The position numbers and the translations under genes were made by a program. The notes beneath the pieces were generated by a model. That model made no database searches and was not told the DNA's origin. It worked only from the letters and a program-made list of their open reading frames with translations. From NCBI GenBank assembly GCA_027619595.1, contig JAQCHP010000033.1, positions 1 to 38,695 on the forward strand: 38,695 bases of DNA, in the 5' to 3' direction. Positions 1-38,695 of the stretch are shown here, piece by piece; the first letter of the stretch is position 1; the number at the start of each line of letters is the position of its first letter. This DNA comes from Planctomycetota bacterium (GTDB lineage: Bacteria > Planctomycetota > Planctomycetia > Pirellulales > Pirellulaceae).

Positions 1-431
1 GGACTTGTCCTGGGTGTATTTCTCGGAGTGCACGTTGCGACAAAATTAATTTTATCGAAGGTCGCCGCCTCTTCAATGTACGGGAGTAAAAAAGTTGACC
101 AACCCCAGCCAATGTAATAACCTTCGCCCGTCACATTATCAGCAGCGGTGGGGGTACATTGGTTATTCACCCAAACGAATGTACCAGCGGGGAAAGCCCC
201 CATTTGTGCGTGATAATTATGCATCCCGATACCGACCTGCTTAAAATTATTGGTGCACTGTGCCTTACGCGCTGCTTCACGTGCCGCCTGCACCGCCGGC
301 AACAGTAACGCCACCAAGATCCCAATGATTGCGATCACGACCAGTAATTCGACCAACGTAAATGCGGCGTGTGACACTTTACGTACAGGCACGCCTTTAC
401 GAGCCCTAAGAACCTCGAGCAGATGGTACAT
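1..431 (-). CDS. DUF1559 pseudopilin-like protein (N-terminal part, runs off the window edge)
   Basis: Translating the minus strand from the ATG at 431 gives a protein with an N-terminal type IV prepilin-like motif: [20 protein letters not shown] is followed by [17 protein letters not shown], then a region with conserved [16 protein letters not shown]-type sequence. This is the signature of the DUF1559 family, which is expanded in planctomycetes and thought to be exported by a type II secretion or pseudopilus-like route; its exact function is unknown. The short basic leader ending at the F-T-L-V-E cleavage site is about 22 residues. Only about 143 residues are inside the window and the C-terminal beta-rich part is missing. 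It lies 50 bp downstream of a decayed lipoprotein gene on the same strand. Family assignment is firm; function is inference. Confidence 0.93.
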
Positions 432-481
432 TTTGAACTCCACAGATAATAAAAATTTACAAACGACTCGGGAGGTGACAA

Positions 482-929
482 CTATGGCTGGAGGTCAAAA
501 TCATGCTTCTTCTGCCGTACTCCACTTTGATCCGCCATCTTCAATTCATCTTCAAATCAGTATTTACGTTGTACTTTTCGGGCAACGGTTGATTTGGGGG
601 CTTCGCAAAGGGTCCTGGACGGTAACTGGCATAATCGGCCGCAGTGTGTCCAGTAATTTGCACATGGTACGTGCTAATTGACACTCCTTTTGTGATCGAT
701 GTGTCGCAGGGCCCATCCTTAAAATCGGTGCCCATCTCTAAAATTGGTGATTGTCAGCGGAGCATTCGAGCCCTCATCGGGAATTAACTGAATCTTCCCG
801 GCCTCGACGGTAGCCCCCGTTGAAGCGCACGTCGCCCGATAAATCAACCCGATCAACTCAGGAACCCCAGCAGCCACACATGAACAACAAGGGGGTCAAA
901 CCGATCCACCGCATCGGTCCGTTTACCAT
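482..929 (-). pseudogene. Decayed small lipoprotein (carboxypeptidase regulatory-like fold), paralogue of 1505-1942
   Basis: No single open frame covers this stretch, but all three minus-strand frames joined together give a protein collinear with the intact lipoprotein at 1505-1942: a signal peptide with PLLFMCGCWGS, then VDLSGDVRFNG, ATVEAGKIQLIPDEGSNAPL, DTSITKGVS, LPEKYNVNTDLK and a final HDFDLQP. The lesions can be located. There is a TGA at 858-860 just after the signal peptide. A run of five C at 814-818 (G on the coding strand) has one base too many. A 19-bp imperfect tandem duplication is at 711-729/730-748. An 11-bp tandem duplication is at 536-546/547-557. Removing one unit of each duplication and one G restores the frame throughout. 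Start and stop are taken from the ATG at 929 and TAG at 482-484. Confidence 0.85.
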
Positions 930-1504
930 TCAAATCCCCCACGCCAATCCCGCATCGATCCCTTGGCATCCGTCGCTACTGAAATATCACCGCACCCTCC
1001 ATAGTCCCCGCAATAATGCCGACTATAATCTTGGAGTCATTTTCTGTAAAGAAGCAAGTTTCCAAAATAATCCTCGTCACCCCACCGCCCGGTAACGCAA
1101 AGAAGCAGTCATCGTCGTGCAACGGCAATGCCGTTGCCGACAGCTTCGTAGGCACTTCGTCGCGGTTTCTTGCTCATCATGTTGAGCCGTAGGCCGAAGG
1201 CGTACGCGTTCTCGGTACCCGCGTACTAGATATAGCCAACTTCGGCTGACGGTCAAACAAAGAGAGTAGGCCTTCGGCTGGCGGTCAAACAAAGGGCGGA
1301 CGCCTGCGGCTTGCCGTTAAACGCAATACCGTTCAACGAAGCACGAAACTGCGACGCAGTGCGAAAAATGGGCTTATCCATTTCCCTCATTCATTTGCGT
1401 AAACCGCCCATTTGTGCGTTGGAGAGCGACCGGCCACTCGCAATCCCGGTTTATTGAACGATATTTCCGTTAAACGAAGAATGGACCGACGGCCATATCC
1501 AACA
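930..1504. other. Gene-free spacer between the decayed and intact lipoprotein copies
   Basis: About 575 bp without a supported gene. It holds a three-unit tandem repeat of 32 bp (listed separately) and a minus-strand open stretch of roughly 55 codons around 985-1150 containing ALPGGGVTRIILETCFF, which I do not recognise and which lacks a convincing start. The rest is low-information sequence with several short inverted runs. Confidence 0.5.
1240..1335. repeat. Degenerate tandem repeat, 3 units of 32 bp
   Basis: Units begin at 1240, 1272 and 1304. Units 1 and 2 share cttcggctgrcggtcaaaca followed by aag; unit 3 is more diverged (ctgcggcttgccgttaaac). Spacing is exactly 32 bp. It lies in the spacer between the two lipoprotein copies. 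No coding potential is apparent. Confidence 0.75.
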
Positions 1505-1942
1505 CTAGTCCAGCACGAAATCATGTACCTTGGACCGTTCCCCACTTGTCAATTCTAACTTCAGTTCCGACTTGCTGTTGTATTTCTCTGGTAGAACATC
1601 TTCAACCGGGACCGGGATTTCGTCTCCGTTCACCATTTTCGGCGCGGCCGCTGCATTGGTCCGCCTCGCCGTGATCTCGACGCGATATTTGCCCAGGGGC
1701 ACTCCATTCTCGAACGAGGTGTCATAACTTCCGCCCCGGAACGGAACGAGGGTCAACGGCGCATTGGTCCCTGGCTCTGGAATGAACCGGATTTCGCCGA
1801 CGTCCAGGGGCTCGCCGCGATAGGAAAGCTTGCCTGACAATACAACGCGCCCCTGTCCCGCGTCGCCACAGCCAACCCACGATACTAGACTCGCCAGCAG
1901 GCAGAAATTGATCACGCAGCGAACGAAAGAGTTTCTACACAT
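1505..1942 (-). CDS. Small secreted lipoprotein with carboxypeptidase regulatory-like (transthyretin-type) fold
   Basis: A 145-residue protein with a hydrophobic leader ending in a lipobox-like V-G-C (LASLVSWVGCGD), so the mature protein probably starts at that cysteine and is anchored in a membrane. The rest matches the short beta-sandwich proteins common in planctomycetes: LSGKLSYRGEPLDVGEIRFI, then PLGKYRVEITA, and the C-terminal LPEKYNSKSELKLEL...HDFVL. This family is typically encoded beside DUF1559 genes, as here with one decayed copy in between. Molecular role is unknown; a carbohydrate or surface-protein interaction is only a guess. Start is the only ATG that includes the complete signal peptide. 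Confidence 0.85.
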   Translation of the reverse strand: MCRNSFVRCVINFCLLASLVSWVGCGDAGQGRVVLSGKLSYRGEPLDVGEIRFIPEPGTNAPLTLVPFRGGSYDTSFENGVPLGKYRVEITARRTNAAAAPKMVNGDEIPVPVEDVLPEKYNSKSELKLELTSGERSKVHDFVLD

Positions 1943-2161
1943 AAAAAGACATTTCCAAGCTCTGTGTCCATTCGACTTTCCTTTAACTCACAGTGTGGCG
2001 ACCGGTTATGTCGCTCTGTAAGTCAAGTACCGCGGCCATCGCGGTTTATCAGGCCGATTATACCTCGTTGGACAGCTTGCGGGAAGCCACAACGGGCCGA
2101 TACCATGTCGAACGTTCGTGTTCGTATTGCTCTTTACCCCATCCAACCAGGTACGCCTCCC

Positions 2162-2971
2162 ATGGACTTGAAGCTCGAAAACCAGATTGTGGTCGTACTC
2201 GGTGCAGCGGGAGGGATTGGCCGGGCCATCGCACATCGGTTTCTGGAAGAAAAATGCCGAGTCGTACTGGCCGATCGCAACGACATGGTGGAACAGGTCG
2301 CCCAGGAACTGCATCAAATCACCGGCGGGGATACGTTGCCCGTGATGCTGGACGTGACAAAATACGACGAGGTTACGGCGTTGATGGACAGCGTCTTGAC
2401 GCAATGGGGTGCGTTGGACCATCTCATCGTTGCCGTGGGTGCCGGTTCCGGCAAGTTCGGCGATCCCTTTTGGAATTTATCACCCGTCGACTGGCCTGCC
2501 ATCGTCGAACAGAACTTAATGTCGGTGGTCAACGCTGCCCATGCCGCCGTACCGCACATGGTACCGCGCTGCCTCGGCACGATGCTATTCGTATCCTCGG
2601 TAGCGGGACAAATCGGATCGACCACCGATCCCCCTTATAGCGCCGCCAAGGCGGCTGTCATCAACTTCGGCCAATGTGCCGCACGTGACCTAGCGCGACA
2701 CAATATCCGGGTCAATATCCTGTCCCCCGGCATGGTCAAGACCGGGCTCAATCAGCTCACCCATCAAGCGTGGCAAAAAATGGACCCAAGTCGTGCATCC
2801 GTCTCCTACGAAGATTGGGCGGCGGAAAAAATTCAGCGAGTCACCCCACTGGGCCGTTGGCAGACCCCCGACAACATGGCCGATATGGCTGTGTTTCTTG
2901 CCTCCCACCGGGCCGCCAATGTGACTGGACAAACGCTCAACGTCGACGGCGGGCAAGTCATGCACGCTTAA
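2162..2971 (+). CDS. SDR family NAD(P)-dependent oxidoreductase
   Basis: A 269-residue classical short-chain dehydrogenase/reductase. It has the cofactor motif near residues 14-20 (GAAGGIG), an Asp after strand beta-2 (VVLADRN) that usually indicates NAD(H) preference, a catalytic Ser at 145-146 (FVSS), and the Y159-x3-K163 pair (PYSAAK). The C-terminus ends with the family-typical GQTLNVDGG. The reading frame is open further upstream (to 1964), but MDLKLENQIVVVLG at 2162 is the usual SDR beginning, so I chose that ATG; no strong Shine-Dalgarno precedes it. It opens the plus-strand sugar locus, 158 bp before the lactonase-like gene, so oxidation of a sugar or sugar alcohol is a reasonable but unproven role. 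Confidence 0.88.
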   Translation: MDLKLENQIVVVLGAAGGIGRAIAHRFLEEKCRVVLADRNDMVEQVAQELHQITGGDTLPVMLDVTKYDEVTALMDSVLTQWGALDHLIVAVGAGSGKFGDPFWNLSPVDWPAIVEQNLMSVVNAAHAAVPHMVPRCLGTMLFVSSVAGQIGSTTDPPYSAAKAAVINFGQCAARDLARHNIRVNILSPGMVKTGLNQLTHQAWQKMDPSRASVSYEDWAAEKIQRVTPLGRWQTPDNMADMAVFLASHRAANVTGQTLNVDGGQVMHA

Positions 2972-3129
2972 AATTATATTAGGCCACGGAAGCGGGTGAA
3001 TCCCAACCTCGCATGCAGGTCGATTGCACTTTCACAAGACGCCGCCGGCGCTCACGCTCTGCCCCCGGGTTGATGCTTGGGTCGAACTGGCGACAATCGA
3101 ATCAATAAAAAAAAGCAGAGAACCACGTC

Positions 3130-4293
3130 ATGCAAAAAAGATCCGTACAGGGGACGGCAAACCGTAGGGCCACCCTCGTGGCGATACTGGCATTAAGTCT
3201 GGGCGACTTCCAAACGGCTGCCAGGGCCAAAGATCCGTTGGTCTTCCTCTGTGGTTCCACTCAAGATGCGGAAATCGATGGGATCCACGTCTATCGGATG
3301 AACGCCCAAACGGGTTCGATGCGACATATGAACGCGGGTCGTGGCCTGCAGAGTCCCTCGTACATCGCGTTTCACCCGACCGGGAAATACCTTTACGCCG
3401 TGGGGAGTTCACCGCAAGTCGCGGCCGATTCCGGCGCGGTTGCTGCATTTTCGCTCGATCACGCCACAGGTGCGTTAGAGCTGCTCAATATCCAATCTTC
3501 GGCGGGACCGGTCCCCTGCCATCTTGTGGTCGATGCGATGGGGACAGCGGTGCTGGTGGCCAATTATGCGGGCGGTAGTGTCGCCTCCCTTCCTCTCGGT
3601 TTGCAGGGTGAACTTGGCCCGGCGGCCTCCGTTCACCGCCACGTCAGCGACCCACCGGGATCAATAAGTGCACGTGCCCATTCGGTCAATCTCGATCCGC
3701 TCAGCCGTTTTGCCTGTGCCGCCGAGTTGGGACTCGACCAGCTACGAATGTACCGTTTCGATTCCGCCACCGCGACAATGACTCCCCACACACCACCATA
3801 TGTCAGTGTGGCGGCCGGCTCGGGTCCACGGCACGGCGCATTCCACCCTACGGGCAAGTTTTTCTATATGATCAACGAAACCAACTGTACTTTGGACGCC
3901 TTTCAATACGACACGGGCACCGGAACGATGCGACACTTGGAACGCGTCCCCACAATCCCGGTACCCTTTCAACATGGTTTTTCGACGGCGGAATTGTTGT
4001 TTCATCCCTCCGGAAAGTTTCTTTATGGCTCCAATCGCGGCCACGATACCATCGTTATTTTCGCTGTGGATGAAGATACGGGAAAACTCACCGTGGTCGG
4101 GCACGAATCGACCCGCGGCAAGACTCCCCGTAATTTTGGCTTCGACCCAACCGGAACGTTCTTGTTCGCCGCCAATCAGGAAAGTGATTCGGTCGTTCAA
4201 TTTCGCGTTGACGCAGCCACAGGAAAATTGTCGGCTACCGGCGTTGTGCTGGTGATCCATGAACCTCTGTGTGTGAAAAGTTTAGCCAATTGA
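3130..4293 (+). CDS. Secreted lactonase-family beta-propeller (6-phosphogluconolactonase-like)
   Basis: A 387-residue protein with a signal peptide of about 33 residues (RRATLVAILALSLGDFQTAARA). The mature part has the repeating blade pattern of the seven-bladed lactonase family: FHPTGKYLYAVG, VANYAGGSVASLPL, GPRHGAFHPTGKFFY, FHPSGKFLYGSNRGHDTI and GFDPTGTFLFAANQESD. The asparagine-rich NYAGGSV and SNRGHDT segments are typical of the YbhE/Pgl-type 6-phosphogluconolactonases. In planctomycetes secreted members are common and their substrates are not established; hydrolysis of an aldonolactone made by the neighbouring dehydrogenases is the contextual inference. Length is normal for the family. 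Confidence 0.88.
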   Translation: MQKRSVQGTANRRATLVAILALSLGDFQTAARAKDPLVFLCGSTQDAEIDGIHVYRMNAQTGSMRHMNAGRGLQSPSYIAFHPTGKYLYAVGSSPQVAADSGAVAAFSLDHATGALELLNIQSSAGPVPCHLVVDAMGTAVLVANYAGGSVASLPLGLQGELGPAASVHRHVSDPPGSISARAHSVNLDPLSRFACAAELGLDQLRMYRFDSATATMTPHTPPYVSVAAGSGPRHGAFHPTGKFFYMINETNCTLDAFQYDTGTGTMRHLERVPTIPVPFQHGFSTAELLFHPSGKFLYGSNRGHDTIVIFAVDEDTGKLTVVGHESTRGKTPRNFGFDPTGTFLFAANQESDSVVQFRVDAATGKLSATGVVLVIHEPLCVKSLAN

Positions 4294-4341
4294 CGACCTG
4301 GCCTGGAACGGCGTCCCCTTCTTTTTGATCCTCCAATTTAA

Positions 4342-6777
4342 ATGATGAGTACAGGCATGAATGCTTTTTGGATGGCCCATGGGTGGCGTGTGACAGGTTG
4401 GTTCTTCTTTGTGATCGGCGGCGCGGTATCCGCGATGGCAGACCTGCCGGAGAGTAATCGTGCCTTTCGGACGATATTCAACAACGACACCGACAATGTC
4501 TTGTACGCCGTTGATTCTGGCCAGTCGCCCCAGAACATCGTGGCCGACTACCGGCGCGCGATCGCTCAAATTGCCGAATCGCGGCCCGGGATCATGGCGC
4601 AAAATGTCGGCAACCCCGATCCTGTGATCTATCGCAGTCGAGAGGCGACTGCCTGGAGCAAATACATCGACGGCCCCGTCTCGATTTCGATGAACAAGAT
4701 GATCGAGGCAGGGACCGACCCGTTGCAAGTGACCATTGAGGTTTGCCGTGAGCATGGCGTCCCCGTGGTGGCCAGTTATCGCATGAATGCGGAAGACTTT
4801 TATGAGGAAGGGTTAGAAATCCAAGACTTCGGTCGGAAACACAAGCATCTAGCAATTCCCGGTGCCTTTTGCCTCGATCCGGCCCATCCCGTAGTGTACC
4901 AGCATCGGATGGCGATTTTTCGAGAGGTAGCCGAGAACTACGACATTGACGGGATCGAATTCGATTTTCGACGTTGGACACACATGATCTCGGATCCACT
5001 GCAGAACCATCCGATCCTCACCCGCATGGTACGTGAGACCCGCCAAATGCTGGACGAAGTGGCCAAACGCAAAGGCAAGAAACGCTTGATTCTCGGGGTG
5101 CGTGTCGGCCCGTCGCTCGACACGCCCCAGGAGGTTGCCAAGTACGCGGGTTTAAAACCTGGAAATCGCAAAGTCGATCCGTCGTGTCGGGAATTGGGAC
5201 TCGATGTAAAGACCTGGGTGCAAGAAGGACTGGTGAGCTACATCTGTCCTTCTCTGTTCTGGCCCTCCTGGCCCGGGCTCCCGAGAACACGTGAATTCTC
5301 CGAATTGGCCAAGGGGCACGACATCGGAATCTATCCCACCATCTTCCCGCGACCGGCGTGGCTCGACGATTCGGGGGATGTTGTCAACCGTGGTCCCATC
5401 GAACCGTCGGACCGAGATACGCTGCAGGAATACAAAGATGGATTCTGTAACCTGACTCTTCGATGCTACGACGAAGGTGCCGACGGAGTGAGTATGTTCA
5501 ATTGGTACTATCACTTGCACCTGTCGCGCATGCCGCGCCAGTGGCAATCGTACTACGGCTACGGTATGGGCGGCTCGGCGATTCAAAAGTATCTGCTCTC
5601 GATTATGGGAGACCGACAGGCGGTCGGCAATTACCAACGGCAATCGTGGTATTGGCCGCCCGAATATGAATCGCTCTTGACCGACGTAGTGAAGGTTACT
5701 CCGAGTATCACAGTCCATCATCCGCGACAGATACCGCCTCAGTTGGCTGCCCAACGGAACCTCGTGGGGATCGCCAACGACGCGCAACCCACCCTGGGAA
5801 TGCTTCCGTCCGGCGACGCAATCTTGGTGCTGAGCCATTCCTACGACGACGTGGCACCAGGTAAGGTCCAAGACGAGCAATTCCTCAGTCGTTCCGCCGA
5901 CGGAGGCCGGAAATGGAGCCGTCCCGTTGGAATTCCCTTGATCGGACGTCACCCACACATGACGACTCTTCCTGATGGCACGATACTCGTCACCTCGTTT
6001 TTGATGGCGAACGATACGGCAAACGTTCCAGGTTACGCGTCGACTTTTCTGCATCGTTCCATTGACGGTGGCAAACGTTGGACTTCGGTCCGACTGTCCG
6101 CCACGGAGCGAGTCTCACGAGATACCCTACGCACAAGTCACAATGTCGTGCTGTTGCCGAACGGTGAGTTGTTGTTGGGCGTGTCGTCGGACCAGGAGGG
6201 GAACTTTCTCTGGCGCTCGGAAGATAAAGGAATCACGTGGGACAAGTCGCTTACTTCAGTTTTTAGCGATCCATCGGTCTCTTTTGCGGGGGCCCAGATC
6301 TGGTCGGGCGCAAATGGGGAATTGTGGTGCGTGGCCAGCTCAGGTGATCCTCAGAACCCGGCTGCCATGGAGTCGGAAGCTCTTCAACGTCAATGGAAGA
6401 TCTATCAATCCAAGGACAATGGCCGGTCGTGGCAGCCGTCGGATTTGATATTAAACTCGGACGGGCGATATGCGTCGCGGAACGAGTTGCACGATTTGCG
6501 CGTGTTATGGACCCTCACTGATTTTGCTGAGCCATCGGCTGGATCCGCCGCAGCACGGGGAGTTCAAGGGATTCTGGGCCCATCTGCGACCGTAGGTCCT
6601 GCCTTTGAGGTTGCTCAGGATATATTGCAACTGGCAGACGCCAAGTCGTCTCGCTTGAATGCCCCGAGTAGCACGATCGAAACCAAAGATGGTCAGCTCT
6701 TAACGGCGTATTCCTATCGTGATTCACGTGACGTTTCGCATGTGATGGTGGTGAGGTGGCAACTGCCGAAGCAATAG
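4342..6777 (+). CDS. TIM-barrel glycoside-hydrolase-like domain fused to a sialidase-type beta-propeller
   Basis: An 811-residue secreted protein with a signal peptide near residues 15-33 (WRVTGWFFFVIGGAVSAMA). Residues about 35-430 look like a glycosyl-hydrolase TIM barrel of the family-10-like/DUF187 type: repeated strands with YDIDGIEFDFRRW near 200-212, RLILGVRVGPSL and LVSYICPSLFWPSW. Residues about 470-811 are a BNR/sialidase propeller with four Asp-boxes: RSADGGRKW near 516, RSIDGGKRW near 571, RSEDKGITW near 623 and QSKDNGRSW near 687. It ends with LLTAYSYRD...VVRW, also seen in the 8240-9610 protein. The likely role is cleavage of a surface or environmental glycan. The active-site arginine triad of true sialidases was not confirmed, so the propeller may bind rather than cleave. 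A dispersed repeat follows its stop codon. Confidence 0.87.
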   Translation: MMSTGMNAFWMAHGWRVTGWFFFVIGGAVSAMADLPESNRAFRTIFNNDTDNVLYAVDSGQSPQNIVADYRRAIAQIAESRPGIMAQNVGNPDPVIYRSREATAWSKYIDGPVSISMNKMIEAGTDPLQVTIEVCREHGVPVVASYRMNAEDFYEEGLEIQDFGRKHKHLAIPGAFCLDPAHPVVYQHRMAIFREVAENYDIDGIEFDFRRWTHMISDPLQNHPILTRMVRETRQMLDEVAKRKGKKRLILGVRVGPSLDTPQEVAKYAGLKPGNRKVDPSCRELGLDVKTWVQEGLVSYICPSLFWPSWPGLPRTREFSELAKGHDIGIYPTIFPRPAWLDDSGDVVNRGPIEPSDRDTLQEYKDGFCNLTLRCYDEGADGVSMFNWYYHLHLSRMPRQWQSYYGYGMGGSAIQKYLLSIMGDRQAVGNYQRQSWYWPPEYESLLTDVVKVTPSITVHHPRQIPPQLAAQRNLVGIANDAQPTLGMLPSGDAILVLSHSYDDVAPGKVQDEQFLSRSADGGRKWSRPVGIPLIGRHPHMTTLPDGTILVTSFLMANDTANVPGYASTFLHRSIDGGKRWTSVRLSATERVSRDTLRTSHNVVLLPNGELLLGVSSDQEGNFLWRSEDKGITWDKSLTSVFSDPSVSFAGAQIWSGANGELWCVASSGDPQNPAAMESEALQRQWKIYQSKDNGRSWQPSDLILNSDGRYASRNELHDLRVLWTLTDFAEPSAGSAAARGVQGILGPSATVGPAFEVAQDILQLADAKSSRLNAPSSTIETKDGQLLTAYSYRDSRDVSHVMVVRWQLPKQ

Positions 6778-6793
6778 GAAATGGGTTTTATCG

Positions 6794-6942
6794 TTCGAAA
6801 AGCAGCCAACGCAGGATCCGTCGTTTAAGCGCGACGCGTAGGAGCTTGCCGGTAACCCATATTCCATCGGAACCGATATCCCACCGGCAAGCTCCGGAGA
6901 CGAGCGCGTGCACCGGGTACCAGGGAGCACCGCAAATGCAAG
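6794..6942. repeat. Dispersed hairpin repeat element, copy 1
   Basis: This copy aligns base for base with copy 2 at 7005-7153 with few mismatches and no indels. It contains a perfect 13-bp inverted repeat, ggagcttgccggt at 6841-6853 against accggcaagctcc at 6883-6895, enclosing a second one, atcgg/ccgat at 6866-6870/6873-6877. Thus a nested hairpin can form in RNA or DNA. It begins 17 bp after the stop codon of the TIM-barrel/sialidase fusion gene. The element continues to about 7000 in a tail (tctggttatgaacacc ... gagacaagctcgg) that is also present in copy 3 at 29565-29744. Confidence 0.88.
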
Positions 6943-7004
6943 TGCAAATTGGGTTCGATCTGGTTATGAACACCGTCCCACCGAGACAAGCTCGGGTGGT
7001 GACA

Positions 7005-7153
7005 TTCGAAAAGCAGCCAACGCAGGATCCGTCGTTTAACCGCGACGCGGAGGGGCTTGCCGGTAACCCGTATTTCATCGGAACCGATATTCCACCGGCA
7101 AGCTCCGGAGACGAGCGGGTGCACCGGGTACCAGGGAGCACCGCAAATGCAAG
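7005..7153. repeat. Dispersed hairpin repeat element, copy 2 (tandem)
   Basis: Second unit of the 211-bp-period duplication. The hairpin arms are at 7052-7064 (ggggcttgccggt, one mismatch to copy 1) and 7094-7106 (accggcaagctcc). It lacks the tail that follows copies 1 and 3, so the duplication breakpoint lies at about 7153. Confidence 0.88.
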
Positions 7154-7322
7154 CCGAATCTGCGATCGGCCGTGAAGATCTCGGACAGACGGACGAGAGT
7201 TCGGACTCCGAGCTTCTCAATTGCCGGCCGACAGGGCGTTGCACGTTTTGTCACGGGTCCGTATTCTCATGCGTGCCTGTGCCGTGTCGGGACCGGGTGC
7301 TGATAAGTCAAGGAATGCGATC

Positions 7323-8210
7323 GTGAAGCCGTATCGATTTTCGAGTGTCGATCCCTACGCCGAGATGATGCCGTCGTACTTGGAGGATTATTTGCTCGAC
7401 CTTTGGTGGTGGGAGCAAAGTTTGCCAGCCGGTTGTTTGGCAGGAGCGACGTTTCTTGTGACGGGAGCGACGTACATGACCATCGGTGGCGCGGCCGCTT
7501 ATGGACTTGCCGCACACTGCGGCGTGAACGTCATTTGTCATGTCGAAAGCGACGCGGCCAAGCAGCGAATGCAGACGTTTCTTGATGCCAAAGGGGTCCG
7601 GAATGTGACCCTCCTGGTGGCCGATTTTCGGGATATGAAGTCGGTGGAAAATCTCGCGGAAGTTGTGCGGGGCATGGGGCCCTTACGCGGTATCTTGCAC
7701 GCAGCTGGGCTCACCGAATCGATGGACATCGCCAATTTTGAATACAATAAGTTGTTAGATCTGTTTCATGTGAACTTTGCTGCGGCGGCAGTGTTGTGCC
7801 GTGAGCTGTTGCCGACAATGGTGAGCCCCGTTCGTCCACTGCACGAACGACCGGCAATGGTCTTCTTTTCCTCTGGGCACGCCCGCGTTGTTTGCAATGC
7901 CGGGAATTTCGCCTACGCGATGACCAAATGTGGCCAAGAACGCTTGGCCCTCGATATCGCTCGATCGTATGCCGGTCAGATCACCGCCACGGCGATTCAA
8001 TTCGGCTGGATTGACAACCTGCGCCACCGCAGCGATGAGCAGGTGTTTCGTATGATGGTCGAAGCGGCGCAGAGCAATCTAGCACGCTGCGTGGCAACTC
8101 CGTCTGAGGCTGCTTTGGAGTGCGTACAAGCTTGTTTGCCGTCAAGCCGTTACAAATCCGGGGAGATTATCACTTTTGCAGGCGGACGATTTTCCCTGTG
8201 GCCCGGATAG
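7323..8210 (+). CDS. SDR / ketoreductase-like oxidoreductase
   Basis: A 295-residue short-chain dehydrogenase with some resemblance to polyketide-synthase ketoreductase domains: LRGILHAAGL at about 121-130, MVFFSSGHARVVCNAGNFAYAMTK with the Y198-x3-K202 pair and an upstream Ser, then QITATAIQFGWIDN. The cofactor loop is atypical (VTGATYMTIGG instead of TGxxxGxG). I chose the GTG at 7323 because aagga sits at 7310-7314, 8 bp upstream. The open frame extends back to 7221, and an ATG at 7269 is an alternative start. It is 29 bp before the next sialidase-like gene and probably co-transcribed with it. Substrate unknown; an exported or glycan-derived compound is suggested only by context. Confidence 0.82.
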   Translation: MKPYRFSSVDPYAEMMPSYLEDYLLDLWWWEQSLPAGCLAGATFLVTGATYMTIGGAAAYGLAAHCGVNVICHVESDAAKQRMQTFLDAKGVRNVTLLVADFRDMKSVENLAEVVRGMGPLRGILHAAGLTESMDIANFEYNKLLDLFHVNFAAAAVLCRELLPTMVSPVRPLHERPAMVFFSSGHARVVCNAGNFAYAMTKCGQERLALDIARSYAGQITATAIQFGWIDNLRHRSDEQVFRMMVEAAQSNLARCVATPSEAALECVQACLPSSRYKSGEIITFAGGRFSLWPG

Positions 8211-8239
8211 GAAAACTATTCTCGTGGAGTCTGTCAGTG

Positions 8240-9610
8240 ATGCTGAAACCTTGTGTAGCAATTCTTGGAAGCGTCAGTCTTCGAGCCGTCAATCAACGCC
8301 CGCGTGACGTGCAATGTGGGGTCGGCAGTTTAATACTGCCGCGACAGCGTACGGCAAGCGTCAGCAATTGGCTGGGTAGGTGGCTCATCATGCTCGTGGC
8401 GAGTACCTCTGGCGTTTTCGCGTGGGGTGCCGATGCTCCATCGCAAACGGCACGTCCGATCGTGATTGCGAATCCTTCGCGACTGGCTCCTCAGCCGCTT
8501 GCTGCGACGCGAACGCCGCTCGGCGTGCCGAACGACTACAAGCCGTGGATCGTACGCCTTCGCGATGGCCAGCTCATGATTGTCGCTTTCTGCTTCGGTG
8601 GTATTCCCGACACGAAACTCCCGCCGGGTGCTCCTTACCGAGAGCACGCCGTGTTCTGGCGCTCGTCCGACGGCGGTCGTACCTGGAGCGAGCGCGAAGA
8701 GCGTCCTGACGTTCGCGGCCGAGAGTTCGCTTTGACTTGTTTGTCCGACGGAACGTTGATCATGCCGTGTCAAATTCAAGGCAACGACGCGGAGAACGAA
8801 TCTGGATATACGTACAGTAAATTGTTTCGATCGACCAACAATGGCCAGACCTGGACCGAACAACGCATTGGCCCCGAAGGTTTTCCAGAAAAAGCGTCGA
8901 CCTCCCTCGATTGGACCCCCTTAGAACTGCCCGACCCAGATCGCCCCGGAAATACAATGGTGCAGCTCGGAGTCGCGATGCAGCATGGCAAAGATGCAGC
9001 CGCATCGCATGTGTTTCTTTGGCGGTCGCGTGATAGTGGTCTGACGTGGGATAAATCGTTGAAACCGGATACGCAGGGTTGGAGCGACGTGGATGGATTC
9101 TTTTCGCAGTCGACAACCTACCGCACCGTCACGGGAGCGCTCTTGCACCCAGTCCGGGTCGACGCGACCGGGCCTCACTGGAAGTTGCCGGCCTTTGCTG
9201 AACCGAAACAGCGGTCGGGAGATCAAGATGATCGATCCATGCTGTGGAAGTCGGACGACGGCGGACGCTCCTGGCATAAACACGCGACGGATGGTCGCTT
9301 TGGCTCGTATGGGGAAATGTATCCGCGTTTCTTGCGTTTGCAGGATGGTCGTTTGCTATTAACTTTCACGGCACGCAGCAATCCGACCGACGGATTTGCG
9401 ATCGGTTTGCGTGCATTGCTGAGTTATGACGATGGCGAAACGTGGGATTTTGATCACGACCGGCTGGTGATCGGAGATATTAACATTGGCAAAAGCGGCG
9501 GAGGTTTTGGAAATACGGTACAGCTCGACGACGGGAGTCTCGTATCGGTACACAGTTACCGTGGCCAAGATAGCAAGACACACGTCGAAACCGTTCGATG
9601 GAAATTGTGA
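8240..9610 (+). CDS. Sialidase-family (BNR/Asp-box) exo-glycosidase-like protein
   Basis: About 456 residues. A membrane-spanning leader appears unusually late (WLIMLVASTSGVFAWGA, about 50 residues in), so either the true start is downstream of the ATG at 8240 or the leader has a long n-region. 8240 has ggag 10 bp upstream. The body carries five Asp-boxes: RSSDGGRTW, RSTNNGQTW, RSRDSGLTW, KSDDGGRSW and LSYDDGETW. It also has repeated KPWIVRLRDGQLMIVAF and RLQDGRLLLTFTARS strands, as in GH33-like sialidase propellers of planctomycetes. The C-terminus (LDDGSLVSVHSYRG...VETVRWKL) parallels that of the fusion protein at 4342-6777. Likely periplasmic or extracellular. True sialidase activity is not proven by the boxes alone. 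Confidence 0.87.
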   Translation: MLKPCVAILGSVSLRAVNQRPRDVQCGVGSLILPRQRTASVSNWLGRWLIMLVASTSGVFAWGADAPSQTARPIVIANPSRLAPQPLAATRTPLGVPNDYKPWIVRLRDGQLMIVAFCFGGIPDTKLPPGAPYREHAVFWRSSDGGRTWSEREERPDVRGREFALTCLSDGTLIMPCQIQGNDAENESGYTYSKLFRSTNNGQTWTEQRIGPEGFPEKASTSLDWTPLELPDPDRPGNTMVQLGVAMQHGKDAAASHVFLWRSRDSGLTWDKSLKPDTQGWSDVDGFFSQSTTYRTVTGALLHPVRVDATGPHWKLPAFAEPKQRSGDQDDRSMLWKSDDGGRSWHKHATDGRFGSYGEMYPRFLRLQDGRLLLTFTARSNPTDGFAIGLRALLSYDDGETWDFDHDRLVIGDINIGKSGGGFGNTVQLDDGSLVSVHSYRGQDSKTHVETVRWKL

Positions 9611-9621
9611 GACGTGGACAG

Positions 9622-9649
9622 CCATTGGCTGATGGCCATTGGCTCATGG
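9622..9649. repeat. Short tandem repeat, 2 x 14 bp
   Basis: ccattggctgatgg at 9622-9635 is followed directly by ccattggctcatgg at 9636-9649, one mismatch. It lies in the 160-bp spacer between the sialidase-like gene and the first Tat-exported paralogue. No function is evident. Confidence 0.8.
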
Positions 9650-9770
9650 TTGACGGGATCGAGGAAGGCGACATAATGGGAGGGCCTAAACCGCCCACCC
9701 TCCCCACCAATAAAGCACGCCGGATCCGGTCTCGCCTTGCCGATCGAATCGGGTGTATGAGGAATCCAAA

Positions 9771-11063
9771 ATGCTATCCAAAATGCATTGTTCGCGACGA
9801 AGTTTCCTGGCCGGTGCGGCGTCCTCGGTGTCGCTCGCTCCGATGCTACTCAGTGGCTCGGCCCGAGCTGCCGCACGACGCCCCCGTATCGCCGCTCTGG
9901 CCACGATCTATCACAAGTACTCGCACGCCCAACACATTGTCGACCGATTTCTCGAAGGGTACGGTTGGGAAGGGAAGCATTATCGGCCTGACATGGATGT
10001 CGTGTCGTTGTATGTGGAGCAGGTTGGCGAGGACGATCTCAGTCGCGAACGTCTCAGCCGACACCCGGAAATGAAGCTCTATCCGACCATCGCGGAAGCG
10101 TTGACGCAGGGTGGGAGTAAGCTCGACGTCGATGGGGTCTTGTTGATCGGTGAGCATGGCAAGTACCCCGCCAACGAAAAGGGGCAAGTCATGTACCCGC
10201 GCTATGAGTACTTCAAGCAGGTGGTCGATGTGTACCGAAATAGCGGTCGAACGGCTCCCTTGTTCAACGACAAGCATTTGTCCTGGAACTGGGATTATGC
10301 ACGTGAAATGGTGGATACGGCGAAGCAAATGGACTTTGGGTTCATGGCCGGTTCGTCACTCCCCGTCACGTGGCGGCACCCGTCCGTGGACCTCCCTTGG
10401 CAAAGCGGGGTCAAGGAAGTCGTCGGGATCTGGCGCGGCGGTGTCGACGGTGCCGATATCCACGTCCTGGAGGCAATGCAAGCCATCGTGGAACGACGTC
10501 GCGGAGGAGAAACGGGCGTTCGATCGGTGGAGGCTCTCAAGGGCGACCGATTTTGGAAGGCATTGTCGGCAGGTTCCTGGGATGCCGGTGGTTGGGATCC
10601 CGAATTGCTCGATTCTGCGCTCGCGCGAAGTCATGAACTGACGCCATCGAAAGCCCAGTACAATCACGTGTTCCCCACGCACGAAGATATTCAACGATTG
10701 GCCCCCGAGGCGTACGCCTACCGATTCGAATACATGGATGGGTTGAAGGCGACGATGATCCAGTTGAATGGTCTTGTCGGGGATGTCAACGTGGCTGCCC
10801 GAATCGATGATGGCAACATTTTTTCGGTAATGTTCCATTTACCGATGCGCTCCCTGCGGAATTTTTTCAGTCCGCAGGTGCATCATATCGAGACCCTCTT
10901 CAAAACCGGTAAGTCTCCCTACCCGGTCGAACGCACGCTGCTGACGACCGGCATGACGGCCGCTGGCATCGAATCGACGTTCCAGAATCAGAAGAAGCTC
11001 GATACGCCCCACTTGGCCGTTAAGTATCAGGCAGTGGAAGAGTCCCTCTTTTGGAGAACCTAA
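9771..11063 (+). CDS. Tat-exported protein of unknown function, paralogue 1 of 3
   Basis: A 430-residue protein with a twin-arginine leader (CSRRSFLAGAASSVSLAPMLL). The mature part has RIAALATIYHKYSHAQHIVDRFL, then a repeated family motif IGEHGKYPANEKGQ followed by YPRYEYF, then FNDKHLSWNWDYAREMV and FMAGSSLPVTWRHPSVDLP. The layout (a YPTIAEAL-VDGVLLIG strand, then a loss-of-substrate loop, then a C-terminal beta-sheet half) recalls the Gfo/Idh/MocA oxidoreductase fold, but the usual GxGxxG cofactor motif is absent, so this is inference and enzymatic activity is unknown. Start: the ATG at 9771 has gagga at 9759-9763, 7 bp upstream. The open frame extends to a GTG at 9753. The next paralogue starts directly after its stop codon. 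This copy is the most diverged of the three. Confidence 0.85.
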   Translation: MLSKMHCSRRSFLAGAASSVSLAPMLLSGSARAAARRPRIAALATIYHKYSHAQHIVDRFLEGYGWEGKHYRPDMDVVSLYVEQVGEDDLSRERLSRHPEMKLYPTIAEALTQGGSKLDVDGVLLIGEHGKYPANEKGQVMYPRYEYFKQVVDVYRNSGRTAPLFNDKHLSWNWDYAREMVDTAKQMDFGFMAGSSLPVTWRHPSVDLPWQSGVKEVVGIWRGGVDGADIHVLEAMQAIVERRRGGETGVRSVEALKGDRFWKALSAGSWDAGGWDPELLDSALARSHELTPSKAQYNHVFPTHEDIQRLAPEAYAYRFEYMDGLKATMIQLNGLVGDVNVAARIDDGNIFSVMFHLPMRSLRNFFSPQVHHIETLFKTGKSPYPVERTLLTTGMTAAGIESTFQNQKKLDTPHLAVKYQAVEESLFWRT

Positions 11064-12362
11064 ATGTTCCATCGACGCAACTTCCTCAGCGCGGTGGGCG
11101 CAGCGGGGCTCATCGGACTTAGTCGCCTTTCTGCCGATGACAAAATTGTTCAGCCTCATGCTGCGCCGGCAGCGCAATCGCCGAAGAAAAAAGTTGCCAT
11201 CGTGACGACCGTCTGGGGATACCTCACCCATGCGCAGCACATGGGAGACCGGTTGCTTGTCGGGTATCCGCTCCACGGCAAGTGGCATACGCCGCAAGTT
11301 CAAGTTGTCTCTGCATTCGTGGACCAGAAACCCGACTATGACCTCAGTGCCAAGCGTGGTGCGGATCATGGTTTTACGGTCTATTCGACGATTGCCGAGG
11401 CGCTTCGTTGTGGCGGCGACAAATTGGCCGTGGATGGCATCGTGATCATCGGTGAGCACGGCGAGTATCCTGAAAATGAAAAGGGGCAAATCCTTTACCC
11501 GCGGTTCGAGTTCTTTCAAGAAGCGGTGAAAGTTTTTGAACAGGACGGTCGAGCGGTCCCCATCTTTAACGACAAGCATCTGTCGTACAGTTGGGAGAAG
11601 GCGGCCAAGATGGTGGCCGATTCGGAGCGATTGCAATTCCCCTTTTTGGCCGGTTCGTCGCTCCCCGTGACCTGGCGCAACCCATCGGTCGATGTCCCCT
11701 ACGGCGCTGAGGTCAAAGAATCTCTGGCCGTCGCGAACGGTCCGGTCGATTCCATGGGATTTCATTTGCTCGAAGCAATGCAATGTATGATCGAACGTCG
11801 CAAAGGGGGCGAAACGGGGATCAAGTCGGTACAACTGATCGAAGGGGATGAAGTTTGGCGGGCCGGTGAAGATGGCCGTTGGTCGAAACGCCTGTTGGAG
11901 GCCGCTTTATCCCGTTCTGACTCGCTCCATGGTGACTCAGAACTCGATTCGCGCCCGCAGGATCTTGTCCACAATGGGAAACTGGCCAGTCTGATTGAGT
12001 CAGACTCCACCGCCAAAGCGGTCCTGATCGAGTACAACGATGGGCTGCAAGCAAGCATGCTCATGCTGGATGGCGTACTAGGAGACTTCAACGTCGCTGT
12101 CAGGCTGGGCAACAATCAGGTCGTTTCCACACAATTTTATCTACCGCCTGAACCGAACGTTGCCTATTCCGCGCGACTCATGGCACAGGCCGAAGAAATG
12201 ATTGTCACTGGGAAAGCTCCCTATCCCGTTCGACGCACGCAGCTCACCAGCGCACTCCTCGACCGGGCACTCCAGTCCAAGTTGGATGGCTATCAACGCA
12301 TTGCGACACCCGAATTGAATATCACATACCAAGCCCCTCGTGAACATCGGTTCGGCGGATAG
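11064..12362 (+). CDS. Tat-exported protein of unknown function, paralogue 2 of 3
   Basis: 432 residues with a Tat leader (MFHRRNFLSAVGAAGLIGLS). Its ATG follows the TAA of paralogue 1 with no gap, and ggag lies at 11052-11055. It carries the same family blocks: KKVAIVTTVWGYLTHAQHMGDR, IGEHGEYPENEKGQ, FNDKHLSYSWEKAAKMVAD and FLAGSSLPVTWRNPSVDVP. A block shared with paralogue 3 but not paralogue 1 is RWSKRLLEAALSRSDSLHGD and ELDSRPQDLVHNGKL. By eye it is much closer to paralogue 3 (around two thirds identical) than to paralogue 1. A role in the sugar locus, for example as a binding or redox protein acting in the periplasm, is inferred from the neighbours only. Confidence 0.85.
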   Translation: MFHRRNFLSAVGAAGLIGLSRLSADDKIVQPHAAPAAQSPKKKVAIVTTVWGYLTHAQHMGDRLLVGYPLHGKWHTPQVQVVSAFVDQKPDYDLSAKRGADHGFTVYSTIAEALRCGGDKLAVDGIVIIGEHGEYPENEKGQILYPRFEFFQEAVKVFEQDGRAVPIFNDKHLSYSWEKAAKMVADSERLQFPFLAGSSLPVTWRNPSVDVPYGAEVKESLAVANGPVDSMGFHLLEAMQCMIERRKGGETGIKSVQLIEGDEVWRAGEDGRWSKRLLEAALSRSDSLHGDSELDSRPQDLVHNGKLASLIESDSTAKAVLIEYNDGLQASMLMLDGVLGDFNVAVRLGNNQVVSTQFYLPPEPNVAYSARLMAQAEEMIVTGKAPYPVRRTQLTSALLDRALQSKLDGYQRIATPELNITYQAPREHRFGG

Positions 12363-12441
12363 CAACTTCGTACGCAACTGCAGACCATCGACTAAGACCT
12401 ATCGACAACCATCCCTAACTCGACTTGCGGAGACAATTTCT

Positions 12442-13728
12442 ATGTTGGATCGTCGAACGTTTCTGGGGGCGATGAGCGCTGCGGGGCTGGCCGGGCTGCC
12501 GGCCGTGTGCGCAGGGGCCCCAGCATCGCAGCCCAAGGGTCCACGAAAGAAAATTGCCATCGTCACCACCCTGTGGGCCTATTTGGCGCACGGTCAGCAC
12601 ATGGGGGACCGGTTCCTGGTCGGGTACCCCAAGCGGGGCAAGTGGCATCATCCGGAGGTCGATGTCGTGTCGGCCTTTGTTGCGCAGAAGCCCGAAAGTG
12701 ACCTGAGTGCCCAACGCGCAAAGGACTTTGGGTTCACCATTTATCCCTCGATTGCTGAGGCACTGCGTTGTGGTGGTGACAAGCTGGCGGTGGATGGCGT
12801 GGTCGTGATTGGCGAACACGGCGACTATCCGCAGAACGAAAAGGGGCAGACTCTTTACCCGCGTTATGAATTCTTTCAAGAAGCGATCAAGGTCTTTGAG
12901 CAGGACGGGCGCGCCGTGCCGATGTTCAATGACAAACATCTGTCGTATAGCTGGCAGAAAGCGGCCAAGATGGTCGCCGATTCCAAGCGATTGGGGTTCC
13001 CGTTCCTGGCAGGATCTTCAGTTCCGGTGACGTACCGCGAGCCGTCGGTCGATGTCCCCTACGGAGCGCACGTGACGGAGGCCTTAGCGATTGGTATGGG
13101 GGGAGTCGACCATACGGCTTTTCACGTTTACGAAGGCCTGCAAAGTATGGTGGACCGTCGCCGCGGCGGTGAAACGGGGGTCAAGTCGGTTCAATTGCTC
13201 GAAGGGGACGAACTTTGGCAGGCGGGCGAAGATGGTCGATGGTCGAAACGGCTCTTAGAAGCCGCACTCTCGCGATCCGACTCGATTGGCGGGGACTCGG
13301 AACTCGATTCACGCCCGCAGGATCTGGTACACAACGGCAAGCTCCGCGAAATGGCGGCCAAAGAAGAAGATGGACAGACCTGTCTGCTCATCGAATACAA
13401 CGACGGCCTGCGTGCGGCGGTGCTGATGCTGAACGGCATTGTCGGAGATTTCAACGGAGCTGTCCGACTTGCCAATGACGAGATTATCTCCACGCAGTTC
13501 TACGCGCCACCCGAGCCCAACGTCGTGTACTCAGCGCGACTCATGGCGAAAGTGGAAGAGATGATCGTGACCGGAAAAGCACCTTTTCGGGTCGAACGGA
13601 CGCAACTCACGAGCAGCGTGATCGAACGAGCCCTCGACTCGCGCTTTTCAGGTCACCAGCGCATCGCCACACCCGAATTGAATATCTCGTACATGGCGCC
13701 TCGCGAGTCGCAATTCGGTGACCCGTAA
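12442..13728 (+). CDS. Tat-exported protein of unknown function, paralogue 3 of 3
   Basis: 428 residues with a Tat leader (MLDRRTFLGAMSAAGLAGL). The open frame reaches back to 12340, but the ATG at 12442 gives a standard Tat leader and has ggag at 12429-12432. The family motifs are conserved: IGEHGDYPQNEKGQ, FNDKHLSYSWQKAAKMV, FLAGSSVPVTYREPSVDVP and RRRGGETGVKSVQLLEGDELW. The C-terminal half has ATPELNISYMAPRES, near-identical to paralogue 2. Spacing to the upstream gene is 79 bp and to the DUF1080 gene downstream 44 bp, so the three paralogues and DUF1080 are likely one transcription unit. Confidence 0.85.
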   Translation: MLDRRTFLGAMSAAGLAGLPAVCAGAPASQPKGPRKKIAIVTTLWAYLAHGQHMGDRFLVGYPKRGKWHHPEVDVVSAFVAQKPESDLSAQRAKDFGFTIYPSIAEALRCGGDKLAVDGVVVIGEHGDYPQNEKGQTLYPRYEFFQEAIKVFEQDGRAVPMFNDKHLSYSWQKAAKMVADSKRLGFPFLAGSSVPVTYREPSVDVPYGAHVTEALAIGMGGVDHTAFHVYEGLQSMVDRRRGGETGVKSVQLLEGDELWQAGEDGRWSKRLLEAALSRSDSIGGDSELDSRPQDLVHNGKLREMAAKEEDGQTCLLIEYNDGLRAAVLMLNGIVGDFNGAVRLANDEIISTQFYAPPEPNVVYSARLMAKVEEMIVTGKAPFRVERTQLTSSVIERALDSRFSGHQRIATPELNISYMAPRESQFGDP

Positions 13729-13772
13729 GCCGACCCCGCCTGCATCTTCACTCCGCTGAACGGAACATTCTC

Positions 13773-14753
13773 ATGTTTGTCCCAGTGCGTCTCTTGGTTG
13801 TGCTGCTGTTGATAGGATCGCTCGCGACGGGCACCGATGCAGCAGACTCGGCTGCATCGAACAAAGTGTTAGCGCAAGATCGATTGTTGCAAGGCGAGTA
13901 CGTCGGGACGTTGGCCGATGGTACGCGTTGGGGCGCTCAGGTGATCGCCCGAGGGGAGCTCCGGTTCCGCGGAGTCGGTTTCCGAGGGGGACTGCCGGGA
14001 GACGGATGGCAGCCGGGTGACGAAATGCGGACTGCCGAAGCGATCTGTGTTGGCAACGCCATCGAGTTCGGCGAGCCAGATCAGCGAATTGTAGTGCGTG
14101 AGGGCTCTGTTTTTGTTCACGGCGCGCAGGGGGTGGTTGAGGGCGAACTGAAAAAAGTGGTCCGGACGAGCCCCACCTTGGGTGCCAAGCCGCCCGCCAG
14201 CGCGACCGTACTCTTCGATGGTACGTCGACCCAAGGTTGGAACAACGGGCAAGTGCACGAAGTGGAGGGCGAAAAATTGCTGATGTCGACCGATTGCGAC
14301 ACCTTGGAAAAATTCGGTGATCATCAGCTGCACTTGGAATTTCGCACGCCGCTCCTGCCAGAAGTGCGCGGGCAAGGGCGAGGCAATAGTGGCGTGTTTG
14401 TGCAAAGTCGCTATGAAGTGCAGATTTTGGATTCGTTTGGGTTGTCGGGTGAGCACGACGAATGCGGGGCTATCTATAAGATCCAGAAACCGGCGGTGAA
14501 CATGTGCTTCCCGCCCGAAGGGTGGCAGACGTTGGACATCGATTTCCAATCGGGTCGCTACGATGCTTCCGACAAACTTCTGACCAACGCGCGGATCACC
14601 GTCCGGCACAATGGCGTTGTCATTCACGACAACCTGGAACTCACGCGTGGTACCCCCGGACGCCTTCCGGTAGGGGGCTCCGCCGAACCGGTGTACCTGC
14701 AGGATCATCAGAATCCAGTACTCTTTCGCAATATTTGGGCCGTGAAACGCTAA
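13773..14753 (+). CDS. Secreted DUF1080 (3-keto-disaccharide hydrolase type) protein
   Basis: 326 residues with a signal peptide (RLLVVLLLIGSLATGTDAA). Residues about 35-135 form a planctomycete-type beta module (LQGEYVGTLADGTRWGAQVIA). Residues about 144-326 are DUF1080: TVLFDGTSTQGWNNG, DHQLHLEFRTPLLPEVRGQGRGNSGVFVQ, RYEVQILDSFGL, GAIYKI and GWQTLDIDFQSGRYD, then YLQDHQNPVLFRNIW, all classic family landmarks of a concanavalin-like fold. Characterised DUF1080 members cleave 3-keto-glycosides or bind glycans. A step acting on a product oxidised by a Gfo/Idh-like or SDR enzyme of this locus is inference. It is the last gene of the likely Tat-paralogue operon. Confidence 0.9.
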   Translation: MFVPVRLLVVLLLIGSLATGTDAADSAASNKVLAQDRLLQGEYVGTLADGTRWGAQVIARGELRFRGVGFRGGLPGDGWQPGDEMRTAEAICVGNAIEFGEPDQRIVVREGSVFVHGAQGVVEGELKKVVRTSPTLGAKPPASATVLFDGTSTQGWNNGQVHEVEGEKLLMSTDCDTLEKFGDHQLHLEFRTPLLPEVRGQGRGNSGVFVQSRYEVQILDSFGLSGEHDECGAIYKIQKPAVNMCFPPEGWQTLDIDFQSGRYDASDKLLTNARITVRHNGVVIHDNLELTRGTPGRLPVGGSAEPVYLQDHQNPVLFRNIWAVKR

Positions 14754-14897
14754 GCATGACTCTCGTCCCGAGTTTGATGGCATCGTTGCATTTGCGTGGG
14801 TGGCAGATTGGATCACGCCCTCGCACACAACGTTCGCTAGGATGTGTGGTGGTTTGGCAGCATCCGGTCACGGGTGTGCGGCGGTAGGAGGCAATAC

Positions 14898-15929
14898 ATG
14901 AAATACCGATACCTGGGGAAATCTGGACTGTTAGTTTCGCGGATCTGCCTCGGCACGATGACCTTTGGGATGGCCGACTGGGGATGTGGATCGGCCGAAG
15001 CCACCGCGATTACTCGACGGTTCCTGGAGGCCGGCGGAAACTTTATTGATACGGCTGACATGTACAGTGTGGGCATTTCGGAAGAAATCACGGGCCAAGC
15101 GATACGCGATTGGCGGCGGGACGAGCTCGTCTTGGCCTCGAAATGCTGGTTCCGTATGAATAAGTCGCCCAACGCCAAAGGGTTGTCTCGCAAGCACATC
15201 TTGGAAGCTGTCGAAGCGAGCCTTCAGCGGTTAGGGACCGACTATCTGGACCTGTACCAAGTACATGGCCCAGACCCGTTCACCCCGATGGAAGAGACGA
15301 TGCACGCGTTGGATCGTCTGGTGTCGAGCGGTAAGGTGCGTTATCTCGGCTGCAGCAACTATTTCGGTTGGCAAATCGCTAAGGCCAATGGGATCGCAGA
15401 TCGGCAGGGCTGGTGCCGATTTGTGAGTGGCCAGCATATGTACAATCTGCTGCGCCGCGATGTGGAGCGGGAAATCCTGCCGGCCTGTGCGGATCAAGGA
15501 ATGGGGCTGATGTGCTGGAGCCCACTCGCGGGTGGGATGCTCACCGGAAAATACAGCCAAGAATCCGGCCCCTCCGACACGTCCCGGGTGGGCCTCCGCA
15601 AGACCGTCGATTTGCCGAGATATTGGCACGCGTCGAGCTTTCAGATGATCGATGAGGTCCAACGCGTCGCCCAGGAGGTGCAGCGGACTCCTTCCCAACT
15701 GGCGCTGGCGTGGCTGCTACACGATCAACGTGTCACGTCGGTCATTCTGGGGTCGAAAACGGTTGAACAAATGGAGAGCGGACTGGTGGCTGGCGACTGG
15801 GATATCGATGCGGAATCACGCCGGCGGCTTTCGAACGCAGTCCCTTTTTCACACGGATATCCGCAAGACTGGATCGACAATACTTGGCAGAACATTGCCG
15901 GGCAAGAAGAATTTGCTCCACCTAAGTAG
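14898..15929 (+). CDS. Aldo/keto reductase
   Basis: 343 residues of the AKR TIM barrel. The catalytic tetrad is complete: D51 and Y56 in FIDTADMY, K82 in LASKCWF and H123 in LYQVHGPD. The NADPH-binding C-terminal stretch reads VTSVILGSKTVEQM. It begins MKYRYLGKSGLLVSRICLGTM, typical of the YghZ/voltage-gated-channel-beta-like AKRs. Start at 14898 is supported by aggagg at 14886-14891, 6 bp upstream. The open frame extends to 14844. Probable NADPH-dependent reduction of a sugar-derived carbonyl; substrate not identifiable. It has 144 bp of spacer to the DUF1080 gene, so it may have its own promoter. Its last 8 bp overlap a small gene on the other strand. Confidence 0.92.
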   Translation: MKYRYLGKSGLLVSRICLGTMTFGMADWGCGSAEATAITRRFLEAGGNFIDTADMYSVGISEEITGQAIRDWRRDELVLASKCWFRMNKSPNAKGLSRKHILEAVEASLQRLGTDYLDLYQVHGPDPFTPMEETMHALDRLVSSGKVRYLGCSNYFGWQIAKANGIADRQGWCRFVSGQHMYNLLRRDVEREILPACADQGMGLMCWSPLAGGMLTGKYSQESGPSDTSRVGLRKTVDLPRYWHASSFQMIDEVQRVAQEVQRTPSQLALAWLLHDQRVTSVILGSKTVEQMESGLVAGDWDIDAESRRRLSNAVPFSHGYPQDWIDNTWQNIAGQEEFAPPK

Positions 15930-16134
15930 CGGGGCGATTTTGGAAGGCTTTAACCGTCGCGTCAATATCTTTTGATGCATCGATCAGATGTTGCCTGAGG
16001 GTATCTTCCTGACGCCTTACCATGCCACGAACCAACGTCTCCTTGCCGGCCGTCTCCACCAGCTCGCGTACGCGCGCCGCGGCGATGGCCAGCCCTTTGA
16101 AGGATTTCAGAACGTCGTCGGGGGAAGTTTTCAT
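15922..16134 (-). CDS. Small helical protein of unknown function
   Basis: 70 residues, MKTSPDDVLKSFKGLAIAAARV followed by RELVETAGKETL and a basic, glutamine-rich C-terminus. It is predicted to be almost all helical, with no signal peptide or membrane segment, and has no recognised domain. Its stop overlaps the last 8 bp of the aldo/keto reductase on the opposite strand. The frame ends exactly where a real short gene would be squeezed in, which is why I keep it; evidence is still modest. It is divergently placed to the transporter gene 270 bp away. Confidence 0.55.
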   Translation of the reverse strand: MKTSPDDVLKSFKGLAIAAARVRELVETAGKETLVRGMVRRQEDTLRQHLIDASKDIDATVKAFQNRPAT

Positions 16135-16317
16135 AGGCTTGGGTGTAACACTTTACGCGGAATCGCTCAAGCCGGCATCGCCGCCCATAGCAACCTCAAC
16201 TTCGACACGGCGCTCCCCGCTCGCTTTCCCTAGGACCGGTTGGTAGAATCGGTACCTTCATAGCCGTGGCCATTGCCTACCCGTGGCCCACAGTGTTGCG
16301 GTGCCGTTATCGAGCAA

Positions 16318-16395
16318 TGTCTATCTAAACTGTCTATCTAAACTGTCTATCTAAACTGTCTATCTAAACTGTCTATCTAAACTGTCTATCTAAAC
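16318..16395. repeat. Tandem repeat array, 6 exact copies of a 13-bp unit
   Basis: Six units of tgtctatctaaac, without mismatches, fill 16318-16395. The array ends 9 bp before the start codon of the Nramp-like gene and sits in the divergent region between it and the small protein gene at 15922-16134. At 13 bp the unit is not a codon multiple, so a change of copy number here would shift spacing rather than coding frame. It could act as repeated binding sites or as a variable-number tract; neither is shown. Confidence 0.97.
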
Positions 16396-16404
16396 TTTTG
16401 CCGG

Positions 16405-18201
16405 ATGGAATTCATGCCAGCTTCCTCTGCTCCCGGTCCAACGCTCGATCGATCTCGCCAACCTGGCTCCCACGCCATGCCCTGTTGGAACGTGGCCGAA
16501 TTGGTAGACGTCCCGACGGGCAAGCGCAGGTTCTTGCAAATTTTGGGGCCTGGACTGGTGATGGGGGCCGCCGCCATCGGGGGTGGCGAATGGCTCTCGG
16601 GGCCGGCCGTGACCGCCAAGTACGGCCCAACTTTGCTGTGGATTGCCACAGTGAGTATCCTATTTCAAGTCATCTACAACATTGAAATCAGCCGGTACAC
16701 GCTGTACACGGGCGAACCGATTTTCTCCGGCAAACTCCGCATTGCACCCTCACCTTGGTTCTGGGTTGTCTTTTACTTGATGCTTGATTTTGGCTCGGTC
16801 ATCCCCTATTTGGCAAACAATGCCGCCATTCCATTGCTGATGGTCTTTCAAGGTCGCCTTCCCGGTCCTGAAGACCAGCTTGTTGTACGTATCATCACAT
16901 CGTTGATTGTGTTGACGATCATGGTCCCACTCCTTTTTGGTGGGAAGATCTACAATTCGCTGAAAATTGTGATGACGCTCAAGTTAACTCTGGTGGTGGG
17001 GTTCCTCTTGGTGTTAGGTGTATTTTTTACGCGTCCCACTACCTGGTGGGAAATTGTCACGGGGATGTTGCACTTTGGCAGTATTCCCGTCATGCGGGAT
17101 GAAGACAAGAATGGCAACGGAGTTCTTGATGTCGGAGAGGACTTTGATGGCGATGGTCGATTGGATACGATCGAACCGCTTGAATACAACGACAAACATG
17201 CGGTCACTGGATTCACGGACCGTGACGGCGACGGAATCCGAGATGGCGTCAACGTTCATAACGTCTGGTCATCGTTACTTGGCGGCGAAAAATTTCCGCC
17301 CATCGACTTTTCCATGATCGCGGTCATCGCGGGTTTGGCTGCGATCGCAGGAAACGGCGGCCTCACCAACACCCCGATCAGTAACTTTACCCGGGACCAA
17401 GGCTGGGGGATGGGACACCATGTGGGCGCCATCGCCAGCGTTGTGGGAGGACAAGGTGTCTCCCTTTCCCATGTGGGGAGCGTGTTTGAAATCAATGAGG
17501 AGTCGCTGCCTCGCTGGAAACGCTGGTTAAGCAAAGTACGGCGCGAACAATTGGGTATCTGGATGTTGGCCTGCATGGTGGGCGCGGCGTTGCCGAGTAT
17601 CCTCTCGGTGGAATTTTTACCACGTGGTACCAACGCCAAGGACTGGAGCGGAGCGGCCATGACGGCAAACGGTGTCCGCGAACATGTAATGCACCCGCGT
17701 TCGGATGTACTGATCAGTCAATTGGGCTGGAAAGATTCGGTGTGCGGACCGGCTTTTGGAAACATCATGTGGACCGCGACACTGCTCTGCGGATTTCTCG
17801 TCATGGGGACCAGTCAATTGACGACCATGGATGGCTTTGTACGACGCTGGGTCGACGTTATCTGGACTGCCAGTCCCTGGATGCACGGCATGCGTACCGA
17901 CAGTGTGGGCTACGTCTATTTCGCTGTGCTTTTGGGCGTGGGTACGTTGGGTGTGATCCTTGTCTGGCTCGGCGATTCCCCCCTCTTTCTCTTCAAGCTC
18001 TGTACGACCGGTTACAATTTCGCTTTTGCGATGAGTTCCGCCCACACGATCGTGGTGAACCGTACGCTCCTCCCGTCAGCGATCCGCCCGGGCTGGATGA
18101 TCTGTACGGTGATGGGTGTGGCGTGCATCTTTTATTCAGGGTTAGGAGTTGTCGCATCGCTGCAAATACTCCGCGATTTAGGATTCCTTTCCAATTCCTA
18201 G
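16405..18201 (+). CDS. Nramp-related transporter with EF-hand-like loops in an extramembrane insertion
   Basis: 598 residues with about eleven membrane segments. The first reads LGPGLVMGAAAIGGGEW, the overall pattern of Nramp-family Mn/Fe transporters; later GNGGLTNTPISNFTRDQGWGMG aligns with the TM6 region. The canonical metal-binding DPGN (TM1) and MPH (TM6) are not present, so substrate and mechanism may differ. Residues about 234-283 contain three acidic loops: DKNGNGVLDVGE and DFDGDGRLDTIE fit the 12-residue EF-hand pattern, while DRDGDGIRDGVN is EF/thrombospondin-3-like. This lies in a loop between membrane segments and could sense calcium. No good Shine-Dalgarno was found near 16405; an ATG at 16414 is an alternative. 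The 13-bp array immediately precedes the start. Confidence 0.83.
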   Translation: MEFMPASSAPGPTLDRSRQPGSHAMPCWNVAELVDVPTGKRRFLQILGPGLVMGAAAIGGGEWLSGPAVTAKYGPTLLWIATVSILFQVIYNIEISRYTLYTGEPIFSGKLRIAPSPWFWVVFYLMLDFGSVIPYLANNAAIPLLMVFQGRLPGPEDQLVVRIITSLIVLTIMVPLLFGGKIYNSLKIVMTLKLTLVVGFLLVLGVFFTRPTTWWEIVTGMLHFGSIPVMRDEDKNGNGVLDVGEDFDGDGRLDTIEPLEYNDKHAVTGFTDRDGDGIRDGVNVHNVWSSLLGGEKFPPIDFSMIAVIAGLAAIAGNGGLTNTPISNFTRDQGWGMGHHVGAIASVVGGQGVSLSHVGSVFEINEESLPRWKRWLSKVRREQLGIWMLACMVGAALPSILSVEFLPRGTNAKDWSGAAMTANGVREHVMHPRSDVLISQLGWKDSVCGPAFGNIMWTATLLCGFLVMGTSQLTTMDGFVRRWVDVIWTASPWMHGMRTDSVGYVYFAVLLGVGTLGVILVWLGDSPLFLFKLCTTGYNFAFAMSSAHTIVVNRTLLPSAIRPGWMICTVMGVACIFYSGLGVVASLQILRDLGFLSNS

Positions 18202-18365
18202 CGTGACCGACCGGGGTCAATAGCTCTGGCGCCGTGACTGGCACCGCATGGACAGTTCGCCGCTTTTCCCGGCAGATCAGGCAAGCAGTTGCCCTCTCGG
18301 TCGGCGGACCCTACGATAGTGAAAGGCCTGGAAGAATCCCGCACAATCGGCGAGAGGGGACAGCG

Positions 18366-19727
18366 ATGGGGCAAAGCGTTCGTACGTTGTATGTGTCTGG
18401 CCTTGTTGGTGCCCTACTCGCTTTGGCCTCGGGAGTCGCCAAGTGCGAACCGCCCCGAGACAGTGATCCAGAATTACGAGACCGTGTTCCAGAATTAGCA
18501 GAACTAGCCGACAAACCAGCGTCGAGCGAACAAGCTGCTGCACCTTGGGCCGAACTGCTCCGCTCGGCGTGGGACACGAGCCCGTCGGCGAAAGCAGCGT
18601 TAGACGAAATGTATGCGAAGTATGCCGAATCGAGTCGGTCTCGCGCCTTGGGGGATGCCTACTTGATCGCTTTGGTTAAGCAGCGTCGCTACGACGAAGC
18701 GTTGCAGTGGTTAGGTAAGCCGAGCGACGTACATCCCCACGATATCTTACGGGGGCGAACCCACGTCTGGATCCTTGCTGCGACGCGAAAGTACGAGCCT
18801 GCACAGGTGCGACTGGCGGAACTGTTGGCGGCTCTCCCCACCGACCCAATCGACACATGGTCCCCTGCGGAACGTGGACTTCTCTTGTTCGCCGGACGCC
18901 TGACCGGTTACTTACTGGGACCGGCTGCGACCGATGCCAGCCAGCGCATGTACGATCAAACGCTGGCACCCACGGTCACGAATTTACCGGCCGATGCAAA
19001 GGCACAGTTCGACCTGGCACGCCAGTCGGTGCTCGACCAATATGAGGAGCTGCGAAAGCAAGTGGAGGACTTGCGGCAGTTGGAGCGACAGCGGCAGGAG
19101 GAAAGTAAAGCGCAAGAAAAAGAGCGTATCGAAAAGCAAACCGTCGCTCTCCAGCAGCGTCAGGCAGATCTTGACCGCCAACGTGATGAATTGCGGAATT
19201 CGCTCCGCGAACAGCTTCAGTCGCTCGCTGAACGGGATACCGAGGTGGCGGCACGCTTGAGCCAATTGGGCATGACGGCCGAGATGTTGTTCGATTCTGT
19301 GGTGCGCAGCGAATGGGGCATCCAGAACCTGATCGACCTATACGAAAATACCGAAGACGACGGGTTGGCATTCTGGTGGCTACGCCAAATAGACTCTTTG
19401 GACATCCGACAAGTCCGCGATCTACGCACCCTACGCGACGTCGAACGCGTGGCTGCCGCTACCCAGGCACAGCGGATTCAAACGCAACGTGAAGCATCGC
19501 AAGTGAGTCAGGATGCGAGAAACCAAGTACAAGAACTAGAACAAGAGCGAGGACGCATGGTGCGGTGGCAAAAACAGCTGGAAAAAGAGCAGCGAAAGTT
19601 AGATCGCACGACGGCATCCGTCTCGCGCGAGTTGCGTGTCAAACAACAACAGTTAAAAGCAATTCAGACTTACGAGCCTTATCCACTGGAAGTCCTTCGC
19701 GGTTTTGTGCTCAAGCGAACGAACTAA
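18366..19727 (+). CDS. Secreted coiled-coil protein of unknown function
   Basis: 453 residues with a signal peptide (TLYVSGLVGALLALASGVAKC). The ATG at 18366 has gaggggac upstream and gives a compact leader; the frame is open further back, to 18234. The N-terminal third is a helical, TPR-like pattern (ALGDAYLIALVKQRRYDEALQWL). Residues about 210-300 and 385-440 are long charged heptad runs such as QYEELRKQVEDLRQLERQRQEE, so a coiled coil. No catalytic motif was seen. It is likely an envelope or cytoskeleton-type structural protein; this is inference from composition only. Confidence 0.75.
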   Translation: MGQSVRTLYVSGLVGALLALASGVAKCEPPRDSDPELRDRVPELAELADKPASSEQAAAPWAELLRSAWDTSPSAKAALDEMYAKYAESSRSRALGDAYLIALVKQRRYDEALQWLGKPSDVHPHDILRGRTHVWILAATRKYEPAQVRLAELLAALPTDPIDTWSPAERGLLLFAGRLTGYLLGPAATDASQRMYDQTLAPTVTNLPADAKAQFDLARQSVLDQYEELRKQVEDLRQLERQRQEESKAQEKERIEKQTVALQQRQADLDRQRDELRNSLREQLQSLAERDTEVAARLSQLGMTAEMLFDSVVRSEWGIQNLIDLYENTEDDGLAFWWLRQIDSLDIRQVRDLRTLRDVERVAAATQAQRIQTQREASQVSQDARNQVQELEQERGRMVRWQKQLEKEQRKLDRTTASVSRELRVKQQQLKAIQTYEPYPLEVLRGFVLKRTN

Positions 19728-19767
19728 ACAAGTCGAAGCGAACAGACTGAAGCCGAGGAGTGACGTA

Positions 19768-20097
19768 GTGACGTTTCGGGAATTTTATCCCCATTATTTG
19801 GCGGCCCATCGGCATCCCCTTAATCGAGCGATTCACTATATCGGCGCGATGACGGCTTTGGCTAGCTTCGTGGCGGCCGTAGTAGTTGGACGCCCGGCGA
19901 TCTTCGTTGTGGCTGTCGTGTCGGTCTACTCGATACTCTGGTTAAGTCACTTGCTGGTGGAACACAACACGCCCCTGACACTAAAAGGGGGCTGGAGAAT
20001 GGTCGTCATGTCGATGTGCGGCGAGTTCTACATGACCTGGCGGTTTTTGACACGCCGCATGCGCAGCGATCTAGAACGCTTCGGCTTGAATCGTTAG
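19768..20097 (+). CDS. DUF962 / Mpo1-like membrane protein
   Basis: 109 residues. The N-terminus (FREFYPHYLAAHRHPLNRAIHYIG) and the two to three membrane segments that follow (SFVAAVVVGRPAIFVVAVVSVY) match the DUF962/Mpo1-like family, whose yeast member is a 2-hydroxy fatty-acid dioxygenase with conserved histidines like those seen here (H-x4-H-P and IHYIG, then HLLVEHN). GTG at 19768 is chosen because gaggag lies at 19755-19760. Its stop overlaps the stop of the convergent acyltransferase-like gene by a few bases. Role in lipid oxidation is by family inference. Confidence 0.85.
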   Translation: MTFREFYPHYLAAHRHPLNRAIHYIGAMTALASFVAAVVVGRPAIFVVAVVSVYSILWLSHLLVEHNTPLTLKGGWRMVVMSMCGEFYMTWRFLTRRMRSDLERFGLNR

Positions 20098-21236
20098 CGT
20101 GCCGCAGTTGGTGCGTGTTCCAGCAGCCAATCTTCCAGCACGATATGTTTTACAAACGGTGCACGCAAAAGCGCGGCGCGTTTCGGTAACAATGCCTTGA
20201 TCCATTGCCGTTGGACCGCGGCGGAAAGCGCACGAATCCGTGGCTGGGACTTCAGTTGGGCATCAACGTTGGCAGCCAATCTTTTGTAGGTCGACGGAAT
20301 AATGTTGGGTTCCGGTCCCACATGAACTATTGTATCGACATCGCGTACCAATGTTTCATACACGACGTCCCAGAGCTTTTGCGGATGATCCACCCATCGC
20401 ATAAGCAATTCTCGTGCGTTGTATTCGTTGTAACTGAATTCACCGGTCACTAGCGACATGACAGGCACGGTCGGCGCGGTACGCCCCCCCTTCAACGTGA
20501 AAAGCATACAACCAACGCGTTCGGCCATCTGCTTGGGCCAAACCAGGGGCGTATGCAGTGGCGGCCAACGGTATTCGTTGAGACGGAGGTGAACTCCTTT
20601 GGGTTGAATCTCGGTGAGGCGGTCACGAAGCATTTCGAGTGTCGCGCCGGACCCCATCATCAGGTACGTGTTAGGCGACAAAAAGGCGGATATTCCTAGA
20701 ATCCCCTGAGCATTCCGGTTGATGTCGACGAGCAATTTCTTGACGTTGTCGACAGGTAGCTGTTCGCCGCGTGAAAACAGCACACCCAATCGCATATCGC
20801 GGGCCAATTCAATGCAATCATCGGACATTTGCAAGGGGATCCGTAACGCCTCTTCGAGCTCAAACACTCCCCCCGCGACCAGGGACGTAATTTCGCCCAA
20901 ACTAAAGCCACACGCGAATCGCGCCGATTGGTATGCACCCCGGTGGAATTTTTCGAGAATGTCGAGCTGAGCCAGCTCCATGGCCACAATCAAGGCAATC
21001 GAGTCGGCGTAATCTTCGAGCGTTGTCTCGACTCGACGATCAACGCGTTCCAACAAATCGACCGGTCGATGCAAGAAATCACTCGCAATTTGTGAGGCAC
21101 GTACGAGCCAGTGGCTGACGGTTTCACGATAGTCTGGCTGGTTGAGCAGTTCCGCGCTTCGCCCCAGATTGGTCACGTTGTAGCCGCGAAACGCGAAGAC
21201 GTGATTGCCGGTATCCTTGGCCCATCGATCTCGCAT
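20094..21236 (-). CDS. FabD-like acyltransferase (malonyl-CoA-ACP transacylase fold)
   Basis: 380 residues matching the acyltransferase fold. The nucleophile elbow reads CGFSLGEITS with Ser112; standard FabD has GHSxGE, so His is replaced by Phe. A second conserved element, PPLHTPLVW with H228, corresponds to the catalytic His of FabD. The N-terminus (NHVFAFRGYNVTNLGRS) lacks the usual FPGQG motif. It is a discrete enzyme, not part of a modular synthase, and stands divergently from the SDR/DHPS/pab operon. Substrate is likely a CoA or carrier-bound acyl chain but could differ because of the changed residues. Start: the ATG at 21236 was preferred; a GTG at 21263 would add nine residues. Confidence 0.8.
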   Translation of the reverse strand: MRDRWAKDTGNHVFAFRGYNVTNLGRSAELLNQPDYRETVSHWLVRASQIASDFLHRPVDLLERVDRRVETTLEDYADSIALIVAMELAQLDILEKFHRGAYQSARFACGFSLGEITSLVAGGVFELEEALRIPLQMSDDCIELARDMRLGVLFSRGEQLPVDNVKKLLVDINRNAQGILGISAFLSPNTYLMMGSGATLEMLRDRLTEIQPKGVHLRLNEYRWPPLHTPLVWPKQMAERVGCMLFTLKGGRTAPTVPVMSLVTGEFSYNEYNARELLMRWVDHPQKLWDVVYETLVRDVDTIVHVGPEPNIIPSTYKRLAANVDAQLKSQPRIRALSAAVQRQWIKALLPKRAALLRAPFVKHIVLEDWLLEHAPTAAR

Positions 21237-21391
21237 TGTTTTTTTCCCGGGAACGAAAGTCACATCACTTGGGTTGGGCTATCATAATGAAAAGCCGACC
21301 CCCTAGCGGGCCCACCCACGGAGGTGCCCTATTTCTACTTCGTCCAATTTCTTCCGATTTTGCTCCCGAAATTGTAATCCCAGAGCGCTGC
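21237..21391. promoter_or_regulatory. Divergent intergenic region between acyltransferase-like gene and pterin/pABA operon
   Basis: 155 bp separate the start of the minus-strand FabD-like gene from the start of the plus-strand SDR, so both promoters should be here. No clear -10/-35 or operator can be named with confidence from the sequence. Confidence 0.4.
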
Positions 21392-22183
21392 ATGAATCCT
21401 GACTTGACCTTATTGGGCCTTACAGCAGTTGTGACGGGCAGTACCCAGGGGATCGGCCGGGCAATCGCCTGTGAGCTAGCCCGAGCCGGAGCGGATGTCT
21501 TGGTGCACGGCCGTAACCGAGGCGCGGCGGCCGAGGAAACCGCCGCCGAAATCCGTCGAATCGGCCGCCAGAGTACCGTCCAATTGGCCGATATCGGCAG
21601 AAGCAGGGACCGGCAGCTGCTGCTGCAATCTGCCTGGGAATGGCGTGGGGGAGTCGACATCTGGGTAAACAATGCCGGTGCCGACGTGTTAACAGGTGAA
21701 CTGGCCGAAGAATCCTTCGCCAAAAAACTGGAAGTCTTGTGGGAGGTTGATGTGCTCGGCACGATTGAACTCAGCCGGGAGATCGGCCAGCGGATGGTCA
21801 CGCGAGGGACGGGCACGGTACTCAACATGGGCTGGGACCAAGCAGATCAGGGCATGGAAGGGGATAGCGGAGAGTTGTTTGCCACAGTCAAAGGGGCCGT
21901 TATGGCCTTCACACGCAGCTTAGCACGGAGCCTTGCACCAACTGTACGTGTTAACTGCTTGGCTCCGGGGTGGATACGCACGCAATGGGGCCAAAATGCT
22001 AGCGGCTACTGGCATGAACGAGCCTGTGGTGAAGCAATCCTACAACGATGGGGTACCCCCGACGACGTCGCTCGTGCCGCCCGATTCCTGGCCTCGCCCG
22101 ACGCTAGTTTTATCACCGGACATGTCCTCCCCATCAACGGCGGATGGGCCGGTCGCTACCTGCCCGATCGATCGACCCGTTAA
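21392..22183 (+). CDS. SDR-family protein lacking the catalytic Tyr
   Basis: 263 residues with an intact cofactor motif (VTGSTQGIGRAIA, residues 14-26) and NNAG at 93-96. The C-terminus is FabG-like (RVNCLAPGWIRT, then ITGHVLPINGGWAG). The catalytic Tyr is replaced: ELFATVKGAV has F163 and K167, where F-x3-K stands for Y-x3-K. The expected Ser is also missing (VLNMGWDQ). A binding or non-standard reductase role is more likely than classic dehydrogenase chemistry. It is the first gene of the operon, 5 bp before the DHPS-like gene, which suggests a role linked to pterin or to the cofactor pathway. The open frame extends to 21236, but the ATG at 21392 fits the family. Confidence 0.82.
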   Translation: MNPDLTLLGLTAVVTGSTQGIGRAIACELARAGADVLVHGRNRGAAAEETAAEIRRIGRQSTVQLADIGRSRDRQLLLQSAWEWRGGVDIWVNNAGADVLTGELAEESFAKKLEVLWEVDVLGTIELSREIGQRMVTRGTGTVLNMGWDQADQGMEGDSGELFATVKGAVMAFTRSLARSLAPTVRVNCLAPGWIRTQWGQNASGYWHERACGEAILQRWGTPDDVARAARFLASPDASFITGHVLPINGGWAGRYLPDRSTR

Positions 22184-22188
22184 GAAGT

Positions 22189-23607
22189 ATGACATACCGA
22201 CATATTCATTTTGTCACTGGACGCCTCGCGGAACACGCGCTGCGTGACGTTGTGTCGCAACTCCAGGTGAAGGTTGGATTTCAAGTAACCATCGATGTGT
22301 TGCCGATTACTGTGGCGGCACTCATGACGCCAACTTGGATCGCGAAGCATCTCGCAGCCAACCCCGACGCAGACTTGGTTCTGTTGCCAGGTTATTGCCA
22401 AGGCGACCTCACCGTCGTGCAAGAACGAACCCAGGCCAGAGTGCAATGCGGTCCCAAGGACCTGTTAGCCTTGCCAGAATTTTTTGGCCAAGCACCCGAC
22501 CGAACCGAATACGGACAGTATGCGATAGAGATTCTCGCAGAGATCAACCACGCGGGACAACTTGAACTACCCGCATCCTTAGAACTCGCAAAACAGCTGG
22601 TCAGGGACGGTGCGGATCTGGTCGACCTGGGATGCTCCCCAGATCGTTACTGGCCAGGTGTTGGTGATTGCGTGCGTCAACTGCGAGATGCCGGAATCCG
22701 TGTATCCATCGATAGTTTTGACCGTCGCGAAGTAGAAGCAGCGGTCAAGTCAGGTGCCGAACTGGTCCTGTCGGTCAACTCCACGAACCGCGAATACGCA
22801 GCCGATTGGGGCTGTGAGGTAGTTGCAATTCCCGACCAACCTCAAATGTGGGAGTCGCTCACCGACACCATCGACTACCTGACTCAGCAACGCGTCCCAT
22901 TCCGCATCGATCCGATCCTCGAACCGATCGGTTTTGGTTTTGCACAGAGCATGGGTCGGTATTTACGCGCCCGTTCCGAGTTCCCGTCCGCGAAGATCAT
23001 GATGGGCATCGGCAATCTCACGGAACTTACCGACGTCGATTCCGCAGGCATCAACACCCTACTGCTCGGTTTCTGTGCCGAATTGCAAATCGAGAGTGTC
23101 CTGACGACCCAAGTTATTCCTTGGGCAAGTACGAGTGTCCGTGAATGTGACTTGGCACGTCGGTTGGTGCACTTCGCCGTTCAACGTCGAACCTTACCCA
23201 AACACCTGGAGCCCCAATTGGTAACGCTCCGTGATCCACGTCGCTATGAACTCGGACCGCAACGACTGCATGAGCTATCGCAACAAATTCGCGACCACAA
23301 CTATCGGCTATTTGCCGAATCGGGTGAAATTCATCTACTAAGTCAACAACTCCATTTGTCGGACGCGAACCCGTATCACCTATTCGACCGACTGATGGAG
23401 ACACATCCCAAGAACATGTCGCCATCGCACGCTTTCTATTTGGGCTTTGAAATGGCCAAAGCGCTCACTGCGTTAACGCTCACAAAACATTACCGCCAAG
23501 ACCAGGCATTGGATTGGGGCTATTTGACGCGTGAAGAATCACCGCACCGCAAATCCAATGGCACAAAGCCGCTCGACGCGCAACCCGATGGAACGCCGGA
23601 CTCGTAG
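22189..23607 (+). CDS. Dihydropteroate synthase-like protein with N-terminal DUF6513-type domain
   Basis: 472 residues. The N-terminal part (HIHFVTGRLAEHALRDVV, then DLVLLPGYCQGDLT) matches the DUF6513-type domain, and the middle has TIM-barrel DHPS hallmarks: LVRDGADLVDLGCSP, IRVSIDSFDRREVEAAVKSGAEL and VLSVNSTNRE. This architecture is characteristic of DHPS-like proteins associated with tetrahydromethanopterin-type cofactors in archaea and C1-using bacteria, including planctomycetes. The expected reaction would join pABA (or a beta-ribofuranosyl derivative) to a pterin. It is 5 bp after the SDR and 20 bp before pabB; the pairing with pABA synthesis strongly supports this. The ATG at 22189 fits the domain start. 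Confidence 0.87.
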   Translation: MTYRHIHFVTGRLAEHALRDVVSQLQVKVGFQVTIDVLPITVAALMTPTWIAKHLAANPDADLVLLPGYCQGDLTVVQERTQARVQCGPKDLLALPEFFGQAPDRTEYGQYAIEILAEINHAGQLELPASLELAKQLVRDGADLVDLGCSPDRYWPGVGDCVRQLRDAGIRVSIDSFDRREVEAAVKSGAELVLSVNSTNREYAADWGCEVVAIPDQPQMWESLTDTIDYLTQQRVPFRIDPILEPIGFGFAQSMGRYLRARSEFPSAKIMMGIGNLTELTDVDSAGINTLLLGFCAELQIESVLTTQVIPWASTSVRECDLARRLVHFAVQRRTLPKHLEPQLVTLRDPRRYELGPQRLHELSQQIRDHNYRLFAESGEIHLLSQQLHLSDANPYHLFDRLMETHPKNMSPSHAFYLGFEMAKALTALTLTKHYRQDQALDWGYLTREESPHRKSNGTKPLDAQPDGTPDS

Positions 23608-23627
23608 ATTCAACGGCGTAAGAACCC

Positions 23628-25067
23628 ATGCTCAACGTACCCATGGTCGAAGAGTTATCTCCGGCACCGGAACCTGACGAGGTTTTTCGCAGTCTCCGGC
23701 ACTTACCGGGCTGTATCTTCCTCGACAGCGCGCGGCGTGTCCCCCAACTTGGCGGCTATTCGTTCGTAGCGGCCGATCCTTGCGACTGGATTGTCAGTCC
23801 ACCCCAAGACCCCGTGGCTGGTCTCGATCGTCTGTCGCGTCGATTGCAGGCATTTCACGTCGACACGATTCCGGACCTCCCGCCGTTCCAAGGGGGTGCT
23901 GCCGGTTTCTTCGCTTACGATCTCGGACGGATCTTCGAACCGACCGTCTTGCCCCACGCGCACGATGACCTGCATGCACCCCAGATGGCGGTGGGCTTGT
24001 ACGACGTGGTGATTGGGTTTGACCATGCACAAAGTCGCGCATGGATTATTTCGCAAGGCTATCCAGAACGAGACCCGATCAAACAACGCATCCGTGCTGA
24101 ACGGCGGCTACGCGAATTCCGCCTTCACATGACGACAGCAGGTCCTTCTGTGGCGTTGGAGCCGTCCTCGTCGGCACCTTCAGCGTTGCTTGCCCCAGCC
24201 AAGCCGGTGACTCGACATCCGTTTGTTGTGAGCGATTTTACCGAATCGGAATACCTAGCGGCCGTCCAGCATGCGATCGACTATGTGCATGCCGGCGATA
24301 TTTTTCAGGTCAACATCGCTCAGCGTTTGGCCTGTCCGGCCATGGACAGTGCAACGGAATTGTACCTCCGACTTCGCACGGCGAATCCAGCGCCATTTGC
24401 CGCTTATTTTGACGCTGGCAGTGTCCAAATCATGAGTGCTTCGCCGGAGCGATTCTGGCGTATCTCCGAAAACTCCATCGAAACCCGTCCGATCAAAGGG
24501 ACACGACCAAGGTCACTGGACCGTCCCGAGGCAGACCTATTCGCCGGAACGGAATTGCGAGAGAGCGCCAAGGACCGCTCGGAGAACATCATGATCGTCG
24601 ATCTTTTACGTAACGATCTGGCGCGTCTTTGCCTGCCCGACTCGATCCACGTGCCGCAACTTTGCCAGCTCGAAACGTATGCGTTTGTGCAGCATCTCGT
24701 ATCGGTCGTCACAGGGACGTTGCGACCCAATGTGGGGATCGCTGAAGTCGTGCGTTCGACCTTCCCAGGTGGATCGATCACCGGGGCACCCAAAGTGCGT
24801 GCCATGCAGATCATTGCTGAGCTGGAACATGCGGCTCGCGGACCGTATTGCGGATCGCTCGGATATTGGGGGTGGAACGGTGCCTCCGACTGGAATCTAC
24901 TCATCCGCACCATCACTGCCAGTCGCGGTTGGTGGCATTTTCCGGTGGGAGGTGGTATCGTGGCAGACTCCGATCCACGGCACGAACTGGACGAAACGTG
25001 GCACAAAGCGGAAGGGCTGTTACGGGCGCTTGTACCCCAATCCCAACGAGCGATGGGTCGCAAGTGA
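23628..25067 (+). CDS. pabB: Aminodeoxychorismate synthase component I
   Basis: 479 residues of the chorismate-binding family. The diagnostic PIKGT is at residues 288-292 (RPIKGTRPRS). Its Lys marks aminodeoxychorismate synthase; anthranilate synthases have PIAGT, so this is pabB rather than trpE. Other landmarks are GDIFQVNIAQRL, IMSASPERFWR, RSENIMIVDLLRNDL, GSITGAPKVRAMQII and GGGIVADSDPRHELDET. The reaction converts chorismate plus ammonia to 4-amino-4-deoxychorismate, a precursor of pABA. The neighbour downstream is the glutamine amidotransferase subunit. A second ATG at 23643 is possible; no strong ribosome site distinguishes them. Confidence 0.92.
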   Translation: MLNVPMVEELSPAPEPDEVFRSLRHLPGCIFLDSARRVPQLGGYSFVAADPCDWIVSPPQDPVAGLDRLSRRLQAFHVDTIPDLPPFQGGAAGFFAYDLGRIFEPTVLPHAHDDLHAPQMAVGLYDVVIGFDHAQSRAWIISQGYPERDPIKQRIRAERRLREFRLHMTTAGPSVALEPSSSAPSALLAPAKPVTRHPFVVSDFTESEYLAAVQHAIDYVHAGDIFQVNIAQRLACPAMDSATELYLRLRTANPAPFAAYFDAGSVQIMSASPERFWRISENSIETRPIKGTRPRSLDRPEADLFAGTELRESAKDRSENIMIVDLLRNDLARLCLPDSIHVPQLCQLETYAFVQHLVSVVTGTLRPNVGIAEVVRSTFPGGSITGAPKVRAMQIIAELEHAARGPYCGSLGYWGWNGASDWNLLIRTITASRGWWHFPVGGGIVADSDPRHELDETWHKAEGLLRALVPQSQRAMGRK

Positions 25068-25109
25068 ACCGAAATTTGCGTTGCCGCCACCCCCAAACAG
25101 ATGGATTTC

Positions 25110-25805
25110 ATGATCTTACTTGTCGATCATTTCGATAGTTTTGTCTACAACCAAGCACGCTACTTGCAGCGTCTGGGGGTCGAAACGCATGTCGAGCGGT
25201 GTGATGTCCTCACGGTCGAACGCGTTCGCGCTTTGCGTCCCGCGGCGCTCGTACTGTCGCCGGGGCCCTGCACGCCTGCAGAAACGGGAGCAACCCAAGA
25301 AATTGTGCGAACCTTGATGGGAACGATTCCGATGTTGGGAATTTGTTTGGGTCATCAAACGCTGGCCGTCTGTACCGGAGGGACCGTCATTCGCGCACCG
25401 CAACCTTGCCATGGTCGATCAAGCTCCATCATGCACGATGGACGCAAGGACTTCGTCGGTATTCCGCAGTGCTTTCAAGCTGCTCGCTATCACAGCCTGA
25501 TCGTTCAGGAATCGAATTTGCCACGATGTTGGGAACGGTCAGCGCATACCCCCGACGGCCTGTTGATGGCAATGCGACATCGCGAGTTGCCACTCTTTGG
25601 TTGGCAATTCCATCCCGAGTCGGTACTGACGAGCCAGGGCTATTCGCTACTGGCCAATTTCTTGCAAATAGCTGGCCTGTCGACGGTCGACACGCGATCG
25701 ATCCTGCCCGAGGTGGAGCGTTCCCACTACGAGCAAACTCGACCGGAGAACTTGGACGATTGGAGTCCCCCTCCGTCACGAGATGGTATTTCGTTGAGTT
25801 TTTGA
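25110..25805 (+). CDS. pabA: Aminodeoxychorismate/anthranilate synthase glutamine amidotransferase
   Basis: 231 residues of class-I glutamine amidotransferase. It has the N-terminal ILLVDHFDSFVYN, LSPGPCTPAE, GICLGHQ with nucleophile C79, and FHPES with H168 and E170, giving a complete triad. It supplies ammonia to the PabB subunit encoded 42 bp upstream; such subunits may also serve anthranilate synthase. A second in-frame ATG at 25101 exists, but MILLVDHFDSF at 25110 is the standard beginning. The C-terminal ~30 residues after the domain (VERSHYEQTRPENLDDWSPP) are an unmatched extension. Confidence 0.92.
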   Translation: MILLVDHFDSFVYNQARYLQRLGVETHVERCDVLTVERVRALRPAALVLSPGPCTPAETGATQEIVRTLMGTIPMLGICLGHQTLAVCTGGTVIRAPQPCHGRSSSIMHDGRKDFVGIPQCFQAARYHSLIVQESNLPRCWERSAHTPDGLLMAMRHRELPLFGWQFHPESVLTSQGYSLLANFLQIAGLSTVDTRSILPEVERSHYEQTRPENLDDWSPPPSRDGISLSF

Positions 25806-25840
25806 CATAGTATTTCCTCCTGGGCGGAATTTGATTTTTT

Positions 25841-26416
25841 ATGATCTTGGAAGGTCTTGTTACCACGATCAATGACGACGGATCGGTGAATCTATCGCCG
25901 ATGGGACCAGCACTGAAAGAAGGGAGTTTTTCCGAGTTTTCGTTGCGTCCCTTTGACACGTCGACTACCTATCGCAACTTGGCACGCGAAGGTGAGGGAG
26001 TCTTCCACGTCACCGACGACGTGGAGATGATTGCCTACGCTGCCGTGGGACAATTGAAACTTCCGCCGATGATGCCTGCGCCGGGCGTCCGAGGCTGGAT
26101 CGTGCGCGACGCATGCCGGTGGTACGCGTTTCGTGTCCGTTCCGCGTTGACGAGTGGCCCACGCATCGACATGACGTGTGATGTCGTCGCCCACGGTGCC
26201 CTGCGCGAGTTCTGGGGCCTGAATCGGGCCAAGCATGCCGTGCTCGAAGCAGCCATTCTTGCCACACGCATCCATTTGCTCGAGCGGTCCGCAATCGAGA
26301 GCGAACTGGCGCGGCTTGAACCACTGGTCATCAAGACAGGTGGAACGGTGGAACGACGAACGTTTGAATTCCTTCAGAAGTACGTGGCGAGTTCAATGAG
26401 CCAGCCGGCCGAATGA
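25841..26416 (+). CDS. DUF447 domain protein
   Basis: 191 residues of the DUF447 family: MILEGLVTTINDDGSVNLSPMGP, SLRPFDTSTTYRNL, GVFHVTDDVEMIAYAAVG, RGWIVRDACRWYAFRV and LNRAKHAVLEAAILATRIHLL. The fold is expected to be a flavin-reductase-like split barrel. The family is found in tetrahydromethanopterin-type C1 clusters, which agrees with its position 35 bp after pabA in the same operon. Its biochemical role is not known to me. Confidence 0.88.
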   Translation: MILEGLVTTINDDGSVNLSPMGPALKEGSFSEFSLRPFDTSTTYRNLAREGEGVFHVTDDVEMIAYAAVGQLKLPPMMPAPGVRGWIVRDACRWYAFRVRSALTSGPRIDMTCDVVAHGALREFWGLNRAKHAVLEAAILATRIHLLERSAIESELARLEPLVIKTGGTVERRTFEFLQKYVASSMSQPAE

Positions 26417-26935
26417 ACGGGAAGAAACAAACGGGGGCGCTGGAACTTGGTATTTCTTCATCCAAGTTAAAACTAACTCACACGTCTCTTCAGGGAGCGC
26501 CGGCTAATCCCTGTCGCCGGCCATATGGCAGAGCGCCATCCACACAGTGAGCGGCCGTAACCACAACCGTGGGGGGAATCAGGGGTCCACCGCAAGAATG
26601 CCCAAAACCGGTCACTTGAAGCGAAACCATCCAAGGATGTCTTCGAGCAATCCCTATTCAAGTGATCATGGTCTACTTACGGAACGCAATTAACAATATC
26701 ATAGCCGCAGCCGGCAAGATGGATTGGAGTTTCGAGCGGTGATAGAAACGAGGTACCCAAGCCAACCCTACTGAAACTAAAATATTTTGTGTGATAAATT
26801 AACAGCACCCATCGATCGCAATCCAGCTCGGACCAGCCAAGAAACGAATCGCCCTTCGGCGAGATGGTGAGTCGATTACGTGTACCCGACCGCCGCCGAT
26901 GCAAAATGGAATACCTAACAACGGTAAATCGGTCC
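26417..26935. other. Spacer with a protease relic and no intact gene
   Basis: 519 bp. The only recognisable content is the trypsin-like remnant on the minus strand (26490-26657). The AT-rich part at 26760-26810 precedes the secreted-protein gene and may hold its promoter, but no box can be named with confidence. A minus-strand open frame at 26677-27072 has no protein-like features and is discarded. Confidence 0.5.
26490..26657 (-). pseudogene. Relic of a trypsin-like (S1) serine protease
   Basis: On the minus strand, between a TGA at 26658-26660 and a TGA at 26490-26492, 55 codons read RRHPWMVSLQVTGFGHSCGG, then PLIPPTVVVTAAHCVDG. This is the classic S1 sequence around the catalytic His (TAAHC) with the preceding PWMVSL and CGG-x-LI strands. 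The encoded fragment is only the first part of the fold. The catalytic Asp and Ser regions, the IVGG start and a signal peptide are missing, so it cannot be a functional protease. The TAAHC codons are at 26545-26559. Confidence 0.8.
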
Positions 26936-28341
26936 ATGAACTCGAGACTTTGCCAACCAACCGAGACGTTTCCCTCGGATAGGCTGCCACGATCGAGCGT
27001 CAAAACGGCTTTTGTCGTCCGCGGTCTTTTGCAATTGTTCATCATGCCGTTCATCGCCATCGGTGCGACCATTTACATCACACCTGCAGCGGTTGCACAG
27101 AACTCGCAGGCATCGACCGTGAACGACACCGTCCCCTTCTCCGCTAGAGTCGAGGCACTCCCGTACCCTCCCGACGCGCGTGAAATTGAATTGGATGCCA
27201 CCTTTCACGGAATCGAATTTAGGTCGGGGTCGTCGTTGGCATCACTGGATGCATTCTATCGCAGGGAATTACGCCAGCGAGGTTGGATCGAAGATGAATC
27301 CGCAGCAAAACGTGACGAAGAATCGAGCGACATGACTTTCACACAGGATAACGCTCGATTGGACATTGAACTCGACGTGTATTCCAAAGAGATCGCAGTC
27401 AACATCGACTGTGAGGAACTCGACTTTGGAAGGTCCACCGACCCCGCAGCCTTGGCGGCCGCCGGTGTGCCTCAACCCCGTTCCTATTTATTTTTGCAGA
27501 AAGAGATCGCTCGTCCAAGCGAGATCCAAGAGAGATCCAAGAGACCGAATACAAGAGCAACGCATGTCATTTCAAGTCCAAACTTTCGCTGCAAGCAGCG
27601 TTTGAATTCTACGGTAAGTCCATGCAGGGATTGGGGTGGCGCGAGTCGCGCCGCCAACCGATCATTACCAATGACCGACGCTACACAGAGTTTAAAAAGG
27701 GTCCGGTTACAGTGAGCGTCAACATTTTTTCGCACGATGTTGGGTCACGTATCATCTTGGGCTATAAGCACGAGAAACCGGAGCCCGTCGTTCCGCCGCT
27801 AGCCCCGGTCGATTCCCCATTGGCGAAACGGAACAATAATGGCACCCCTGTGGACGCGAAGGACGAATTGCCAGCAAAAGTTCCCGTGGATGCCACTCGC
27901 AACACAGGGTCCGCCACCGTCATGCTTGGCGCGACAAAGTATGAATTCAAGCACGTAGCGGCCTACCGGACCAAAAGCGATGGCGACGGCAAAACGGTAC
28001 TGCTTTTTTCTCAGCGTCCGATTCCTCTACAGCAATTGCAGGACCTGATTACGAAGAGTGACGACGTTTCCATGAGCGACGTTTTTAAATCGATGGCACC
28101 GGAACACATGACGATATCGTACGGTGAAAGTGTCTCATTTCATCTCAACGTCGGAGGCACCGCCATAAGCGTCGGCATTCGCAGCCCGGATGATACGCTT
28201 AAGGTGGAAGGCGATCGAATTCGTGGCGAGATGAGGATGCCCAAACCGCAAGAAGTTTTTGACGAATCGGTTCAGCTTTCCGCAAGAATCGATGCCGCAA
28301 TCATTACTCGCAATACAATGCTCAGCACGACAAGTAAATAG
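26936..28341 (+). pseudogene. Secreted protein gene of unknown family, broken by an exact 11-bp tandem duplication
   Basis: Two frames join to one protein. Frame 1 gives a hydrophobic leader (RGLLQLFIMPFIAIGATIYI) and ends with a repeated domain pattern (ASLDAFYRRELRQRGWIEDE). Frame 2 continues with a second copy of that pattern (LQAAFEFYGKSMQGLGWRES), as in proteins with repeated MoxY-type modules, and a C-terminal domain (MTISYGESVSFHLNVGGTAI). The break is a duplicated gagatccaaga at 27521-27531 and 27532-27542. Removing one copy gives IQETEYKSNACHFKSKL and an uninterrupted frame of about 464 codons. The start is uncertain: 26936 is used, and upstream ATGs at 26864 and 26909 are possible. 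Family unrecognised. Confidence 0.75.
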
Positions 28342-28401
28342 TCGGGTAACCAAGTTGTTTCACAGTTTGTGTTCAATATTCACGTAGGAAGAACTCATCG
28401 T

Positions 28402-29526
28402 ATGCCCAAGAATATTTTTTTAAGTGCGATTTGCGTCGTTCTCGTTGCGTCAAATCTTTTGTCTGACGAACCCAGTTCTACGGCCCAGTGGGTGGATCAG
28501 CGATGTACAACGCTCCCCATTTCAAAAGATGGTCCCTTCGTACTCGACGCCGATCGGTCGCTGTTGTATCTCGACGGGCCGAACCTAATGAAAAGTTCCG
28601 ACGATGGGAGCTCATGGAACGCGATCGGCAGCAAGGTCGACGCCAAGATCCAGCTGGAACACGTTGGACATGTTGGGCAATTTCTTCTCACGAACGACGG
28701 CAAGATCGTAGTGGTCTATTTGGACTTCGACGGCTATAAGTTCGAATGGAATGACGCCACCAACGAACCAAGCCCTGAGTGCAAACTTGAGCTCTGGTCT
28801 ATTTGTAGCGAAGATCGCGGAGTCACCTGGACGGACAAGCAACAGCTTCTAGCAGGTTACAACGCAGACTTCATGGGTCTGATCCAGACATCGTCGGGGA
28901 ACCTCGTTGCATCGGTCGACCATCTCGATCCGGATCTTAAACGCTGGATCGTTTGTTCATTTGTTTCGACGGACCAAGGCAAAACCTGGTCGCGCAGCAA
29001 TTGGATTGATTTGGGGGGACGAGGCCACCATGACGGGGCCATGGAGCCGACCGTGGTGGAATTGCGAGACGGTCGATTAATGATGCTGATTCGCACAAAT
29101 CACGACCGATTCTGGCGGGCAATTTCCACGGACGGTGGCCTCAACTGGCGAACCATTGAAGCCACAAACATAGACGCCAGCAGCGCACCGGCGTGGCTTT
29201 CACGCTTGGAGAGTGGCCGACTCGCGTTGGTTTGGAATCGTGTCAATTCAGAACGCAAAGGCGAATGGCCCAAGACCAGACGTACTCCCTCGTTTTCGTT
29301 GACCGCTGCGTCGTGGCACCGGGAAGAACTGTCACTCGCGTTCTCCGACGACGATGGCCTTAACTGGACAGAACCGCAAGTCATTGCCTATGAAGATCAA
29401 GGCGCGCTGGCCTATCCCTATCTCTTCGAACGCTCACCTGGGGAGCTATGGATATTCTCGCGATTCCCTCGCAAGCGTGTCCCTCCGCTCGCGTTGTCAT
29501 TAAAAGAAGCCGATTTCGTGCCTTAG
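28402..29526 (+). CDS. Secreted sialidase-family (BNR/Asp-box) protein
   Basis: 374 residues with a signal peptide (PKNIFLSAICVVLVASNLLS). The ATG at 28402 gives a normal leader, with agga near 28386; an ATG 33 bp upstream (28369) is less likely. Five Asp-box-like motifs are spread through a beta-propeller: KSSDDGSSW, CSEDRGVTW, VSTDQGKTW, ISTDGGLNW and FSDDDGLNW. The pattern RDGRLMMLIRTNHDRFWRAIS fits glycoside hydrolase-like propellers. A role in sugar release is likely; whether it acts on sialic acid is not shown. It is followed by the dispersed repeat 39 bp after its stop and faces the MFS transporter gene convergently. Confidence 0.87.
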   Translation: MPKNIFLSAICVVLVASNLLSDEPSSTAQWVDQRCTTLPISKDGPFVLDADRSLLYLDGPNLMKSSDDGSSWNAIGSKVDAKIQLEHVGHVGQFLLTNDGKIVVVYLDFDGYKFEWNDATNEPSPECKLELWSICSEDRGVTWTDKQQLLAGYNADFMGLIQTSSGNLVASVDHLDPDLKRWIVCSFVSTDQGKTWSRSNWIDLGGRGHHDGAMEPTVVELRDGRLMMLIRTNHDRFWRAISTDGGLNWRTIEATNIDASSAPAWLSRLESGRLALVWNRVNSERKGEWPKTRRTPSFSLTAASWHREELSLAFSDDDGLNWTEPQVIAYEDQGALAYPYLFERSPGELWIFSRFPRKRVPPLALSLKEADFVP

Positions 29527-29564
29527 AAGCAGGCGACGCCAAGAATTCGTCGGTATCGCCCATT

Positions 29565-29744
29565 CGTTCAACCGCGACGCGAAGGAGCTTGCCGGGATCC
29601 CATGTTCCATCAGAATCAATGTCCCGCCGGCGAGTTCCGGAGACGAGCGCGCGAATCGGGTACCAGGGAAAAACTCAGATTCAGTCAAAATCGCGTTCGC
29701 TCTGGTTGTGAACAGCGTTCTACCGAGGCAAGCTCGGTATTGTC
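29565..29744. repeat. Dispersed hairpin repeat element, copy 3
   Basis: It aligns with copy 1 plus its tail (about 6823-7000): accgcgacgcg, then the hairpin arm ggagcttgccggg and later ccgccggcgagttcc, then gagacgagcgcg and the tail tctggttgtgaacagc ending in gaggcaagctcgg. Identity is lower than between copies 1 and 2, so this is an older copy. It lies 39 bp after the stop of a sialidase-like gene, in the gap before the convergent MFS gene. Confidence 0.85.
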
Positions 29745-29795
29745 GCGGCTAAGGATCAGCAAGACTCCCCAACCCCGTAACACCTGTTTACGCGG

Positions 29796-31106
29796 CTACT
29801 TGAGTTCACGATCCTTGCCGTTCGGCGCAAACCAGATAATCACCATCCCGAGACCAAAGATCAAGCTGGTTACTTGACCGATGCGGGCATAATTGCCCGC
29901 AAATTGAGCGCTCAGGAGGCCCGTCATGAGCACCCCACCCGCTGATAGGAATCTGCCAAAATTGAAGCTTACGCCAGTCCCCTGCGATCGAATCTCGGCC
30001 GGGAAGAATTCTGGTAGGCACAGCGGTAACCAGCCGAGGTAGACCGTTGAAGCAAAGCCAAGAATGGTTGTCCACATTAAGAACTGGGGGTCGCTGGGAT
30101 GAAGCCAACCAAATACATATTGGCTCACGACGAGTGGTGCGAAACTCATCCAAAAAAAGGACCAGCGACGTCCCAAGAGCATGGCCGCCCAACCACCAAA
30201 CATACTTCCGACGGCACCTCCGGCGGAGCGAGCGATTTGCGTCCAAGCCTTGGCCTCGGGGCGACCGGCAAAGCTACCTACCTGATCGGCCCAGGTGACC
30301 AGCCAATTGACACTCCCCCAGTTTCCCAGCAATGGAATTGACCCTAACGCAATTCCAAGCAGAGTGCGTGGCAGAATCTCCCGCGAAAAAACGCTCATGG
30401 ATCGTCGCTCCATCGCGACCGGTCCGGCGCCCTGATTTCGACCGCGCGCAGCGGCCCGACGGTCGAGCCATTCCGGCGATTCGGAAACTGCCATCAGCAC
30501 AAAAATCCCTAATAGCGCCGGCAATGCGGCAACTGCCATCACCCACCGCCAATGGTCTGGTGTTACGTGATACTTAACACATACGAGAGCCAACACGACC
30601 ATACCTAGATTTCCGCCAGTTCCCAAGACTCCTGCCAGCGTTGGCCGAAGCCTTCGTGGCCACGTCTCGCCGACAATTGCCACAGCGTTGGGCCAGGCTC
30701 CACCGATTCCCAAACATGCAACGAATCGCACGAACAGCAGCGTCCAGGGATCATTGACGAAATACCCTGCGCCCGCGCCGAGCGAATAGCAGATGACACT
30801 CCATCCCATACCACGCACACGACCACATCGATCGCCGATCCAGCCGAACAAGAGACCGCCACAGGCCGCGCCCAACAAAAACGCACAGGTATACCAAGAT
30901 ACCCACTGTTGAATCAACGCCTCCGGCGGCTGAGGCAACTCAGGAGTACGAATCAGTCCAATGGCCGCGTTGCGCATGACGAGCGTCGTAACAGCCATTC
31001 CAGAGCCAGCAAAGAACCAGCTCAAATACGCCGTTATCAAGATGAACCACAATTCCGTGCGGCTCAACGTCGAGTCGGTCGTATTCGGGGAAGCTTCCTG
31101 CTTCAT
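29796..31106 (-). CDS. MFS transporter, sugar/organic acid type
   Basis: 436 residues with about twelve membrane segments and the MFS motif A (GWIGDRCGRVRG, after the second segment) and a second conserved stretch in the centre (GTGGNLGM...). It resembles the sialate/sugar:proton symporter branch (NanT-like). The central loop between segments 6 and 7 (SESPEWLDRRAAARGRNQ) is typical. The chosen ATG at 31106 overlaps the stop of the upstream aldo/keto reductase in an ATGA arrangement, which supports coupled translation; upstream ATGs at 31124 and 31160 lie inside that gene. It would import a sugar released by the neighbouring sialidases or sulfatases; the substrate is inference. Confidence 0.88.
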   Translation of the reverse strand: MKQEASPNTTDSTLSRTELWFILITAYLSWFFAGSGMAVTTLVMRNAAIGLIRTPELPQPPEALIQQWVSWYTCAFLLGAACGGLLFGWIGDRCGRVRGMGWSVICYSLGAGAGYFVNDPWTLLFVRFVACLGIGGAWPNAVAIVGETWPRRLRPTLAGVLGTGGNLGMVVLALVCVKYHVTPDHWRWVMAVAALPALLGIFVLMAVSESPEWLDRRAAARGRNQGAGPVAMERRSMSVFSREILPRTLLGIALGSIPLLGNWGSVNWLVTWADQVGSFAGRPEAKAWTQIARSAGGAVGSMFGGWAAMLLGRRWSFFWMSFAPLVVSQYVFGWLHPSDPQFLMWTTILGFASTVYLGWLPLCLPEFFPAEIRSQGTGVSFNFGRFLSAGGVLMTGLLSAQFAGNYARIGQVTSLIFGLGMVIIWFAPNGKDRELK

Positions 31107-32143
31107 GATGTCTGCCCACGACATTCTTCGTCGTCGCGGAGCGCTGCGCAAAATTGACATACTCGCGCTACAAGCTCAGACGACAATGCTTCACGCTCTG
31201 ACCATGCCACACATTCGTCCACTTCCGTGTCGCTCCCCATCCCCACAATCGCAGCGGAAAGGGGTTGACTCGAAAGAACAAAGCGAATTGCCAATTCCGG
31301 TAACGGTAGAGCAACGTCAGCACAGGCGTCGCGTAATTTTTGGGCCGATCGCAGATCTCGTTCATAAAGTGCAAGTGGAAAGAAAGGGGTAGTCAGCGTG
31401 TGGGGACTGGGCGATCGCGACAGGAGCGCACCACCGGCAAAAACGCGAATCGCGAACAGACCCATTTGTTGCTGGCTGCAATCCTGGAAGATATTATCGT
31501 ACTGCGCATCCAACACCGGATTGGACGGAATGTCATAACCAGGCGTCGGATTCAATAGATGAAACGGCGTTTGCATCGTAACAAAGCGGCCACTTGCGAT
31601 CACACGCCGCAAGGCGGACGGTGCGCCGATGCCGGTCAAACCAAGCCATAGTGTTTGCCCGTCGGCACGCACGGCTTCCATGGCGTCCGCAATGCCTCCC
31701 GGTCGTAGCACATCGTCGGGGGTCACCGAAAAAGCGATCTCACCTCGTCGCTCGGTAATTGCATTGTGCAATTGCAGCAGCGTCACCTGCGGACGGCGGA
31801 GACGTTCGAGGCTGGCGGCCATCGAACTGCGCACCGCCCCCTCCGGCTCGTGCAGTTGAGCATCGGTCAACCGAACTTTCGTAGCAACGTGAATCGATCG
31901 AGAGGTCTCGATGTTCATCTGCTCGAAAGCCTCGCCCAAACACGCCTCCGACCGACCATGGCCGTACCCAGCGGCCGTGTCAAACCAATTGATACCGTGC
32001 GACACCGCACGCTCCACGACGGCGGAACGAGCACCCTCATCGGCCAGGTTCATCCAACCCGAGATCGGTCCAGCACCAAAGGCCAGAGCCGACACGTCAA
32101 TCCCAGTACGACCCAGACGTCGATATCGCAAATTCGTGTTTAC
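31103..32143 (-). CDS. Aldo/keto reductase
   Basis: About 346 residues. The tetrad is intact: D55 and Y60 in WFDTAAGYGHGRSE, K89 in VATKVRL and H126 in LLQLHNAI. The start is uncertain: the frame is open to 32230, but the family N-terminus (LRYRRLGRTGIDVSALAFG) points to a start near a GTG at 32143 or a TTG at 32131. The C-terminal SAAIVGMGSDTEV fits the NADPH site of the family. It overlaps the MFS gene by 4 bp and the two are probably one operon. Likely reduction or oxidation of a sugar-like substrate; specific activity unknown. Confidence 0.88.
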   Translation of the reverse strand, partial: VNTNLRYRRLGRTGIDVSALAFGAGPISGWMNLADEGARSAVVERAVSHGINWFDTAAGYGHGRSEACLGEAFEQMNIETSRSIHVATKVRLTDAQLHEPEGAVRSSMAASLERLRRPQVTLLQLHNAITERRGEIAFSVTPDDVLRPGGIADAMEAVRADGQTLWLGLTGIGAPSALRRVIASGRFVTMQTPFHLLNPTPGYDIPSNPVLDAQYDNIFQDCSQQQMGLFAIRVFAGGALLSRSPSPHTLTTPFFPLALYERDLRSAQKLRDACADVALPLPELAIRFVLSSQPLSAAIVGMGSDTEVDECVAWSEREALSSELVARVCQFCAALRDDEECRGQTS

Positions 32144-32740
32144 ACTCCGGTGAAAGTTCCACGCGGCCCAAGAGGCCACGCCATTGCTGAATTGTTTTGC
32201 GTTATGAGTGCGGCCGAATTGACATTCCAAGAACGAGAAAAGCTAGTTGAATTTCTGGGGATATACGCCGCAGAGTCTTTCAATAGCCCAGAGGGCGGAA
32301 GATTTTTGCCGATGGCGTGAGCCACCGGATACCGGACTTTCAAACCGCCAACCCGGACGGCGACACAAGGCCACGCACTGCGAATCGGTGACTACAGCGC
32401 TCATGCACATCTGTTGTTTCGCACCCCATCTAATATTGCAATCGTTGATTTCGACAATTTTGAGCCAGTACCAGCAAACAGATCAACGAAAAAACGGGAA
32501 ATTGATTGCCAATTCATTGGCAAGACTCGCTTCGGCGCATTTTTAGTACATTGAGTGTGATCCCAAGTATCTCGGGGAGTTACCCAATCGATGTGCCGTC
32601 CTCCGGGCTGTTGAAATTCACCCCGACACGGAGTCTCCGAAAAGAATTGCGATTTCCTCATTTTACCAATTTCGCTCAGGCCCAATCTTTCCTTACGCAA
32701 AATCATTCCGCTACGGCGTTACCCAACAGGCCACGCCATT
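32144..32740. other. Spacer between sulfatase and aldo/keto reductase genes, with a possible domain relic
   Basis: 597 bp without an intact gene. The plus strand near 32203-32322 shows a short frame that looks like part of an effector-associated-type helical domain (listed separately). The rest, 32400-32740, has no recognisable coding frame or structural RNA. Confidence 0.5.
32203..32385 (+). pseudogene. Possible relic of an effector-associated-type helical domain
   Basis: MSAAELTFQEREKLVEFLGI continues AAESFNSPEGGRFL to a TGA at 32320-32322. In an alternative frame it continues as IPDFQTANPDGDTRPRTANR. Joined, the two parts have the spacing of the small effector-associated domains seen in planctomycete conflict proteins (L..qR..L, F.spegrR, nldGd). 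This is weak pattern recognition; no complete gene is visible and it may be chance. Confidence 0.25.
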
Positions 32741-34258
32741 CTACGGGATGGGCGGCTTCGGAACAGGATGGAGCGCCAAGATTCTCGCCAATCTTTCGAC
32801 TTCCTGCGGCCTCTCGTCGGCATGATTACGGATTTCAAGCGGGTCCTCGTCGTAGTCGTACAGTTCGTACACCGGTTCAGAAATTGCTTCCGCGGCTCGT
32901 GGCTCCGTGTCTCGCCATTCGACCAGCCGGTATCGGGACGTGCGGATGGCTCGCCCCATGAGTCCCCGCTCACGTGGGAAACAGTGATACGCATAGGACG
33001 AATCAACATCCCCATGATTTTGAAGCGTAGCCATGAGGCTCTCGCCATCGATTGGCTGCGGTACAACTGGGGCTTCGAGACCGGCCAATTCGCACAACGT
33101 CGGAAAAACATCAACCGTCTCCACCACAACGTTGGAACTTGAACCAGATGACGTCACCCCTGGCGCAACGATCACCAGTGGAATTCGATTCGCCTGTTCG
33201 TAGTTCGTGTGTTTCGTCCAGAGACCGTGATCTCCGAGGTGAAATCCGTGATCACCCCACAGAATAATGATGGTATTTTCTAAAAGCCTTAGTCGCTCCA
33301 ATTCATCCAATACTCTTCCAACCTGTGCATCCATATAACTGAGCGCTGCGTAATATCCATGCACCAATGTTCTTTCCAGTTCTTCCGACAGTGGACCTTC
33401 GGTGGGCACGGGCTCGTACTGACCTAGCTCACCCAACGACTTGCCGGCGCAATTTGGCGCACCTTCCGGTAGGACCCGTACCGCCGCCAGAGGGAATTTT
33501 GCACGGTCGTATTGATCCCAGCACCATTGCGGCGCACAAAACGGCAAGTGGGGTTTCGTAAACCCGACGGCTAAGAAAAAGGGTTGAATCCCATGCTTCA
33601 AGTCATCAGTTGTCTTGAATCGTTGCAGCCGCCGGATCGCTTCCGTCGCAATCCGTCCGTCAGCGTATGCTTCGTTCGGGACATTCGCACGTTCGAAAGC
33701 CGGGCCGCGGGGAAGCCCCTCCGACGGCAAGTTGGCAAAGCGTGCTTCTTCGCGCGTCATTCTTCCACGAGTACTCTCCGGCAAGGCGTAGTCGATCACT
33801 TTGTCGGGATGAAACGGTTCGCTCCACGAAGCCGCGTCATTCACGTTTCCGTGTCCAACGTGAAATACCTTACCAATTCCCGCCGTATGATATCCATGCA
33901 ATTTAAAATACTGTGGCATTGTGATGGCATCAGGAACCGCTTTGCGAAAATTTGTCCCCAAAGAATAAACGCCAATCGATGTTGAACGTGAACCAAGGAG
34001 TAGGTTATTGCGGGACGGGGCACATACGGCTTGATTGCAATAAGCGCGATCGAATCGCATGCCACGTGACGCCAACCGATCCAAATGGGGTGAATGCACC
34101 CACGCATCACCGTAGGCATGAAACGACGGCTTTAGATCGTCGACGAGCAGCAGCAATACGTTGGGGCGCGCTGCTTGGGTCGTGCCACTAGCACAACAGC
34201 CACACACAAATAAGAACGTAAACAGACGAGAAAAAACGACTTGCTGTGGAGCGGCCAT
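32741..34258 (-). CDS. Sulfatase, iduronate-2-sulfatase-like
   Basis: 505 residues with a signal peptide (FTFLFVCGCCASGTTQA). The alkaline-phosphatase-like fold starts LLLLVDDLKPSFHAYGD. C79 in CAPSRNNLLLGSR (C-x-P-S-R) is the residue converted to formylglycine by the cognate maturase, making it a type-I sulfatase. Metal ligands and later motifs are visible: GKVFHVGH, TKPHLPF, WGDHGFHLGDHG. The CAPSR sequence plus PQYFKLHGYHTAGIGKVFH and YHCFPRE strongly resemble the iduronate-2-sulfatase (S1_7) group. The expected substrate is sulfated uronic-acid-containing polysaccharide. Its ATG is 3 bp after the stop of the next sulfatase gene. Confidence 0.93.
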   Translation of the reverse strand: MAAPQQVVFSRLFTFLFVCGCCASGTTQAARPNVLLLLVDDLKPSFHAYGDAWVHSPHLDRLASRGMRFDRAYCNQAVCAPSRNNLLLGSRSTSIGVYSLGTNFRKAVPDAITMPQYFKLHGYHTAGIGKVFHVGHGNVNDAASWSEPFHPDKVIDYALPESTRGRMTREEARFANLPSEGLPRGPAFERANVPNEAYADGRIATEAIRRLQRFKTTDDLKHGIQPFFLAVGFTKPHLPFCAPQWCWDQYDRAKFPLAAVRVLPEGAPNCAGKSLGELGQYEPVPTEGPLSEELERTLVHGYYAALSYMDAQVGRVLDELERLRLLENTIIILWGDHGFHLGDHGLWTKHTNYEQANRIPLVIVAPGVTSSGSSSNVVVETVDVFPTLCELAGLEAPVVPQPIDGESLMATLQNHGDVDSSYAYHCFPRERGLMGRAIRTSRYRLVEWRDTEPRAAEAISEPVYELYDYDEDPLEIRNHADERPQEVERLARILALHPVPKPPIP

Positions 34259-34261
34259 GGA

Positions 34262-35866
34262 TTACGGGGATTCTCGAGGTGGAGGCTGGAGTTCGCCGTC
34301 TACAACAACACGGGTACGCCGCGACCACTCGTCGTAGTCGGTCGACATTTTCGCCACAATGGCCGGATGCTCCTGCGCTAGATCGTGCAATTCGGTGCGG
34401 TCAGCCGACATGTCGTAGAGTTCCCAAGGCCTATCCTGCAAGGCGACTAATTTCCAGGTACCATCTCGCACCGCACGATGGTTGTCGTGATTAAAAAACA
34501 GGGGGCTCAGACGAGCGACGGAGCCACCCGTAAACGTCGGCGTCAAGCTCGTCCCTTCCATCGGTTCAAGGGCATGACCTTGGTATTCCTGCGGGTAGCT
34601 CGCCCGAGCGACATCCACCACGGTCGACATGATATCGATCACGTGGGCAGGTTGATGTACCAGCGTTCCCGATGCGGCAGCAGCGATACCTTCTTTCCAA
34701 TGAGCGATCAATGGAGTTGCGATCCCCCCTTCGTGCACGCGGCGCTTCCATTTCCGAAAGGGGGTATTGTTGAGCGTCGCCCAATTCTGCCCTAAGAACA
34801 CGTTGGATGCGGGGCCGCCCGGTTGCTCCCCTTCGTAGCGACCCAGCGGACCACTTTCCGCGTTGCCACCGTTATCGCTCAGAAATAGGACCAATGTATT
34901 GTCAAATACGTCCCGCTCCTTCAATCCGGCTACAAGTTCTCCGACGCTCTCATCCATGGTCTCGATCATGGCCGCATAGATCGCCATCATGTGGTCGAAT
35001 CGTTGTTGCAATTCCGGTGATAAAGAATCCCATGCGGGAGAGCTTTCTTCACGTTCACTGAGTCCCCATTGGGGATCGATGAGTCGTAACGCGATTTGTC
35101 GCCGATAACGTTCGATCCGCAACTGATCCCACCCAATTTGATATTTCCCTCGATGTTTGGCGATGGCGGACTCGGGCGCCATGAGCGGAAAGTGGGGAGC
35201 GCAGTGCGATAGATACAAGAAAAAGGGTTTTTGTTGCTGTACGGCCTCGTCGACGAATTTCAGCCCCCACTCGGTCCACAAATCGGGACCGTACCAAGTT
35301 CCAAACAGGCGATCATCGATGCTTCTGGGTTCACCGTTCAGATACAAGTGGGCATCGGCATTCTTTCGAAGCGTCTGATTGTAGAAGTGCACGCCACCTG
35401 CAACCAGATTGAGGCTTCGCTGAAAGCCGCGTTGCCAAGGGGCCGATCCATTCCGTTGGCCAACGTGCCACTTTCCCGTCATCGCTGTGAAATATCCAGC
35501 CGATTGCAATACCTCGGCGATCGTCACGCAGGAGCTGGCCAGTCGGCCCTGAAAGCCAGGGTGGCCCGGACGAATTGTTCCGTCCAAGTGGCCCATCCCC
35601 ACCTGATGTGGATACTGTCCCGTCAACAGGGATGCACGCGTCGGGGAACAACGACCAGTGTTGTAACATTGCGTGAAACGTATGCCGCTCGCCGCCAAGG
35701 CATCCAAATGGGGCGTCGGGATTTCGCCACCGTAGCAGCCGATATCCGACCAACCCATGTCGTCGACCAGGATGATGACGAAATTGGGTGGCGCGGATGA
35801 TGCAGCCTCAGGAATAAAAATTGCAATGGAGCACACCCACATCACGATGGTGGCGAACTTCCTCAT
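34262..35866 (-). CDS. Sulfatase, arylsulfatase A-like
   Basis: 534 residues with a signal peptide (FATIVMWVCSIAIFIPEAASS). FGly precursor: CSPTRASLLTG with C73 (C-x-P-T-R). Other landmarks are IILVDDMGWSDIGCYGGEIP, GKWHVG and SDNGGNAESGPLGRYEG, with HDNHRAVRDGTWKLV near the end. ATG at 35866 is chosen because aaggggc lies just upstream and it gives a normal leader; the frame is open to 35998. It is the upstream gene of the sulfatase pair (3-bp gap to the second). The export and maturation route implies periplasmic or extracellular action on a sulfated glycan. Confidence 0.93.
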   Translation of the reverse strand: MRKFATIVMWVCSIAIFIPEAASSAPPNFVIILVDDMGWSDIGCYGGEIPTPHLDALAASGIRFTQCYNTGRCSPTRASLLTGQYPHQVGMGHLDGTIRPGHPGFQGRLASSCVTIAEVLQSAGYFTAMTGKWHVGQRNGSAPWQRGFQRSLNLVAGGVHFYNQTLRKNADAHLYLNGEPRSIDDRLFGTWYGPDLWTEWGLKFVDEAVQQQKPFFLYLSHCAPHFPLMAPESAIAKHRGKYQIGWDQLRIERYRRQIALRLIDPQWGLSEREESSPAWDSLSPELQQRFDHMMAIYAAMIETMDESVGELVAGLKERDVFDNTLVLFLSDNGGNAESGPLGRYEGEQPGGPASNVFLGQNWATLNNTPFRKWKRRVHEGGIATPLIAHWKEGIAAAASGTLVHQPAHVIDIMSTVVDVARASYPQEYQGHALEPMEGTSLTPTFTGGSVARLSPLFFNHDNHRAVRDGTWKLVALQDRPWELYDMSADRTELHDLAQEHPAIVAKMSTDYDEWSRRTRVVVDGELQPPPRESP

Positions 35867-35880
35867 GCAAATGCCCCTTG

Positions 35881-36801
35881 CTAACGGTCTCGCCATCGCT
35901 GCCAAGATGCTCCCGCTATCGCAACACGAAATTGCACAAGTCGCGTGTTTTCGGCTTCCGTAACGTACACCGTTCGTCCGTCCGGCCCACCAAAACATAA
36001 ATTCGTCGGCTGATGGCCGAGAACGTCGATCTCGCGTAACTCGGTTCCGAATGGGGTCATGATCACCACTGTCCCCTTACCGTGTCGAGTGATGTACAGG
36101 TTACCTTGCGTATCACACCGCATGCCGTCAAATCCATGGTCGGGAAACTGCTTGATGAGTTCCTTATCACCGAGTGTACCATCGTCACGAATCGGGAATT
36201 TCCACACGTTCCGCTGCACCGATTCATTCACGTAGAGCCATTTGCCGTCTGGGCTCACCTCGATACCATTGCTAGTGCCAAGGTCTCCTGCAACTTGTTT
36301 CGCGACACCGGCCGTGGATACCATCCAGACCCGACCGTGCCCTTCTCCCCAGTTGGGATCACTGGCGTACATAGTGCCATTACCGGCAATCGCCAGATCA
36401 TTGGGCTGGTCGGTCGTGGGGACTTTGCAAAAAACGTCGATTTGTTTCGTTTTCGGATCGACGCGCAAAACGTTGTGCTCTGCATAGTCGGCCACGTAAA
36501 AATATCCCTGCTGGTCAAATACGATTCCATTTCCGGTACTCTTTCCTGGCAAGGTTACGAAGACCTCTCCTTGCCCATCGGGAGTAACTCTACCAATGGT
36601 CTGTTGCTCCTTGAAATTTACGGCGAAGACGTTGCCGTCACGATCACAACTGGGGCCCTCCACACCGCTGGTAAATTCACCAACCGGCGTCAGGGGTGTT
36701 GCTACGTACAACTCCTCCGCCCAAACCGCACGCACCATGCCATGGCCGCCCTGACAGACCGCCAATACAACCCAAACTCCGAAGATTCTCGACCGACTCA
36801 T
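35881..36801 (-). CDS. SMP-30/gluconolactonase-like beta-propeller
   Basis: 306 residues with a signal peptide (GVWVVLAVCQGGHGMVRAVWA). The propeller repeats read GVEGPSCDRDGNVFAVN, GNGIVFDQQGYFYVADY, QPNDLAIAGNGTMYASDPN, SNGIEVSPDGKWLYVNES and FDGMRCDTQGNLYITRHGK. The E-G-P, N-D and N-G-I-x-x-S-P-D-G motifs hold the metal-binding residues of SMP-30-type lactonases. Start at 36801 has ggag 8 bp upstream; a GTG at 36810 also exists. It is 14 bp upstream of the arylsulfatase A-like gene, so one operon. It probably hydrolyses an aldonolactone or related sugar acid. Confidence 0.9.
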   Translation of the reverse strand: MSRSRIFGVWVVLAVCQGGHGMVRAVWAEELYVATPLTPVGEFTSGVEGPSCDRDGNVFAVNFKEQQTIGRVTPDGQGEVFVTLPGKSTGNGIVFDQQGYFYVADYAEHNVLRVDPKTKQIDVFCKVPTTDQPNDLAIAGNGTMYASDPNWGEGHGRVWMVSTAGVAKQVAGDLGTSNGIEVSPDGKWLYVNESVQRNVWKFPIRDDGTLGDKELIKQFPDHGFDGMRCDTQGNLYITRHGKGTVVIMTPFGTELREIDVLGHQPTNLCFGGPDGRTVYVTEAENTRLVQFRVAIAGASWQRWRDR

Positions 36802-36849
36802 GCAACTCACTCCAAAACAGGATTCGGGTCTTCCAAGCCATTGCCAAGC

Positions 36850-38695
36850 CTACTTCAATGACTCCAAAAACGCCAGTAGGTCGGCCGCCTGTTGCATTGT
36901 CAAGTCACGCAGCAGCAGGTCCGGCATCAATGACTTGGCTTGCGGTACCAGGGACTCAACGTCGGCTGTCGCCGTGCGAATCTCCTCATTCTGGGCGTTT
37001 CGCAGAACAATCTCGTTGTCGTCGCGGCTCGTCACCAACCCAGAAACAACACGTCCATCGGCAGTCTCCAGCAAGTGGAGGACGTATTTTGTATCAATAA
37101 ATTTGGATGGCTCCAGCAGATGCGTTAGCAATTCGGTACGAGTGTATTTGCTGCCAATCTTGTTCAGTTCCGGACCTAACGTTGACCCCTCGTCCGATAC
37201 ACGGTGGCAGCTCTTGCAAGTCGCCCCACCGTCGCGAAAGAATATTGCGCGTCCTCGCTCGGCGTCCGCTGGGCGTGCCAGTAATTCAGCGGAATTGAGC
37301 AGGCTCCCCAATCGTTGGATGCGTTGTTCGGGCGGCAGGAATTGCTCGAATACATCCCGCACTTCCAGCGATGCATGCTGGGCACCGATGGCGATGGCCT
37401 GTGCAGCCGTGTCGATGGGCAATGTTTTTCGCGAGATCCAATCGGCCAATGCAAGTGCACCCCGAGTTGACGAGAGCAGTTGCCCAATCGCCTCCGTCCG
37501 CCGGCCCTCGTCTCGACGAGAAATTGCTTCTTTGGCGGCCGCGAATGAATTCGCGTCGTGTTCACTGGCGACAATCGCCGCGCTGGGCGGAAGACTGAGG
37601 ATCCAATCATGAATCATCCGCACCGCATTTTGGTCCACTTCATCCGAACCGAGCCTAGGCATACGTCCGTTGCCCGTTTTATTGATGCGATAGTAGAGCA
37701 CGGAACCAAAGGGATCGGCTGCGGCGACCAGCTTGGCTCCCGAGATACCAAACGTCCCCTGCGTCGGCCGGACGTTGACAAGGTTGGTTTGGTCCAGCGG
37801 CAATTTGTAGGGTAAATAAACCATGGCGGTTCCACCCGCGTTTTCTAAATGACAATGTGCACAGTTGACATCGAGGTACGACCGCACCCTGCGATCTAAG
37901 TCTTGCGATTCGTCATACGGATCAACGAGTCGATCCGTTGCATGAGAATCAATAACCATCTCGGGATCGAGCCAACCTTCTCGTTGCAAGATGGTCATTT
38001 GATTCTCTGAGCGACCGTCATGGGTTTCCGGACGATTGAGTTGTGACGTCTGGATTGATAACGGTGAGGCCGATTGCGTACCGTGGCCTAATCCCTCGAG
38101 GCTTGCCCAAGCGTTGTGACACATTTGGCATTCGGCGCGGCTGACGATCCGATGGGTGCGCTCGGATGCGTTGGTCGCACTCGCTGCCGGCGTTAGAGAA
38201 AGCGGCATCGTAGCTCCCCCTGCCGGTACCAATACCGCATCGGTTTGTTGTTCGTTCCATTGATAGGAATAAGGGTGCCAGGCACCACCGTCTCGCAGTA
38301 ACAACTGAGTCTCCAAGCGGCGTAACGAGGTTACGCCCTCATGTGCGATTGGCATACTGATGGTCTTCACGAGTGCCGACCCTTCCGGCAGTATCCATCG
38401 TCCGTTGTCGCGAACCTGGATGGGTGCCGATCCCGGAACCGCCATCCATCGCTGGCTGACCGTGCCATCGGCCCAATGCTTAGCGTTGACTTGCAGTTCG
38501 CGTACTCCTGCGGCCGGCGAAAGGTCCACCGTAGATTGAAACAAACCAGTTTCGCTGAGCCGCTTCGGGAATTCGCTCTGCTGACCGAACGAACGATTCC
38601 TGACCAATTCAAAGATTTTGTTGTGGGGTCCATGGTCCAGCAGTAGAAGTTCGCCGTCCGGAGCTTCGGCAAAAGCGACGATTCCGATCGGTGTT
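36850..38695 (-). CDS. Multi-heme-motif secreted protein, C-terminal part (runs off the window edge)
   Basis: The frame is open to the window end, so the N-terminal part is missing. The first visible residues (PIGIVAFAEAPDGELLLLD) look like the end of a PQQ-dependent sugar-dehydrogenase-type propeller. Three heme c motifs are visible: CQMCH (codons at 38116-38130), CAHCH (37849-37863) and CKSCH (37204-37218). The last is within the planctomycete/verrucomicrobial heme-binding domain, followed by LGPELNKIGSKYTRTELL, ILRNAQNEEI and LTMQQAADLLAFLESL. The likely role is periplasmic oxidation of a sugar with electrons passed along c-type hemes. It is 48 bp upstream of the lactonase-like gene, which fits oxidation followed by lactone hydrolysis. 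Confidence 0.88.
   Translation of the reverse strand, partial: TPIGIVAFAEAPDGELLLLDHGPHNKIFELVRNRSFGQQSEFPKRLSETGLFQSTVDLSPAAGVRELQVNAKHWADGTVSQRWMAVPGSAPIQVRDNGRWILPEGSALVKTISMPIAHEGVTSLRRLETQLLLRDGGAWHPYSYQWNEQQTDAVLVPAGGATMPLSLTPAASATNASERTHRIVSRAECQMCHNAWASLEGLGHGTQSASPLSIQTSQLNRPETHDGRSENQMTILQREGWLDPEMVIDSHATDRLVDPYDESQDLDRRVRSYLDVNCAHCHLENAGGTAMVYLPYKLPLDQTNLVNVRPTQGTFGISGAKLVAAADPFGSVLYYRINKTGNGRMPRLGSDEVDQNAVRMIHDWILSLPPSAAIVASEHDANSFAAAKEAISRRDEGRRTEAIGQLLSSTRGALALADWISRKTLPIDTAAQAIAIGAQHASLEVRDVFEQFLPPEQRIQRLGSLLNSAELLARPADAERGRAIFFRDGGATCKSCHRVSDEGSTLGPELNKIGSKYTRTELLTHLLEPSKFIDTKYVLHLLETADGRVVSGLVTSRDDNEIVLRNAQNEEIRTATADVESLVPQAKSLMPDLLLRDLTMQQAADLLAFLESLK

Follow-up and report, generated by a model that had tools for sequence, protein, structure and literature searches.

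The window, that is, the whole stretch of 38,695 nucleotides of the Planctomycetota contig JAQCHP010000033.1 analyzed here, carries three tandem open reading frames (P0001, P0002 and P0003) sharing the sequence blocks IGEHGxYPxNEKGQ, YPRxExF, FNDKHLS and AGSSxPVT, all on the forward strand, in agreement with the initial annotation. That annotation had treated them as three paralogues; they do belong to one family, but comprise one gene of type A and two of type B. The flanking genes were also as it had described, with a sialidase-like gene before and a DUF1080 gene after. The features of the locus are:

8120..9610, + strand: upstream BNR/sialidase-like protein (PF13088, E 1.4e-14), given as context only, with no membership implied
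9771..11063, + strand: P0001, type A subunit gene, with a product of 430 aa whose RR motif spans residues 9-10, grouping with type A in the family tree
10152..10160, + strand: EHG codons of P0001 (residues 128-130), located from the sequence
11061..11063, + strand: TAA stop of P0001, the next base being the start of P0002 in the same frame
11064..12362, + strand: P0002, type B subunit gene, with a product of 432 aa whose RR motif spans residues 4-5, used for the AF2 model
11205..11231, + strand: residues 48-56 of P0002, TTVWGYLTH, replacing the canonical GxGxxGxxH loop (hhalign register, column counts)
11454..11462, + strand: EHG codons of P0002, encoding residues 131-133 right past strand 125-129
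11571..11576, + strand: D170-K171 codons of P0002, with K171 aligned to the Lys of the EKP motif
12442..13728, + strand: P0003, second type B gene (71% identity to P0002), with an RR motif close to the N-terminus
12814..12822, + strand: EHG codons of P0003, located from the sequence
13773..14753, + strand: DUF1080 / 3keto-disac_hyd protein (PF06439, E 1.9e-33), 44 bases 3' of P0003

The start of P0003 at 12442 is a chosen one, the longest ORF beginning at 12340. Pairwise identity is 43% between P0001 and P0002, versus 71% between the two type B proteins.

Enzymes of the Gfo/Idh/MocA family open sugars via NAD-dependent oxidation. Several of them oxidize sugars, and DgpA acts at C3 of glycosides (PMC11239390). 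The AF2 model of P0002 has pLDDT 92.2 and pTM 0.87. A total of 308 PDB chains matched at E<=0.001, and VIA ranked GenD2 first (Z 25.7, rmsd 3.5, 285 aligned residues, model range 39-417), followed by inositol dehydrogenases, KanD2 and DgpA. The match covers both the N-terminal Rossmann domain and the C-terminal alpha/beta substrate domain, and the same two-domain fold recurs in GenD2, KanD2, DgpA, myo-inositol dehydrogenase and GFOR, with Z 22.4-25.7 among the 50 matches listed. The type A half of a pair model superposed on 8zn9 (Z 23.0, rmsd 3.0, 279 aligned). Profile alignment (hhalign) with canonical members was weak (5% probability, E 0.0078), and a single-sequence search of the PDB returned a sole, unusable match at E 0.69.

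The glycines of the GxGxxG motif align with residues 48, 50 and 53 of P0002 in the hhalign register, which comes from an alignment that is weak overall. Glycine occupies these columns in 5, 0 and 0 of the 111 family rows, versus 10, 10 and 9 of the 10 rows in the canonical comparison set (A11), the second and third positions being mostly Ile/Val/Glu and Tyr/Lys in the family. The earlier proposal of a Gfo/Idh/MocA-like fold deprived of its glycine-rich motif is thus borne out by both structure matches and residue counts. Since the glycine loop is missing, NAD(P) binding in the standard mode is improbable, and standard binding is probably absent, as judged from sequence.

Other elements of the canonical site are retained, in particular the Lys of the EKP motif (K171, in 111/111 and 27/27 rows) and a His following the first loop (H56, in 110/111 rows). 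FNDKHLS of the family aligns with FCEKPIA of 6z3b (E 0.0013), so that DKH replaces EKP. In canonical enzymes the end of beta2 often holds the adenosine ribose, and the matching position, D87, is Asp or Glu in 107/111 rows. EHGxYPxNEKGQ follows strand beta4 and falls partly against gaps when aligned with canonical relatives by hhalign; DSSP analysis of the P0002 model places EHG directly after this strand, at the rim occupied by NAD in canonical enzymes, and EHG may lie within the pocket. It might be argued that the family consists of ordinary NAD(P)-dependent sugar dehydrogenases with a diverged loop, the pairing of subunits described below reflecting diversification only. The closest solved structures are indeed NAD-dependent, and the conserved K171, H56 and acidic position 87 fit this view; nevertheless, the absence of glycine from the motif's second and third columns in all 111 rows and the partly gapped EHG segment after beta4 make it rather unlikely, even if it is the likeliest of the alternatives.

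The initial annotation had also stressed the strength of EHG-block conservation, and rightly so. E131-H132-G133, Y135, D170 and K171 never vary, either in the 111 rows of set A3 or in the 27 of set A2, which places their conservation beyond chance. Together with EHG, some 20 polar residues in total are identical in 111/111 rows, which span both types and at least eight phyla; the 27-row set shares most of them. Both types retain H56, Q88, E131, H132, Y135, D170, K171, S198, S199, R205, H234 and E237. H234 (111/111 rows) lies within helix 228-243 of the P0002 model, beyond residue 200 where the hhalign alignment stops, and may be the counterpart of the catalytic His in the C-terminal domain of Gfo/Idh/MocA enzymes. 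EHG is not invariant in the wider family, which includes own-genome paralogues with EQG (L004) or EYG (L008).

In contrast with canonical Gfo/Idh/MocA enzymes, the family has tandem A/B genes. Of 80 loci, 62 have family genes side by side in tandem and three others have them fused; 52 of the 62 tandems are typed as A (P0001-like) followed by B (P0002-like), and the natural A-B fusions (L097, L107 and L113) measure 810 aa. When the fused proteins were aligned with single A and B rows, every single row fell on one half. The one pair that was modeled, a read-through of window A and B, gave pLDDT 89.7 and pTM 0.88, with values below pLDDT 50 at residues 1-7 and linker 404-441 only. The model and the fusions are consistent with A and B forming a heterodimer in solution. 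No position separated A from B at 90% among the 111 rows under a text sorting (35 A, 68 B and 8 C) too crude to support a conclusion, and the A clade shrank from 70 to 58 rows once the tree was re-rooted on distant clades. The previous reading of the locus was sound regarding the fold and the DUF1080 link, but had overlooked the A/B pairs, their fusions and the sharing of Tat-like signals.

An RRxFL motif is found at the start of P0001, P0002 and P0003, hence on both A and B in the window. Curated Tat models detect P0003 alone, and below cut-off (TIGR01409, 14.6 vs 16.7 bits; Pfam TAT_signal, E 0.45), although the Pfam model matches 10 of the 27 set A2 members (best E 0.00022). Tat export of the window proteins, as originally labeled, is thus likely only. 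Among the pairs of Acidobacteriota, by the RR rule, 12 of the 24 judged have the signal on A only, 11 on B only, one on both and none on neither, which leaves exactly one signed partner in 23 of 24. A 25th pair (L081) has its signal on B, its A gene being truncated where the contig ends. Spacing differs as well: the B core starts 4-12 bases past the A stop in 11 of the 12 A-only pairs, and the A-B gap is 69-87 bases in B-only pairs. The RR rule is loose, firing on 31 of 155 neighbor ORFs in Acidobacteriota loci and 45 of 492 overall. The Pfam TAT model recognized none of 10 signed type A proteins, and TIGR01409 of NCBIfam scored above cut-off for the signed B in 2/2 B-only pairs and the signed A in 0/3 A-only pairs. 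For these Acidobacteriota signals, Fisher's test (p 9.5e-6) was run on hand-entered mixed counts without regard to relatedness, and carries no weight. Because the B-only pairs form one clade on the tree, the swap of carrier may have been a single event. A tighter RR rule found no signal on the pairs of Poribacteria, Chloroflexota, Latescibacterota and Gemmatimonadota, and export is therefore not universal.

This distribution of signals suggests, at the level of sequence, export as a folded heterodimer. In Tat hitchhiker complexes one signal peptide carries an unsigned partner, as in the gamma-alpha unit of FAD glucose dehydrogenase (PMC6719666) and in PaoABC (PMC4273604). The family would resemble such complexes if one signal serves an unsigned partner, but differs in that its partners are paralogues, both with the full polar set, and in that the signed partner varies by clade.

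The proposed link with 3-keto sugars and DUF1080 gained strength from two gene fusions, PF06439 being encoded in the same ORF as the family domain in L008 (E 4.4e-34) and L033 (E 1.8e-43). Elsewhere PF06439 is found no more than 500 bases from a family gene: in the window, in L147 (E 1.4e-33) and, weakly, in L028; some planctomycete members are thus fused to, or upstream of, a DUF1080 domain. None of the 80 surveyed loci has a DUF1080 gene that close to a family gene, although three have one farther off, and hence the 3-keto link is not general. LacABC of Caulobacter belongs to another enzyme type than the window family, consisting of a GMC flavoprotein, a small Tat subunit and a cytochrome; no GMC match was found among 20 scanned window proteins. 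The two share an exported dehydrogenase-like component near DUF1080, and DUF1080 proteins, encoded near a lactose 3-dehydrogenase, have been proposed as periplasmic 3-keto-glycoside hydrolases (PMC9007349). The acidic or sulfated sugars once suggested as substrates found no support, and the sialidase association did not generalize (BNR_2 in 2 of 89 operonic neighbors).

The interpretation that we favor, to which we give an even chance, is a heterodimeric sugar enzyme of Gfo/Idh/MocA fold with an altered cofactor site, co-exported via Tat in the clades with RR signals. P0001 (A) would pair with P0002 or P0003 (B), the pocket being rebuilt around the EHG block with no dinucleotide glycine loop in either subunit. 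In RR-signal clades the subunits would fold and pair in the cytoplasm and exit by Tat, one signal serving both. In Planctomycetota the enzyme would probably act on periplasmic glycosides, either producing or consuming a 3-keto sugar, which would be cleaved by the neighboring or fused DUF1080 domain.

Alternatively, the pair might act not on glycosides but on small ring compounds such as cyclitols and sugar acids, the DUF1080 links being lineage-specific. Creatininase-fold hydrolases are the commonest Pfam family in operonic neighbors (7/89, among the best 25 of 84 families; 89 of the 97 neighbors entered the count), and eight such proteins matched the model of the diketo-inositol hydrolase IolN, with E values between 7e-15 and 7e-23 that do not reach its cut-off. 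The Bryobacterales contexts point the same way, with the order DUF362, A, B, creatininase-fold and RraA-like aldolase in L069, and, in L088, a gene for a sugar-acid dehydratase on the upstream side and one of creatininase fold on the downstream side. However, the models of MftE and creatininase, again short of their cut-offs, fit the same eight proteins better than that of IolN, and other phyla have other neighbors (metallo-beta-lactamase, glyoxalase and PhyH in Poribacteria). We regard this alternative as unlikely. The lead of the creatininase fold among operonic neighbors also counts against the favored interpretation, as do the widely varying contexts; clustering of neighbors revealed no partner common to all phyla. 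Least probable is a catalytically dead protein of Gfo fold retained as a sugar-binding or scaffold component, for although the cofactor motif is lost, DUF1080 is joined in L008 and L033 and several hundred extra residues share the ORF in L027 and L028 (at E 0.001, Pfam matches neither these nor the long additional part of L145), the approximately 20 invariant polar residues would fit catalysis better than mere binding.

A broader reading, which we hold only tentatively, is that the family forms a widespread unnamed class of heterodimers in which the NAD site became another center built on EHG, DKH and a [ST]HA loop, exported by Tat as a pair in some phyla with either partner signed. Such a center would use a metal, another cofactor or none. 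If true, the family would be a test case of a Rossmann enzyme changing its cofactor, having dropped the nucleotide loop while keeping its fold and some of the catalytic residues; with its A/B pairs, signed on either partner, Tat co-export of paralogues could be tested directly, and hundreds of unnamed proteins of Planctomycetota, Acidobacteriota, Poribacteria and others would acquire a function.

By sequence comparison the family is unnamed and spread over several bacterial phyla, with at least 566 confirmed relatives in at least nine. Profile scans of the window proteins and set A2 gave no Pfam or NCBIfam domain above cut-off, in line with its earlier description as uncharacterized. PF01408 matched none of the three window proteins and one of 27 set A2 members (E 0.1), below cut-off, and its 45 matches in the own genome include none of the eight family places there. 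No treatment of the family was recognized in literature searches, which were partly blind to the slashed spelling Gfo/Idh/MocA. Among viral contigs, 31 stretches fit a pattern and none encoded a relative; on plasmids, one relative (33% identical) is carried by an Arthrobacter plasmid, where it is named just 'conserved hypothetical protein'.

Three successive genes on the forward strand of the window constitute a single family by ORF calling and sequence comparison, as the initial annotation had observed in describing three tandem paralogues, and this family most likely works in the manner of a Gfo/Idh/MocA enzyme, on sugars, as a heterodimer of two partner types with an altered cofactor site. 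The partners are hereafter called A (P0001-like) and B (P0002-like); residue numbers are those of P0002, and L numbers denote other stretches of DNA with family members. The window genes considered here are:

9771-11063 (+), family protein P0001, type A
11064-12362 (+), family protein P0002, type B
12442-13728 (+), family protein P0003, type B
13773-14753, DUF1080 domain gene (PF06439, 3keto-disac_hyd)
22144-23607, DUF6513 and pterin-binding protein, beside the chorismate-binding enzyme
23628-25067, chorismate-binding enzyme
32741-35998 (-), two adjoining sulfatases with SGSH C-terminal domains

P0001-P0003 have no match above the cut-off in Pfam or NCBIfam, and the 27 diverse rows of our alignment A2 give stray Pfam matches only, plus TAT_signal in 10 of them. 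The source genome contains eight members in six places, and members occur in 21 of 294 genomes drawn from the same phylum (the source genome included in this count) and in 8 of 199 drawn from the phylum to which L069 belongs. At least 566 relatives were confirmed by scanning genome contigs, and the best 80 of them underlie the locus counts given below for pairing and for operonic neighbors; by record title these derive from Planctomycetota, Acidobacteriota, Poribacteria, Latescibacterota, Verrucomicrobiota, Chloroflexota, Gemmatimonadota, Handelsmanbacteria and Actinomycetota, nearly all as metagenome-assembled genomes. A distant relative with 33% identity, annotated as a conserved hypothetical protein (L158 8416-10266), lies on the Arthrobacter plasmid pHiyo8-1, which is typed as conjugative, near genes for a polysaccharide deacetylase and a phosphate-binding protein.

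Tandem family genes on the same strand within 400 bases are present in 62 of the best 80 loci, while three others, from Chloroflexota, carry both genes as one 810-residue ORF with a proline-rich linker and a further three have them spaced by 0.7-2.2 kb. A close pair was not found in the other 12 of the 80, where partners are possibly hidden by contig ends; eight of these 12 bear a third, single type (HAWH). Since the best 80 loci are those of the closest relatives of P0002, these pairing rates hold for that part of the family. The order is A then B in all 52 typed close pairs. A quick tree unites the B rows, 75 in number, with support 100; the grouping of the A rows is weaker, with 70 rows at support 90 and a core of 65 at 63, and the A clade comprises 58 rows when the tree is rooted otherwise. 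P0001 and P0002 share a reading frame, with the TAA at 11061-11063 as sole separator, and were modeled as one read-through pair in which an amino acid stands in for the stop, from 38 rows of which 19 were paired. The pair model (pLDDT 89.7, pTM 0.88) falls below pLDDT 50 only in residues 1-7 and in the linker 404-441, and the Gfo fold is retained in both halves, with Z 26.2 for B and Z 23.0 for A. At about 400 residues per chain, a pTM of 0.88 implies that the two would be placed in a defined way relative to each other.

The AlphaFold model of P0002 (mean pLDDT 92.2, pTM 0.87) matches 308 PDB chains at E ≤ 0.001 in Foldseek, with GenD2 first. VIA-align gives Z 25.7 for GenD2 (rmsd 3.5, 285 aligned, residues 39-417) and Z 25.1 to 23.6 for inositol dehydrogenases, KanD2 and DgpA, bearing out the early guess of a Gfo/Idh/MocA-like fold. 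A profile search of PDB sequences aligned one stretch only, FNDKHLS with the EKP region (6z3b/6z3c, E 0.0013; 6o15, E 0.1), and the family profile matched ten canonical members of the source genome weakly overall (probability 5%, E 0.0078). In the register of the latter, weak alignment, residues 48-56 correspond to GxGxxGxxH, which includes the canonical NAD loop; all three motif glycines are lost and the motif histidine is retained as H56, in keeping with the absence of a glycine-rich cofactor motif reported initially. The family is a fold relative of Gfo/Idh/MocA enzymes; because both the glycine motif and PF01408, the Pfam family of canonical members, are missing, it is not to be filed as an NAD(P)-dependent member.

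Residues Q88, E131, H132, G133, Y135, D170, K171, S198, S199, R205, H234 and E237 are invariant in every row of A2 and of the larger alignment A3 (111 rows: 108 of 136 ORFs and the three window proteins), and H56 is present in 27/27 and 110/111 rows, respectively. The conserved block IGEHGxYPxNEKGQ singled out in the initial annotation is thereby confirmed, its E131, H132 and G133 being identical in 27/27 and 111/111 rows. DSSP analysis of the P0002 model shows strand 125-129 followed by E131-H132-G133, strand 167-170 ending in D170-K171, Q88 after strand 79-86, S198-S199 after strand 194-197 and the first helix beginning at H56. Such strand ends form, in a Rossmann domain, the rim where NAD lies, and since the topology matches this rim, EHG would be situated in the pocket. 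Part of the conserved residues lies in the C-terminal domain, away from the rim. Beyond A2 and A3, paralogues of the source genome deviate, with EQG in L004 and EYG in L008. The former (1492-3030, minus strand, contig C131) is of type A, and no second family gene was found in the 10 kb surrounding it (L156).

The DUF1080 neighborhood noticed earlier is real and recurs elsewhere: the window gene starts 44 bases 3' of P0003, the domain lies in the same ORF as a member in L008 (source genome, contig C272; E 4.4e-34) and in L033 from another genome of the phylum (E 1.8e-43), and it occurs within 500 bases of a member in L147 (E 1.4e-33), with a weak match at that range in L028. Given the 21 PF06439 matches of the source genome, fusion or adjacency at 2 of its 6 family places looks unlikely to arise by chance. 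Among the best 80 of at least 566 relatives, DUF1080 is found within 500 bases in 0/80 loci and farther off in 3/80. A mutant fitness study proposes that DUF1080 proteins are periplasmic 3-keto-glycoside hydrolases near a lactose 3-dehydrogenase; it names BT2157 as a 3-ketotrehalose hydrolase and also mentions an endo-xanthanase/lichenase that has this domain (PMC9007349). The commonest family of operonic neighbors is a creatininase-fold hydrolase (7/89, loci of the same best 80), and L088 and L069 contain a sugar-acid dehydratase and an RraA-like aldolase, respectively. Together with the DUF1080 links, these neighbors make a carbohydrate or cyclitol substrate likely. Next to the fused member with EYG (L008 766-2913, minus strand, 716 residues) stands a Gfo/Idh/MocA gene of canonical type (L008 2855-4174), the same gene as in L134.

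Tat-like signals, scored where a hydrophobic stretch comes after an RR motif, were compared in 59 A-B pairs, including the window pair, 3 fusions and 3 wider-spaced pairs. The 25 acidobacterial pairs comprise 12 signed on A only, 12 on B only, 1 on both and 0 on neither; in one B-only pair, L081, the A gene is cut at the contig end and its signal is not judgeable. Both partners are signed in the window; the 7 other planctomycetal pairs divide into 4 A-only, 1 both and 2 neither, one of the latter (L060) having an RRAA sequence that falls outside the rule. Verrucomicrobiota have 2 pairs with both signed and Actinomycetota 1 A-only, and neither partner is signed in Latescibacterota (2), Gemmatimonadota (2), Handelsmanbacteria (1), Chloroflexota (1) and one unlabeled pair. 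Poribacteria have 12 unsigned pairs and 1 A-only; the RR of the latter is 56 residues away from the core, and its signal is lost under a tighter rule. That rule, with a narrower A clade, leaves 53 pairs, the acidobacterial ones being 12 A-only, 11 B-only (including L081) and 1 both (L101). The B-only pairs form one clade, and therefore a single switch of signal carrier is enough. Spacing agrees with which partner bears the signal: in Acidobacteriota, the stop of A is 4-12 bases from the B core in 11 of 12 A-only pairs and 69-87 bases in B-only pairs. Two results count against this reading of the signals. The rule also fires on other ORFs, 31/155 in acidobacterial loci and 45/492 in all loci; some of these will be genuine Tat substrates and others chance hits. 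Curated Tat models see 2/2 of the B signals and recognize none of the A signals (0/3 NCBIfam, 0/10 Pfam). Tat hitchhiking is known for another sugar dehydrogenase (PMC6719666).

In L027, L028, L142 and L145 the family part stands at the end of far longer open frames, whose extra parts have no Pfam match at E 0.001, with the exception of L142, which shows a Reg_prop propeller repeat below the cut-off. Five poribacterial loci (L067 9357-10232, L053, L068, L078 and L099) have a PEP_hydrolase-like gene (PF09370) 0.2-7 kb 3' of A/B, and in several of them metallo-beta-lactamase, glyoxalase and PhyH genes lie 5' of A/B.
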